Virus record (IMG/VR): IMGVR_UViG_3300030106_007792
Span: 16,380-66,494 of that record
From: a virus
DNA: 50,115 nt
Strand: one strand, 5' to 3'
Below the pieces are notes generated by a model, which saw nothing but the letters and a program-made list of their open reading frames with translations, searched no databases and was not told the DNA's origin. Positions 1-50,115 of this stretch are shown here, in pieces. Each line of letters begins with the position of its first letter. Positions within the stretch are counted from its first letter, which is position 1. The translations under genes were made by a program, and so were the position numbers.

Positions 1-3000
1 GAATACGATTTGGAGATTGGGGAGCTGGAACAGGCACCTTGGCAACAACACGTGATCCAAGAATAGGTAAATGTGGAACAGCTTATGGGGGGTTATGCTT
101 TACTACTGGTAATTCAACGAGAATGGTTATTCAGTCTGCTGGTAACGTAGGTATTGGTACAGATGCACCTGAAGGCAAACTTCATGTTAGTACCGGGGCA
201 AGTAGTCAAACCTGTACTACTGGTGCTGATGAATTAATAATTGAAGGATCTGATCATGCTGGTATTTCTATATTAGCTCCTGCTGCTAAAAGAACACAAC
301 TATATTTTAATACAGATGCTTTCTTGAGATGGGTGGACAGCGATGATGTATTTACGATAGATACTTCGAGCGCGTCTTCTAAAATAGCAATAGGTACCGG
401 AGGAGCTAATGTTGGTATCGGAACTAATGCGGCTGAAGAAAAGCTTAAAGTTTGCGCTGGTACTGTAAAGATAGATTCAGGATATAGTTATAAGATAGAC
501 ACATGCGCGTGTCTCACTCACATTTATAACAACTTTAGAATATATAACAATATTGGTGATTTTATAATTGAAAACGATGATGCTCTAAAAGATGTAATAT
601 TTTGTACAGATGCAGGTTCAAAAGTTGAAACTATGAGGTTATCAGCAACCGGTCAACTCGGTGTAGGTACAGCAGCTCCAAGAGAAAAACTAACTGTACA
701 TGGTAACATTAGCGCTAGTGGTAGTCTTAGCGCCGCTGGTCCAGATAATAATTACTTTGAAGGTAAAGTTGGTATTGGTACTAATAGCCCTGATCAAGAA
801 CTCACCGTTGCTGGTAATTTAAAATTAACAAGTACATATCCTAGAATATTTTTACAAGATACAAATAACGATTCTGATTTTTCAATTATTAACAATGATG
901 GTAATTTTGGTATATATGATGATACAAATACGACATATCGCACTTCAATCACACCTGCGGGTAATTTCGGTATAGGAACTACAGCACCAAACGAAAAGCT
1001 TACTGTAGCAGGTAACATAAGCGCAGTAGGTACATTAAGTGCAGCAAAAGGAGTACATGTACCTAATAGTGTCTGTATAACAGCAGGAAATCATAAAGAT
1101 TTACTAATATATCACAATGGAGCTAATTCCTATATACGAAACCAACACTCCGGTGATTTCTTTATAAGAACTGATGATTCTTCAAGCTCTCTTGTACTCG
1201 CGCATGGTGCTGAAAAATCTTTTCTTTCTGTTTGTGGCGGTCGAGCTGAATTGCGTTTCAACGATAATAAGAAGTTTGAGACAACGGATGATGGTGTCTG
1301 TGTTACTGGTAAGCTATGTACTACCGGGGAAGCGTATATTGGTAGTAATACTACAGTAATGGGTAACTTAAGCGTCTGTGGTGATATGATTTACATAGAT
1401 ACAAGTGTTACCGTTACTTCAGCACTGTCAGTTGTTAATAGTGGTACAGGACCTGCATTATTTGTAGCTCAAGAAGGTTCGGAACCTATTGCACATTTTG
1501 TTGATAGAAATGGTGATGATGTAGTAATCGATGATGACGGTGCAGTTGGAATTGGCATTTATAGTCCACAGTCTAAATTACATGTTTCTTCAGGTAACAT
1601 AAGGATAGATAACAATCAACAGTATTTGGCAGAGACTGCTGGAGGTGGGGTGATAGGTGTTGCTAAGATGGATGGTTCAGACAACCTCTTAATCGGTGAT
1701 GGTAATCTAAAGATTGATGTAACTGGAACTTCGACAATGATGACCATTGATTCTTCTGGTAATGTAGCATTAGGTGATGATAAAAAATTTAAAGGAACAA
1801 CTTATGCAAGCTCTTACATAAAGTTTAACGATGATACAAAAGTAAGTGCAAACAGTGATATCATATTTGATGTCAATGGTTCTGATGAATTAATGCGTCT
1901 TGAGGAAGGTGGTAACGTAGGTATAGGTACAGTAGCACCAGCTGAAAAATTAACTGTACTTGGTAACATAAGTGCTAGTGGTAGTTTAAGTGCTGCTGGT
2001 CCTGGTCCTAACTATTTTGCTGGTAATATTGGTATAGGAACAATAACACCGCAATCTTTACTTGATATTACTGGAGCTACACCTACCGTTACCGTAAGCG
2101 GAACATCGACAGCGTCTTCAAAGGTAAATTTAATTAATGGTGATATTACTTGGGGCCTTGAGAACCAATATGTTGGTGGTGCAACAACAAATATGTTTCG
2201 TATTTATAATGGTTCATTAGGTGCTGATGCATTAACGATTCATAGATCAACCAATAACGTAGGTATAGGTGCAACTAATCCAGGAACAAAGCTTGAGGTC
2301 GCTGGAGCAAAAGGTTCTGATGGGGTTGTAATTGTTGCTGATACAACTTCTGCGGCAGCGGGTGTTGGTGGAGAGATTGATTTTTATGGAGCATATTCAG
2401 GCACGACCAGAACAGTATTCGGAAGCATAGAAGCAAAGAAAACGAATGCTACTGGCGGGGATTACGGAGCGGGCTTGGCTCTATCAACAAGAGTCAATGG
2501 CGGTGGCGGCCTTACCGAAAGATTGACGATTCTCGAGGGGGGTAATGTCGGTATAGGAACACCAGCTCCGGCAGAAAAATTAACTGTACTTGGTGATATA
2601 AGCGCCAGTGGTAGTCTTAGTGCTGGTGGTACTAGTCCTAACTATTTTGCTAGTAAGGTTAATATTGGTACACCGACAATATCATCGCGTATACTTTATG
2701 TATGTGGAGACGGTGAATTTAGCAGTAATTTGGTTGTAGGGAATGCTCTTTATACTAATGATTGGACAGCCAGTTCTTCTGGTATACAATACATTAAAAA
2801 TAATACTGGATCTGTTTCTGTTGCTATTGAAAATGGGGGTGATGTTGGTATAGGTACAGTAGCACCAGCTGAAAAATTAACTGTACATGGTAACATAAGC
2901 GCTAGTGGAAGTCTGAGTGCTGCTGGTCCTAGTCCTAACTATTTTGCTGGTAATATTGGTATAGGTACAAACTCACCTTCTGGTTCTCTCAACTTAGTAA

Positions 3001-4694
3001 ATAATTGCAGCCTTCGATTTGGTACAGGTGGTAACTTTAGATTTTATCACGATGGTTCAACAAATTTTGTTGAAAGTCATAGTGGTGATATAATTTTCTA
3101 TAACTATGATCATGGTAATGATATCGTATTTTGCGCTGAAAACTCCAGTGGTACTGCTGCTGAGTATATAAGGATTGATAGTAGTGCAAATAATACTTGT
3201 GTTAAGCAAAACTTCCGATTTGCTGATAATGTAACAGCTGGATTTGGAACTAATGAAGATTTTACAATAAGTCATAATGATACTAACGCGTTATTAATTG
3301 GTACCAAAGGAAATATAACTTTTTGCAATCAAGCATCTGATGCTGATATTTTATTTAAAGCTGACGACGGCTATGGTAATGAAGTTGATTACTTGCGGTT
3401 AGATGGTGGTGAAGAACAAATATTAATAGGTACTGGTTTACCTGTTTCTGCTGGTAACGTGGGTATAGGTACTACTACACCTAATGAAAAACTTACCGTA
3501 TTTGGTACTATAAGCGGTAGATGTGATATTAAAACTACTTGTGGTACCATACTAGGTAAAGTAATTAACGCAAGTAGTTGTTTTGCTGGAACAAAACTTG
3601 ATGCACAATATGTTAGCAACGCAGCAGAATTATGTCTTACTAGTGGTAAGTCAGGTTCTGTAAGAATAGGTACATCACAGGGATTTGCCATGACGTTATC
3701 TGCTAATGCTTCTGCTCCGAGAGTTGGTATTGGTACTGATACTTTAAATGAGGCGTTAAACTTACCGGATGGCTACAAGATAGGGTTAGGCTGTAGTGCT
3801 GATTTACAATTATATCACGACGGAAACAATAAAATTGAAGGTACGACTGGATATACAAGAGTAGCTGCTACTAATGGGATTTTATATCTAGATGGTAATA
3901 ATACATGTATAAGGTCTGGAGATGGAGGTGAAACGCAAGCTAAATTTTTGGATGACGGAGCAGTAGAGCTTTATCATGACAACAGTAAAAAGTTTGAGAC
4001 GACATCTACTGGCATTTGTGTTGCAGGTCTTAGTGCAACATCTGAAGTTGCTGTTCCTGATGATGGTAAAATAACAGCAGGTAATAATAAAGATTTAGAA
4101 ATATATCACGATGGAAGTAATAGTGTTATTAAAGATAGCGGTACTGGTGCTCTTTTCTTATTAGCTGATGCATCTACTAACATTCAAACAACAGGTGGTG
4201 AAGCTCAGGCTAAATTTACCAAAGATGGCTCTGTTGATTTATATTACAACGGTTCTAAGAAGTTTGAGACAACAAATACTGGAGTATGTGTTACCGGGTG
4301 TATTGCTGGATCTACAGGAGCTGTTATTATAGATGGTGATCTAACCGGTGTTAATCACTTTAGTGCTTGTACAAAAGCATTCTTAATTGATCACCCAACA
4401 AAGCCTGGTTATAAACTAAAACACGGTGCTGTAGAGGCTCCAGAATGGGGTGTACAATTTAGAGGTAAAACTGATAAAAGTTGTATTACTTTACCAGAAT
4501 ATTGGAAAGGATTAGTTAGAGATGACTCTGTTTCAGTAATATTAACACCAGTGGGTAGTTATCAGTGTTTATATGTTAAGTGTCAGAGCAATGAACATAT
4601 TTGTATAGGTGGAGTTTCTGATTGCTATAACTACGTAGTATATGGTGAACGTAAAGATATCGATAGAATGGAGGTAGAAGTAGATGGCGTCTGA
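1..4694 (+). CDS. Giant tail fibre / adhesin, 5' end cut off by the window edge
   Basis: The frame is open to the left edge, so the N-terminus is missing; the TTG at 39 is only the first start-like codon inside the window. The visible ~1,560 residues consist of about 15 modules with the signature GNVGIGT-x-AP-x-EKLTV, several followed by GNISASGSLSA and PNYF, a pattern common in phage tail fibres and collar spikes. A second motif, K-KFETT-x-TGVCVTG preceded by YHDGS-type segments, recurs in the first and last thirds. The C-terminus has an FLIDHP...GYKLKHGAVE segment typical of fibre tips. No S74 chaperone domain is evident. The gene overlaps the next start by 11 bp and heads a plus-strand adsorption module. 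It is probably a receptor-binding or long-tail-fibre component. The repeats make the assignment to fibre strong but the specific T4 equivalent unknown. Confidence 0.85.
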   Translation, partial: IRFGDWGAGTGTLATTRDPRIGKCGTAYGGLCFTTGNSTRMVIQSAGNVGIGTDAPEGKLHVSTGASSQTCTTGADELIIEGSDHAGISILAPAAKRTQLYFNTDAFLRWVDSDDVFTIDTSSASSKIAIGTGGANVGIGTNAAEEKLKVCAGTVKIDSGYSYKIDTCACLTHIYNNFRIYNNIGDFIIENDDALKDVIFCTDAGSKVETMRLSATGQLGVGTAAPREKLTVHGNISASGSLSAAGPDNNYFEGKVGIGTNSPDQELTVAGNLKLTSTYPRIFLQDTNNDSDFSIINNDGNFGIYDDTNTTYRTSITPAGNFGIGTTAPNEKLTVAGNISAVGTLSAAKGVHVPNSVCITAGNHKDLLIYHNGANSYIRNQHSGDFFIRTDDSSSSLVLAHGAEKSFLSVCGGRAELRFNDNKKFETTDDGVCVTGKLCTTGEAYIGSNTTVMGNLSVCGDMIYIDTSVTVTSALSVVNSGTGPALFVAQEGSEPIAHFVDRNGDDVVIDDDGAVGIGIYSPQSKLHVSSGNIRIDNNQQYLAETAGGGVIGVAKMDGSDNLLIGDGNLKIDVTGTSTMMTIDSSGNVALGDDKKFKGTTYASSYIKFNDDTKVSANSDIIFDVNGSDELMRLEEGGNVGIGTVAPAEKLTVLGNISASGSLSAAGPGPNYFAGNIGIGTITPQSLLDITGATPTVTVSGTSTASSKVNLINGDITWGLENQYVGGATTNMFRIYNGSLGADALTIHRSTNNVGIGATNPGTKLEVAGAKGSDGVVIVADTTSAAAGVGGEIDFYGAYSGTTRTVFGSIEAKKTNATGGDYGAGLALSTRVNGGGGLTERLTILEGGNVGIGTPAPAEKLTVLGDISASGSLSAGGTSPNYFASKVNIGTPTISSRILYVCGDGEFSSNLVVGNALYTNDWTASSSGIQYIKNNTGSVSVAIENGGDVGIGTVAPAEKLTVHGNISASGSLSAAGPSPNYFAGNIGIGTNSPSGSLNLVNNCSLRFGTGGNFRFYHDGSTNFVESHSGDIIFYNYDHGNDIVFCAENSSGTAAEYIRIDSSANNTCVKQNFRFADNVTAGFGTNEDFTISHNDTNALLIGTKGNITFCNQASDADILFKADDGYGNEVDYLRLDGGEEQILIGTGLPVSAGNVGIGTTTPNEKLTVFGTISGRCDIKTTCGTILGKVINASSCFAGTKLDAQYVSNAAELCLTSGKSGSVRIGTSQGFAMTLSANASAPRVGIGTDTLNEALNLPDGYKIGLGCSADLQLYHDGNNKIEGTTGYTRVAATNGILYLDGNNTCIRSGDGGETQAKFLDDGAVELYHDNSKKFETTSTGICVAGLSATSEVAVPDDGKITAGNNKDLEIYHDGSNSVIKDSGTGALFLLADASTNIQTTGGEAQAKFTKDGSVDLYYNGSKKFETTNTGVCVTGCIAGSTGAVIIDGDLTGVNHFSACTKAFLIDHPTKPGYKLKHGAVEAPEWGVQFRGKTDKSCITLPEYWKGLVRDDSVSVILTPVGSYQCLYVKCQSNEHICIGGVSDCYNYVVYGERKDIDRMEVEVDGV
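1917..2990 (+). repeat. Near-identical fibre repeat modules (GNVGIGT..EKLTV..SASGSLSA)
   Basis: Copies beginning near 1917, 2551 and 2843 share long stretches at the nucleotide level, for example GGTATAGGTACAGTAGCACC at about 1920 and 2850, followed by the same codons for PAEKLTV and SASGSLSA. More diverged copies occur near 661, 961 and 3460. Low synonymous divergence suggests recent internal duplication or gene conversion. Confidence 0.7.
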
Positions 4695-5415
4695 AATAAA
4701 AGGTCATTTAATACGTGACGGTTTAGTATTTGTTGAGGATTTTAAAAATCCAAGATGCTATCAAGGATCTACTAGTATAAATTTAGCAGATCCCTCTGTA
4801 ACCGGTACCATATCACAGCAATCTAGCTTAAATGCTGAAGATACATGGTCTAACGCTAATATATCTTCATGGGCTAATGATATATCTGAAATTACTTTCT
4901 TTACATTGATACATGTATTACGCTCACATACCGGTTATGCTGAACATCCTGTAAGTAAATGGAATAGTTCATATGCTAATAATGCTAGTTTTATATTATA
5001 CCATTTTGGAAACTATCTTGGAAACGGTTCTCAGTTAAAATTTAGATGGTATGGTAATCAAACTGCAGGAGATGCAAGTGGGTGGACTAATATTACAAAT
5101 ACCGCAATATTAAGCCCTGGAGGGACATATTTATTAACTTTACAATGTGCAGCTCCAGGAGCTTCACAACTATGGGTAAACGATACTAAGGCAGGAAGTG
5201 CTGTTAATTTAACAGGTAATTTAGGTCAAACAAGTTCTGGTTCTTCTTTAAGTCATATGACTACTTTTATTCCCCCTGGTGGTTCAGATTATAGACATGC
5301 TTATAACGAAGCTATAGCAGTTTATGATAGAAAGTTGACAGACGATGAAGTTAGATATACATATAACATATACAAAGGACGAACCTCTAGAGGGGCTAGT
5401 TTTACAACAGGATGA
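4684..5415 (+). CDS. LamG/concanavalin-like fibre-associated protein
   Basis: A 243-residue protein without recognisable catalytic residues. It opens with an HLIRDGLVFVEDFKNPRCY segment. The form GLV-x-x-D-x-x-NP-x-CY is typical of phage proteins carrying a concanavalin-like jelly-roll. Near the C-terminus, YNEAIAVYDRKLTDDEVRYTYNIYK matches the usual end of a LamG domain (I-x-x-YDR-x-L-x-x-E). The ATG overlaps the end of the giant fibre gene by 11 bp, and its stop overlaps the next gene by 4 bp, so the three are probably co-translated. A role in carbohydrate binding at the fibre tip or as a fibre accessory is inferred. Confidence 0.65.
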   Translation: MASEIKGHLIRDGLVFVEDFKNPRCYQGSTSINLADPSVTGTISQQSSLNAEDTWSNANISSWANDISEITFFTLIHVLRSHTGYAEHPVSKWNSSYANNASFILYHFGNYLGNGSQLKFRWYGNQTAGDASGWTNITNTAILSPGGTYLLTLQCAAPGASQLWVNDTKAGSAVNLTGNLGQTSSGSSLSHMTTFIPPGGSDYRHAYNEAIAVYDRKLTDDEVRYTYNIYKGRTSRGASFTTG

Positions 5416-6218
5416 GTGTTTCACATAATACAGCTAGAATAGTAACAGAAGGGTTAGTATGGTATTATGATGTAAATAATCCCAGATGCCTCCCAAACCC
5501 AACTGTTGCTATTGATGAAAATACTAAGTTATATAACTTAGCGACAGAGGGTGATCATGCAGATGATTATTTAAGAGTATATGACACAGATGCTACCCCG
5601 GAAATGTCTTTTACAAGACATGAGCAAACGGGATTATGGTTATATAATCAAGATGGTGTTACAGATACAAATGAAGACCCGGGTTGGTTATCTAACGAAG
5701 CCTATACAAGAACTAATGTAAATAATTATACATTCTTCTGCTGGTTTAATTTTCCGTATGGTAACAGTAGCCAACGAACAGACAACATTTACGGTGGAGG
5801 TTTTCAATCTAAAACTTCTTTTTATTTATCCCCCGGGGGGACAAGTAGTGCGAGAGGGTTTTTAAGATATCCTAATTCTGGTACTACTGGTTCTTATTCC
5901 CGTGTGACAACAGAATTCAACGATCCACAGCAGTGGCTTTGTATGGCTACAACAGATGAGGATATACCTGGAGGTACCTATAAAACTAAATTATATTTTA
6001 ATGGGTTATTTGATGGTGAATCTACTGCTAGTGCATCTTTTGCTGCTCCATCTGGTAATGATATGGCAACCTGGGGAAGCTGGAGCGGTGGATACGGTCC
6101 TCCTACAATGAGAGCTAATTGTTATATGTACTATGAAAGGACATTAACAGCAGAAGAGATTTTACAAAATTATAACGCAACTAAGGATAGATTTGGAACA
6201 AACCAAAATATTGGATAA
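5412..6218 (+). CDS. Second LamG/concanavalin-like fibre-associated protein
   Basis: 268 residues, a diverged paralogue of the preceding protein: it opens with ARIVTEGLVWYYDVNNPRCL (the same GLV...D..NPRC motif) and ends with NCYMYYERTLTAEEILQNYNATKDR, the LamG-type closing strand and helix. The start overlaps the previous stop in an ATGA arrangement. The interior is rich in Gly, Ser, Thr and aromatic residues, as expected for a jelly-roll. No active-site signature is visible. It is probably a sugar-binding fibre or baseplate accessory. It is followed by a late promoter for the second giant fibre. Confidence 0.65.
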   Translation: MSVSHNTARIVTEGLVWYYDVNNPRCLPNPTVAIDENTKLYNLATEGDHADDYLRVYDTDATPEMSFTRHEQTGLWLYNQDGVTDTNEDPGWLSNEAYTRTNVNNYTFFCWFNFPYGNSSQRTDNIYGGGFQSKTSFYLSPGGTSSARGFLRYPNSGTTGSYSRVTTEFNDPQQWLCMATTDEDIPGGTYKTKLYFNGLFDGESTASASFAAPSGNDMATWGSWSGGYGPPTMRANCYMYYERTLTAEEILQNYNATKDRFGTNQNIG

Positions 6219-6228
6219 AAATTTAACG

Positions 6229-6236
6229 TATAAATA
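6229..6236 (+). promoter_or_regulatory. Late promoter box TATAAATA for second giant fibre
   Basis: An exact match to the T4 late consensus TATAAATA, with 7 nt between the box and the ATG at 6244. No Shine-Dalgarno sequence fits in this gap. Confidence 0.75.
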
Positions 6237-6243
6237 TATATAG

Positions 6244-9200
6244 ATGGCAAACGTACTTATAACTCCAGCATCAGGGGCAATCTACTTCAATGAAGAGACA
6301 GCTGGTGGGTCAACTGTGCCTAAAATTTCAAGTGGCGGTATACAGTTTTCCCAAATAGATAAATCCGGGTTAGAAATTGAAAGTCATTATGGTGGTTTAA
6401 CTGGTGCTTCTCGTTTTTCTGTTGTAGGTGACGGTGGCCAATTATTAGGTGTAACAGATAGTCTTACAGGAGATATTTTTTCTGTTAATGATGCATCTGG
6501 ACTTCCGATAATAAATGTAAATTCTTGTGTAACAGACGTAGTTACTATAGGTACATACGGTACAAATACCCTGGTTACTTCCGCAGGTAACGTCGGCATT
6601 GGTACTGGTACACCTACCTCTAAACTAGAGGTAATAGGAGATGCAAAATTTTGCTCTGATATTGTCTGTATTAAAGGTACTGATGCTACAACTAGCTTAG
6701 TTGTAGATGATGGTGCTTCTGGTGCTCATATATGTTTAGAATCAAGGGGTTCAGGTGAAGCAGCAATTTGTATAGGCGGTGAAAATTCTTCTATTAGTCG
6801 AACAGGGGGTGATTTAAATTTTTATGCTAATGGTGTTGACATGGAGTTTAGTACTGATAATGGTACTACCACATCGTTGTTTATAGATACTAGCGATAAA
6901 GTTGGTATTCGTACTCAGGATCAGAGTAGCTTGAGTGATTCAGCTAATACATTAGTAGTTGGTAGTGGAACCGGATGTCATGGCATTACTATATATTCTG
7001 ATAATGCTAATACTGGTAATTTATATTTTGCTGATGGTACATCAGGAGATGAAGTATATAGAGGGTATGTTATATATAACCACGATTCAAACAAATTACT
7101 TTTAGGTGCTGGAGCTGCTACAAGAATAACAGCTACGAATCATGGTAAAGTTGGTATAATGACAACTAATCCGCTATCTGCTGAACTTACAATAGCAGGT
7201 AGTGTTAGTGCTTTAAGTGGTTATTGTAGTACTGTTACCGGTAATACAGTCATGGGTACCAAGGCTATGTTACTTATGGGTAGCGGAGCATTATGTAATA
7301 CAGCTATAGGTTATAGGGCGTTGTTAACAAACTCTACAGGAGATAATAACGTTGCTGTTGGAGCTGGTGCACTTCAAAATAATACAACAGGTTCAAACAC
7401 AGCTGTTGGGTTGCAAGCTTTACATACTAATACAGGAGATGGTTCTCAAAACACAGCAATTGGATTACAGTCTATGTTTTCAAACGCTGAAGGTTATCAA
7501 AACACCGCTGTTGGAGAAGGCGCATTATTTAGCAACACATCAGGATTACGTAATGTTGCAGTTGGTTGCGGAGCTGCATATGGTAATACAACAGGTGATT
7601 GCAACGTTGCTATTGGTTGTGAAGCTTTAAAATCTAATCAAACTAGTAACTATAATGTAGCTGTAGGATCTAAAGCCTTGTATGCAAATTTGGGAGGAGC
7701 GTGTAACGTAGCTGTAGGATCTTGTGCCTTAGTAAGTAATACATGCGCTGTTAATAACACCGCTGTTGGACAGTATGCTTTATGTAGTAATACAACAGGA
7801 GATAAAAATAATGCTTTTGGTACTGAAGCTTTATGTAGTAATATAGCGGGTACTTATAATACCGCTATAGGTTATAGAACTTTATTTGGTAATACTTCGG
7901 GTGATTATAATATAGCTATAGGTCGACAAGCTTTAGATGATAATACTACCGGTGGGGGTAATATAGCATTAGGACGTCAAACTTTATGGAAAAATACAGA
8001 AGCCGGGTGTAATGTTGGTATAGGTCACTTTGTATTAAACAACAACACCGGTACTGCTTGTCAGAACGTAGGTGTTGGTACAAATGCTCTATATACTAAT
8101 ACTACTGGTGTATTTAATAATGCGATTGGAGCATGCACTTTGTATTATAATTCAACCGGTTATCATAATGAAGCTATCGGCTATCATGCTCTCTACAATA
8201 ATACTGGAGGATTTTATAATATTGGGATAGGACGTGAACCTCTTAAAGCAAATACCCACGGTACAAATAATATAGCTATAGGATATAGACCTTTATGCAA
8301 AAATACTACTGCTAGTAATAATATCGGTATTGGTGGGTGTTCACTACATGATAATACAACTGGTTGTTGTAACGTCGCGATAGCATTTAAATCTCTCGAA
8401 AATAATACAACCGGAAATTATAATGTTGGTATAGGTCCCAGTGCCCTACTTTATAATGCAACCGGGTTAAATAATGTTGCTATAGGAGCCATGGCTCACT
8501 CCGGCGGTCATCCTTATAGCAACAGCGGGAGCAGTAATGTTGCTATTGGATATCAGGCAATGTTTTATAATCGAAATGGAAATTGTAACGTTGCTCTAGG
8601 TTACAACGCATTGTATACAAACATATGTGGTTCACATAATACTAGTATAGGTTGGCAAAGTATGTACTATAGTACATCAGGTGACTATAACTTTAGTGCT
8701 GGTTATAGAAATCTAATGGATAATACAATTGGAAGGGATAATGTTAGTTTAGGTTATCTTGGACTAACAAACAATACAACAGGATGTTGTAATATAGCCA
8801 TTGGATCTAATACTCTACATTCTAATACGACAGGAACACATAATATAGCTATTGGACCCTCATCCCTTAAGAGTGTTATTACCGGTGGATGTAATGTTGC
8901 TATTGGAACCTGCGCGCTTACAAACGTTCTTTGCCGGGGTTATAATACAGCTGTTGGATATGAAACATTAAAGGGTGCAATATCTGCAGCAAGTAATACA
9001 GCTGTAGGTTTTAGAGCGTTGTTAGCAGCTAATTCGAATGCTAATACAGCTGTTGGTCTTGATGCTTTACGCTGTACAACAGCTGGTGTATATAATGAAG
9101 CTTTAGGTTACCAAGCGCTTAGAACAAATACATGCGGTTATCAAAATGTTGGAATAGGAACTCATGCGCTGTATTCGAATACTACCGGTAATAATAATAC

Positions 9201-10890
9201 TGCAGTAGGTTTTAATTCTTCAAGATCCAATACAACCGGTCATTATAATACATCTATTGGTTTATATTCTCTCTGTAATAATACTGATGGAGACTGTAAC
9301 GCAGCTGTAGGTTATGCAGCTGGAAGATTTGAAAATAACGGTTCTAGTGCAGTAACATCACCTGATAACAGTACATATTTAGGAGCTTGTACAAGATCAT
9401 TAGCTGGTACTCCAGTAAACGAAACTGTAATTGGTTTCTGCGCTTGTGGTTGTGGTAATAATAGTGTTGTGCTTGGTAATGATGATGTTGCCGGTACTTA
9501 CTTAAAAGGTAAAGTTGGTATTGGGACTATGAATTCGACGCCACCACCGGTAGAGCTTACTGTTTCTGGTGAAATAAGCTCTAATAATTGCTTAAAGATA
9601 GGACCTAATCCTGGTAATTGTCTTACAATAACTAGTCAAACCTTATTACGTTCACAGAGTGATAACGGATATCTTGAAATTGGTGCTGCAAATGGGTCGT
9701 ATGCGCATATTCAAACTGATAGAGCTAAAATTTATTTTAATAAATGTCTAGTAGTCGACACTGGAGTGGTAATGGCTTATAATGAAGATTTGGTTTTAGG
9801 TCCAAGTGATGGTGGGACAGTAGGTAATGGTTTCTGTGATGTACAATTATGTGTAGGCGGTGCAACAAGAATGCATGTTGCATCCGGAGGTAATATTGGT
9901 ATAGGTACAACATCTCCTGGTGCAACATTAGATATACACACCGGTACTAATACTAATGGTATTTTTATTAGAGAAGATAGTGATGATTCAATAACACATA
10001 ATTTATACGTTGATAGTAACGATTCTGGTGTTATGGTTATGTACAAAGATGGTCAGACTGCCCAAGTACAGCTGCATGCTAATGGTGATAATTATATTTG
10101 TTGTAATCTTGGTATTGGTGAAGATGACCCGGGTGAAAAATTAACTGTTGCAGGAAACATAAGCGCATTAGGTAATGTATATCTCGGTCAAGGCAAGTCT
10201 GTATATACAGATCAAATAAGAGCAATAGATAGCGGTGGTCTTTATGTGACTGATGATGCAAGTAATGGTATCTTTATTAAAGATGGGGGTAATGTTGCAA
10301 TTGGTTCTTCTACAGCAGATGATAAATTACATATATGTGGCGGTAGTATTCAATTAAACCAAGGTTCAGGTTATGGTTTAAAATTTAGTGATTGTTCATG
10401 TTTAGTGCAATCCGGAGACTTGTCATTGATTCAAACCGGAAATGGTCATATAAAAATTGAAAGCGGTGCCACATATTGCTGTACTATATTTTGCGGTAAT
10501 GGGGGGTCAGGTAAGGCAACTTTCGCTACAATGGATTTTGCAAACTCAGTTTTCGATATTAATGGAATGGTGAGGCAAAATACTCAATTAGCTATAAATA
10601 CAGCTACAGCTAAAACTTTAGTAATAGGAGACCATGGTAGGTTACTTACTCTTGATAATGGAAGTGCTATTACTTTAACTGTACCGCCAAACAGCTCAGT
10701 AGCTTTTCCTATTGGTGCTGAGGTTACAATTGTACAGAAAGGAGCAGGACAAGTTACTATAGCTGCAGGTTCAGGAGTAACGTTGTATGCAGCTGATAAT
10801 GAACTAAAAACTCGTGTCCAATACAGTTCAGCTGTATTAACTAAAATTGCAACAGACACTTGGTTAGTTGCTGGTGACTTAACAGCATAA
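6244..10890 (+). CDS. Giant tail fibre with ~40 tandem 17-residue repeats
   Basis: 1,548 residues. The N-terminal ~340 residues contain GNVGIGT...KLEV modules like those of the upstream fibre. Residues ~352-1035 are about 40 tandem repeats of ~17 residues with consensus N-[TVI]-A-[VI]-G-x-x-A-L-x-x-N-T-T-G-x-x, predicted to form a long regular beta-solenoid or beta-roll comparable in style to trimeric adhesin head repeats. The remainder returns to GIGT modules. The C-terminal ~95 residues (TLVIGDHGRLLTLDNGSAIT to the end) resemble the beta-sandwich seen at the end of many phage fibres. The repeat block holds about 27 cysteines by my count, many in CC or GC at the repeat boundary. It is driven by its own late promoter and is probably a long, rigid receptor-binding fibre. 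Confidence 0.85.
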   Translation: MANVLITPASGAIYFNEETAGGSTVPKISSGGIQFSQIDKSGLEIESHYGGLTGASRFSVVGDGGQLLGVTDSLTGDIFSVNDASGLPIINVNSCVTDVVTIGTYGTNTLVTSAGNVGIGTGTPTSKLEVIGDAKFCSDIVCIKGTDATTSLVVDDGASGAHICLESRGSGEAAICIGGENSSISRTGGDLNFYANGVDMEFSTDNGTTTSLFIDTSDKVGIRTQDQSSLSDSANTLVVGSGTGCHGITIYSDNANTGNLYFADGTSGDEVYRGYVIYNHDSNKLLLGAGAATRITATNHGKVGIMTTNPLSAELTIAGSVSALSGYCSTVTGNTVMGTKAMLLMGSGALCNTAIGYRALLTNSTGDNNVAVGAGALQNNTTGSNTAVGLQALHTNTGDGSQNTAIGLQSMFSNAEGYQNTAVGEGALFSNTSGLRNVAVGCGAAYGNTTGDCNVAIGCEALKSNQTSNYNVAVGSKALYANLGGACNVAVGSCALVSNTCAVNNTAVGQYALCSNTTGDKNNAFGTEALCSNIAGTYNTAIGYRTLFGNTSGDYNIAIGRQALDDNTTGGGNIALGRQTLWKNTEAGCNVGIGHFVLNNNTGTACQNVGVGTNALYTNTTGVFNNAIGACTLYYNSTGYHNEAIGYHALYNNTGGFYNIGIGREPLKANTHGTNNIAIGYRPLCKNTTASNNIGIGGCSLHDNTTGCCNVAIAFKSLENNTTGNYNVGIGPSALLYNATGLNNVAIGAMAHSGGHPYSNSGSSNVAIGYQAMFYNRNGNCNVALGYNALYTNICGSHNTSIGWQSMYYSTSGDYNFSAGYRNLMDNTIGRDNVSLGYLGLTNNTTGCCNIAIGSNTLHSNTTGTHNIAIGPSSLKSVITGGCNVAIGTCALTNVLCRGYNTAVGYETLKGAISAASNTAVGFRALLAANSNANTAVGLDALRCTTAGVYNEALGYQALRTNTCGYQNVGIGTHALYSNTTGNNNTAVGFNSSRSNTTGHYNTSIGLYSLCNNTDGDCNAAVGYAAGRFENNGSSAVTSPDNSTYLGACTRSLAGTPVNETVIGFCACGCGNNSVVLGNDDVAGTYLKGKVGIGTMNSTPPPVELTVSGEISSNNCLKIGPNPGNCLTITSQTLLRSQSDNGYLEIGAANGSYAHIQTDRAKIYFNKCLVVDTGVVMAYNEDLVLGPSDGGTVGNGFCDVQLCVGGATRMHVASGGNIGIGTTSPGATLDIHTGTNTNGIFIREDSDDSITHNLYVDSNDSGVMVMYKDGQTAQVQLHANGDNYICCNLGIGEDDPGEKLTVAGNISALGNVYLGQGKSVYTDQIRAIDSGGLYVTDDASNGIFIKDGGNVAIGSSTADDKLHICGGSIQLNQGSGYGLKFSDCSCLVQSGDLSLIQTGNGHIKIESGATYCCTIFCGNGGSGKATFATMDFANSVFDINGMVRQNTQLAINTATAKTLVIGDHGRLLTLDNGSAITLTVPPNSSVAFPIGAEVTIVQKGAGQVTIAAGSGVTLYAADNELKTRVQYSSAVLTKIATDTWLVAGDLTA
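7297..9342 (+). repeat. ~40 tandem 51-bp (17-aa) coding repeats
   Basis: Units start with AAT-ACN/GTT-GCT-GTN-GGN and recur every ~51 bp. Most units are 17 codons, with a few of 16, 18 or 21. At DNA level the copies are diverged, so this is an old array held by protein structure rather than a fresh microsatellite. Confidence 0.85.
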
Positions 10891-10893
10891 ATT

Positions 10894-11763
10894 ATGAGAA
10901 ATAAATCTGGTATAATTTCATCTACAAGGCAGTTATTAATGGATATACATCCTAATATTACAGATTATGAATTTGCAGCTTATGGAATGTATAGCTTTAG
11001 ATATTTGAACAGAAACTATAATGGTGATGTATTTTTGGGGTATTTAGATTCAAGCGGCGCTACGCAAGGCTTTACTCCAGATGAGATTGCAGATGGTACC
11101 TTAACAACATTTGCAGCAGGTGATACAAGTAACGGTCGAGTTAGGGTAAAAACACTCTACGATCAAAGTGGTAATGGAAATGACGCGACACAAACTTCAC
11201 GGTATAGTATGCCGGTTATTGTTAATGGTGGAAGTATAAACACTTTAAACGGGTTACCTGCATTAGACTTTGATGGTGCTAATGATTATTTACGTTTAGA
11301 TACAGCTCTTCCTAATATAAGAATAGGTGATTGTAGTTCATTTCTTGTTGGTGAGTTTGATACTGTGGATCCTAACCCACAAGAGGTTATGCTTTCCTTA
11401 GGTACAACAACTAACGGTGCTAGGTGGTATGCTCCAACTCAATACTATGATGGCTTAAACTTTGGTTACGCAGGTACATGGAATCGGGTTCAGCAAACCG
11501 GTGATACTGATCCTCATTTATTTACTGCCATTGCTGGGTCAGTACAAGGTAATTATCAGCCCTTTATTGATGGTACGTCTTTAGGTAGCTTTACTCGTGT
11601 TGAAAAAAACAGTTCAGGTTCATACGGTCTCGGTGGGTTAAACAACGCTACAACATATGCTCTTGATGGGCGAATTACTGAATGTCTAGTTTTTGATGGT
11701 GACTGCAGTTCTCTACGAACTGCTATAGAAAAAAATATAATGGACTATTATAATATAAGCTAA
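10894..11763 (+). CDS. Concanavalin/LamG-type protein with arabinofuranosidase-B-like motif
   Basis: 289 residues. The central segment VKTLYDQSGNGNDATQ, followed by P-x-I-VNGG...LNGLPALDFDGANDYL, is the pattern found in the jelly-roll of alpha-L-arabinofuranosidase B and related LamG proteins. The C-terminal DGRITECLVFDG...IEKNIMDYYNIS is the usual last strand and helix of these domains. It starts 3 bp after the giant fibre stop and overlaps the next gene (TAATG). Glycan binding is likely. I cannot identify catalytic acids, so hydrolase activity is not claimed. Confidence 0.65.
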   Translation: MRNKSGIISSTRQLLMDIHPNITDYEFAAYGMYSFRYLNRNYNGDVFLGYLDSSGATQGFTPDEIADGTLTTFAAGDTSNGRVRVKTLYDQSGNGNDATQTSRYSMPVIVNGGSINTLNGLPALDFDGANDYLRLDTALPNIRIGDCSSFLVGEFDTVDPNPQEVMLSLGTTTNGARWYAPTQYYDGLNFGYAGTWNRVQQTGDTDPHLFTAIAGSVQGNYQPFIDGTSLGSFTRVEKNSSGSYGLGGLNNATTYALDGRITECLVFDGDCSSLRTAIEKNIMDYYNIS

Positions 11764-12005
11764 TGAAAGAATACGATTGGAATATAACAAGGTGTGACCC
11801 TCTTAGACCTCCTCTTAGTGGTTACTACGTAGATCTTGTAGAATATACAATAGATAATAACGGGTTTAGAGTCTCAGATAACTTTTTAGAAGAGCATTAT
11901 TTTAGTGATTATGCTACAGCTTCAGCATATTGGGATAGTAATAAGCAAGATCATTATATCTTATATAACGAGATACAAGAAGAAGAAGTTGATGATGGTA
12001 TATAG
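11763..12005 (+). CDS. Small acidic protein closing the fibre operon
   Basis: 80 residues, not recognised. The start ATG overlaps the previous stop (TAATG), so it is probably translationally coupled. The sequence is acidic and rich in Tyr and Asp, with a central YTIDNNGFRVSDNF segment and an EEEVDDGI tail. Position suggests an accessory to the fibre proteins, such as a small assembly or tip protein, but nothing in the sequence proves this. Confidence 0.5.
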   Translation: MKEYDWNITRCDPLRPPLSGYYVDLVEYTIDNNGFRVSDNFLEEHYFSDYATASAYWDSNKQDHYILYNEIQEEEVDDGI

Positions 12006-12006
12006 C

Positions 12007-12014
12007 TATAAATA
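12007..12014 (+). promoter_or_regulatory. Orphan plus-strand TATAAATA late box
   Basis: A perfect late-promoter box just after the last plus-strand gene. No plus-strand gene follows; transcription from it would run antisense to the minus-strand gene ending at 12061. It could be chance in AT-rich DNA. Confidence 0.35.
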
Positions 12015-12060
12015 TATACTATAACCCCGTGAGATTAAGGGAGAACACGTTAGTATTCAA

Positions 12061-12555
12061 TTAAGCGTAACCTAGTGCTACTTTACGACGTAAGTTAGGT
12101 CCTACTGCGAGATTATACCCACAGAGAACAGGAGTTACTGTACGCGAGGCGTGAGCAATTTGATATGTAACAGTAAAGTTATCTTCACAAACGAGAGCAA
12201 TAGTGTGACCATCGTAGCCTTTATTAAGATTAAATAACGACCATGCAGCTCTAAATCTACAAGAAGTAAACTCACCGTCTTCTGGATTTGTACAATGGTA
12301 GTCTAATTGTAGTGGTGCAGCTGAAGCTTCTGGCAGGTAAGTAAATAGCACTCCAGCTACTTCTCTATCAACCCCATCAACGGTAATGGCTCCACCAGAA
12401 AGCAAAACAAATGAATTGTTTAAAGCACTTAAACTAAACATTCCTCCACGTCCATCTGCTCGTGGTGAATTATTTATAGGGTCCGGACCGGTATCACCAC
12501 CTAAATCTGCGGTAAAGTATAAACCTGTATCATATGTGTATTCGTAATCTGCCAT
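12061..12555 (-). CDS. Late beta-rich virion-type protein, paralogue A
   Basis: 164 residues. It is clearly related to the upstream neighbour (12570-13055): both contain NNSP-x-A-x-GRGG-x-F-x-LSAL-x-NS near residue 35 and end in GYNLAVGP-x-x-RRKV-x-x-GY-type sequence. No known domain was recognised. It starts at an ATG 5 nt from a late box and lies downstream of the gp23 terminator, facing the fibre module. A late virion component such as a decoration or tail-tip protein is plausible, inferred from promoter and position only. Confidence 0.55.
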   Translation of the reverse strand: MADYEYTYDTGLYFTADLGGDTGPDPINNSPRADGRGGMFSLSALNNSFVLLSGGAITVDGVDREVAGVLFTYLPEASAAPLQLDYHCTNPEDGEFTSCRFRAAWSLFNLNKGYDGHTIALVCEDNFTVTYQIAHASRTVTPVLCGYNLAVGPNLRRKVALGYA

Positions 12556-12560
12556 ATAAA

Positions 12561-12568
12561 TATTTAGT
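12561..12568 (-). promoter_or_regulatory. Late promoter box ACTAAATA
   Basis: The minus strand reads AGACTAAATATTTAT directly before ATG, with 5 nt between box and start. The same AGACTAAATATT string precedes the paralogous gene at 13055 and the gene starting at 43092. Confidence 0.7.
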
Positions 12569-12569
12569 C

Positions 12570-13055
12570 TTAAATGTATCCCATTTGTACTTTTCTTCGC
12601 ATATCTGGACCAACTACTAGATTAAAACCTGAAGCAACTGGTAGCATGGTACCGGCTTTAGCAGTATAGGTAACGGTCATTCCATTAAGTGCGACTAATG
12701 CAAAGGTATTATTATGGTAATCTGAATCTACTCTAATGTGTGTATTATGTGTAGCATGATCTGGTGATCTCATTGTTCTAGCAGTAACAGGAGCGCTATT
12801 TGGTGAACTACCATCGCCTCCTTTATAGTTAAATAAAAGTCCAATTACTGGTGAATCTCCAATTCTTCCTGTATTTAATAATTGAACTGAATTATCTAAC
12901 GCACTTAATCCAAAGTCTCCACCTCGACCATTTGCCAGTGGCGAGTTATTTAAATAGTGTGGAAGTTGTATTCCTGTGTTGCTAAATTCGCCCCCACTTA
13001 AGTTATAAAGACCGTGTGTAAACGATGAAAGGTTAAAAAAATTCATTGATGACAT
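12570..13055 (-). CDS. Late beta-rich virion-type protein, paralogue B
   Basis: 161 residues starting MSSMNFFNLSS. The frame could be opened 45 bp further upstream, but the ATG at 13055 is 5 nt from a late box in exactly the arrangement of paralogue A, so I use it. It shares the NNSPLANGRGGDFGLSALDNS region and the GFNLVVGPDMRRKVQMGY C-terminus with paralogue A. No known family was recognised. A late virion protein is inferred from the promoter and the duplicated arrangement. Confidence 0.55.
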   Translation of the reverse strand: MSSMNFFNLSSFTHGLYNLSGGEFSNTGIQLPHYLNNSPLANGRGGDFGLSALDNSVQLLNTGRIGDSPVIGLLFNYKGGDGSSPNSAPVTARTMRSPDHATHNTHIRVDSDYHNNTFALVALNGMTVTYTAKAGTMLPVASGFNLVVGPDMRRKVQMGYI

Positions 13056-13060
13056 ATTAA

Positions 13061-13068
13061 TATTTAGT
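13061..13068 (-). promoter_or_regulatory. Late promoter box ACTAAATA
   Basis: The minus strand reads AGACTAAATATTAAT and then ATG at 13055, a 5-nt spacer. Nearly identical to the box of the paralogous gene. Confidence 0.7.
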
Positions 13069-13102
13069 CTGCTTGTAAAATAGTTAAGAGGAATAAACAA
13101 AA

Positions 13103-13132
13103 AAAACAGCAGAGCTTTCGCTCTGCTGTTTT
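13103..13132 (-). terminator. Rho-independent terminator of the capsid gene
   Basis: A perfect 13-bp inverted repeat (13103-13115 with 13120-13132) encloses a 4-nt loop. On the minus strand the loop reads GAAA, a stable GNRA tetraloop, and the stem is followed by a run of eight T, then GTTT. It lies 45 bp after the gp23 stop. The A-run on the other side could also let it act on plus-strand transcripts. Confidence 0.9.
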
Positions 13133-13177
13133 GTGATTATGTCTCTCGACTGCTGCTTAATCAGCGACGTTCTAATA

Positions 13178-14710
13178 TTAGAAGTACACTGACTGAGAAG
13201 CTGGAGTGAACGCAGTACCGAGTCCCTGAACAAGAATGACATGATAGTAGAGATTTGCTCCGAAGATGTTGTCAACAACACCATAACGAGTAAGCAAGCC
13301 AACACGTGGTGCGAAGTCGTTAGGACCAATAGTTCTCTGAACCATGACAGGAATGTAAGGACAGTAAATGATACCAGTATCGTAGAATTCAGGACCTTTG
13401 TATCCGAGAAGAGCATACTCAATAGCGTCGGTACGTGTAGCACCATTCGTTGTGTAAGTTTGCTCATCATAGATGTTAGAGTTCTGAACCTCTGTACGAG
13501 TATCACGGTAAACGTTGAATCTTCCACCAAGTGAACCAACCTTAGCAATACCAACAGGTTGTGTATTTACGTCACCTTGAACGGGTACCCACTGGAATTC
13601 AGGGAGCATTTCAAGAATGGCGGCAACACGAGGAGTACAAACAATAAAGTTTGCAGCCCCACGCCTGTTACGCACAGCAATGCGGTTAGCTTCAATGATG
13701 ATACGCTGATAGAAGTCCCTATTACGCTCAACCATCCAACGGCCGTCTGCAGAAGCAGGTGACCAGAAGGAGAATCCTCTGTTAGCTCCAGCATTAAGAG
13801 AAGCCTGGATCATTCTCATGAGCATTTCACGGTCGATCTCAGCTTGAATCTCGTACGACATAGCGTTCGTGATTTCAGCATCAATATCGATACCGTTCAT
13901 GTTCTTAAGGTCTTGCTCAAGCTCGACGGACCAACGTGCACCAAGGCGGCGTGTGCCGGCCTCAACAGCGGTCTTCTCGAACTTAACCTCAACCTGAGGA
14001 ATGTTACCAGTAATCTCAAATGCGGAAAGAATTTGAGCGACACCTCGGTCTTGATCAGCGAAAGACCAGTTAGAATCATCTCCGGACAAGCCGTAAGAAG
14101 AAGCACCGGTAAATCTTGTATCAAGAAGTTGGTATCCAAGCTCGTCAGCATTAAGACCGTCTACACCAGTGTAGTTATTTCCAGCACCACCAGTACGTGC
14201 GCCAGAAGCTGCACCTGCAGGGGTGTTAGGAGGGTTACCAGGACCGGTGAGGGCGCCGTTCTTATCAGTACCATCGACACCAAAGCCAAGGTATTCATTC
14301 TGATAAGCATAACGAAGTGCGAATGCAAGTCCAACAGGACCAGACATAGGCTGCACGCCAACAATCTCATTTGTGATAAGCTCGGGGAACGTACGACGAA
14401 TCATTGGAATAAGAACTTTTGGAAGACGAGCATCACCTGCGGCGTAGTTATCTCCAGAATTGATGGTACCTTGTGACGGGTTGTATAAACTCGACATAGT
14501 AGCACCTTTTCCGAAAGAACCTCCACCAACAGAAGAACTCTCCTCAATACACCATTGCTCTTGGTTCTCAAGAAGAATAGCAGTATTCAAGCGAGTGTGG
14601 TCGTCATCAATAGCCTTAACACTATCGGATGAATAATCAAGAACAGGTGCCCACTTCTCAAGAAGTGTATCTGCCCTATCTCTATCAATAAATGATTGTG
14701 GTTTATTCAT
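13178..14710 (-). CDS. 23: Major capsid protein gp23
   Basis: 510 residues. It matches the T4 gp23 family in length and in motifs such as PKVLIPMIRRTFPELI followed by VGVQPMSGPVGLAFALRYAY at about residues 100-140, and the N-terminal LLEKW...LLENQEQ segment that gp21 would trim during maturation. It forms the hexameric shell of the prolate head. The start is supported by a good AAAGGAAA Shine-Dalgarno 6 nt upstream, unusual in this window. The gene is visibly richer in G+C and C-ending codons than its neighbours, as expected for the most highly translated protein, which also explains long antisense open frames across it. It is followed by a strong terminator. gp22 lies upstream on the same strand. 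Confidence 0.97.
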   Translation of the reverse strand: MNKPQSFIDRDRADTLLEKWAPVLDYSSDSVKAIDDDHTRLNTAILLENQEQWCIEESSSVGGGSFGKGATMSSLYNPSQGTINSGDNYAAGDARLPKVLIPMIRRTFPELITNEIVGVQPMSGPVGLAFALRYAYQNEYLGFGVDGTDKNGALTGPGNPPNTPAGAASGARTGGAGNNYTGVDGLNADELGYQLLDTRFTGASSYGLSGDDSNWSFADQDRGVAQILSAFEITGNIPQVEVKFEKTAVEAGTRRLGARWSVELEQDLKNMNGIDIDAEITNAMSYEIQAEIDREMLMRMIQASLNAGANRGFSFWSPASADGRWMVERNRDFYQRIIIEANRIAVRNRRGAANFIVCTPRVAAILEMLPEFQWVPVQGDVNTQPVGIAKVGSLGGRFNVYRDTRTEVQNSNIYDEQTYTTNGATRTDAIEYALLGYKGPEFYDTGIIYCPYIPVMVQRTIGPNDFAPRVGLLTRYGVVDNIFGANLYYHVILVQGLGTAFTPASQSVYF

Positions 14711-14792
14711 TAGACGTTTCCTTTCATTTTACCTCATGGGATCTAGTCCCAAGTTACTCAGGTGGCTAGCACCTCGTTGTTCAGGGGTGAAA

Positions 14793-15647
14793 TTATTTGT
14801 GTGACCTCTCTAACTCCTCAAGATAAGGGTTAGAAGGTTTGGATTTTTTCTCCTCCGTGATTGTTTTTTGTACCGGGGCATCTGTTTTGACCTTACGTGT
14901 TTTGTATGCCTCTTCTTTAAGTACAGAAAGTCTTTCTTTTTCTTTTTTATTAAATAACGTAACTGTGTAGTTAAAGTTTTCTTCAATAAACTTTGGTGAT
15001 TTATCACCTAAAATTTTAACAAGATAATCTTTTTTACTTTGTGGAAGACCAGCTGTTTTTGTTTCTAATAATAAATTAGCAGTTTGTTTTCCATACGCTT
15101 CTTTAAGAAGGTTATTTTCTTTTTTAAGAATGTTAAGATCAGCAGTTAATTTATCAATTTGTGTCTTACCATCAACAACAGCTTCTTTAACAGACTCACT
15201 CATTAGGGATGAATCTACAGCAAGCACTTTTCTTAAGTTAGAAAGAACTTCTCTTGCAGTTCTATTCTTAGTTGCTTCTTCAATAGCTTGTGTTGGTACA
15301 GCTTCTTCTATGTATTCATCTAAATAGTCTGAAATACTTTCTACTAATGTTGTTTTAAACTTACTAGCGCTTCCATTGAGTTCTTTTTCATAACGCTTAA
15401 CTACAGTAATAAGCTTATTTGCATTATTAATATCTACAGCTTCTACAACTCTTTTAAGTTTATCAGTATGATCTTTATCAATCGCGCTAACTAACTCTTC
15501 AAGTTTTTCAGCATAAAGCTCATCTTGATTAGTTAATGCAGCTTCTACTGATAGCTGAATTTTTTCTCCAATGGCAGATTCTATAGCTTGTACTGACTCT
15601 TCAGTAAGTACTTCTTCTGCTTGTTCAGGTAATGCTTTCTTATTCAT
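14793..15647 (-). CDS. 22: Prohead core scaffold protein gp22
   Basis: 284 residues, highly charged and rich in Glu, Lys and Leu, with long predicted coiled coils (residues ~45-110 and ~160-190). This is the expected composition of the T4 internal scaffold, which is degraded by gp21 before packaging. The position immediately upstream of gp23 and downstream of a small core protein and gp21 is the conserved T4 order 21-22-23. Sequence identity with gp22 is generally low across the family, so the call rests on composition, length and synteny. Confidence 0.85.
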   Translation of the reverse strand: MNKKALPEQAEEVLTEESVQAIESAIGEKIQLSVEAALTNQDELYAEKLEELVSAIDKDHTDKLKRVVEAVDINNANKLITVVKRYEKELNGSASKFKTTLVESISDYLDEYIEEAVPTQAIEEATKNRTAREVLSNLRKVLAVDSSLMSESVKEAVVDGKTQIDKLTADLNILKKENNLLKEAYGKQTANLLLETKTAGLPQSKKDYLVKILGDKSPKFIEENFNYTVTLFNKKEKERLSVLKEEAYKTRKVKTDAPVQKTITEEKKSKPSNPYLEELERSHK

Positions 15648-15649
15648 AA

Positions 15650-15796
15650 TTAAAAGAGTGGTTTATCGGTTGCGTTATTAATTTTTTTTGCAATTTTATC
15701 CTCAATGACGCTCTTTAAATATTTATGTGCCTGAGCATAATTTTTATCAGAAACGTGGTGGATAAACTTACTAATCTTTAATTTATCTTTAGCCAT
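15650..15796 (-). CDS. Small prohead core protein (gp67/gp68-type position), 48 aa
   Basis: A short minus-strand gene: ATG at 15796, TAA at 15650, coding 48 residues beginning MAKDKLKISKFIHHVSDKNY and ending ATDKPLF. It is basic and helical. Its start is 5 nt from a late box, and it ends 2 bp before the gp22 ATG. In T4, small prohead proteins gp67 and gp68 sit beside gp21 and gp22, and T4-like marine phages have comparable ~50-residue proteins there, so a scaffold-core role is inferred from synteny. Confidence 0.7.
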   Translation of the reverse strand: MAKDKLKISKFIHHVSDKNYAQAHKYLKSVIEDKIAKKINNATDKPLF

Positions 15797-15801
15797 ATTA
15801 T

Positions 15802-15809
15802 TATTTATT
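15802..15809 (-). promoter_or_regulatory. Late promoter box AATAAATA for the small core gene
   Basis: The minus strand reads AATAAATA, then ATAAT, then ATG at 15796: spacer 5 nt. The box overlaps the last codon of gp21. Confidence 0.7.
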
Positions 15810-16473
15810 ATATTGATTTAATAAAGCTAAGGATTCTGTTACGTAAAAACAAATCAATGTCTTTTTTTGGTAGTTTTTGTAGTGATTTTTCAAAATTTTC
15901 ATAAACTTCTTCGTATTTATTATCATCAACCAATACCCATTGTTTAGATTCTAATATACCATTAACAAAAGCTTTTGGATATGATGGATCTGCTACACAA
16001 TCAATAGCAACTAATTTCATATTTTTAACGGTACTATGCTCACTACTCTCTTCAAGTGTGCCTAAAGCTCGTGAAGACATACCTACTTTTACACCGTCAT
16101 TTATTAAAGATCTAACTATTTGACCACACGGCGTAGATAATACTTTTGACTTACCATAAAATACATTTCCATCTTGGGTTAACTCTGTTACCATATGACA
16201 CGCTCTTTCTAGATCTACATCTGCTGTTGTTGGGTGATTTAGCTCTCCCATTGCACGGCCTGGTGTAACCATTTCCTCAATATAACGTTGTGTTTCTCTT
16301 TGTAATTCATCTAGAGGGTATAAACGATTATTTCTATTTACCCCTTCAGCCATCATATAAGGACCTTTTATATATAAATTCGAAGGTGAGTTTCTATCTA
16401 CTTCTTCTTCAATGTATTCGAACTCATCGTTCACATCAGGTTTTTCTACAACCAAGTTAAGCTTTAATGACAT
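15808..16473 (-). CDS. 21: Prohead core protease gp21
   Basis: 221 residues, the usual length of the T4 prohead serine protease (family S80). The characteristic YIKGPYM...GVNRNNRLYP opening is at residues ~34-53. The likely catalytic His is in GELNHP (residue 80) and the likely Ser is in VGMSSRALG (~133), followed by VAIDCVADPSYP at ~155. It cleaves scaffold and capsid proteins after (I/L)-x-E during head maturation. It starts 5 nt from a late box and lies upstream of the small core protein, gp22 and gp23. Confidence 0.95.
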   Translation of the reverse strand: MSLKLNLVVEKPDVNDEFEYIEEEVDRNSPSNLYIKGPYMMAEGVNRNNRLYPLDELQRETQRYIEEMVTPGRAMGELNHPTTADVDLERACHMVTELTQDGNVFYGKSKVLSTPCGQIVRSLINDGVKVGMSSRALGTLEESSEHSTVKNMKLVAIDCVADPSYPKAFVNGILESKQWVLVDDNKYEEVYENFEKSLQKLPKKDIDLFLRNRILSFIKSI

Positions 16474-16478
16474 ACAAT

Positions 16479-16486
16479 TATTTATT
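16479..16486 (-). promoter_or_regulatory. Late promoter box AATAAATA for gp21
   Basis: The minus strand reads AATAAATA, ATTGT, ATG (16473): spacer 5 nt. The box touches the stop codon of the upstream gene. Confidence 0.75.
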
Positions 16487-16923
16487 CATTTGTTCGAAAT
16501 AAGCTCTTTTTCTGTTAAAATAATGAAAGAACCTCCTATTTTTTTACAATATTCTCTAGCTGCAGACCATTTTGCTTGATTTATAACAAACGCTCGTTGC
16601 TCATAAATTAAATGCTTTTTCTTTTTATATTTAACTGTAGGTGGTTTTGTTTGTTTTGAAGGTTTAATTTCAACGAGATATTTTTTTGTTACAGTACCTT
16701 CTTTAATTTCAATATAATTATCAACGTAATATCTATGTACTCTATGATCTATAGGACTTGTATAAGGTATAACAACATTTTCACTACCCCATTTAATTAC
16801 GTTAGGGTTATCATCACAAAAACGGAAAAATTTTAACTCTAAACCAGAGCGGTATATTGCTTTGCTACCAATAAACTTATGTATATTTTTAGGTATAAAG
16901 GTACCTTGACGCCATTTATTCAT
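16486..16923 (-). CDS. 4: Head completion protein gp4-like (TnsA/nuclease-like fold)
   Basis: 145 residues from the ATG at 16923, which overlaps the gp13 stop as ATGA; a GTG one codon upstream is also possible. The family pattern is clear: GTFIPKN...KFIGSKAIYRSGLELKFFRFCD, then WGSENVVIPYTSPID-x-x-VHRYYVD and YLVEIKPSKQTKPP. The E...D...ExK arrangement resembles the TnsA/PD-(D/E)XK nuclease fold known for T4 gp4 (gp50), which acts when packaged heads are finished before tail joining. Size agrees with T4 gp4 (~150 aa). Confidence 0.85.
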   Translation of the reverse strand: MNKWRQGTFIPKNIHKFIGSKAIYRSGLELKFFRFCDDNPNVIKWGSENVVIPYTSPIDHRVHRYYVDNYIEIKEGTVTKKYLVEIKPSKQTKPPTVKYKKKKHLIYEQRAFVINQAKWSAAREYCKKIGGSFIILTEKELISNK

Positions 16924-18116
16924 CACCCAACAAAGAACATTGGAGGGTCATTATCACCTAGACCAGGTGAAGCGCCTTGGAGCAATTCTCCTTCAAGTTC
17001 AGTTTTTCGTTGTAAACCTTCTTGGAGCATATCGTAATTTAATGCCCCACCACCTAATAATTGTACATTGCCAAATTTACCCCTGACACGTCCTATAGTT
17101 ATTTGTGATAAAGCTAATGCATATTCATATATCCATTGCTCCATAATAACATCTCTAATTGCTCTTTCTAAATAACAAGATATTACTCCGTAAAATCGAT
17201 TACCATCAGGTTGTGGGTACATTTGCATATACTGAGTACGTGAATCAAATTTTACATCACGTCTTGTTGCTAACATTTTTTCTCGGGTGTCCATCCACTC
17301 CTTTAAGGTATACCATGATACAAGATCAAATCCATAATTACCTAATGCATAACTAAAATAGGTTTGTTGCGCTAGGGTCTGTTCGAGAGTAAATAACGTG
17401 TTAATACCGGTATTTGAACCTTCCTCAAAATCAGATACATCGATTACCTTACGGTAGTCCATAATATCATAATCAAAAACATTTTGATAAAATATAGCAT
17501 CGGATGCAGATCCTTGAAAAGTAAGAGTGTTTTTCTGAGTTTGTTTAAAGTGTGCAGTTAGGCTTTGATTGAAAGAAGAAATTTGTGAAAATAAAGCATG
17601 GTCAAATAATTCTAACTCTTTAATACCCGGGCTCGTACCACTCATTTCATACGAAAATGTTGAAGATAGTTCAACTGAACTAGAAAACACACTACCACTT
17701 AAAGTTGAAGTTGCAACAAAAAGCGTTTCACCAAACGCACTAGTGTAGGGAGATCTAGATCCATAAAATTCAGGGCCAGGTCCTATTGGATTATTACCAG
17801 CTGTTAATTTTCTATTTGTATCTAAATCAGTATTTGCTAATGTATAAAGTAAATCTAAACGTATTCCTTTATTCTCTTCATACATTCTGGAATCAAATAT
17901 TAAAAACTCTTGCGTATAACCAGCATATTTTGTAAAATATTCAACTGCGATTTGTATATTTTCTCTAAGTTGATCGGTATGAATTTCTAATGAAACTAAA
18001 GGGAATCCTAAAGATCTTTTAATCCTATCACCTAATCTATCATATGTTTCTATTTTAGAGTTTAAGTTTGTTGAGAGAAAAGCCGAAAGGGGCTGAATTG
18101 TACATGCAAGTGCCAT
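16923..18116 (-). CDS. 13: Neck protein gp13-like
   Basis: 397 residues, longer than T4 gp13 (~309). Both ends match the family. The N-terminal RLGDRIKRSLGFPLVSLEIH followed by TDQL-x-x-x-IQ-x-AVEYF corresponds to the T4 gp13 opening. The C-terminal WIYEYALALSQITIGRVRGK followed by LLGGG, Q-x-K-x-ELEGEL and DPPMFFVG corresponds to the gp13 ending (PGGVTIDG...DPPFGILVG). The extra ~90 residues lie centrally (about 100-220). gp13 and gp14 form the neck that closes the head and joins the tail. It starts 5 nt from one half of a palindromic late promoter shared with the divergent gene at 18147. Confidence 0.8.
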   Translation of the reverse strand: MALACTIQPLSAFLSTNLNSKIETYDRLGDRIKRSLGFPLVSLEIHTDQLRENIQIAVEYFTKYAGYTQEFLIFDSRMYEENKGIRLDLLYTLANTDLDTNRKLTAGNNPIGPGPEFYGSRSPYTSAFGETLFVATSTLSGSVFSSSVELSSTFSYEMSGTSPGIKELELFDHALFSQISSFNQSLTAHFKQTQKNTLTFQGSASDAIFYQNVFDYDIMDYRKVIDVSDFEEGSNTGINTLFTLEQTLAQQTYFSYALGNYGFDLVSWYTLKEWMDTREKMLATRRDVKFDSRTQYMQMYPQPDGNRFYGVISCYLERAIRDVIMEQWIYEYALALSQITIGRVRGKFGNVQLLGGGALNYDMLQEGLQRKTELEGELLQGASPGLGDNDPPMFFVG

Positions 18117-18120
18117 AAAA

Positions 18121-18142
18121 TTATTTATTCGCGAATAAATAA
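18121..18142. promoter_or_regulatory. Palindromic bidirectional late promoter
   Basis: A perfect 22-bp palindrome with half-site TTATTTATTCG. It places an AATAAATA late box on each strand, and each box is exactly 5 nt from the ATG of the divergent genes at 18116 (minus, gp13) and 18147 (plus). Confidence 0.8.
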
Positions 18143-18146
18143 ATAT

Positions 18147-18566
18147 ATGGCGACATCACCACCTAAAAGTAATCAGCAAGACACAAGCACGTATTATAAC
18201 CAAAATCAGTGTTTTTCCTTTTCAAGACATGTTCCTACATCGATAGTACAGCTATCTGGGCAAGATCCAAATGCACCTGCTCCTTTTGGTAGTAATACAA
18301 ATACAGCACCTGCAGTTGCAGTTAAAGTAGGTCAGCCGTGTTCAGAGGTTGTTATATATAATACTACTGGAGGAGTTTTAGAAATTTTTGTAGATACAAG
18401 TGGTAATTACGGAACGGTAAGAGCAGACCATGTAATTCAAATACCTAATAACCACGAGACTGTAGTGAGAGGTCTTACAAATGTTAATCAAGTATCAGCA
18501 AAAGCAGGCAGCGCGGGTATAGTACATTATAGAACACAATTCTTTAGCAGTAACCCTGTTAGGTAG
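18147..18566 (+). CDS. Late beta-rich protein, probably virion-associated
   Basis: 139 residues, not recognised. A Ser/Pro/Gln-rich N-terminus of ~30 residues is followed by alternating hydrophobic strands (AVAVKVGQPCSEVVIYNTTG, LEIFVDTSG, HVIQIPNNHETVVRGLTN), consistent with a small beta-sandwich. It is the only plus-strand gene among minus-strand head and tail genes. It starts from the palindromic late promoter and its stop overlaps the 3' end of the portal gene by 8 bp. Late expression and location suggest a decoration, neck or whisker-type protein; this is inference. Confidence 0.55.
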   Translation: MATSPPKSNQQDTSTYYNQNQCFSFSRHVPTSIVQLSGQDPNAPAPFGSNTNTAPAVAVKVGQPCSEVVIYNTTGGVLEIFVDTSGNYGTVRADHVIQIPNNHETVVRGLTNVNQVSAKAGSAGIVHYRTQFFSSNPVR

Positions 18567-20373
18567 GTTCTTCTGTTTCTACTGTATCAACTTCAGCTTC
18601 TACATCAACCTCCTCTGGTGCATCTACATCAGCTGGTCCTCCACCAAATTCTGGTATACCACCAGAGCCTCCTCCGCCTACCCCAGCTCCTTCACCTCCG
18701 ACAGCTGCTTCGCCCTCGGCTAGCTCACCTGCCAATGCTTGTTCTTTCCAAGCAGGCCCGGCTGCAGTAATTTGTGATATCTCCCATTGTAACTCAGCAT
18801 CTTTTCTTAAAAACTCTCTATTAGCAAGTATGTCTTTATCACGCCAACCGAGATATTTCTTTTGCGCGTAAGTAGCAGATACAAATTCGTTTGAAGCTAA
18901 ATTATTATAATTATTAGACTTTAACTCTAGTCTTTGATTTTCTCTTAATTCGTAAAAATTAGTCGGAACATTAAAATCGATTTCAATATTTTGTTCATTA
19001 AGTTCTAATTTTTCAAATATACCCATTAGGGTTAAGTGTGTAATATAACCTTTTTTGAGACCAGCAGCAAACCTTTGCTGTTGTCTCATAATAAATCTAG
19101 CAAACTTTAATTCTTCACGTAATATCGTTGATCCATCAGCTGAAGCTTGATCGTTTGGATCTAATCTCATTGAAGGTACTTTAAGAGCTCTATAAAGTTT
19201 CTTAATGAAATACATTAAGTCTGAAAGCTCCCCCAAATTAGCACCACCGGCTAACTGAGATACAGTAGTTCCTTCAGATCCTTGACGTCTAGCGAACCAA
19301 AATGCATCAAGCATTGATTGTGGATTAAATTTTTTAACAACATCATTTTGATCAATATCAAATGTTTTTCTAGACCAGTAATTTTGAATTAACTTGCGTA
19401 AATATGCTTCTGCTTTTGGCGGAGCCATGTTACCAACATCAACATTAAAAACTAATCTTTCAGGAGCTCTAACTAAACGATAAATTACAATTGCATCTTC
19501 AATTAAAGATAATTGTCTGTAAGGTCGTCTAGCATTTTCTAAAAATGGAATTACAAAGTTTTTTGTTTCGTTATATACACCAGAGTTTACATACATTATC
19601 TGGTTTTGATCCATTGGTATAAATTCAATCTTTTCAACCTTCTCAGGGTGCTCAGGACTAAAAATAGGCTTTCTATAAATATAACCTTTAACAAGCATAT
19701 TTTGTATGTTATTGTAAACAGGATCTATAATCTCTGCTGGTAAATTTATCACCCCGAGTACACCATCCTTAACATACCCTTCATGAATAATTTGCTCAAA
19801 AAAGACTTCACCTTCAACCATTAACTGTCTAAAGTATTGCCACCCTCTATTCTTTAAATCGTAGTATTCTATATATCTATGAAATTGCTTTTCAAGTTCT
19901 TCTTTTTCATCAATTGTTAAATCTATATCTTTTAACTGTAACTTTGTAATCCAACCAGATTCATCTGGGTTAATTGTCTCATCACATATTTCATCTAAAG
20001 CATCAGATACTTCAGAGTAAGCAGCCATTATTCTATAGTCTCTCAATCTACCTGCTTTATCGTCTTGTATGTTTGCATACATGACATCACCAAAAGAAGA
20101 ATCTTTTGCAAAGTCTCCAATAGGTATATTGTTAAAGGGGTTAGAAGAAGATACAGAAGATTTTGCAAGAGCTTCAGCTCTTCTCATACCTGCTTTTGCA
20201 AAAAATTTATACTTTGGATTTAATGCATCATTTTCTCCACGCCCGTCAGTTGCGTATGGTAATCTGTTTTGTATGTATTGAACTAAGTTTCTACCGAAAG
20301 TCGAAGCACGACCGTCGTTGGTTACATATGAACGATTTTGATTTGGGCTAGTTGATGGTCCTTGTCCTGGCAT
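18559..20373 (-). CDS. 20: Portal vertex protein gp20
   Basis: 604 residues, close to T4 gp20 (524) with an added Gly/Glu/Val-rich C-terminal tail. Diagnostic segments are YRIMAAYSEVSDALDEICDE followed by INPDES near residue 130, GEVFFEQIIHEGY near 190, and VIYRLVRAPERLVFNVDVGN followed by PP-x-KAEAYL near 300, which is the region used for marine g20 surveys. The next motif is LRxEExKFxRFIxRQQxRF near 430. It forms the dodecameric packaging portal. It has a late box 8 nt upstream and follows gp15. Confidence 0.97.
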   Translation of the reverse strand: MPGQGPSTSPNQNRSYVTNDGRASTFGRNLVQYIQNRLPYATDGRGENDALNPKYKFFAKAGMRRAEALAKSSVSSSNPFNNIPIGDFAKDSSFGDVMYANIQDDKAGRLRDYRIMAAYSEVSDALDEICDETINPDESGWITKLQLKDIDLTIDEKEELEKQFHRYIEYYDLKNRGWQYFRQLMVEGEVFFEQIIHEGYVKDGVLGVINLPAEIIDPVYNNIQNMLVKGYIYRKPIFSPEHPEKVEKIEFIPMDQNQIMYVNSGVYNETKNFVIPFLENARRPYRQLSLIEDAIVIYRLVRAPERLVFNVDVGNMAPPKAEAYLRKLIQNYWSRKTFDIDQNDVVKKFNPQSMLDAFWFARRQGSEGTTVSQLAGGANLGELSDLMYFIKKLYRALKVPSMRLDPNDQASADGSTILREELKFARFIMRQQQRFAAGLKKGYITHLTLMGIFEKLELNEQNIEIDFNVPTNFYELRENQRLELKSNNYNNLASNEFVSATYAQKKYLGWRDKDILANREFLRKDAELQWEISQITAAGPAWKEQALAGELAEGEAAVGGEGAGVGGGGSGGIPEFGGGPADVDAPEEVDVEAEVDTVETEEPT

Positions 20374-20381
20374 CTTGTATA

Positions 20382-20389
20382 TATTTATG
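20382..20389 (-). promoter_or_regulatory. Late promoter box CATAAATA for gp20
   Basis: The minus strand reads CATAAATA followed by 8 nt and the ATG at 20373. The box overlaps the last codons of gp15. Confidence 0.65.
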
Positions 20390-21587
20390 TTATGTTAAGG
20401 ATAGAGCTAGTGGCTGGATAAGAAGAACCCCATCCAGCTTCATTAGCTGTTACGAAAGTAAAATTACCGGCAGCGCTTAATGTTGATGTAGGTAAGAAAA
20501 TATTTAATATGTTATCGTTAACAACCTCATAAAACGATTCACCAAGCTTATATCCGCTAATTGTAGCTGACTTTGCAGAAGTAATTTGTTGATAATTTGA
20601 ATAAAAAGGATTGTTTGGTATTGGGCCCCCCATATCAGTAGCGCTTAAGAAGAACTCATTATTATAATTAAATCTCTTACCATACAGTATGAAGTTATTA
20701 GGATGTGAAGAAAGAAGATCTACTGTTGTTTGATAAAGCTGTGTAAATGTACCAGTTGTTGTGTAGTATAAATTAGTTATTTCGGGTATAGCTGAAATTG
20801 TAACAGTTTCAGAATATGCATCTGGTATACCTGTATCATAACTTGATAGCGCTCCATATTCTTGTTGTGTATAAGTTGTGTTGCTTACAACTTCATTATT
20901 ATCAAGGGGTGAATAAATTCTGTTTGCAAGATTTACAGCTAAGAAGTTATTATCTATTTTATAGATATTACCCGATGTATCTTTTTGCTCTGGAAACAAC
21001 CAACCTTTGATAGTAAATGTTGTATCAACGGTAATTCTAAATTTATCACTATATGTAGTATCTGTCGGTGTTGTGTAAGATAAATTACCATCCCACAACA
21101 CTTCACTTCTTATTTCTTGATCATACCCTGCTCCAAAATCTTCTGGTACTTTCCATGAAAGAATAATATAGGGATTATTATACGGTACAAAATTAGATAT
21201 AATTTGATCTACATCTTGCATATACCTACCAAGTATTGACATATTAATCTCTAAATTAACAGGTACAGGCATTAAAAAATTTGCAGATGATTTAGGGTCA
21301 TCTTGATTCTGTGCAGGTATATATGTTGGAGCTAGTTTATTAAATACTCTGTCGTTATCTCGAGATATACTCGTTAAATTAATTGCTACAACCGGTAGGG
21401 TTAAGTTTTGAGCCTTGTTTACAATATCATACATGACCCGTTGTTTGGGTGCAAATACATATCTAACTTCAATGTTACTCTTTTTTTCTCTATTTTTATT
21501 ATATCTACTAATAACCGTATCATCAAACGCTGCAATAAATTGCGTTAAAAGATTTTTAATTTCAAAATGAAATGCTCGGTTCTTCAT
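20385..21587 (-). CDS. 15: Tail sheath stabiliser / tail terminator gp15-like
   Basis: 400 residues; T4 gp15 has 272. The gp15 pattern is visible: IEVRYVFAPKQRVMYDIVNK, LTLPVVAINLTSISRDND, then PVPVNLEINMSILGRYMQDV followed by DQIISNFVPYNNPYI, and finally FRITVDTTFTIKGWLFPE. The last two blocks align with T4 gp15 (...YELSIFTRYEDDMFQIVEQIL... and ...LTFEVNGWMYP). The extra ~150 C-terminal residues have no obvious match. gp15 caps the tail tube and sheath and docks to the neck. The late box lies 11 nt from the start, and gp20 is immediately downstream. Confidence 0.75.
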   Translation of the reverse strand: MKNRAFHFEIKNLLTQFIAAFDDTVISRYNKNREKKSNIEVRYVFAPKQRVMYDIVNKAQNLTLPVVAINLTSISRDNDRVFNKLAPTYIPAQNQDDPKSSANFLMPVPVNLEINMSILGRYMQDVDQIISNFVPYNNPYIILSWKVPEDFGAGYDQEIRSEVLWDGNLSYTTPTDTTYSDKFRITVDTTFTIKGWLFPEQKDTSGNIYKIDNNFLAVNLANRIYSPLDNNEVVSNTTYTQQEYGALSSYDTGIPDAYSETVTISAIPEITNLYYTTTGTFTQLYQTTVDLLSSHPNNFILYGKRFNYNNEFFLSATDMGGPIPNNPFYSNYQQITSAKSATISGYKLGESFYEVVNDNILNIFLPTSTLSAAGNFTFVTANEAGWGSSYPATSSILNIT

Positions 21588-21598
21588 ATGTACTTATA

Positions 21599-21606
21599 TA
21601 TTTATT
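21599..21606 (-). promoter_or_regulatory. Late promoter box AATAAATA for gp15
   Basis: The minus strand reads AATAAATA, then 11 nt, then the ATG at 21587. The box overlaps the last base pairs of the helicase gene. Confidence 0.6.
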
Positions 21607-23245
21607 ACAAAAACCTATCGATGAAATATTTCGGTAACTTATGCTTGTTTTTTACAACACTTTCAACAATAGCACCATCTAATATATAGGTTGTACAATA
21701 GTCTTTTTTTGACCGAACACCACGTCCGCATGATTGAATTAATGAGCATAGCATTTTGTTTGAATACCAATCAAAATCATCATTCATAAGTCTATCAATT
21801 CTTTTATCTTTTGTTGGTAAGTATGGTGCTTTAACAATAATTTGAAAGCGCGCTAAATCATCTTTTAAATCGACACCATGTGACATAGAAGGTGATATTA
21901 ATACTGTTGGTTTATTATTATATAAATGTTGTTCTAATAGTTCTTCATTACGTACACCAGGCTCTCTAATTAAAAATCTTGAACCATTTATTTTATTTGC
22001 CAGAAAAGATGTAATCGTATTATTATGTGTATGTATTATACCTTTATCATCTTTATGATGCTCACAAATTTGTTTTATTTGATCTACTACTTTCGGTAAG
22101 CTACGTTTTAAGTTATGATAGTTTAACTTAACTTTTGTATTGCAATATATAGGTGAATCTTTAGCATTAAAAGATGATTCAGCTTCAACATATTTAAACT
22201 TATCTATACCTAAACTCTTGCAAAAGTTTTTAGGATCAATAATAGTAGCAGACATTAATATAACTTTATCAGCATATCTAAATAAGTGGCTAGAAAGATT
22301 ATTTACCTTTAACGGCATAAACGTTATACCTTCTTTATTTGTTTCAAAAAGATATTCACTTTCATTCCATGTTTCAATAATTAAAGAAAGTTTAGAGTGT
22401 AAATTTCGTAAACTAACTATTTGTCTTCTAATCTCAACTAAGAATTTTTTATTATTAGAGTTGTTACTATTATTAATTGTATCACGAACTTCTTCTATTT
22501 TATCACTTAAATCTAATAATAGATTGTTAATCCACTTGACAACATTGGAATTATTTTTTGAATAAAACGGTCTTACTAATATATCCATCTTACTCAACAT
22601 TTCGAAGTTAATAGTACAAGAAAACTCTTTTACTAATTGATCTTCTAATTCTGCAGCTTCATCACAAATTAAATATTGTCGTTTCTTTACATGATTGGGT
22701 AAAGAAAAAAACATATTATAATTTAAAGCTGCAAATCGATTTATTAAAGCATCTCTCCTATCATTATGATACGGACATTTATGCCTTCTTCTATGATCTT
22801 CTAATATATTTTTAGGCATAATTAACGATTCCATCTCAACGTCAATATCTCTATCAATTGTGCTGATGTAATTACTCTTACCTTTAAGAATAGTAGTACC
22901 TTTAAATAAGCTCTTATATTGATCTTGTAAAGCCTTAGTTATCGTTAGTGCAAAACATCCTGCTGTAGCTTGCTCCATACATTCATCTTCGTGTGTAAAA
23001 AACCCTGTTTGATCAATTTTAAACGCTGTATATGAGGTTATTAAATCTTTAAAATCTTCAGATGGTTCGCTTGAATCATTCGCAAGAGTTTTTGATATAA
23101 AGCTTTTACCTGAACCGGTTGGAGCATTACACACAACAAACTTATGACCATCTTTAAAAGCTTGATCAATATTTTTTAAAAGCTTTACCTGAGAAGAGTT
23201 TGGAGTATAACCCTCTGGAAATTTTTCTAACAGACCACCTACCAC
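21605..23245 (-). CDS. DinG/Rad3-type superfamily 2 helicase
   Basis: 546 residues. Walker A is NAPTGSGKS (residues ~40-48), the DEAH-type motif II is CDEAAELEDQ (~194-203), motif III is MSATI near residue 340, and motif VI is QSCGRGVRSKKD near 510. The order and the QSCGRGVRS signature fit the DinG/XPD group of 5'-3' helicases. Between motifs I and II there are Cys89, Cys97 and Cys157 (in HKCPYH), one fewer than the four cysteines that normally hold the Fe-S cluster. The start codon is GTG at 23245; a sigma70-like promoter lies just upstream. A role in phage replication or recombination is likely; the exact step is unknown. Confidence 0.8.
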   Translation of the reverse strand: MVGGLLEKFPEGYTPNSSQVKLLKNIDQAFKDGHKFVVCNAPTGSGKSFISKTLANDSSEPSEDFKDLITSYTAFKIDQTGFFTHEDECMEQATAGCFALTITKALQDQYKSLFKGTTILKGKSNYISTIDRDIDVEMESLIMPKNILEDHRRRHKCPYHNDRRDALINRFAALNYNMFFSLPNHVKKRQYLICDEAAELEDQLVKEFSCTINFEMLSKMDILVRPFYSKNNSNVVKWINNLLLDLSDKIEEVRDTINNSNNSNNKKFLVEIRRQIVSLRNLHSKLSLIIETWNESEYLFETNKEGITFMPLKVNNLSSHLFRYADKVILMSATIIDPKNFCKSLGIDKFKYVEAESSFNAKDSPIYCNTKVKLNYHNLKRSLPKVVDQIKQICEHHKDDKGIIHTHNNTITSFLANKINGSRFLIREPGVRNEELLEQHLYNNKPTVLISPSMSHGVDLKDDLARFQIIVKAPYLPTKDKRIDRLMNDDFDWYSNKMLCSLIQSCGRGVRSKKDYCTTYILDGAIVESVVKNKHKLPKYFIDRFL

Positions 23246-23250
23246 ACTTA

Positions 23251-23278
23251 ATTATACAATACCTTCATCAGAAGGCAA
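23251..23278 (-). promoter_or_regulatory. Possible sigma70-like promoter for the helicase
   Basis: The minus strand has TTGCCT (23278-23273), a 16-bp spacer, TATAAT (23256-23251), then 5 nt to the GTG start at 23245. It lies within the end of the upstream gene, so it could be coincidental. Confidence 0.4.
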
Positions 23279-23602
23279 TATATACACTAAGTTATCATAT
23301 AATTTAGACTTTGAAGAGCTATCTAAAAATTTTGCTCGAGTTAATTGTCTCACTGGTATAAAAGAGCTTAGGTGGTAGTTAAGAATTGCTGTTGTTTCAT
23401 CCCAATCCAATTTATATGGATACGGAATCTCATATGATTTTATTGAGTCTTTATATTCCAGGGTGAAATTAATATAGTATTGTTTAATTTGAAAGATTTT
23501 AAGCTTACCACGTTTTAACACTTTTTTATCCGTTTTTATTATTATATTCTGTAATAAGAACGGTTTTAAAAAATCTGTTACTTTTTCTAAGCTTACATTC
23601 AT
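23252..23602 (-). CDS. Hypothetical protein, 116 aa
   Basis: Not recognised. A basic N-terminal half rich in Lys and Ile (residues ~17-45) is followed by YEIPYPYKLDWDETTAILNY and a short acidic end. No motif or membrane segment is apparent. The ATG overlaps the stop of the upstream gene (ATGA), so the pair is co-translated, and it sits just before the helicase gene. Confidence 0.55.
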   Translation of the reverse strand: MNVSLEKVTDFLKPFLLQNIIIKTDKKVLKRGKLKIFQIKQYYINFTLEYKDSIKSYEIPYPYKLDWDETTAILNYHLSSFIPVRQLTRAKFLDSSSKSKLYDNLVYILPSDEGIV

Positions 23603-23976
23603 GAATTCATAAAATTAAATTTCTGCTCTGGAGACATTGGATATAAATTTTCATTAAAATAAATCCAAAAATCATCGTTTGCGGGTATTTTTTGTATTAA
23701 GTCACATTGGTTCATATTAATGTTTCGGTAGTCTTGCATTAATATATCCCAAGCAACAGCTAAATTATCCGGACCGAGGTATGCTTTCGGAGGGCCTTTT
23801 GGTGGAAAATAATTTAAAGAAACTCTTCCATTAACAGAGTTTAATAAAGATAGAGATTTTGTGCAAATCATTCTCCTCGTAGCGGCTTGACCCTTTTTAA
23901 TTATTCTACGTGGGAATCTTATTTCACAAACATTATCCAAAAGAATTGAATCAAGAGCTGCTTTCTGTATTAACAT
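23599..23976 (-). CDS. Small SH3-like (DUF2693-type) phage protein
   Basis: 125 residues from ATG 23976; a TTG 21 bp further upstream also keeps the frame open but is less likely. The segment CTKSLSLLNSVNGRVSLNYF, then PKGPPKAY, LAVAWDILMQDYRNI and PANDDFWIYFNE-x-LYPMS, resembles small conserved proteins of T4-like marine phages described as SH3-like beta-barrels. The function is unknown. It overlaps the gp31-like gene by 26 bp and the next gene by 4 bp. Confidence 0.55.
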   Translation of the reverse strand: MLIQKAALDSILLDNVCEIRFPRRIIKKGQAATRRMICTKSLSLLNSVNGRVSLNYFPPKGPPKAYLGPDNLAVAWDILMQDYRNINMNQCDLIQKIPANDDFWIYFNENLYPMSPEQKFNFMNS

Positions 23977-24367
23977 CTTGTAATTTACAAATACCAAACA
24001 TCCTCTCTTCGTTTAAAAATATACCTTTTTTAATCTTACCCTTGCCCTCTATTAAAACACCTGAAATAGTTACTCCCATATTATTTGGAAAAATAACTAT
24101 ATCACCTTCTTTGGTATATTTTACATCAGGACCTGCTAAAATTACTTTTCCTTTTCGCCAAGCTTTTGTTAATGCGTTAGTTGGTACTAAAATACCATTA
24201 CGTTCTACCTCACCTTGTTCTGTTTCATCTACATATTCTATAAGAAGAATATCATCAAAAATAAAACTTAACTCATAATCATCTATTCCAAAATCACCTT
24301 TATCAGGATCAGATAAATCAATTAAACTTCTAGTAGGTGCCAAATTATCTATGCTAGCTGTCGCCAT
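23951..24367 (-). CDS. 31: GroES-like co-chaperonin gp31
   Basis: 138 residues. After a ~35-residue N-terminal extension comes a GroES fold: FDDILLIEYVDETEQGEVER followed by NGILVPTNA (roof and mobile-loop region), KAWRKGKVILAGPDVKYTKE followed by GDIVIFPNNMG, and C-terminal strands. In T4, gp31 replaces GroES so that host GroEL can fold the large gp23 capsid protein. Its late box, 5 nt from the ATG, fits expression together with gp23. It lies downstream of a gp62-like gene. Assignment as gp31 versus a host-derived GroES rests on length and synteny. Confidence 0.75.
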   Translation of the reverse strand: MATASIDNLAPTRSLIDLSDPDKGDFGIDDYELSFIFDDILLIEYVDETEQGEVERNGILVPTNALTKAWRKGKVILAGPDVKYTKEGDIVIFPNNMGVTISGVLIEGKGKIKKGIFLNEERMFGICKLQDVNTESSS

Positions 24368-24371
24368 ATAG

Positions 24372-24746
24372 CTATTTAGCTAACTTTTTATTTAATTCAA
24401 CATATTGTAATAATTCACGCTTTGATATATTTTTATTCTTAGCAATTATACTGATATCAACTTCTTCTTCTTTATCCTTCTTCTTCTTTTTAATATAGTT
24501 AATTCTTTTCCATTTTAAACGTGGAATGAGATAATAATACATTCTATATGCTTGTTGTTTATCTTCAAAAATAGTACTAAATTTATTTAGCGTTTCATTT
24601 GTAAAAACACACATATCATTATTATAGAATGATAACCACCTATTAAATAGAAAAGGAATAAAGTTTTGTTCTCCTTCAGTGTCTAAAACACCTGCATCAT
24701 CTTTTCTAGAATAAAATAATTTATTTTGTAATTTAAAAAAGTTCAT
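24372..24746 (-). CDS. 62: Sliding-clamp loader small subunit gp62-like
   Basis: 124 residues. The pattern F-x-PFL-x-NRWLSF-x-x-D-x-x-x-x-x-NE near residues 28-52, followed by Y-x-x-LIPRLKWKRINYIKKKKK near 70-90 and a short helical C-terminus, matches the gp62 family of T4-like cyanophages (NR-x-LS...ANE...K-K-x-RF-x-W). T4 gp62 is longer (187). gp62 forms the clamp loader with gp44, which is not in this window. The ATG overlaps the stop of the nucleotidyltransferase gene by one base. Confidence 0.6.
   Translation of the reverse strand: MNFFKLQNKLFYSRKDDAGVLDTEGEQNFIPFLFNRWLSFYNNDMCVFTNETLNKFSTIFEDKQQAYRMYYYLIPRLKWKRINYIKKKKKDKEEEVDISIIAKNKNISKRELLQYVELNKKLAK
24373..24380 (-). promoter_or_regulatory. 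Late promoter box GCTAAATA for gp31
   Basis: The minus strand reads GCTAAATA, GCTAT, ATG (24367): spacer 5 nt. The box overlaps the stop of the gp62-like gene, embedding the promoter in the upstream coding end. Confidence 0.7.
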
Positions 24747-25150
24747 TATTTACGTAAACGATAGTAGTCATATTCTAATATACCAGTTGTAGAATACCCT
24801 TTAATTCTTTCAAAAAATTTAAGTTCCTTTGCATGTTCCTGTCCAATGACAGGTTTACCTCGCCAATCGGAACCTATTATCATTATATCGGGGTTAATTT
24901 CTTTAATTAAATCTCGTAAACCCTGGGAACTATCAAAACTACGAACTTCATCTACAAAACGTAGCGATTGAAGCATTTTTATTCTATCAGATAATTTATT
25001 ATAGGGTCTATCTTCACCCTTATCTTTCTTTACTTTGTCATCTGAATCGACACCAACGTAAAGGTAACCGAAACTTTTTGCATATTCAAATAGTTGTAAA
25101 TGACCGACATGTAAAATATCAAAACAACCATTCGTAAATATTTTTTTCAT
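24746..25150 (-). CDS. HldE C-domain-like nucleotidyltransferase (heptose-1-P adenylyltransferase type)
   Basis: 134 residues, a complete cytidylyltransferase-fold domain. The nucleotide-binding HxGH motif is in GCFDILHVGHLQL (residues 8-20), followed by GVDSDDKVKKDKG, RIKMLQSLRFVDEV, PDIMIIGSDWRGK and a closing STTGIL (equivalent of the S-T-T motif). The spacing matches the C-terminal half of HldE, which makes ADP-heptose, more closely than TagD-type enzymes. The matching kinase half is a separate gene at 30107. The substrate is inferred. The gene overlaps the DUF366 gene by 4 bp. Confidence 0.75.
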   Translation of the reverse strand: MKKIFTNGCFDILHVGHLQLFEYAKSFGYLYVGVDSDDKVKKDKGEDRPYNKLSDRIKMLQSLRFVDEVRSFDSSQGLRDLIKEINPDIMIIGSDWRGKPVIGQEHAKELKFFERIKGYSTTGILEYDYYRLRK

Positions 25151-25728
25151 ACAATAATTTTTGTCGTAGCAACGAACTGATCTCTTACTTCGGTATTGAA
25201 GTAATCAATAACAGTCTTGCTAAATGTTTTAATTTGCTTTGCTGTTAAGTTGGATGAATAAGCAAAAGGAGGTGCCTTATCTCCTGCTACAACATTAATA
25301 CCAGTATGACCTAATGCTACATTATCTTTAGAATACGTAATAGATACACTTACTTTACCAGATTCTCTTACTTGCTTATCAGTTCCAAGGAACTCATCTT
25401 GAACTAATAGATCATCACCATCAACCATAATTCCCTTATTAATAAAACCAGATAAAATATTAGCAACTCCTGTATTAAATAATCTCTGAAATGATACAGC
25501 ACCTAGAGGACACAAGCCAGGAATCTCCCAACAAAAATTAACTGCATCCTGACTATGTATAAAGTCATTTTCTAGCGAATCTTCTAGATCAATTAAAGCA
25601 TCTTCCACATACATCGGAGCCCTAAACGCTACAATATTACCTTCACCGGCAACATCCTTACGAAAAAATTTATAAGCAAATCTCTCATGAATTAACTTAC
25701 CATCATATACACCTTGTTCGATAATCAT
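25147..25728 (-). CDS. DUF366-like protein
   Basis: 193 residues. The segments LIHERFAYK, IVAFRAPMYV, ALIDLEDSLENDFIHSQDAV followed by NFCWEIPG, GDDLLV and KVSVSITYSKDNVALGHTGIN follow the pattern of the DUF366 family (DLED...S-x-x-M/A...H/N-F...E, GDDL, SVSI-x-x-x-S...H-x-G-x-N). The function of this family is not established. It has its own sigma70-like promoter and heads a short run with the nucleotidyltransferase and gp62-like genes, suggesting early or middle expression. Confidence 0.65.
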   Translation of the reverse strand: MIIEQGVYDGKLIHERFAYKFFRKDVAGEGNIVAFRAPMYVEDALIDLEDSLENDFIHSQDAVNFCWEIPGLCPLGAVSFQRLFNTGVANILSGFINKGIMVDGDDLLVQDEFLGTDKQVRESGKVSVSITYSKDNVALGHTGINVVAGDKAPPFAYSSNLTAKQIKTFSKTVIDYFNTEVRDQFVATTKIIV

Positions 25729-25735
25729 ATAACGT

Positions 25736-25763
25736 ATTATATATAATATATACTAGCTTTCAA
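25736..25763 (-). promoter_or_regulatory. Sigma70-like promoter for the DUF366 gene
   Basis: The minus strand carries TTGAAA (25763-25758), a 16-bp spacer, TATAAT (25741-25736) and 7 nt to the ATG at 25728. The expected +1 is at or next to the start codon. Confidence 0.65.
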
Positions 25764-26067
25764 CTATATTGTTATTTTTTATATAGTCTTCAATGTTTAT
25801 GCACTTATCATCAATCCATAAATCATACGATGGTTTATGCATCATGAGCTTATTATACTTTACACCCCATTCATTAAGCTGGTTAGCAGTTACATATGTC
25901 CAGTCTTTTCCGGAATTACCACCTCTAGCTGTATAGTATGTAATATGAGATCCATTATCATATAGATTATTAAAATGCTCAATTAAAGATTTACACGGAG
26001 TTGAATTTAAGTAGTCTGATGACTTTGTCTCACAAATTGTGTTATCTATATCAATTAGTAGTTTCAT
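25753..26067 (-). CDS. Small HAD-like phosphatase
   Basis: 104 residues. The N-terminal LLIDIDNTICETK has the HAD motif I D-x-D-x-T. TYYTARGG supplies the motif II Thr with the typical YTARG context, and YDLWIDDKCINIEDYI has the motif IV acidic pair. There is no room for a cap domain, so it belongs to the small capless HAD proteins often found in capsule and LPS clusters. It could dephosphorylate a sugar phosphate intermediate. It overlaps the cupin gene by 17 bp. Confidence 0.75.
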   Translation of the reverse strand: MKLLIDIDNTICETKSSDYLNSTPCKSLIEHFNNLYDNGSHITYYTARGGNSGKDWTYVTANQLNEWGVKYNKLMMHKPSYDLWIDDKCINIEDYIKNNNIVES

Positions 26068-26434
26068 TTTTTTGACTATCCCCAGGCTCTACTCTGTAAC
26101 TATCATGTTCAAAGTGTTGTGTACTTACTTCTATAATTTCAGAATCTTCTAATGCTTTTAGTTTATGTGGAATATTAGGCTTAATATCAACAACCATTCC
26201 TTCATTAATAGTTTTTGTAACACGATTCGCGTTTGTTAAATTATAGTATGACAGCTCCAATCTACCTTTAGCTACATACCACGTTTCTTCTTTTTCAATA
26301 TGGTAGTGCATTGAAAAAGAGCTATTTTTTTTAAATGATAAAATCTTTAGACAATATTTTTCTTTATTTACTATCCACCTTTCGTTGCCCCATCCCTTAG
26401 GGTGGTCTTTATACTGTATAATTTCAGGCCTCAT
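26051..26434 (-). CDS. Cupin, mannose-6-phosphate-isomerase-like
   Basis: 127 residues, a single cupin barrel: WGNERWIVNKEKYCLKILSF, then SFSMHYHIEKEETWYVAKGR (metal ligands H-x-H and E) and a second motif NIPHKL near residue 92. The pattern resembles the C-terminal cupin of type II phosphomannose isomerase / GDP-mannose pyrophosphorylase. An isomerase or epimerase on a phosphorylated sugar is plausible; the substrate is not evident. It overlaps both neighbours, the HAD phosphatase and the flavodoxin. Confidence 0.7.
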   Translation of the reverse strand: MRPEIIQYKDHPKGWGNERWIVNKEKYCLKILSFKKNSSFSMHYHIEKEETWYVAKGRLELSYYNLTNANRVTKTINEGMVVDIKPNIPHKLKALEDSEIIEVSTQHFEHDSYRVEPGDSQKNETTN

Positions 26435-26873
26435 TTATTTTTTCAACTAAACTCTCTACCCAATTATCTGCATCTTCTTCGTAATCAATATCACAATCGA
26501 CTCTTTCTAATAATGGTGTACCACCATGTCTTATAAGTTCTCTTTCTAGCTCTTTTCCACAACCACAAAAAATATCATATGAACTATCTCCTAGGCCAAG
26601 AACAGCAATAGATTTATCTATACCTAGTGGCTCAGAATTTCGTAAACTTTCAAAAAAAGGTACAGCTTCATCTGGTGGTTCACCCTCACCCCATGTACTA
26701 GTTATTCCTACAATACAATCTGCTTCTTGATGTAAAAAATTAATTTCCTCATTATCATCTAAGCAGAACTCATTAACAGTATGACCAGCATCCTCTAGTG
26801 CACTCTTAGCGTTGTCTGCTACAAACTCAGCGTTACCTGTCATACTTGCATATATAAGTGTTATTTTTTTCAT
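26424..26873 (-). CDS. Flavodoxin (MioC-like)
   Basis: 149 residues with a classical FMN phosphate loop, ASMTGNAE (residues 9-16), a TSTWGEGEPPD loop near residue 58-68 and GLGDSSYDIFCGCGKE near 92-107, which is the flavodoxin GLGD-x-x-Y signature. It is a soluble electron carrier. Three radical SAM enzymes in this window (27971, 34889, 40129) need a low-potential reductant, and flavodoxin is the known reductant for QueE in bacteria, so it may serve them. A TATAAT-like string lies 6 nt upstream of the ATG without a clear -35. Confidence 0.85.
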   Translation of the reverse strand: MKKITLIYASMTGNAEFVADNAKSALEDAGHTVNEFCLDDNEEINFLHQEADCIVGITSTWGEGEPPDEAVPFFESLRNSEPLGIDKSIAVLGLGDSSYDIFCGCGKELERELIRHGGTPLLERVDCDIDYEEDADNWVESLVEKINEA

Positions 26874-26912
26874 AAATTTATTATATAATATTATACTGAG
26901 AATAATATAAAC

Positions 26913-27437
26913 TCAACTATCATATTTTATAACACTCCTAACATCAGTTGAACCGTGTAAAAAAGCTAAGTCAATAAAAACTAATTTACCTAACACCTCA
27001 TAACCGGCTTGTTTGCATAACTCTTCTGCAGCATCCATGGTTCCACCTGTAGCATAAACATCATCAACTATAATAACTTTACCTTTACCAGGTTGCATTT
27101 GAATCGTATCATTACCGTATTCAAGATCATAAGTTTTTGATTCTACCGGTGGAGGAAGTTTATCTTTTTTTCTAATAAGCTTCAACCCTTTATTAGAATA
27201 TTGCGATAATGCCGAGGCAAAAATAAATCCCCTCGAATCAATACCTACCCAATAATCCATATATGTTTCAAATTTAACAAACATTTCAAATATTGCTTGT
27301 CTAAAAGCCTTGGGATCGGCTAATAATGGCTGTATATCTTTAAATGTAACACCTGGGATCGGAAAATTTGGTATATCAGTTACATATGGAGTAAAATCTG
27401 TTATAACAGAAGAATCAAATTTAGAAAAATCAGCCAT
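26913..27437 (-). CDS. apt: Adenine phosphoribosyltransferase-like enzyme
   Basis: 174 residues, normal for Apt. It shows DIPNFPIPGVTFKDIQPLLA at the N-terminus, GIDSRGFIFA near residue 63, KLPPPV, and the PRPP-binding loop VIIVDDVYATGGTM (~128-141). It salvages adenine to AMP using PRPP. A related phosphoribosyl transfer on another base cannot be excluded given the 7-deazaguanine genes at 40-44 kb. It has its own sigma70-like promoter. Confidence 0.85.
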   Translation of the reverse strand: MADFSKFDSSVITDFTPYVTDIPNFPIPGVTFKDIQPLLADPKAFRQAIFEMFVKFETYMDYWVGIDSRGFIFASALSQYSNKGLKLIRKKDKLPPPVESKTYDLEYGNDTIQMQPGKGKVIIVDDVYATGGTMDAAEELCKQAGYEVLGKLVFIDLAFLHGSTDVRSVIKYDS

Positions 27438-27442
27438 AATAT

Positions 27443-27470
27443 ATAATAATATCTAAATATTAAATTGCAA
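27443..27470 (-). promoter_or_regulatory. Sigma70-like promoter for apt
   Basis: The minus strand reads TTGCAA (27470-27465), a 16-bp spacer, TATTAT (27448-27443) and 5 nt to the ATG at 27437. Confidence 0.5.
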
Positions 27471-27974
27471 TAATTCTTGTACAAACTTAGCTGGTATTTG
27501 AGTGCCATGCAAACGAAATTCTTTATTGTTAGTATCTTCGAAAGCTATTCGTAAAATTTCATCTGCAGCTTCATGAAGCGACATCAACTCTATAACACCG
27601 TAAGGTTCACATTTATTTTCTTTTAAATCTTGACATACACCCTTTCCTAATAAAACAGGAAGCTTAATTACTTTACCTTGTTTGTGATTTGCTAATAAAT
27701 ATCCCCCTGCTTTTTGCTTATAAAAATTGTAAAAATTATTTTGCTCTGAATAAGTAGACGTAAAAATTATTTTATGCTCTTTGTTTGTATCTACAAATTT
27801 TTTAAACTGTTTATAGCAATTTTTCTGAGCTTTTTTATCATTTTTATCTCTCATATCCCAGGTATGGTATATGAAAACGACTTTTGGTGATAATCTAAAC
27901 CCTGGGCTAATATATCTAATTTTATATTCTAACTCTTTACCAAGTTGCCCATTACCATTTTGTAATACAATCAT
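27453..27974 (-). CDS. Short SDR-like (degenerate sugar-epimerase-like) protein
   Basis: 173 residues. The N-terminal VLQNGNGQLGKEL resembles the GxxGxxG nucleotide-binding turn of RmlD/epimerase-type SDR proteins, and IIFTSTYSEQ...YKQKAGGYLL resembles the catalytic S...Y-x-x-x-K region. It is about half the usual ~300 residues and lacks much of the substrate domain. It may be a trimmed reductase or a non-catalytic relative. Its ATG overlaps the radical SAM gene stop by 4 bp. Confidence 0.45.
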   Translation of the reverse strand: MIVLQNGNGQLGKELEYKIRYISPGFRLSPKVVFIYHTWDMRDKNDKKAQKNCYKQFKKFVDTNKEHKIIFTSTYSEQNNFYNFYKQKAGGYLLANHKQGKVIKLPVLLGKGVCQDLKENKCEPYGVIELMSLHEAADEILRIAFEDTNNKEFRLHGTQIPAKFVQELLQFNI

Positions 27975-29194
27975 ATAAATTCACTATGAATTATATTCTC
28001 TTTAATTTCTTCTTGTAGCTCGAGTAGTTCTTTTTTGACTGCATCTCTTGCCTCACCTTCAACACTATTATAAGCTTCATGTATATCCCATACAGCTTTA
28101 TTACTCTCATGAGGCTTACATAGTTGTGTACAATTTTTAAAGCATTCAACGTTATCTATTTGATGCATTATACGTTGTCTCTCTTGTACATCGTCCCAGA
28201 CCTCTTTAAAGGATTTTTCATGTAAAGATCCATAGCTATATTGCTTATATCCACGGTGATTAGTACACACGTAAACATTTCCATCAGCTCCTACACAGGG
28301 CTGCACTTGAGATCCCATACATTTTTTATACCTACGACCGAATAAAGACCTATCTTCTATTAAGTCGCTTAATTTATACCCATTAATTTGAAATTTATGC
28401 CCAAGAATTTCTTTAGCGGCATCTAGCTGAGGCTCTACATTTTTATTCCAAAAATCTAAATCTCTTTGTACACCGTCTTCTCTCTCTCGATTTACAATTT
28501 CAGGTTTATATTGACAATAATCTACATCTACATCTGCAAAGAATTTTGCAAAGTCTACAACCTCATGACACGTGTCAGGTGTGATAACAAAACCAACACC
28601 AATGCCAATTTTTTTACCCTTATCCTTGTTAACTTTAATCAACTTATTTAAGTTGCTCACCATCTTATCCCAACCTTGATTACCTTTAGCACGTCTAATA
28701 TTGTTATAAGTTTCCGGTGTACCGGCATCAATAGAGAATCTTACCCATGTCATGTTATCAACCATTGTTTCAAACAGATCCCATCTATCAAGCAATGTAC
28801 CATTAGTAAAAATACCCATTTTAATATCTGAATTTTCACCAATGTATGCAATTGCTTCTTTTAAGTGTTTATTAATTGTTGGTTCGCCACCTCCTGTCCA
28901 GTTAATGGCCCTCACACCCATATCAACAAAATCTTTACATGCTCCTAACAATATATCTCTAGGCATAACTGTCTTATCATATGTTTCAAGATTTTTCGAT
29001 TCAGGTAAATGTATATAGGAAGATATACAAAAGTAACATCCATGATTACATGTATTACTCGGATCTATCTCTACTAGAACTGGGGCCGGGTTTTTATCAT
29101 CTAAATAATCTATTACCCTATCTGCATTTGCATAAATTTTAGCTGCAGGGTTAAATATTTTACCTGATGTTAGTATTTCTTCTTTATTAAGCAT
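27971..29194 (-). CDS. Radical SAM enzyme with SPASM-type C-terminus
   Basis: 407 residues. The radical SAM cluster motif is C49-x3-C53-x2-C56 in CNHGCYFC, followed by WTGGGEPTIN (SAM-binding GGEP) near residue 98. The C-terminal region has CMGSQVQPCVGADGNVYVCT and CFKNCTQLCKPHES, the cysteine-rich SPASM/twitch pattern that binds auxiliary Fe-S clusters. Such enzymes modify peptides, proteins or sugars (for example dehydrogenation). Within a sugar operon the substrate may be a nucleotide sugar or glycan; this is inferred. The start overlaps the exostosin-like gene by 8 bp. Confidence 0.85.
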   Translation of the reverse strand: MLNKEEILTSGKIFNPAAKIYANADRVIDYLDDKNPAPVLVEIDPSNTCNHGCYFCISSYIHLPESKNLETYDKTVMPRDILLGACKDFVDMGVRAINWTGGGEPTINKHLKEAIAYIGENSDIKMGIFTNGTLLDRWDLFETMVDNMTWVRFSIDAGTPETYNNIRRAKGNQGWDKMVSNLNKLIKVNKDKGKKIGIGVGFVITPDTCHEVVDFAKFFADVDVDYCQYKPEIVNREREDGVQRDLDFWNKNVEPQLDAAKEILGHKFQINGYKLSDLIEDRSLFGRRYKKCMGSQVQPCVGADGNVYVCTNHRGYKQYSYGSLHEKSFKEVWDDVQERQRIMHQIDNVECFKNCTQLCKPHESNKAVWDIHEAYNSVEGEARDAVKKELLELQEEIKENIIHSEFI

Positions 29195-30110
29195 TTTTGT
29201 TTAACCAGTTTATAAAGAACAACGTCGGGTCTTTAAAGTATTCTTTTAATACGTCATTAAAGTACTTTTTTGCTAAGTCTCCACGTTGTTTTAATTCATC
29301 TATACTTGTATTATATATTGTAGTTAATTCATTTGCCATATCTTTTGGTGACATATCACCAATTACTTTAAACATAAATGACGTGTCATATTGATCTTCA
29401 CCTACTTGATAAAAATCTTCATTTGAAACAATTACTGGTACTCTACCATACGCGCATGTTTCCCATACACGTGTAGATGCTATACCTGCTCCACGTGGAC
29501 AAAGAGATAAGGGATGTTTTAGCATAAGCTCTTCAAAAATTAAATGAGGTTCAGATCGGGATGGAGCAGGTCCAAACCACCCAGCTGTCATATAAGCTTC
29601 GCGACGTACACGGTTTTCATTTAATGTTGGTTCTTTCAATGCTTCAAACAATACTTGTCTTGTAGGGTGATTAATACATCCCCTAAAACCAAAACCGGAT
29701 TTTTTTGGAAAATCAAAAACACGTTCATCTTTTAAACAGTCCATCATTAAAGAGGAAAAACAAGGTCTTGTAAAAAGTTTATAATAATCAAACCTCTTTA
29801 AAGGCCCCATAGTCGTTAAGATACACTTACGAAGCCACTCTGGTATCTCCCAACCTCCTTCACCTTCCATATCTACAATATGTTTATGTTCATTACCTTT
29901 AAAAAATTCAAACTCACTACCATCAGATTCGTATAATTTTATATTACTATCTTCACGAATTTGACCAATATGAAAATAATCTGCTTCATTAGGATTATTA
30001 ACAATTGTACAATGTTGTGTCAGACCATCTATACCTAACGGTATACAATTACGATATGGACCGTCATCAATATTATGAGGTGACGCTTGAGGATATCTAT
30101 ATAATTTCAT
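29187..30110 (-). CDS. Exostosin-like (GT47-type) glycosyltransferase
   Basis: 307 residues. The acceptor end is variable; the diagnostic part is SLCPRGAGIASTRVWETCAY followed by GRVPVIVSNEDFY at about residues 205-238, the donor-binding signature of exostosin-domain glycosyltransferases (CPRG...S-x-R-x-x-E-x-x-x-x-G-x-x-PVI). It has no membrane segment and acts in the cytoplasm. Donor and acceptor are unknown. The gene overlaps the kinase gene by 4 bp and the radical SAM gene by 8 bp. Confidence 0.75.
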   Translation of the reverse strand: MKLYRYPQASPHNIDDGPYRNCIPLGIDGLTQHCTIVNNPNEADYFHIGQIREDSNIKLYESDGSEFEFFKGNEHKHIVDMEGEGGWEIPEWLRKCILTTMGPLKRFDYYKLFTRPCFSSLMMDCLKDERVFDFPKKSGFGFRGCINHPTRQVLFEALKEPTLNENRVRREAYMTAGWFGPAPSRSEPHLIFEELMLKHPLSLCPRGAGIASTRVWETCAYGRVPVIVSNEDFYQVGEDQYDTSFMFKVIGDMSPKDMANELTTIYNTSIDELKQRGDLAKKYFNDVLKEYFKDPTLFFINWLNKNA

Positions 30111-30859
30111 AAAGCGAAATATTTGCTAATTACAGTTACACCTTGCTTCTGCACTACATCAGTAGCGCATTCATTTGCAAAATTTATACTCTCTTCAATA
30201 TTGTTAGTTCTTAAATATTTACATACTAAACCAGCTAAAAAAGTATCACCAGCACCAGAAAGATCTTTTATTTCTACATCTTTAACATCATATTGTATAC
30301 CTCTATATATAGCTCCTCCTGAACCTAGTGTCGTTATAATATTCTTTTTATTTGTAAAACTTTTTTCTGATTCTTTAAATTCCTTTCTATTAATTTTAAT
30401 AAATTTAATATTTTTTGCCCAGTCGCCTATAATTTTTTTTGTATCTAAAAATGTAATAGGGTGATTGTAAGAAATAAATTCTATTTCTTCCTCTGTAATA
30501 AAACCTTTATCATAATCTGAAATCACCACAGCAGAATAATCTTCTAAATTAATTTGCGCGCTATAATCCTTATATGCTGTATTTAATTCTGCTTTTGTAT
30601 CTATACGAATAAACATATGATTGGTTTTATGATCTACATATCTTGTTTTAACTATATTTTTATAATTTAAATTTGTGTAAAACTCTGCTTCACATTTTAA
30701 AGCTAATAAATTATTATGCACATTACCTGCCATTCCTCTATTTTCTTCAACATGTAATATGTCTAATAAGGGCACCGGTGCCTCTGGGCAAAGACGTTCA
30801 CATTTACAATATACAAATTTATCTATACAAGAATCGCCAAGTAATAATATAGGTTTCAT
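30107..30859 (-). CDS. PfkB-family kinase, HldE N-domain-like (heptose-7-P kinase type)
   Basis: 250 residues, shorter than the ~320 of the HldE kinase domain. LLLGDSCIDKFVY...R-x-CPEAPVPLLDI (residues 5-33) matches the HldE opening (GD...D-x-Y...R-x-SPEAPVPV). RGMAGNVHNNLLAL matches PGGAANVA-x-N-x-x-x-L, and the catalytic DLSGAGDTFLAGL is at 199-211. It would phosphorylate a heptose or related sugar. The partner adenylyltransferase half is encoded 5 kb away at 24746. The substrate assignment is by family resemblance only. Confidence 0.8.
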   Translation of the reverse strand: MKPILLLGDSCIDKFVYCKCERLCPEAPVPLLDILHVEENRGMAGNVHNNLLALKCEAEFYTNLNYKNIVKTRYVDHKTNHMFIRIDTKAELNTAYKDYSAQINLEDYSAVVISDYDKGFITEEEIEFISYNHPITFLDTKKIIGDWAKNIKFIKINRKEFKESEKSFTNKKNIITTLGSGGAIYRGIQYDVKDVEIKDLSGAGDTFLAGLVCKYLRTNNIEESINFANECATDVVQKQGVTVISKYFAL

Positions 30860-30860
30860 A

Positions 30861-31622
30861 TTAATCTGTTTCTAAGTTATATATAGTTTTAATATTTTCT
30901 TTATTCGAATTTCCTAAAGGACCAGATGTAATAATCTGTTTAAGTATATTAATATCTTTAGTTCTTTGTTCTAAACTACCTCTCCATAAATCAATACTAT
31001 CATCATGCGGGGCATCTGAACCTGTTTTATAGGTTTGATCATATTCTGCTTTTCCAGATCCCCAATGACAATGCTCAAAATATACCGGTGTGTAACATAA
31101 TCGGCCTAACTTTCTATATATGTAAGTTAACCAGTTATCTGAATAATTATAACCCATTCCTACCGGGTGCACATAACCAACTTGCTCAATTGCTCTTCTA
31201 CTTAAAAACCCATGAGTGGCTAGAGTACCGTTAGGTTGCATACCATCTGGTCCAAATACCAAACATACCTTATCTGAATAACGATTAAATTCTTCAGCTA
31301 TTAAAATATCCCAATTTTTAGTTTTAAAGTGTACATCATCTGCTGAGTACATTATAATATCACCTCTACATTTACTAAAAGCACGGTTATACATATCAGC
31401 TAATTTTGGCTTATCCTTATTAACAATAGCTGTTCCGGGTATTTTATCTAAGTGTGTATTAATATTTCCAGATTTTATAAAGTCGATAGTATCATTATCA
31501 TCACTATCAACATAAAATATAACTTCAACCTGTTTTGGCTGTAATGTATTATCATTTAAAGTCTTTAAAACCTTCTTAAGATTTTCAACTCTATTCTTAG
31601 TAGGTATAATTATTGATATCAT
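30861..31622 (-). CDS. GT2-family glycosyltransferase
   Basis: 253 residues. SIIIPTKNRVENLKKVLKTL at the N-terminus is the GT-A nucleotide-sugar fold entry, FYVDSDDND supplies an acidic cluster, and IMYSADDVHF near residue 92-101 is the D-x-D-like metal site. A WGSGKAEYDQTYK segment follows in the acceptor half. It is cytoplasmic with no membrane helix. The donor sugar is unknown. It sits between the kinase (2 bp gap) and another glycosyltransferase-like gene (4 bp overlap). Confidence 0.8.
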   Translation of the reverse strand: MISIIIPTKNRVENLKKVLKTLNDNTLQPKQVEVIFYVDSDDNDTIDFIKSGNINTHLDKIPGTAIVNKDKPKLADMYNRAFSKCRGDIIMYSADDVHFKTKNWDILIAEEFNRYSDKVCLVFGPDGMQPNGTLATHGFLSRRAIEQVGYVHPVGMGYNYSDNWLTYIYRKLGRLCYTPVYFEHCHWGSGKAEYDQTYKTGSDAPHDDSIDLWRGSLEQRTKDINILKQIITSGPLGNSNKENIKTIYNLETD

Positions 31623-32563
31623 TTTGCTGGTATAAATGAATGTAAAATGTGGTTATAATCTAACTGATCCTTCGAAAGAAAGAGTTTTTCTTTAATATAA
31701 TCTTTCAAAGTATTGTTCTTAACATGTCCTTCTGATGTATATAAGTCTGCATTATGTATTAAAACTTCTCCTAACTCTTCATAACCCAACCCAACTTCAT
31801 AAGCTTTAGGATCTTTTACTATTTTTTCCATATCAGCACAACCATATAAATTATTCCATGGTACTTGACGAGGTCCTACATGATCATAACTGAGAGTAGC
31901 TCCATCTTTTTCTTTAATATGAGTAAGAATTATATCTTTAATAATTACCCATTGCTTTTGTATACTAGCATTTAAAAAAGAAAATACTGACTCTGTACAA
32001 TATGCGTTAAATATATCTGGTATAAGTTTTCCAAAAGTTTTTAATAAATCATTTGAAAAATATGAAACGTGTAAATTACAGCATTTACCTACAGGCATTA
32101 TAAAATCTTCTTCTTTAATATAAGGGTTATTAACATGATCTCTTTTAAACCAATGATGACCGTGGTCTGTATCAGTTTGAAAACTAATCATACTAAACTT
32201 TTTAGTTTCAACTCTTTCATCTATTTCATTTAGTAGATTAAAATTATCCTCTGTATTTACCCCTGAGTCAATATACACATAACCGGTAAATTCGTTAAAT
32301 CTTTCAACACATTTTAAAACAGTCAAATTAAAAGTTATATTAACAGAAAGAAAATTTTCTGTATAGCAAAATGTTACTTTATTTTTAAATTCGTTATAAA
32401 GCTGATCTTTTGTTTGCTGTGAAACTCTACAACCACTTACTGCTACATGAAATTTTTTATGATTAAGTTTAAGTAAATTATTAATACACTTACTATACCA
32501 CTCAAAATTTCTCTTACCGATTTCACATATGTTATATATAATAAGATATTTGTTATTAGACAT
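31619..32563 (-). CDS. Probable glycosyltransferase (GT-A-like), substrate unknown
   Basis: 314 residues. It begins NNKYLIIYNICEIGKRNFEW, a fold-entry strand and helix, has an acidic YVYIDSGVNTED near residue 140-151 in the position of a GT-A D-x-D, and HHWFK and KCCNLHVSYFS segments later. No classical signature is complete, so the class is inferred from layout and company: glycosyltransferase genes on one side and a sugar dehydratase on the other. It overlaps the PLP gene by 8 bp. Confidence 0.5.
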   Translation of the reverse strand: MSNNKYLIIYNICEIGKRNFEWYSKCINNLLKLNHKKFHVAVSGCRVSQQTKDQLYNEFKNKVTFCYTENFLSVNITFNLTVLKCVERFNEFTGYVYIDSGVNTEDNFNLLNEIDERVETKKFSMISFQTDTDHGHHWFKRDHVNNPYIKEEDFIMPVGKCCNLHVSYFSNDLLKTFGKLIPDIFNAYCTESVFSFLNASIQKQWVIIKDIILTHIKEKDGATLSYDHVGPRQVPWNNLYGCADMEKIVKDPKAYEVGLGYEELGEVLIHNADLYTSEGHVKNNTLKDYIKEKLFLSKDQLDYNHILHSFIPAK

Positions 32564-33767
32564 TATTAAGCAGTGTTATAAGATTAGTAATTTTTTCCCT
32601 TTCTAATGAAGGATAATTACCGATGTACCAACTATAATTATGCACGTGCTCAATATTTGCAAAGCTTTGCTGTAATGCTTGATCAGTCATTCCTACTTGC
32701 CATGACCTACCTATTTTTTCCGCATGTCTACTAATATATGGCTGTCTAAGTTGATTACCACCACCAGATAAACCACGTCTAAATTCTATATTATTTGATT
32801 TAAGCATACTTTCGACTTTATTACGTTGCGTTATATCAGCTTCTTTCATTATAACAATAAAAGCATAATTACTTTGACCTTTAGTATCTAAAGTAGTAAC
32901 ATATTTTGTTGAATCTAATTTAGATAAAAAATATTCGAAATTATCGCGACGTATATCATTATTACTATCAAGAGATTTAATTTGCGATAAACCTAAGACT
33001 GCGTTAAGTTCTGTACTTCTAAAATTATACGCTGGTGATAGAAATATAAAATCCGGATTTAAGTCGGGGTGATCAAGTTTAACTTGTTGTTTAAAGTCTT
33101 CACTCTTACACTCTCTAACCATACCATGGGAGCGACTAAATCTCAAGATATCATAAAATTCATCGTTATCAGTACACACCATTCCTCCTTCAATCGTAGA
33201 CAGGTGGTGTGCAAAGTAAAAACTAAAATTACTAACATCGCCTATTGAACCAGCTTTTTTATTTTTAAAAGTAGCTCCATGTGACTCGCATACATCTTCT
33301 ATTAATAGAAGATCGTGTTCTTTGCAAAGTTGTATAAGTTCATCAGTAAGACCGTTTAGACCTAATACATGCGTTAGAAATATAGCTTTTGTTCTTGTAG
33401 TAATAGCTTGTTTTAGTTTTTGAATATCAAAGCTTAAATTAGATAAATTTATATCTACAAACACAGGGTTATGTCCAGTGTTTAAAACACTAGCAACATC
33501 TGAAACCCAAGTAAGCGGTGGAACTATAACTTCACAAGGACCATACTTATATTGTAAAAGTTGCATAGTCATATAATTTGCACTTGAACCAGAGTTTACA
33601 AATACGCTATGTTTTACACCCAACCATTCTGACCACTTTGCTTCAAATTCTTCTACTTTTGGACCGTTAGTTAGTCTTGGAATTGGATCTTGCTGTAAAA
33701 AATTTACTAACTCGTTAACATCTTCACGAGTTATATTATCTGACATTAATGGTATATTATAATTCAT
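32556..33767 (-). CDS. ColD/E1-like PLP-dependent sugar 3-dehydratase
   Basis: 403 residues of the DegT/DnrJ/EryC1/StrS fold. NSGSSANYMTMQLL (~58-71) and VPPLTWVSD form the PLP pocket, and the ring-binding Asp is in LLIEDVCESHGA (~158). At the position where aminotransferases carry the PLP lysine, the sequence is FSFYFAHHLSTIEGG (~181-195): histidine replaces lysine (His187). The same substitution defines GDP-4-keto-6-deoxymannose 3-dehydratase ColD and the CDP-sugar E1 enzyme, which remove the C3 hydroxyl. So this is best read as a dehydratase making a 3,6-dideoxy-4-keto sugar, not an aminotransferase. It overlaps the thiamine-diphosphate enzyme gene by 4 bp. Confidence 0.85.
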   Translation of the reverse strand: MNYNIPLMSDNITREDVNELVNFLQQDPIPRLTNGPKVEEFEAKWSEWLGVKHSVFVNSGSSANYMTMQLLQYKYGPCEVIVPPLTWVSDVASVLNTGHNPVFVDINLSNLSFDIQKLKQAITTRTKAIFLTHVLGLNGLTDELIQLCKEHDLLLIEDVCESHGATFKNKKAGSIGDVSNFSFYFAHHLSTIEGGMVCTDNDEFYDILRFSRSHGMVRECKSEDFKQQVKLDHPDLNPDFIFLSPAYNFRSTELNAVLGLSQIKSLDSNNDIRRDNFEYFLSKLDSTKYVTTLDTKGQSNYAFIVIMKEADITQRNKVESMLKSNNIEFRRGLSGGGNQLRQPYISRHAEKIGRSWQVGMTDQALQQSFANIEHVHNYSWYIGNYPSLEREKITNLITLLNNV

Positions 33768-34294
33768 TTTTCGTTATAGTAATCACCCCACTCTACTAGT
33801 ATAGTCGATTTTCCATCTTCGCGAAGCAACGCTTTTGTATATGCAGGAAAGATATCCTCTGGTTCATCTAGACGAATAACTTCTATATTTTTACACATGC
33901 TGGAAAATGCTTCCGTATAATCACCTGTATGTTGATGATGAGGATGTAAAGGTCTTACTGATCCAACTCCTGTTCTAATAATAGCTTTAGTTTTAAAATC
34001 TGATATCATTGGAAATTTATCCAAATGATTTACAATCTGATTTGTACCTAACAGTAAAAAATTCCATCTTGGAAATATACTTACCGGTATTTTACCTGCA
34101 AGAGCAATTCCATTTGTCATACCCATTTGTAAATCTTCACATACCGGTAATTCAAGTTTTTTTTCATTTGATACATCTTTAAGTGTATTAGTCATCCCTG
34201 TACCAGCGCACTCAACAGCTTGACCTAAAAATAAAGTCTTAGGATGCTCAGCCAGCATCTCCATAGATCGTTTTAATTCATCAAAATATTTCAT
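33764..34294 (-). CDS. Thiamine-diphosphate enzyme, Pyr-domain half (E1-beta/transketolase-like)
   Basis: 176 residues from the ATG at 34294 (MKYFDELKRSMEM), chosen because it starts 2 bp after the stop of the partner gene; a longer frame is possible but would overlap it. The conserved catalytic Glu lies in LPVCEDLQMGMTNGIALAG (~residue 53), followed by PVSIFPRWNFLLLGTNQI, IIRTGVGSVRPLHPHHQHTG and a closing ILVEWGDYY. This is the pyrimidine-binding domain of E1-beta/transketolase-type enzymes without the C-terminal domain. With the adjacent PP-domain protein it should form one active enzyme that transfers or decarboxylates a keto acid. Confidence 0.75.
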   Translation of the reverse strand: MKYFDELKRSMEMLAEHPKTLFLGQAVECAGTGMTNTLKDVSNEKKLELPVCEDLQMGMTNGIALAGKIPVSIFPRWNFLLLGTNQIVNHLDKFPMISDFKTKAIIRTGVGSVRPLHPHHQHTGDYTEAFSSMCKNIEVIRLDEPEDIFPAYTKALLREDGKSTILVEWGDYYNEK

Positions 34295-34296
34295 AT

Positions 34297-34899
34297 TTAA
34301 AATTGTACACGTTGACCAGCACCAGCATGCGGCCATTTAGTTTCATATGTATAATGATATACATAGTCATCATTAATTCCATCGTATGGGTGATCTTTTG
34401 CACACCAAACTTCTTTTGTGTCAGTACAGACAGACTTACCGTTGTCCTCAATAATAAATTTAATAGGTAAGTCATGGGCTTTTGAGTATCTTAAACACTC
34501 ATCAAAAGAGCCTGTTAAAGCAGTCATATCACCAACAAAGCAATATACTTTATTTGTACCGCCACTTCGTTTAATATCTAACGCCAGACCGACACTTATA
34601 GGTAATATACCGGTAACGATAGCTGAAGAAAATACTCTATATTCTGGAAAGTTTAAAGATATAGAGCGACCTGACATAATCTCTGATTTAACTTGTTCTG
34701 GCGGTACACCTTTAAGTAAACATTGATAATGACTTCTCCAAGTACATAATACCCAATCATCTTTGTTTATATCTTTAAATATTTTAATACATTCATCTTC
34801 GTTACCTGAATAAAGATGTACAGGAGCTTTAATTTTTGAATTATTAAACTCTTCAGCTATATCTTCTTCAAAATTAATTAAATCTTTACTAGTTAGCAT
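34297..34899 (-). CDS. Thiamine-diphosphate enzyme, PP-domain half (E1-alpha-like)
   Basis: 200 residues from ATG 34899 (a GTG lies one codon upstream). WVLCTWRSHYQCLLKGVPPE corresponds to the R-x-H region of E1-alpha subunits, and GDMTALTGSFDECLRYSKAH followed by DLPIKFIIEDNGKSV is the GD-x(26-28)-DN cofactor motif. The protein is ~60% of a normal E1-alpha (~320-370), ending HAGAGQRVQF. Adjacent to the Pyr-domain half and the ColD-like dehydratase, it suggests two-carbon transfer to a keto-deoxysugar. That activity is inferred. Confidence 0.8.
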   Translation of the reverse strand: MLTSKDLINFEEDIAEEFNNSKIKAPVHLYSGNEDECIKIFKDINKDDWVLCTWRSHYQCLLKGVPPEQVKSEIMSGRSISLNFPEYRVFSSAIVTGILPISVGLALDIKRSGGTNKVYCFVGDMTALTGSFDECLRYSKAHDLPIKFIIEDNGKSVCTDTKEVWCAKDHPYDGINDDYVYHYTYETKWPHAGAGQRVQF

Positions 34900-36424
34900 C
34901 ACTATATAATTTTCTTTTAAGTTTTACTTTTGTCATCTCTTTAATATTATCTACTTGCTTTTGACCATATTTTTCTTTTACAAGATTTAAAAAAGGTTTG
35001 TAATTATGATATTCATTATAAGCATCATCTCTAAATTTTAGAATCTCACCTGCAGTACATTTATCTGTCGGTGACGGTAAGGTATTATATCCAAAGAAAG
35101 AATAGTCTTCATATGTCTTTGGTAAACTATACCCTTTATCTAATGCATCTTTATATAACTGACTACCCGGTAGAGGCATTGCAGCATAAGCATTCCATCC
35201 CATTGTACATAATCTTTTACTTAAATCAAGAGTTTTACGCATAGACGCTTGAGTATCACCCGGTAAACCAAAGATAAAATTACCCATTACGTTAATATCA
35301 GCTTCGTGTATTTGTCTAACTACCTTTTCTATATCTACTTCTTCAAACTTACCTTTTGCTACTTCTAATCTTACTTCTTTTTCACCGCTTTCAATACCTA
35401 AAGCTAACCATTTGATACCAGCAGCTCTAACAGTCTTAAGTAAATCAGGTCTTCTCACAGTATCGATCCGTGAATAAGCCCACATTGTTAATTTGTCTAC
35501 ATATGGGCGCTCACTTAAAGCTTTGCAAAGAGGTTCATAATATTTTTTATTAAACAAAAATAACTCATCTGTTATTTTTATAGTATAAACGCCTAATTCA
35601 GCTAGTTTATCAAATTCATTAATAATAAACTCCGGAGACCAATGTCTCATTAAGCTATAATTACCAGCTACACCTACTTCCTCTTCATCATTTCGATTTA
35701 AAATGTTTATCATGCAGAAGTTACATCCAAATTGACAACCTAAAGAAGTTTGTATTGCAGCATACGGAGATCTTTTTTCTTCATCATATTCAGCATGCCA
35801 CATTGGTGCTCTATATAAGTCAAGCGGCTTATCTTTATATGGTAAAAGGTCCCAAGCATAACCTGGTAAGTCAATATCCATTCTATCTCGCGGAACAACT
35901 GCTTCAGATTGATTAAATGTAGGTTCGCCATTCTTTCTCCAGGCAATTCCTTTAATATCTTCTAAATTGTTTATATCAATCTCATCTAAAGATAAAATAT
36001 TTCTTAAAGCATAAACACCTTCGTTAGTAAAACAAAAATCTATCGAAGGTTCGTCACGTAATGCTTTAATTGGTAAAGCTTGTACATGTGATCCGACATA
36101 AGCAATTGGTGTTTTAATATTATTAGCTTTTAAATGGTTAGAAAGGTATACAGAGCCTGACATATTAACTGTACCAGCATTAACATTTTGACCATATACA
36201 ACAAAACAAACTAACCGCGGTTTAAGTTCCTTAACTCTTTCGAGAACATCATCAGCATTTAATTGCTCAGCATTTGCATCACATATTGCTACTTTATATC
36301 CAATAGATCTGCACGATTCAGCTAATAATAAAGCCCAGGTTGGTGGTTCAATAGCCGCATACGTTGTTGCTAAGTCTTGATATATACCCTTTGTATTACC
36401 TGGTGTTATAAACAGTACATCCAT
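34889..36424 (-). CDS. B12-binding-type radical SAM enzyme
   Basis: 511 residues. The N-terminal ~190 residues form a cobalamin-binding-like Rossmann domain (VLFITPGN, PPTWALLLAESCR-x-x-GYKVAICDANAEQL, AYVGSHVQALP), but the classical D-x-H-x-x-G is not present. The radical SAM motif is C230-x3-C234-x2-C237 in SLGCQFGCNFC, followed by TIKITDELFLF and GIESG-x-KEV and ending FGLPGDTQASM. This architecture is used by methyltransferases, cyclases and some C-C bond-forming enzymes. In this operon it may alkylate or rearrange the sugar. It overlaps the E1-alpha-like gene by ~11 bp. Confidence 0.85.
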   Translation of the reverse strand: MDVLFITPGNTKGIYQDLATTYAAIEPPTWALLLAESCRSIGYKVAICDANAEQLNADDVLERVKELKPRLVCFVVYGQNVNAGTVNMSGSVYLSNHLKANNIKTPIAYVGSHVQALPIKALRDEPSIDFCFTNEGVYALRNILSLDEIDINNLEDIKGIAWRKNGEPTFNQSEAVVPRDRMDIDLPGYAWDLLPYKDKPLDLYRAPMWHAEYDEEKRSPYAAIQTSLGCQFGCNFCMINILNRNDEEEVGVAGNYSLMRHWSPEFIINEFDKLAELGVYTIKITDELFLFNKKYYEPLCKALSERPYVDKLTMWAYSRIDTVRRPDLLKTVRAAGIKWLALGIESGEKEVRLEVAKGKFEEVDIEKVVRQIHEADINVMGNFIFGLPGDTQASMRKTLDLSKRLCTMGWNAYAAMPLPGSQLYKDALDKGYSLPKTYEDYSFFGYNTLPSPTDKCTAGEILKFRDDAYNEYHNYKPFLNLVKEKYGQKQVDNIKEMTKVKLKRKLYSDAN

Positions 36425-37368
36425 TATAAATTTGTAAAATCTTTATTTTTAAACGTGGTAATTAACTCATAACCTTTAATAAGTTCAACAATACCATCTT
36501 CTATTGTAAATTTAGGTCTCCACCCTAAATTTTCTAGCTTTTCATTTGATACAATATAGTTTCGTTTATCAAAATCTTCAGTAAACTCTTCTTCTATTAT
36601 AACTAACTCGGGTATATATTTTTTAATAGATTGCGCTAGCTCTAATTTACTTAAATTTGCTGTAGATAAACCAACATTAAATGGTTCTCCTACACATTTA
36701 TCATAATTTTCTATTACAAATAAGAAGGTATTAGCTATATCTCTTACATGTATATAATTTCTCTTAAAAGAAGACTGAAAAAGTACTAATAATTTATCTG
36801 TAACCGCGCGGTAAACAAAATCATTTACAAGAAGGTCTAATCTCATACGTGGTGATAAACCAAATACAGTTGCTAATCTTAAAGCAACTCCAGATCGATC
36901 ACTATCTATTACAGCAGTTTCTGCATGACATTTAGTTTTTGCATAATGTGAGAGAGGTTTAAACGGACTCTCTTCAGTAATAATATTTTCTGAGGAACCG
37001 TATTGAGAGTTAGTATTAGGAATTATTAATTGTTGATCTTTAGAAGTTTTTTCAACAATTGTAATAATTTGTTCTAAATTAACTTCAGTAGCTAACTCAG
37101 GATTATTATCACATGCTGGCATGCCTACGATTGCAGCTAGTGGAATTATAATATCAAAATCTTTTAAATTAACTAATGTTGTAATATTTCTAATATCGCC
37201 TTTAATAAAGGTAAAGTCCTTATTATAGCAATACGAAGTTAAGCTTCGTTGCTTGTATGTAAGATTATCAATAACGGTTACCTTATATTTTTTATCCAGT
37301 AATGAACCTACCAATATACTTCCTAAGTAACCTGCACCTCCGGTAATTAATACTCTTTTTGATTTCAT
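36424..37368 (-). CDS. NAD-dependent nucleotide-sugar epimerase/dehydratase
   Basis: 314 residues, a standard extended SDR. It has the GxxGxxG motif in VLITGGAGYLGSILV (5-19), VIDNLTYKQRSL, GDIRN (~58-62), PLAAIVGMPACD (~76-87), and the catalytic Ser/Tyr-x3-Lys in PNTNSQYGSS...HYAKTKCHAE (~117-150). It will oxidise and rearrange a nucleotide-activated hexose or heptose (GalE, dehydratase or HldD type). It is the likely entry enzyme to the deoxysugar pathway of the downstream genes. Its start and stop overlap or abut both neighbours. Confidence 0.85.
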   Translation of the reverse strand: MKSKRVLITGGAGYLGSILVGSLLDKKYKVTVIDNLTYKQRSLTSYCYNKDFTFIKGDIRNITTLVNLKDFDIIIPLAAIVGMPACDNNPELATEVNLEQIITIVEKTSKDQQLIIPNTNSQYGSSENIITEESPFKPLSHYAKTKCHAETAVIDSDRSGVALRLATVFGLSPRMRLDLLVNDFVYRAVTDKLLVLFQSSFKRNYIHVRDIANTFLFVIENYDKCVGEPFNVGLSTANLSKLELAQSIKKYIPELVIIEEEFTEDFDKRNYIVSNEKLENLGWRPKFTIEDGIVELIKGYELITTFKNKDFTNL

Positions 37369-37371
37369 AAA

Positions 37372-37896
37372 TTAATTATCTCTATTAGATATTATAGCTT
37401 TGTTTAGATCGAATGGCCAGTTAAAATTATAGCTTTTATCATGCCATTTAACAGTATATTGATTATCTGCGCCTTCATAGTGTTCAGTCATTTTATAACT
37501 AAATAGACACTCGTGACTGATACAATAATGTCCATTAACGCAATCAGCCGGTACTAATACTTGCTGTCTTGTTTTATTATCTAAATAAAATTCTGCCCAT
37601 TTTTTTGTTGATGGTTGTGCTACAACAAGATATATTTTACCGTATAAACAAGAAATAAGTTTCCATGTCTTATTATCTCCATGTAACCCTCTAAATACTG
37701 GCCACTTGGATTTTGAAAACGTATCTAGTACAAACTCTTTGTCTTTAAAACTAACCTGCAAATATTTATCTGATGAAATTTCTTCTTTAAACTTTAAACT
37801 ATCGTAAGACTCAAAATTATGACCCCTCTCATCCTTATAAAGCTCTGGAGTAAATAGAGTTAGTCCTTTAATTTCATTTATATTAAATTGTGTCAT
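37372..37896 (-). CDS. RmlC-like nucleotide-sugar 3,5-epimerase (cupin)
   Basis: 174 residues, the family size. The RmlC layout is present: LTLFTPELYKDERGHNFESY, then FSKSKWPVFRGLHGDNKTWK followed by LISCLYGKIYLVVAQP (catalytic His in RGLHGD ~residue 72), LVPADCVNGHYCISHECLFSYK and a terminal YTVKWHDKSYNFNWP. It epimerises 4-keto-6-deoxy sugars at C3 and/or C5, so it fits between the upstream SDR and the ColD-like dehydratase. The C-terminal Asp is in WHDKS. It begins 1 bp into the end of the next-upstream gene. Confidence 0.8.
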   Translation of the reverse strand: MTQFNINEIKGLTLFTPELYKDERGHNFESYDSLKFKEEISSDKYLQVSFKDKEFVLDTFSKSKWPVFRGLHGDNKTWKLISCLYGKIYLVVAQPSTKKWAEFYLDNKTRQQVLVPADCVNGHYCISHECLFSYKMTEHYEGADNQYTVKWHDKSYNFNWPFDLNKAIISNRDN

Positions 37897-38201
37897 TAAA
37901 ATTTTACCTTCCCTCTAATAATATCAAATAACATAATCCAATCACATACTTTAGCTTTTATTGGATGTTTAAAAGCTGCGGGTTTGTTCTTTTCAAAAAA
38001 AAAGTGACCAGACCAAGCAAACGGGTACACAATAAATGGTAATAACAACACCAACGGTAGAAAGAATAAGCTTATTGTTAATAAATATATAACTAATATT
38101 AAGTATAATATTGTCATTACTTGACCTAATACATGCAACCTTCTACAAATTTTATTTTGATGTAAAGATAAATAATGTTTATAATAATCTTTAATTTTCA
38201 T
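37896..38201 (-). CDS. Mpo1/DUF962-like membrane protein
   Basis: 101 residues starting MKIKDYYKHYLSLHQN at ATG 38201; the frame stays open ~100 bp upstream but that part overlaps the neighbouring gene. LHQNKICRRLHVLGQV, two hydrophobic stretches (about residues 30-60) and PFAWSGHFFFEKNKPAAFKH reproduce the DUF962/Mpo1 pattern, whose conserved histidines bind iron. Yeast Mpo1 is a dioxygenase that shortens 2-hydroxy fatty acids. Two or three membrane helices are likely. A role in altering host lipid or lipid A is possible but unproven. Confidence 0.75.
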   Translation of the reverse strand: MKIKDYYKHYLSLHQNKICRRLHVLGQVMTILYLILVIYLLTISLFFLPLVLLLPFIVYPFAWSGHFFFEKNKPAAFKHPIKAKVCDWIMLFDIIRGKVKF

Positions 38202-38622
38202 CTTTAAAAATATCCCAGTTTTGTAAATCAGATTTAAGTTCAGCAGCCAAACAATCAGTTTTAAGATCAACTCTTTCACCAAGTTCGTTTGAAATAACAT
38301 TTTTAGCTGTATTTCTTACACCATTAATTGAATGGGTTAATTTAAGTAACAGAGCTTCATTATCATCTGCACTGCTTCGTACCTTACTTTCATTCTCCCA
38401 AATATATCTATTGGAAAGCATAACTATACTAATAGCTCTTATTAGCTCTGCTGTTAAGTTAACATCTTTTTCTTTAATAATTTCATCGATATCGTGCTTA
38501 ATATCATTTATTTCTTTATCATAAGCTTCTTTATTTTCTGGAATAAAGATTGACTTTAATTGACAGATTGTCATTCTATCAATTAACTCTGCAAACGTTG
38601 GTAAGTATTTTCTATTTGACAT
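38191..38622 (-). CDS. Glycosyltransferase-associated helical protein
   Basis: 143 residues, nearly all helical: LPTFAELIDRMTICQLKSIF at the N-terminus and LSNRYIWENESKVRSSADDN, ALLLKLTHSINGVRNTAKNV in the middle. Proteins with an ELIDR-x-[ST]-I-x-x-x-K opening and an N-x-x-x-W-x-x-E-x-x-x-R centre occur beside glycosyltransferases in many bacteria and phages (DUF4254-like); their function is not established to my knowledge. Overlaps: 11 bp with each neighbour. Confidence 0.5.
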   Translation of the reverse strand: MSNRKYLPTFAELIDRMTICQLKSIFIPENKEAYDKEINDIKHDIDEIIKEKDVNLTAELIRAISIVMLSNRYIWENESKVRSSADDNEALLLKLTHSINGVRNTAKNVISNELGERVDLKTDCLAAELKSDLQNWDIFKDEN

Positions 38623-39394
38623 TTTTAATTTCTTTTAAGGTTTTTATAACTGCATCTATCTCAGTATCAGGTACTGATGTAGGACCCACTCCATGTTTAT
38701 CTGTAAATTTACTCCATGCATCTTGAATATTAGATTGCCAGTCTTTTCTCGGTCTAATAGCAGAACTATTCTCTGAGCAAGCTTGTTCTTCAACATAATC
38801 AAGACTATTACTAATATCTGGCCACCACCAATACGGGGTACAATATTTCTTTTTAGCTAATTGATAAGAGTGGTCTACATGCTCAAACGCGTTAGTATAA
38901 TTTTCATCATATATACCTACATCTTCTAAGCACTCTTTTGTGTAAAAACAAACAGCACCTACACAATGTTGGTTTAAAGCAATTTGAATGTTATTATAAT
39001 CAATAAGCTTACGTGGAACAGGCTTACCACCACTTATTCCAGCTTTATTTGCCGGTCCGTGATAAGCAAACATAAAGTGATGTATACCTGTCTCCTTATA
39101 AGCTTTAATATATTGTTTAAATAGGTTATCTTTAAACATCATATCATCTTCAACTAAAATAACATAATTGCAACCTTCATCTAATAGATATTCAATTGCA
39201 ATGTTTTTTGCCTTACCAACACCTTCACCACCTTTTGTTTGTATAACTGCTGCTCTGCTATTATAAAGAGGGCCTTTACCATCATTCACAACAACAATAC
39301 TATCACACCACTCTTCTTTAATTGATTCTCTACATTTTTTAAAGAATTCTGGACGATTACATGTAATAATTCCTACACCTATCTTTTCACTCAT
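38612..39394 (-). CDS. GT2-family glycosyltransferase
   Basis: 260 residues. IGVGIITCNRPEFFKKCRES opens the GT-A fold, GVGKAKNIAIEYLLDEGCNY leads into ILVEDDMMFKDN (~77-88), which holds the metal-binding acidic pair, and CFYTKECLEDVGIYDENY, then NAFEHVDHSYQLAKK, is the acceptor-side E-x-x-D region typical of GT2 enzymes. No membrane helix. It is one of four glycosyltransferase-like genes in this cluster. Confidence 0.85.
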   Translation of the reverse strand: MSEKIGVGIITCNRPEFFKKCRESIKEEWCDSIVVVNDGKGPLYNSRAAVIQTKGGEGVGKAKNIAIEYLLDEGCNYVILVEDDMMFKDNLFKQYIKAYKETGIHHFMFAYHGPANKAGISGGKPVPRKLIDYNNIQIALNQHCVGAVCFYTKECLEDVGIYDENYTNAFEHVDHSYQLAKKKYCTPYWWWPDISNSLDYVEEQACSENSSAIRPRKDWQSNIQDAWSKFTDKHGVGPTSVPDTEIDAVIKTLKEIKNVK

Positions 39395-40113
39395 AACCCA
39401 AACTTCTTGTATAGTTCTCTTTCTTTCTCTTCTTGATCTAAAGCCATTTTTTGTTGAGTTACTAACTGCTCTAATTCATCTATATTATTAAAAATTGATT
39501 CATCATCTCCATACATACCGCCTTCTGCAGTAATATATTGCTGTATAAGATCTATTCTCTCTTGTCCTTTGTGAGGTAATTCAATTATACAAGGTGAATC
39601 ACCCTTTGGAAAAAACACATCTGATTCAGGGTTTTGAGAATATTGTAAATACATTGAATGAAATATATTATCAATCTCTGTTATAAAATTTTTATCAATA
39701 TCTCTTACTCCATCATCTTCAATAGACTGTGATTCATCAAATCTACATAAAAATATAATATCTAAAAATCTCATTGACTCTTTCATAAGTTCAATTTGCT
39801 CTTGAATATATGAATTGGAAAAACCATCAATCTTCTTTTCATTACACCATAAAGAATAAACAATATTATCTAATGGACATCTATCATATATAATATTACT
39901 GTCTTTATCTGCAGATTGAACTTGATCAATCATAAAGTTCAATATTTTTTCTTGTGTATCAGTAGTAGTGTTTGAAGAATGAGGTAAATTTTCTTCTTGT
40001 AAAACTTCCCTATAAGTCTTTTTTGGGGTTATATAATTATCCCATGTATATAAAAAACTTTTTACAAGTGTTGTTTTACCACTATTCCCTGTCCCTGAAA
40101 ATGCAATTCTCAT
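39391..40113 (-). CDS. P-loop kinase/NTPase
   Basis: 240 residues. Walker A is GTGNSGKTTL (7-16), and DRCPLDNIVYSLW near residue 103 resembles the DR-x-x-x-D lid and substrate motif of nucleoside and NadR-type kinases. Two further acidic helical segments lie in the C-terminal third, ending in a charged coiled-coil tail (LEQLVTQQKMALDQEEKERE). A kinase acting on a small molecule or nucleotide is likely; the substrate is not evident. It is first in the minus-strand run after QueE, whose stop lies 16 bp upstream. Confidence 0.65.
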   Translation of the reverse strand: MRIAFSGTGNSGKTTLVKSFLYTWDNYITPKKTYREVLQEENLPHSSNTTTDTQEKILNFMIDQVQSADKDSNIIYDRCPLDNIVYSLWCNEKKIDGFSNSYIQEQIELMKESMRFLDIIFLCRFDESQSIEDDGVRDIDKNFITEIDNIFHSMYLQYSQNPESDVFFPKGDSPCIIELPHKGQERIDLIQQYITAEGGMYGDDESIFNNIDELEQLVTQQKMALDQEEKERELYKKFGL

Positions 40114-40128
40114 ACTATATATATGTCG

Positions 40129-40887
40129 TTAAACCTTTAAAGCCATATCCCAGAGCAGTAAGTGTAGACGTGGTGAAAAGTTAACGTTCATTGCCTTAGC
40201 ATACTCTGCAACAGCAGGAGCTTTATTAACATGCTCCTCTCTACTACCACTACATGGCATAAACCACACTCTTTGTTTAGGTATATTTACATCACCATCT
40301 TCAACATACTTACGCCATATTTCATCAATATCTTCAGACTGTGAAATAACGAACTTAAATCCTGAGCCTACATCTCTATGCCATTTTAGTACTTCAGGTT
40401 TATACGTCCTTTTCTCTGGATCTCCATTAGTAGTTAATTTAGGTGATGTTGTAAAAGTAGCTCTATAAAGATTAACCCACTTTTCATCTGGCTTAATAGT
40501 AGCATTAGTTTCGAAATCAATAATAGGACCAAACTCATACTTCTTAATAAAAGCTTCCATAAATTTAAGTAAACCTTTTTGCTGTACCATCGGTTCACCA
40601 CCGGTAATTTTAAATATAGCTCCAGCTTTTAACTTATCAACAAGATTATGATCTTCGAAATATTGAAAGATTTCATTAAATGTCATTTTATTTTTAACAG
40701 ACCAAGATATAAATGAATCACAACCATGAGGTGAATCTTCTGATGCAAAACCCTGACATGTTAAATTGCACATTGATAATCTAAAAAATACCGAAGGCAT
40801 CCCTACATATTCACCTTCACCTTCAAGAGTATAGAATGCTTTATCATCTGATACTAATAAGGTTTCTTTATCACAATCTATAGACAT
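40129..40887 (-). CDS. queE: 7-carboxy-7-deazaguanine synthase QueE
   Basis: 252 residues. It has the QueE opening FYTLEGEGEYVGMPSVFFRL and a modified radical SAM cluster motif C40-x3-C44-x11-C56, in which the last spacing is expanded, as in the QueE family. KITGGEPMVQQ follows (~94-104), then IIDFETNAT. QueE ring-contracts 6-carboxytetrahydropterin to 7-carboxy-7-deazaguanine. FolE2 (43145) and QueD (41664), the preceding steps, are nearby. A sigma70-like promoter lies immediately upstream, back-to-back with the late box of phoH. Confidence 0.95.
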   Translation of the reverse strand: MSIDCDKETLLVSDDKAFYTLEGEGEYVGMPSVFFRLSMCNLTCQGFASEDSPHGCDSFISWSVKNKMTFNEIFQYFEDHNLVDKLKAGAIFKITGGEPMVQQKGLLKFMEAFIKKYEFGPIIDFETNATIKPDEKWVNLYRATFTTSPKLTTNGDPEKRTYKPEVLKWHRDVGSGFKFVISQSEDIDEIWRKYVEDGDVNIPKQRVWFMPCSGSREEHVNKAPAVAEYAKAMNVNFSPRLHLLLWDMALKV

Positions 40888-40894
40888 ATATTAA

Positions 40895-40922
40895 ATTATA
40901 TGAGTTGCGCGTGGTTTTTCAA
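40895..40922 (-). promoter_or_regulatory. Sigma70-like promoter for queE
   Basis: The minus strand has TTGAAA (40922-40917), 16 bp, TATAAT (40900-40895), then 7 nt to the ATG at 40887. Confidence 0.7.
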
Positions 40923-40929
40923 CTAAATA
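40922..40929 (+). promoter_or_regulatory. Late promoter box ACTAAATA for phoH
   Basis: ACTAAATA, 9 nt before the ATG at 40939. It shares base 40922 with the -35 element of the divergent queE promoter. Confidence 0.6.
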
Positions 40930-40938
40930 ATAATATAT

Positions 40939-41667
40939 ATGAGTGTTAAGACCGCACGTAAACGTCGGGCAAGCTCTGAGTTAGAGCTTGCGGAAGCATT
41001 TGAACATAACCATTTATTTTCGTTTAAGATAAAGCGACCGTTTTATTTTAATCCGGCCCATAAATTGTTTTATGATTGTATACGAAATAAAGATACAAAA
41101 ATGGCCTTCGTGGATGGACCAGCTGGTAGTATGAAGACATATATTGCAGTCTATGCTGGTTTACAGATGATACGTAATGAGGAGTTTAATAAACTAGTAT
41201 ATATTCGCTCTATAGCTGAATCAGCTGAAAAAAGTCTTGGAGCTTTACCGGGGGAAATTGATGATAAATTTTCTCCATATGCCATACCTCTAGATGAAAA
41301 GGTTACTGAAATTGCTGGTTATGGTGTTTGTTCTAATTTAAAAAAGCAAGGAACTATTGAAGCTATACCAGTTAACTTTGTTAGAGGTTTAACCTTTAAC
41401 AAAACATTAGTAATTGTTGATGAAGCACAAAATTTATCTAGAAAAGAGCTTACAACAATATTAACAAGATTTGGAAGGGATTCTAGATATGTAGTTATTG
41501 GGGACTGCAATCAAGCTGATGTTAATAAATCCGGATACAAAGAAATATTTAACTCATTTAACAATGATAAATGTGTAGAAAATGATATATTTTCTTTTAA
41601 ATTTGGTAATTCAGAAATTTCTAGAAGTAAGATACTGAGATTTATTTGCTCTATATTAGGTACTTAA
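40939..41667 (+). CDS. phoH: PhoH-like P-loop ATPase
   Basis: 242 residues. Walker A is DGPAGSMKTYIAV (~59-71) and Walker B is TLVIVDEAQNLSR (~156-168), followed by ILTRFGRDSRYVVIGDCNQ, the usual PhoH signature (TRIG...GD-x-x-Q). PhoH is very common in marine T4-like phages; an ATPase possibly linked to RNA or phosphate stress, with no settled function. It converges on queD with a 4-bp overlap, and a 7-bp inverted repeat spans the junction. Confidence 0.95.
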   Translation: MSVKTARKRRASSELELAEAFEHNHLFSFKIKRPFYFNPAHKLFYDCIRNKDTKMAFVDGPAGSMKTYIAVYAGLQMIRNEEFNKLVYIRSIAESAEKSLGALPGEIDDKFSPYAIPLDEKVTEIAGYGVCSNLKKQGTIEAIPVNFVRGLTFNKTLVIVDEAQNLSRKELTTILTRFGRDSRYVVIGDCNQADVNKSGYKEIFNSFNNDKCVENDIFSFKFGNSEISRSKILRFICSILGT

Positions 41668-42287
41668 CCCCAAGTAGTACCTTCAAACCAATTACCTTTA
41701 CCTTGCGTAGGTTTATTGCCTACAACAGCTCCTTGTTTGGGTTTAGGAATTTGTTGTAAAGGTGTTTGTGGTGTAGGTGTTGTATCTTCCTCTGGTTGTA
41801 CAACTGTTTTAGTTCCTTCTTCGTCTAAAAAAATAGTTTCTTTTTCAATTGGTTTACTAACTGATGCAAAATTACTACCATGTTCAAATACTGTTACGTT
41901 TTCAACCCAGACTCTACCTTCTGTTGTCTCTTCAACGTATGTATCTGCAGTCTTAAAACACCACTCAGCAAATTTTTCAATTCCAACACCACCATCCATA
42001 ATTCGAAGATCTGCAACACCTGCTTCATTTAACGCTGTTAGAAGATCTAATTTAGGATCATCACCTGCAACAACTAAAGTATGATCAAATTGATTATTAA
42101 ATATTGTTTTAAGTTCTTTAAGAGCACCAAAGTCAAATACCCAATTATTTTTATCTAGATTATTGCAACCAAACGTTAGTTCTGCTTTTAGTTGATATCC
42201 ATGAATAAATCTGCAATGTGAGTCTGAGTTAGGCTGGCGAAAGGCAGTAGAGCCAAGTTCAATTACTTTCGAAGATGTATAAGTCAT
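41664..42287 (-). CDS. queD: QueD-like 6-carboxytetrahydropterin synthase with C-terminal tail
   Basis: 207 residues: a ~145-residue QueD domain and a ~60-residue Pro/Gly/Thr-rich tail ending NWFEGTTWG. SHCRFIHGYQLKAEL (23-37) holds the Cys and one zinc-ligand His; canonical QueD has HGH, here HGY. NWVFDFGALKELK and QFDHTLVV supply the active-site Asp/His region, and FEHGSNFASV holds the closing Glu. It would convert dihydroneopterin triphosphate to carboxytetrahydropterin, between FolE2 and QueE. A sigma70-like promoter lies upstream. Confidence 0.85.
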   Translation of the reverse strand: MTYTSSKVIELGSTAFRQPNSDSHCRFIHGYQLKAELTFGCNNLDKNNWVFDFGALKELKTIFNNQFDHTLVVAGDDPKLDLLTALNEAGVADLRIMDGGVGIEKFAEWCFKTADTYVEETTEGRVWVENVTVFEHGSNFASVSKPIEKETIFLDEEGTKTVVQPEEDTTPTPQTPLQQIPKPKQGAVVGNKPTQGKGNWFEGTTWG

Positions 42288-42293
42288 AATATA

Positions 42294-42321
42294 ATTATAA
42301 TGTGATAGGAAAAAAAATCAA
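42294..42321 (-). promoter_or_regulatory. Sigma70-like promoter for queD
   Basis: The minus strand reads TTGATT (42321-42316), 16 bp, TATAAT (42299-42294), then 6 nt to the ATG at 42287. The region 42322-42372 shows nothing further that I can identify. Confidence 0.65.
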
Positions 42322-42372
42322 CTATACTAGTAATTTTAAAAGGCTCTCCCTCGTCCAGTCTCGGTTAATTAA

Positions 42373-43092
42373 TTAGTCTATAAGCAAAGTCAACTGTCTC
42401 AGCAGAATTCTTTGGGAACTATTTTCATTTTTAACTCTAGGGTTAGGTAATACATTTTTTGGATTAAACGCATAACCAGCTTTGTTACCTGCTGTAGCTA
42501 CTGTTATACGGCCGTTTGGGTTAAGTTGCTTAACGATTCCGGGTTCACCTGTAGGCACTTTTGTTGTACGAACTAACACCTCTTGACCTACATTAGGTTT
42601 AAATACGGCAACTTTTTCTTTAGTTTTCTTTTTCTTCTTCTTTTTTATATCTGGTTGCTCTTCACCTTTTGGTGACCTAACTGTAGACCATGCTCTATCA
42701 TCCTTATCCCATTTAACTACTAAAGGTTTACTAAATATTTGTCCTTTCTTTTCTTCACCAGTTTCATCATCATAATCCAACTCAGCTACATCTATAACTC
42801 TTATATCACCGGAACCTCGAAAGGAACCTATAGGTAATAAAGCTAAATCCTCTATATAGCTTTTTAATTTAGCATCTTTACCAACTGCTTTTTTTTGTGC
42901 CTCTTTTTCTTTTTCATACCCAGCTTTAGCACCTTGTACAATACCCCCTACACTAGCCTTAACCCCGGCATCTGATGCACTTTTTAAAGCGCCTCCGGCA
43001 GCTGCAGCACCCCGTGCAGCGCTAGCTAAGCTCTTTCTAAGTAAAGAGCCAAACCCTTCATTTAATAATTTTTTTTGAGATTGTTTACTCAT
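42373..43092 (-). CDS. Late basic protein, candidate head-internal protein
   Basis: 239 residues, not recognised. The N-terminus MSKQSQKKLLNEGFGSLLRK resembles a short amphipathic leader with an L-N-E site of the type gp21 cleaves. An Ala/Gly-rich stretch follows, then SFRGSGDIRVIDVAELDYDD, a poly-lysine block (~150-160) and a C-terminal KPNVGQEVLVR...TGEPGIVKQL segment resembling a small SH3/KOW-like barrel. The late box lies 6 nt from the start. A DNA-binding internal head protein is a possibility, based on charge and promoter only. Confidence 0.55.
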   Translation of the reverse strand: MSKQSQKKLLNEGFGSLLRKSLASAARGAAAAGGALKSASDAGVKASVGGIVQGAKAGYEKEKEAQKKAVGKDAKLKSYIEDLALLPIGSFRGSGDIRVIDVAELDYDDETGEEKKGQIFSKPLVVKWDKDDRAWSTVRSPKGEEQPDIKKKKKKKTKEKVAVFKPNVGQEVLVRTTKVPTGEPGIVKQLNPNGRITVATAGNKAGYAFNPKNVLPNPRVKNENSSQRILLRQLTLLID

Positions 43093-43098
43093 CTACAA

Positions 43099-43106
43099 TA
43101 TTTAGT
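43099..43106 (-). promoter_or_regulatory. Late promoter box ACTAAATA for the 42373-43092 gene
   Basis: The minus strand reads AGACTAAATATTGTAG, then ATG at 43092; spacer 6 nt. It sits 1 bp from the -35 of the divergent folE2 promoter. Confidence 0.7.
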
Positions 43107-43107
43107 C

Positions 43108-43134
43108 TTGAAATAGAAATATTGTAACTATAAT
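43108..43134 (+). promoter_or_regulatory. Sigma70-like promoter for folE2
   Basis: TTGAAA (43108-43113), 15 bp, TATAAT (43129-43134), then 10 nt to the ATG at 43145. Confidence 0.65.
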
Positions 43135-43144
43135 AATAATATAC

Positions 43145-44194
43145 ATGAGTAAAAGTAAAGAAGATACTAATTATGAATGGTTAGGTGAAGATGATGAACT
43201 AACTGGTGAAAAGGATATTATTGCAAAAGAGTTAATGGGCGAGGAGTATAGCAAGAGTTATTTTCCTCCTATTAGAGTTTATGATGATAAAGTTAACGCT
43301 AATAAAAAATATATTTCTTCATTACCTGATCTTCAGAACGGACCTTCTAGTTTAATTCAAGGAGCAGCAGTTCCTATTCAACAAGTTGGTATACATAATT
43401 TTAAATTACCTTTAACATACAAGAAAAGAAATGGTAAAACTATTGAACTTGAAACAAGTGTAACAGGTAGTGTTAGTTTAGAAGCTCATAAGAAAGGTAT
43501 TAATATGTCACGTATTATGAGAAGTTTTTATGATCATAAAGATGAAACGTTTAGTATAGATAAAATTAAAGATGTTTTAGAAACTTATAAAAATAATCTT
43601 AAGTGCTTTGATTCTAGAATAATGCTTAAAATATCTTACCCTATTAAGCAAAATAGTTTACGTAGTGGTTTAGAAGGTTATCAGTATTATGATGTAGTAT
43701 TTGAAGGTGATTTAACTAAAGATGGTCAATTTAAAAAGTATATTCATTTTGATTTTGTTTATTCTTCTGCTTGCCCTTGCAGCTTTGAGTTAAGTGAGCA
43801 TGCTGAAAAATATCGTAATAGAGCTACTGTACCTCATAGTCAAAGAAGTGTTGCTCGTGTTAGTGTTAGATTTGAAGATATGCTTTGGATTGAAGATATT
43901 CAAGAGTTATGCCTAGCGGCTTTACAGACTGAGACTCAAGTTATGGTTAAGAGGGAAGATGAGCAAGCATTTGCTGAAAAGAATGGTGCTTATTTAAAGT
44001 TTGTAGAAGATGCAGTTAGATTGCTTTATGAAAAACTTACTAATGAATCTCGTATTTTAGACTTTAAGATCGTTGCTTCTCATAACGAAAGCTTACATAG
44101 TCACAATGCTGTATCGGTTATTGTAAAAGGTATTGAAGGTGGTTTTAAAGCTGGTGTTACTAGAGATGTTTTTGAATCTACTGGATTAAGATAA
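43145..44194 (+). CDS. folE2: GTP cyclohydrolase IB (FolE2/MptA type)
   Basis: 349 residues. PIQQVGIHNFKLPL (~77-90), KKGINMSRIMRSFYD (~116-130), SACPCSFELSEHA (catalytic Cys region ~208-220) and TVPHSQRSVARVSVRFED (~228-245) are the family signatures, followed by an EDAVRLLYEKL helix and ASHNESLHSHNAVSVI. It opens GTP to dihydroneopterin triphosphate, the first step to 7-deazaguanines and folates. With QueD and QueE it makes three consecutive steps. It is transcribed divergently from the late gene at 43092. Confidence 0.93.
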   Translation: MSKSKEDTNYEWLGEDDELTGEKDIIAKELMGEEYSKSYFPPIRVYDDKVNANKKYISSLPDLQNGPSSLIQGAAVPIQQVGIHNFKLPLTYKKRNGKTIELETSVTGSVSLEAHKKGINMSRIMRSFYDHKDETFSIDKIKDVLETYKNNLKCFDSRIMLKISYPIKQNSLRSGLEGYQYYDVVFEGDLTKDGQFKKYIHFDFVYSSACPCSFELSEHAEKYRNRATVPHSQRSVARVSVRFEDMLWIEDIQELCLAALQTETQVMVKREDEQAFAEKNGAYLKFVEDAVRLLYEKLTNESRILDFKIVASHNESLHSHNAVSVIVKGIEGGFKAGVTRDVFESTGLR

Positions 44195-44216
44195 GGAACA
44201 TTTCTACAATAAAGGA

Positions 44217-44747
44217 ATGAATATTTTTGTAACGGATGACGACCCTATCGTCTCTACTTATAATTTATGTGATCAACATGTAAGATCAAAGATGCAAATT
44301 GAAGGAGCTATTATGTTAGCACATGCATTTCCTCAAGAAGTGTTAGATCATCCTTCTACTCCTAGAACTTCAACAGGAAAACCTCGAAGAAGAGGTAAAG
44401 GTTATTTCAACCATCAATGTTCTATATGGGCAAGAGAAACTAAAGATAACTTTATATGGTTAGTTGACCATACGCTGGAAATGTTTACTGAACGTATGTA
44501 TAGGTGGCCTGAATCTAAAGAGCATTTTACAAAAACGTTTATTGAGTGGTGTGGTCAAAATATTCATAATACAATTATGAGTAAAACTGGTTTAACCGAT
44601 TATGCTTTAGCTATCAGTAATGATTGCGATTGTAGAAAAGTAGAAGGTTTTGATAATCTTTCTACAATTGACAAATATAGAGAGTATATTCGTCACGATA
44701 AAGACTTTGCTACTTGGACATTACGCTGGAGACCTACTTGGTTTTAG
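44217..44747 (+). CDS. Conserved phage protein beside folE2 (MNIF...HC/HV family)
   Basis: 176 residues. MNIFVTDDDPIVSTYNLCDQ then HVRSKMQIEGAIML, NHQCSIWARETKDNFIWLVD and a later EWCGQN match a small family common in T4-like and other phages (MNIF-x-x-D-x-[DN]P...CD-x-H-V...E, H-x-CA-x-W-x-RE-x-x-x-N-x-x-W), sometimes annotated as pyrimidine-dimer glycosylase-like. The activity here is unproven. It lies 22 bp downstream of folE2 in the same direction, so a role in nucleotide or DNA modification is possible. It overlaps the convergent 44744 gene by 4 bp. Confidence 0.6.
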   Translation: MNIFVTDDDPIVSTYNLCDQHVRSKMQIEGAIMLAHAFPQEVLDHPSTPRTSTGKPRRRGKGYFNHQCSIWARETKDNFIWLVDHTLEMFTERMYRWPESKEHFTKTFIEWCGQNIHNTIMSKTGLTDYALAISNDCDCRKVEGFDNLSTIDKYREYIRHDKDFATWTLRWRPTWF

Positions 44748-45184
44748 TAATTAGCTTCAATATCTTTACCTGCAATATTTTCCTGACTCACGTCAATAAG
44801 AGCATCGAGTTCCTTTTCAATAAATTCTTTACTTACTAATATTTTAAATAAGTTACTCTCTCTATTACCAACTGAGAAAGGAATATCTTTAAACTCTTTA
44901 TTACCTATTTTAAGATCGAAGTTAACTACAGGTCTTTCTTCTGTATTACCTGCACCTACGTTAATAACAATATCGTCTATTTTATCTTTTATAAGGTGTT
45001 TGTTATTTACTGTTCTAAACAATACTTTATTACCCTGTATTTGTATATCTTCACCATGTATAACGTTATATGCACCATTACCGGAATCAAGCTTTGAAGG
45101 AATTTTACCAACACCATCCACATCAAAGAATTCTATTAATCCTAAGACTTGTTTTTCTATAAAAAATTGGTTAAACTTCTTCAT
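44744..45184 (-). CDS. Retropepsin-like aspartic protease-like protein
   Basis: 146 residues. KIPSKLDSGNGAYNVIHGED (~27-46) contains a D-S-G active-site-like triad, and IDDIVINVGAGNTEERPVVN, FDLKIGNKEFKDIPFSVGNR and FKILVSKEFIEKEL follow the strand order of the DUF785/Zn_protease retropepsin-like fold (D-[ST]-G...RP-x-V...LG...F-x-x-x-x-R...LLG-x-x-F). The N-terminal MKKFNQFFIEK resembles a T4 capsid-targeting leader. Activity is unproven. The late box lies 9 nt upstream. Confidence 0.55.
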   Translation of the reverse strand: MKKFNQFFIEKQVLGLIEFFDVDGVGKIPSKLDSGNGAYNVIHGEDIQIQGNKVLFRTVNNKHLIKDKIDDIVINVGAGNTEERPVVNFDLKIGNKEFKDIPFSVGNRESNLFKILVSKEFIEKELDALIDVSQENIAGKDIEANY

Positions 45185-45193
45185 AACAACTGC

Positions 45194-45201
45194 TATTTAT
45201 G
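45194..45201 (-). promoter_or_regulatory. Late promoter box CATAAATA
   Basis: The minus strand reads CATAAATA followed by 9 nt and the ATG at 45184. Confidence 0.55.
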
Positions 45202-45208
45202 AATCAGG

Positions 45209-45643
45209 TCAAGTGGTTTCTGCTTCTTCATACCCAACATTAAAGACGTCTACTGGAGCTTCAATCTCCTCTACATCTACAACAACTTCTTGTGGTTTTT
45301 CGCGTAACTCATAATCGAGAAAATGGTATACAGAGGAAAGATAATCTGAAGCTTTTGTTATCTTAGCGGAAACCCATCCATCTAAACCTGGAACCTGCTG
45401 TACCATAGCGGTTAACTTAGCTGCGTACTCTTGTGCTTTAAGTAAATCTCTACCCGCCATATCAATTTCTGATTGATCATATTCACCACAACTTTCGTCT
45501 TCAACAGGTTCTTGTGCAACTACTAAAGGCATTTGACTTACACCTGGTACTGAAGCAGTAAGAGCTGCTGGTCCTAAATTTTCATTAACCTTTGTATAGG
45601 CTTCTTCAAGCATAGCTAATTCTTTACGCTTCTTATCTCTCAT
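45209..45643 (-). CDS. Conserved late protein of T4-like marine phages, function unknown
   Basis: 144 residues. A charged N-terminus (KRKELAMLEEAYTKVNENLG) is followed by a Pro/Val linker, a helical part EIDMAGRDLLKAQEYAAKLT, then GLDGWVSAKITKASDYLSSV followed by YHFLDYEL, and an acidic C-terminus. The DGWVSAKITKASDYLSSVYH segment is the conserved core; I recall similar small proteins in related phages but no function. It has a late box 5 nt upstream. It may be a virion or head-internal component. Confidence 0.55.
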   Translation of the reverse strand: MRDKKRKELAMLEEAYTKVNENLGPAALTASVPGVSQMPLVVAQEPVEDESCGEYDQSEIDMAGRDLLKAQEYAAKLTAMVQQVPGLDGWVSAKITKASDYLSSVYHFLDYELREKPQEVVVDVEEIEAPVDVFNVGYEEAETT

Positions 45644-45648
45644 ATTAT

Positions 45649-45656
45649 TATTTATG
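45649..45656 (-). promoter_or_regulatory. Late promoter box CATAAATA
   Basis: The minus strand reads CATAAATA, ATAAT, ATG (45643): spacer 5 nt. The box overlaps the final codons of the upstream gene. Confidence 0.7.
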
Positions 45657-46191
45657 CTAGTATAGCTTTTATTTGATCTCTATCTTCAATGGATACATTA
45701 TCAGGTACAAAATAATCTAATGCATCAGCTATATCTTGTTGTATCATTTTTCTAGTATCACTACCTGATATACCTTCTTCTTGCATAGGTATCTTTACTA
45801 CATTAACGTAGGGGTATTTTTCAACATTATCTAAAAAATATTTATAACGTTTAACATCTTCGTCCTTTTCACCAGCGCCAACGAGCAAAGTCTTGTCTAA
45901 ATTATTATCAGCAAAATCATATACAGCTCTTACTGGATTAGGTACATATACAACTTCAACAGGCTTATCAACATACTTTGTATATATGTTCCATATTCGC
46001 TCAGATTGCTCAGGTGTAATACCTTCACGCTCCTTACCACCAATAAATACAACACCACGATCAGCATCATCAAGTAAATACCTCAAAGCATTAAAATGAC
46101 CCTTTGTTGGAGGTTTAAAACCACCCGGGAGTAGAGCGATTCTATCCACTCTCGTCTCCATATCTTCGAAATACTCCTTAAATGTCCTCAT
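45652..46191 (-). CDS. NMNAT/cytidylyltransferase-fold nucleotidyltransferase
   Basis: 179 residues. After a leader MRTFKEYFEDMETRVD comes ALLPGGFKPPTKGHFNALRYLL (~19-40), the G-x-F-x-P-x-x-x-GH nucleotide-binding motif with Lys in place of the first His, then KTLLVGAGEKDED and GISGSDTRKMI (~144-154), the C-terminal I-S-G-[ST]-x-x-R motif. It will transfer NMP from NTP to a phosphorylated substrate, for example nicotinamide mononucleotide; the substrate is undecided. The shared leader with the following gene suggests packaging into the head. Overlaps the ligase-like gene by 4 bp. Confidence 0.75.
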   Translation of the reverse strand: MRTFKEYFEDMETRVDRIALLPGGFKPPTKGHFNALRYLLDDADRGVVFIGGKEREGITPEQSERIWNIYTKYVDKPVEVVYVPNPVRAVYDFADNNLDKTLLVGAGEKDEDVKRYKYFLDNVEKYPYVNVVKIPMQEEGISGSDTRKMIQQDIADALDYFVPDNVSIEDRDQIKAILA

Positions 46192-47396
46192 GACCCGGGC
46201 TTATCTTTTTGAAAGTTAGCTGAACTAAAATCTAACCGGTTAACAAGCTTAACAGCATTACCATCCCTATCAACTGCTACATATCCCTCCGGAGAAGTAA
46301 CTCTCAACACACCTTCACCTTCATCGATAAAGTGCTTTGTATTATATACAGCATTATTATATTTGTTAATAAAGATTTGTTTAGCTTGTGATAGTAAACT
46401 ACTTACTTTAAACAAATTAACTATATCATCTTTTTGAGCTTCAAACTGAGCCGTTTTTTGCTTAAGTGTTTCTTCTAATCTTTGCTTACCTCGTACAGAT
46501 TTTCTCTTATCTATTTCTTTTTTAATTCTAGATGTATACCAATCAATAAAGTTCCTATAAGACTCTTCTGGATCATTTAAGAACTTACCTTCTCGAATCT
46601 CCGTATTAATATAAGGGTTGAGAAGATCTGAAGGTAAGTCTTTGTAATCTATTTTAATAGAATCAGCAGTTTTTATTAAATCTCTAACCTGCTTTACTTC
46701 ATCTTTAGTTAAATTTACTACCCCTGTATCATCTTTAAAGAAAGCATCATCGAACCATACACCTGGTACCTTCTTTAATTTGTTTACCTTGGCACCAAAT
46801 GATGCAGGACTATCTAAACCATCATATTCAGTGTGAAATATAATACCAAACACAGAGTTAGCTATTTGCTTACCTAAATCTGAGTCAGCTTCTACAGCAT
46901 ACTTAATTGTATTTGGTTGAAAAGTGTAATGTACCTCACCATCGATGTTTTCTTTCTTTACAGAAGAAGAATCAAACATAAAGTCCCCTTGTACAATGTT
47001 TTTAATACCTAATTTAGGTAGATATTTTAAAGCCTTTTTAAGTTTATCTGCTAAACCAGGAGCGTGTCCATGGTTAACTTCAATATCTTGCTCAGTATAG
47101 TTAATTTTAGGCTCTCTATTAAAGATAGATTTAGTACCAACAAAGAATTTACCGGTCTCAGGGTGCTTTCCAGCGAAGATAGCAGGCGCACCATCCCATT
47201 TTACTGTAGTACCGATCTTTCTCTTACTCTTTCCCTGTAAATGACCAAGTAAATTAACTAAAAAGCCCTTAGCTTGATCATAACCACCCTTACCTTTAGT
47301 AAGTATAAGCTCTTCTAAATGAGTAAGATGTGTATTAGCCTTACTCTCTTCAAGGAGCTCTAAGTAATCTTCGAAATATAGTTTAAAGTTTTTCAT
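46188..47396 (-). CDS. Ligase-superfamily nucleotidyltransferase-like protein (KWDGAP; DUF6267-like)
   Basis: 402 residues. TTVKWDGAPAIFAGKHPETG (~63-82) has the K-x-DG motif I of covalent nucleotidyltransferases (DNA/RNA ligases, capping enzymes). FFVGTKSIF is motif III-like, and IVQGDFMFDSS (~134-144) resembles motif IV with its acidic residue. The C-terminal half is helical and charged (EEsYRNFIDWYTSRIKKEID...). The N-terminus MKNFKLYFEDYLELLEES parallels that of the preceding nucleotidyltransferase. A nucleic-acid ligase or a protein/nucleotide-modifying relative is possible. It overlaps the following and preceding genes by 4 bp each. Confidence 0.6.
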   Translation of the reverse strand: MKNFKLYFEDYLELLEESKANTHLTHLEELILTKGKGGYDQAKGFLVNLLGHLQGKSKRKIGTTVKWDGAPAIFAGKHPETGKFFVGTKSIFNREPKINYTEQDIEVNHGHAPGLADKLKKALKYLPKLGIKNIVQGDFMFDSSSVKKENIDGEVHYTFQPNTIKYAVEADSDLGKQIANSVFGIIFHTEYDGLDSPASFGAKVNKLKKVPGVWFDDAFFKDDTGVVNLTKDEVKQVRDLIKTADSIKIDYKDLPSDLLNPYINTEIREGKFLNDPEESYRNFIDWYTSRIKKEIDKRKSVRGKQRLEETLKQKTAQFEAQKDDIVNLFKVSSLLSQAKQIFINKYNNAVYNTKHFIDEGEGVLRVTSPEGYVAVDRDGNAVKLVNRLDFSSANFQKDKPGS

Positions 47397-48592
47397 ACTA
47401 GTGAATGTCTTGATGTAATTTTTGAGGAAAGGTTTCCAGCTCCGGGGTAATTTATATAAACACCCTCACCGCCAAATCCGAATTCTAATAAATTTTGATC
47501 TACAGCTGCAATAACAGTGTTTATGTCCCTTACATTGATATAATTAGCATTATAAAATGTACCGGGCGAACTTAATACCTCTCTTTTTCTCGGCCGACTG
47601 GAAGGCCCAATCGCCCGCTGTTGCATTCGATCTTCACCGGCAACTTTTTTTGTCTTTTGGAAAATAGCTAATATTATATCAAAGCCATGTTTATCTGTTT
47701 CTTCTTCAGCCTCCGGATTACCGTGACCACCATATGCATAAGTTAACAAAGCACCAATATAAGCTAACCGCTTCTTAGGATCATCAGTTTTATCTATTAC
47801 ATATTTTTGTAAATTAGGACCTGTAAGCGCTTTTTTAGCTAAATGACTGTTCCATATTATTTCATCAAGTTGAACCTCCTCATCTCGCTGAGTCTTAATA
47901 ACAGGATCCGGACCACCGTTAGCTATTTGCTGAATAAATCTATTATCACCGGCAAAACCAGCATTCCTAGAGCTTATTACCCTCCCTTTACCAGTTTTTA
48001 CTTCTACATCTAAGTTACCTACAAGTAAGTCACCTACGGTTGCTTTTTTAGCTTCGGTTAAAACCGCTAACGCTAACTCTCCAGCACCTACACTTACTGT
48101 ACCCTCTTCAAATTTTCGTGTAAACAAGGTGTTATAAAACTTAGGCGCATCCTTTGGATCTTTTAAAAATGATAATTGTGGCGAACATACTTCCCAAAGA
48201 TCTACAATCCCCATAGCTCCTTGCATCTCACTACCTAATACTGTTTGACTATCTTTTCTATCCACGTACGCTTTTAAAATATCATAATCAACCCTATATT
48301 GTGTAAATAATAGCTTTAAAAATTTAAATTGTGTTTCAAATCCACACTTTACAGCTAACTCTTCGATTATTTTTGCATCCGCTTTTGATAAAAAGGATCC
48401 CTCTACATCACCGCTATAATAGCCAGATATATTTCTTAAATCTTTATCCTTAACTTCTATTACTTCATCATCAATACCCTCTTCATCATAGCTTAAAGTA
48501 ATTTTTGCTTCACCTAACACACGAAGATGTTTACGTGGTGGAACCTTACCACGTACCTGATTCTTGTAGATATTTTCTAATGACCACTGCAT
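47393..48592 (-). CDS. Candidate PD-(D/E)XK nuclease-like late protein
   Basis: 399 residues, not assigned to a known family. VSVGAGELALAVLTEAKKAT (~167-185), GDLLVGNLDVEVKTGKGRVI (~187-206) gives E172...D188...E197-x-K199, the spacing of the PD-(D/E)XK nuclease core with a following basic turn. The rest includes a helical DNA-binding-like N-terminus and an Arg-rich stretch near residue 345. The gene lies in the late cluster, overlapping the ligase-like gene by 4 bp. Nuclease activity is a hypothesis from the motif only. Confidence 0.5.
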   Translation of the reverse strand: MQWSLENIYKNQVRGKVPPRKHLRVLGEAKITLSYDEEGIDDEVIEVKDKDLRNISGYYSGDVEGSFLSKADAKIIEELAVKCGFETQFKFLKLLFTQYRVDYDILKAYVDRKDSQTVLGSEMQGAMGIVDLWEVCSPQLSFLKDPKDAPKFYNTLFTRKFEEGTVSVGAGELALAVLTEAKKATVGDLLVGNLDVEVKTGKGRVISSRNAGFAGDNRFIQQIANGGPDPVIKTQRDEEVQLDEIIWNSHLAKKALTGPNLQKYVIDKTDDPKKRLAYIGALLTYAYGGHGNPEAEEETDKHGFDIILAIFQKTKKVAGEDRMQQRAIGPSSRPRKREVLSSPGTFYNANYINVRDINTVIAAVDQNLLEFGFGGEGVYINYPGAGNLSSKITSRHSLV

Positions 48593-48593
48593 A

Positions 48594-48935
48594 TTATTGT
48601 GCGTCTAAATCTTCAAGTTCTTGCTCAACAGTTTCATCAGAAAATTCAACTAACCTTTCGATTGTCTCGATAACTTTTCTAGGTTCTGTTCTTCCAAACA
48701 CCTTATTTGATTCTGCAGCAATATTAATATCGTCCATGCTTGGTGCGTATATAAAAGCGTTTGTTAACAAATCAGCTACATATACCTCACCCTCTGGGGT
48801 AATACCTCGAGGTGATTTTGGTATATCCGCAACATTAGTTGCATCATCTATTTCAACATCAACATCTACCTCTTCAACTGCATCCTGCTCAAGTAAAGCT
48901 AATTGTTGTTCTATTAATTTTAATGTTTTTTTCAT
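48594..48935 (-). CDS. Small acidic late protein
   Basis: 113 residues, not recognised. N-terminal amphipathic helix MKKTLKLIEQQLALLEQD, then an acidic low-complexity block (VEEVDVDVEIDD), then PRGITPEGEVYVADLLTNAF, and an acidic end (LVEFSDETVEQELEDLDAQ). The opening resembles the leaders of neighbouring late proteins. The start overlaps the upstream stop by 4 bp and it ends 1 bp before the nuclease-like gene starts. Confidence 0.5.
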   Translation of the reverse strand: MKKTLKLIEQQLALLEQDAVEEVDVDVEIDDATNVADIPKSPRGITPEGEVYVADLLTNAFIYAPSMDDINIAAESNKVFGRTEPRKVIETIERLVEFSDETVEQELEDLDAQ

Positions 48936-49300
48936 GATAAATCTTTAGCTACATCATTCACTCTTTTTGATATTCCTTTATACATTTTACCAAGGGATTT
49001 TTGAAGAGCCTTTTTAGGATCCCTACCAAATGCACTCTTTTTAGGTTCCTTTACTAACTCAGAAGCAACCTTCAAAGCATCTCTTTCTTTGTCCGACAAA
49101 ATACCTTCTTGATCTTCTTCATGAACTATAATATCAGCTCTACCTTCAACTACAGCTTTTATCTTTTCATGTAAATCGTATGTAAATTCATCTCCTGAAA
49201 CGTTAATATTTTCAAACTCAGCAGGTCCTTGAATGGAAATTACATACTCACTATTAATACCCGGTCTATTTTCATCGATCAGCTTAAGAAACTTACTCAT
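48932..49300 (-). CDS. Small late protein
   Basis: 122 residues, not recognised. MSKFLKLIDENRPGINSEYV at the N-terminus is followed by VISIQGPAEFENINVSGDEF and a C-terminal basic part (KKSAFGRDPKKALQKSLGKM). The late box lies 5 nt upstream of the ATG, so this gene heads the minus-strand late run down to ~45.6 kb. A packaged or structural role is inferred from the promoter and company. Confidence 0.5.
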   Translation of the reverse strand: MSKFLKLIDENRPGINSEYVISIQGPAEFENINVSGDEFTYDLHEKIKAVVEGRADIIVHEEDQEGILSDKERDALKVASELVKEPKKSAFGRDPKKALQKSLGKMYKGISKRVNDVAKDLS

Positions 49301-49305
49301 GTATA

Positions 49306-49313
49306 TATTTATG
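49306..49313 (-). promoter_or_regulatory. Late promoter box CATAAATA heading the 49.3-45.6 kb late run
   Basis: The minus strand reads CATAAATA, TATAC, ATG (49300): spacer 5 nt. The box overlaps the stop codon of the upstream gene. Confidence 0.7.
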
Positions 49314-49803
49314 GAAGTAGTGAGAGTTTTATATTTATATTAGATAGAAACTCACTTTCAATCTGTTGTAATTCGTACCTTCTAAGAAATAATCTAAACT
49401 TATAAAATGAAACTGCTGATTTGTCTTTTTTATTAAAAGAGATATAGTCTCTTTCATCTAAGAATGTAGTAAAATCTTCTTTACTGTATGTAATATTAGT
49501 AGGTAGTGCATTAAAAATACGCTTTACTAGGGTATATTCTATTGTTTTAATATTGGTCTTATAATAAAACCACTTTCTGTTACTAGTTTTAGAGCAAACC
49601 TTAACTATTTCTTTAATAATAAAGTGTATACCAAGCTTATTCTTATCTTTTCTTGTTAATTTAAGCTCGTTTTCTGTAATGTATAACAGATAATCGTTAA
49701 AAGATCTTGCTAAACACTTGTTAAGGTTAATAAACTCAAAACCACGTATAGGATCACTTACGTCCTCCAATTCTGACATTGATGATTCCGTTATAGTAGT
49801 CAT
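49309..49803 (-). CDS. Hypothetical protein
   Basis: 164 residues from the ATG at 49803; an internal ATG at 49779 would shorten the 50-bp overlap with the upstream GIY-YIG gene. No family was recognised. It is basic and rich in Lys, Tyr, Asn and Phe, with KLTRKDKNKLGIHFIIKEIV, NRKWFYYKTNIKTIEYTLVK and FYKFRLFLRRYELQQIESEF segments. Mostly helical with basic surfaces, so nucleic-acid contact is possible but not shown. Confidence 0.5.
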   Translation of the reverse strand: MTTITESSMSELEDVSDPIRGFEFINLNKCLARSFNDYLLYITENELKLTRKDKNKLGIHFIIKEIVKVCSKTSNRKWFYYKTNIKTIEYTLVKRIFNALPTNITYSKEDFTTFLDERDYISFNKKDKSAVSFYKFRLFLRRYELQQIESEFLSNINIKLSLLP

Positions 49804-50115
49804 TACGTAGCAATACTTCTTCTTTAAATTGTAATCTAGCTTCGTAATAACTCAACTCCCACTTGGAATCACACCATCTAAGTATTTCAAACTTAAAATT
49901 ATCCTTTCCTAACTGCTCTAAGTCTTTATTAAGCTCATTTGATGAAGATGTGTAAGTCTTCCAGTCAGTTTCAATTTTTTCATGCCGTTTATTCTTTTTA
50001 CCCTTCAAAGGGGGACGCTTTCTTATAGACTGGCACTGTTTCTTACCAATATACTTCTTATCATTAGTAAGATTAGTTATCTTATAAATGAAACCGTAAG
50101 GTAGGTCCGTACTTT
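49754..50115 (-). CDS. GIY-YIG endonuclease, 5' end cut off by the window edge
   Basis: The frame continues to the right edge, so the N-terminus is missing. The visible ~120 residues begin TDLPYGFIYKITNLTNDKKY followed by IGKKQCQ: this is the GIY-YIG nuclease motif (G-F-I-Y...K-Y-I-G). They continue with RKRPPLKGKKNKR, ETDWKTYTSSSNELNKDLEQ, LGKDNFKFEILRWCDSKWEL and SYYEARLQFKEEVLLRNDYY, with the catalytic-type Glu in SYYEA. Such stand-alone GIY-YIG enzymes in T4-like phages are often homing (Seg-type) nucleases. Reading it from the TTG at 50008 would hide the nuclease motif. Confidence 0.8.
   Translation of the reverse strand, partial: STDLPYGFIYKITNLTNDKKYIGKKQCQSIRKRPPLKGKKNKRHEKIETDWKTYTSSSNELNKDLEQLGKDNFKFEILRWCDSKWELSYYEARLQFKEEVLLRNDYYNGIINVRIGGRK

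Follow-up and report, generated by a model that had tools for sequence, protein, structure and literature searches.

Introduction

Branches on keto sugars are introduced by E1-type and YerE-type enzymes, and a split-transketolase route has been proposed (PMC12247030). The E1-type class, alphaKADH2, is established for aldgamycin, avilamycin, paulomycin, and kibdelomycin, and its characterised members are described as specialists in C2 branching that take pyruvate as the donor (PMC12247030). In the cited part of PMC8987622, the substrates of the dehydratases ColD and E1 are 4-keto-6-deoxyhexoses, and ColD-related C3-dehydratases work on a GDP-heptose (PMC10440746). In vitro, Cj1427 combined with a C3-dehydratase yields GDP-3-deoxy-4-keto-heptose (PMC10680097). 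The hypervariable region of Fonsibacter contains truncated ‘transketolase’ genes, whose function is rated uncertain and for which the cited part of the paper proposes no pathway (PMC6811365).

The window analysed here is the whole 50,115-nucleotide stretch of viral DNA. We consider it rather likely that positions 32556–37896 encode a nucleotide-heptose tailoring pathway, branching included, which belongs to a T4-like phage and is common to SAR11-type bacteria. The enzyme types are known and their combination is unusual; this marine phage enzyme set probably yields a rare branched, deoxygenated sugar, made from a heptose and destined for the cell surface.

Results and discussion

Gene content of the window

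An initial annotation of this DNA had noted a PLP-dependent enzyme with His in place of the aminotransferase Lys, directly adjoining two halves of a ThDP enzyme. Three minus-strand ORFs were indeed found in this arrangement, the two ThDP subunits with conserved cofactor residues (Table 1), and the gene set is now extended by an SDR, an epimerase-like cupin, and a radical-SAM enzyme that had been missed. An ORF at 27453–27974 (173 aa), considered as a C4-reductase, was set aside for want of a Pfam match. No record of the phage collection matched window positions 20000–44000 by megablast.

Table 1 Genes of the putative sugar module and its surroundings in the window.
Predicted product	Position	Strand	Supporting matches and remarks
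HldE domain II-like nucleotidyltransferase	24746..25150	-	rfaE_dom_II 4.1e-31, under curated cut-off
Small ‘capsule biosynthesis phosphatase’-like protein	25753..26067	-	EcbF-BcbF 1.2e-8, under cut-off
PfkB kinase, HldE domain I-like	30107..30859	-	rfaE_dom_I 1.5e-34, under curated cut-off
Glycosyltransferase, family 2	30861..31622	-	Pfam
Protein without Pfam match	31619..32563	-	Neighbour of DegT in loci of near relatives (L001, L002, L006, L007, L009)
ColD-like sugar 3-dehydratase, DegT family, 403 aa	32556..33767	-	Pfam DegT_DnrJ_EryC1 2e-71; catalytic His187
Short E1-beta-like ThDP subunit	33764..34294	-	Pfam Transket_pyr 2e-7; Pyr domain only
Short E1-alpha-like ThDP subunit, 200 aa from ATG	34297..34899	-	Pfam E1_dh 8.8e-15
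Radical-SAM protein	34889..36424	-	Pfam; match to B12-binding domain
Extended SDR, likely GDP-heptose C4-dehydrogenase (Cj1427-like)	36424..37368	-	PDB 6vo6 1.3e-99
RmlC-like cupin, likely GDP-4-keto-heptose C3/C5-epimerase	37372..37896	-	PDB sequence matches
Glycosyltransferase-like protein, family 2	38612..39394	-	

The DegT-family enzyme

Residues 181–195 of the DegT protein read FSFYFAHHLSTIEGG. His187, at the position of the aminotransferase Lys, aligns with ColD residue 188, and in the ColD alignment the first His of this motif pairs with Asn in 3b8x (titled H188N) and with Lys in 2r0t. All 71 homologues of ≥35% identity that cover the catalytic position have His there (viral and SAR11-family loci, redundancy left in), and one further match does not extend to it. 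More distant DegT proteins from the same loci (n = 9) have Lys in six cases, each being a second gene beside a His-type DegT of the same locus, and His in three, which lie near an E1 pair (loci L072, L114, and L115).

ColD was the best match in a PDB sequence search (2.6e-55). Structure prediction, which the initial annotation had suggested as a check, likewise placed the enzyme nearest to ColD (Z 45.8, 375 residues, rmsd 2.6, 31–32% identity in the structural alignment), ahead of the E1 dehydrase (Z 43.8) and the aminotransferases (Z ≤42.4), in a model with pLDDT <50 at residues 189–191, beside the catalytic His. CxCxC, the only [2Fe-2S] cysteine pattern searched for, occurred in none of 72 DegT homologues; we take this motif form to separate E1/SpnQ from the ColD type. 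The top NCBIfam model was RfbH, the E1-type (iron-sulfur) dehydratase, for which the protein scored 216.6 bits where the cut-off is 423; no ColD model was among the matches. Judged by sequence, catalytic His, and predicted structure, the enzyme looks like a 3-dehydratase of the ColD type, in agreement with the earlier assignment to ColD/E1-type 3-dehydratases.

The short ThDP subunits

Both ThDP subunits match E1 of 2-oxo-acid dehydrogenases (Pfam, NCBIfam). The beta ORF as listed spans 33764–34336 (190 aa), and its probable start is an inner ATG at 34294, which gives 176 aa. Taking the best match per locus with redundancy left in, alpha residues Arg56, His58, and Gly124 were found in 103 of 103 loci and beta residues Glu67 and His136 (numbered from the 190-aa ORF) in 95 of 95. 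Alpha residue 125 is Asp in 88 and Glu in 15 of the 103 loci, and Asn154 was present in 101, the other two lacking coverage. We assume that these residues serve ThDP/Mg binding and catalysis. Conservation of the catalytic residues led us to reject the idea that the short pair are pseudogenes.

The pair thus has an E1-alpha/beta architecture with ThDP/Mg and catalytic residues, as alphaKADH2 enzymes do. Full-length subunits with a C-terminal beta domain were not found, and Pfam detected no Transketolase_C in the window beta subunit. Since the subunits are short and beta comprises only Transket_pyr, we regard the pair as alphaKADH2-like at most. It differs from the YerE type in its E1 matches, and it is no single-chain acetolactate-synthase-like enzyme. 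The E1-type enzyme in place of YerE that the initial annotation suggested is not new as a branching type, because alphaKADH2 is already established (PMC12247030).

SDR, cupin, and radical-SAM enzyme

The SDR is identical to 6vo6 at 164 of 303 aligned residues (54%), and the next PDB sequence followed at 5.5e-23. We take 6vo6 to be Cj1427, a GDP-heptose C4-dehydrogenase. The eight best PDB sequences for the cupin (1.8e-24 to 1.1e-21) are GDP-heptose epimerases including DdahB/MlghB, identified by name and, for the 7AN entries, via PMC7949155.

In the radical-SAM protein, Cx3Cx2C is invariant across 11 aligned rows and, together with the match to a B12-binding domain, suggests a B12-dependent enzyme. 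Its closest fold is AprD4 (Z 28.1; 3e-15 by sequence), followed by MgmA (25.8) and TsrM (24.9), with a mean model pLDDT of 81.8; AprD4 itself, we assume, may not require cobalamin. Deoxygenation or C-methylation may be its role. The AprD4 structure is titled as a 1,2-diol dehydratase acting on paromamine.

Conservation of the module in phages and bacteria

Gene context was sampled from 99 loci, which formed 46 alpha clusters at 95%, 33 of them with sufficient flank, using one locus per cluster and counting a gene as present anywhere in the fetched stretch. Among 21 viral loci, the SDR occurred in 20, DegT and the radical-SAM gene in 17 each, and a heptose-type kinase in 16. The 12 SAR11-family loci contained the SDR (11), DegT (9), the kinase (11), and an HddC/GmhB fusion (10). 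At the threshold used, no DegT accompanied the E1 pair in four of the 21 viral loci and three of the 12 SAR11 loci. Bacterial versions carry additional GmhA-, HddA-, and HddC-like genes. The precursor proteins of SAR11, phage, and locus L140 scored for heptose families under the curated cut-offs. L140 (69% GC) holds an uninterrupted run of HddA, alpha, beta, DegT, HddC, GmhA, SDR, one unassigned ORF, and radical SAM, and the labelled genes of L144–L146 follow the same order.

The pairing of a 3-dehydratase with a ThDP carbon–carbon enzyme, which the initial annotation had read as one pathway, is conserved in phages and bacteria. The module is not phage-specific, as the operon is also carried by SAR11-family genomes and by another genus of the same phylum. 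Broad spread within the class was not seen: the alpha profile exceeded 300 bits only in G001 among 385 sampled genomes (next score, 105), and at E ≤ 1e-40 it found G001 and G805 among 398 genomes sampled from the phylum. The alpha tree (49 rows) needs two changes between phage and SAR11 labels, with long branches that make the deep joins unsure. An Acinetobacter ‘phage’ match was set aside as an acetoin-dehydrogenase operon in bacterial-looking sequence.

Exchange of ThDP enzymes in SAR11-family genomes

A ThDP gene pair was found near the module DegT in 22 of 25 SAR11-family genomes, at 0.5–2.9 kb in 21 and 6.6 kb in one. It was the short E1 pair in 15 genomes, only a long E1 pair in three, and a split transketolase pair in four, so that one ThDP family is replaced by another across operons. 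Short alpha and module DegT co-occurred in 15 genomes, compared with 2.5 expected under independence. The presence of a ThDP pair close to DegT in 22 of the 25 genomes is the strongest support for reading the two as a unit. No pair was found in the other three, two of which are represented by contigs of 6.6 and 3.3 kb; in G017, which has DegT, no ThDP gene lies within 18 kb. Four genomes fetched for their SDR (G023, G043, G065, and G101) showed no ThDP gene, G043 and G101 ending at contig edges. An acetolactate-synthase-type gene with the YerE-like JanthE as best PDB match occurs in 6 of the 25 genomes and joins some SAR11 operons.

A tentative reading, to which we give somewhat less than even weight, is that a modular branched-3-deoxy-heptose operon is common to SAR11 and its phages, in which one slot takes different ThDP enzymes that add different branches to GDP-3-deoxy-4-keto-heptose, and that the phage version rewrites the host surface sugar. 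The alternatives in this slot may be short E1, long E1, and split transketolase, sometimes accompanied by the YerE-like enzyme. In several SAR11 loci, two or three ThDP enzymes occur together, which a single branch does not explain and which counts against the pathway proposed below.

Proposed pathway and alternatives

Alongside the observed genes, conserved catalytic residues, homologies, and operon conservation, we infer substrates, nucleotide, donor, branch site, step order, and infection role as follows. The His-type DegT would strip O3, with PMP regenerated from glutamate, to give GDP-3-deoxy-4-keto-heptose, and the cupin could epimerise C5. The short E1-alpha/beta enzyme would transfer a two-carbon unit from a decarboxylated 2-oxo acid, with pyruvate the likeliest donor, to C4, whose ketone would become a tertiary alcohol. 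The radical-SAM enzyme would introduce one further modification, and glycosyltransferases would attach the sugar to surface polysaccharide, which might alter host recognition or exclude other phages. As the window phage has kinase and nucleotidyltransferase homologues of the HldE-like kind and neither HddA nor HddC was seen there, the nucleotide may not be GDP. In L010, L085, and G124, among other loci, the module has Fcl-like SDRs nearby. These may be C4-reductases, so that reduction is possible in such loci, and a statement that a C4-reductase is unnecessary would be too strong.

The initial annotation favoured a C4-branched, yersiniose-like 3,6-dideoxyhexose made from CDP- or GDP-4-keto-6-deoxyhexose. 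This agrees with the hexose substrates that the cited part of PMC8987622 gives for ColD and E1, with the rank of RfbH among the NCBIfam models, with the JanthE-like gene in six genomes, and with the 4,6-dehydratase-like SDRs near the module in L067, L071, and L149, where 6-deoxygenation is possible. However, the conserved module lacks a 4,6-dehydratase, and its SDR shares 54% identity with 6vo6; a 3-deoxy-heptose that keeps O6 is therefore the probable sugar. Moreover, the neighbours are homologues of heptose-type kinases, an isomerase, and a guanylyltransferase. Among seven phage records, three, including the window's 154-kb sibling, have a single Epimerase-family SDR (four have two to five), and that of the sibling is the Cj1427-like one. 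A heptose is the more likely sugar, and we judge the dideoxyhexose distinctly improbable.

It is unlikely that the ThDP pair acts upstream as a small transketolase that supplies the heptose pathway with sedoheptulose 7-phosphate or a different sugar phosphate and introduces no branch. In favour of this, split transketolases replace the pair in 4 of 25 genomes and fused cyanophage forms adjoin HldE-like genes. That these fused forms have neither DegT nor a Cj1427-like SDR within 24.5 kb counts against the branching pathway. Against a transketolase role, the subunits resemble E1 of 2-oxo-acid dehydrogenases and the pair tracks keto-sugar enzymes, and sedoheptulose 7-phosphate is normally available as a product of central metabolism. 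Quite unlikely, too, is branching with another donor such as 2-oxoglutarate, or at another carbonyl created or moved by the radical-SAM enzyme. The C3-dehydratase reaction converts glutamate to 2-oxoglutarate, which Cj1427 consumes (PMC10440746, PMC10680097), and a radical-SAM gene whose closest fold is AprD4 is present in 17 of 21 viral loci, whereas characterised alphaKADH2 enzymes use pyruvate for C2 branches (PMC12247030).

With the heptose pathway, part of the hypervariable surface region of SAR11, as well as sugar genes of related phages, would gain a chemical identity that can be tested. If it is correct, the pairing of heptose C4-dehydrogenase and C3-dehydratase, which we found described only in vitro, is placed in natural genomes: the Campylobacter relatives were mixed in vitro (PMC10680097), and here the genes lie side by side. 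A narrow search of the open-licence literature found no publication describing a natural operon for 3-deoxy or branched heptoses. The pathway, if true, would also account for ‘truncated transketolase’ genes of uncertain function, and its very small E1-type carboligase might be useful as a biocatalyst.

Comparison with known systems

The window pair shares the E1-alpha/beta architecture and the vicinity of keto-deoxysugar genes with the alphaKADH2 enzymes AviB1/AviB2, Pau11/Pau12, and KbDH-alpha/beta. It differs in size (~200 + 176 aa, compared with 325 + 345 aa for Pau11/Pau12), in the missing Transketolase_C of beta, and in its context of surface polysaccharide in a phage. YerE and JanthE resemble it in ThDP-based branching of keto sugars, but have an acetolactate-synthase fold and occur in 0 of 21 flanked viral loci. 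The truncated ‘transketolase’ genes of Fonsibacter, likened here by their description in the cited part of PMC6811365, are probably of the same E1-type or split-transketolase kind.

By PDB sequence search and fold, ColD and the GDP-heptose C3-dehydratases of C. jejuni HS:5/HS:11 are nearest to the window DegT, with which they share His for Lys and the absence of CxCxC; unlike that of ColD, its substrate is probably a 4-keto-heptose with O6 kept. The SDR has the NTNSxYG motif in common with Cj1427 of the C. jejuni capsule, whose type oxidises GDP-manno-heptose and re-oxidises the bound NADH with 2-oxoglutarate. In C. jejuni HS:2, an epimerase and a C4-reductase come after Cj1427, whereas the window has a 3-dehydratase and a ThDP enzyme instead.

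The window phage and its sugar-gene island

The virus record containing the window comprises 66,494 bases, and we infer that the host of this phage is SAR11. The sugar-gene island of the window lies on the minus strand. In pelagimyophages, cassettes of glycosyltransferase, rfaE and radical-SAM genes are described inside or close to the host-recognition region and were read as O-chain modification against co-infection (PMC7029224). Two repetitive, very long ORFs of the window (~1,550 aa each) appear tail-fibre-like by eye. A flavodoxin gene shares the island with two radical-SAM genes and possibly provides the electron donor for both. Close relatives of the window phage (L003, L004, L006, L009) have ~1.1 kb extra between the radical-SAM gene and the short E1-type alpha subunit gene, which in L006 is a 378-aa ORF.

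Positions of selected features in the window
Feature	Position	Strand	Remark
Repetitive long ORF	39-4694
Repetitive long ORF	6244-10890
Major capsid protein homologue	13178-14710		T4-like
Flavodoxin	26424-26873
Second radical-SAM protein	27971-29194		SPASM domain
SDR	36424-37368	minus	PDB 6vo6 match

Predicted heptose-modifying enzymes

The three ORFs named in the initial annotation, a DegT-family enzyme and two ThDP subunits, are present as described. The DegT-family protein matched PF01041 (2e-71). Its claimed His in place of Lys was borne out by the ColD alignment, in which the leading His of FAHH is matched by Asn in 3b8x, whose title states H188N, and by Lys in 2r0t. Structure prediction, proposed as a check on this enzyme, yielded an AlphaFold2 model (mean pLDDT 88.8; residues 189-191 under 50) that was nearest to ColD (Z 45.8, rmsd 2.6, 375 residues, 32% identity), followed by E1 dehydrase (Z 43.8) and aminotransferases (42.4 and below). 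ColD-type enzymes are described to use PMP and glutamate without an iron-sulfur cluster (PMC8987622). The C3-dehydratases of C. jejuni HS:5 and HS:11, which reportedly act on GDP-6-deoxy-4-keto-heptose, share 62-67% identity with their E. coli and Yersinia counterparts (PMC10440746). Taken singly, the DegT enzyme is very probably a 3-dehydratase.

The best PDB match of the SDR was 6vo6 (1.3e-99; 164 of 303 aligned residues identical), while the following sequence reached only 5.5e-23. We take 6vo6 to be Cj1427 of C. jejuni. Cj1427 is reported to oxidise C4 of GDP-manno-heptose, with its bound NADH being re-oxidised by 2-oxoglutarate (PMC10680097). On its own, the SDR is probably a C4-dehydrogenase. 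The eight top PDB sequences for the RmlC-like protein were GDP-heptose epimerases; PMC7949155 links the 7AN entries to DdahB and MlghB. In SAR11 operons, the module (alpha, beta, DegT, SDR, radical SAM and neighbours) adjoins genes for an HddA-like kinase and a fused HddC+GmhB, and one operon (L105) has a GmhA-like gene. The precursor proteins from SAR11, the phage and L140, a stretch of 69% GC, were nearest to heptose families in NCBIfam, under the curated cut-offs, and a mannose-1-phosphate guanylyltransferase model scored about equally for the L140 HddC homologue. The precursor genes of the window phage are HldE-like and not HddA/HddC-like, so that the nucleotide may be other than GDP. The radical-SAM model was closest to AprD4 (Z 28.1), followed by MgmA (25.8), TsrM and OxsB (24.9).

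The ThDP enzyme and its replacement in SAR11-family genomes

E1_dh and Transket_pyr matches agreed with the initial assignment of the two ThDP subunits, and the short pair of the window has retained cofactor and catalytic residues. Among 197 sampled SAR11-family genomes, 25 matched DegT with more than 510 bits (381 for the best of the others). These 25 contained a short E1 pair (15 genomes), only a long E1 pair (3) or a split transketolase pair (4), and no ThDP gene was found in G012 (6.6-kb contig), G154 (3.3-kb contig) and G017 (within 18 kb). In 21 genomes, 0.5 to 2.9 kb separate DegT from the closest ThDP gene; in G037 this distance is 6.6 kb. NCBIfam backed transketolase for two of the four split pairs and the N half of a third; C halves also scored with DXS models. 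Outside the 25, where DegT is more distant or absent, the region contained a long E1 pair in G010 and a split transketolase pair in G159, and no ThDP gene was seen in the regions of G023, G043, G065 and G101. Twenty genomes had the short alpha, 15 of them with this DegT and 16 with the SDR above 396 bits. A JanthE-like gene also occurred in 6 of the 25 (best PDB match 8rph, identified as JanthE in PMC12188165). If a carbon-carbon step is shared, different ThDP families are expected to take each other's place at a single site, as seen here, and we consider sugar branching the somewhat more probable function of the ThDP enzyme.

Gene content of viral and bacterial loci

The search of viral contigs with alpha retained 80 of 83 loci, in which radical-SAM protein, SDR, DegT enzyme and heptose-type kinase were recurrent neighbours. 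Alpha-containing loci, 99 from viruses and the SAR11 family together, formed 46 clusters at 95%, and 33 clusters had flanks of 3.5 kb (upstream) and 4.5 kb (downstream). A gene was counted wherever it lay in the retrieved sequence, with fixed identity thresholds. The flanked viral clusters (21 of 29) contained beta (21), SDR (20), DegT (17), radical SAM (17), kinase (16) and RmlC-like genes (6). Those of the SAR11 family (12 of 17) contained beta (12), SDR (11), kinase (11), HddC/GmhB fusion (10), DegT, radical SAM and RmlC-like genes (9 each), long E1 (5), acetolactate-synthase type (3) and GmhA (1). DegT was missing beside the E1 pair in 7 of the 33 loci at the threshold used. The fused homologues of cyanophages P-TIM68 and S-SM2 lie close to HldE-like genes, with no DegT or Cj1427-like SDR within 24.5 kb. 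A PF01370 search found a single Epimerase-family SDR in three phage records, one of them the 154-kb sibling of the window, and two to five in four others.

Viral contig L075 has a short and a full-length E1 pair (7983-9157, 12996-14716), as do several SAR11 operons. In the 735-kb phage genome L084 (LR756501.1), distantly related genes for E1-beta and E1-alpha occur in reversed order, separated by an ORF that looks radical-SAM-like by eye; DegT had no match within the 20.6 kb that were read. L083 (CAKLQH020000018.1), deposited as Acinetobacter phage, contains an operon for acetoin dehydrogenase, near which trpB, aroC and clpA are annotated, and is probably host sequence.

Outside the SAR11 family the short alpha was rare (1/385 and 2/398 sampled genomes, G001 counted in both). 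G805, a 5.4-Mb genome (69% GC) from the phylum of SAR11, has the order HddA, alpha, beta, DegT, HddC, GmhA, SDR, ORF, radical SAM, the ORF lacking an NCBIfam match. Alpha occurred in 5 of 8 genomes of this genus, and the order of the labelled genes is kept in three further regions.

Proposed pathway and comparison with known systems

We moderately favour a heptose tailoring operon leading to a 3-deoxy, probably C4-branched heptose. The initially proposed pathway was right in kind, but its 3,6-dideoxyhexose product is probably wrong, given the heptose-type SDR, epimerase and precursor relatives. The ThDP-DegT distances, G124 and G159 weigh for the heptose reading. Against it weigh the top NCBIfam model of the DegT protein (RfbH, E1 type, far under cut-off), Fcl-like SDRs, possible C4-reductases, near the module (for example in L010, L085 and G124) and SDRs resembling 4,6-dehydratases (L067, L071, L149); with such neighbours, one scheme need not fit all loci. 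The HldE-like precursor genes of the window phage, the E1 pairs without DegT, the fused cyanophage homologues and the rarity of the short alpha beyond the SAR11 family also count against it. Where a C4-reductase is absent, a ThDP ligase that acts at C4 would remove the need for one.

In a hypervariable region of Fonsibacter, four genes called "transketolase", each encoding one or two out of three domains, are described as uncertain in function (PMC6811365); judged by that description, the present operon likely explains them. The suggested E1 type in place of YerE fits the E1 matches of the window pair but is no novelty, since PMC12247030 describes alphaKADH2 as a known class of keto-sugar-branching E1-alpha/beta enzymes, some backed by feeding, knockout and in vitro evidence, with YerE-type enzymes as another class and split transketolases proposed for branching in miharamycin and amipurimycin. 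AviB and EvdU5/EvdS3 are alphaKADH2 subunits (PMC4753412, PMC10338323). The short pair of the window is, however, smaller than the subunits described in PMC4425429 (Pau11 325 aa, Pau12 345 aa). Heptose C4-dehydrogenase and C3-dehydratase were combined in vitro to yield GDP-3-deoxy-4-keto-heptose (PMC10680097), and in the present operon relatives of these two enzymes occur together.
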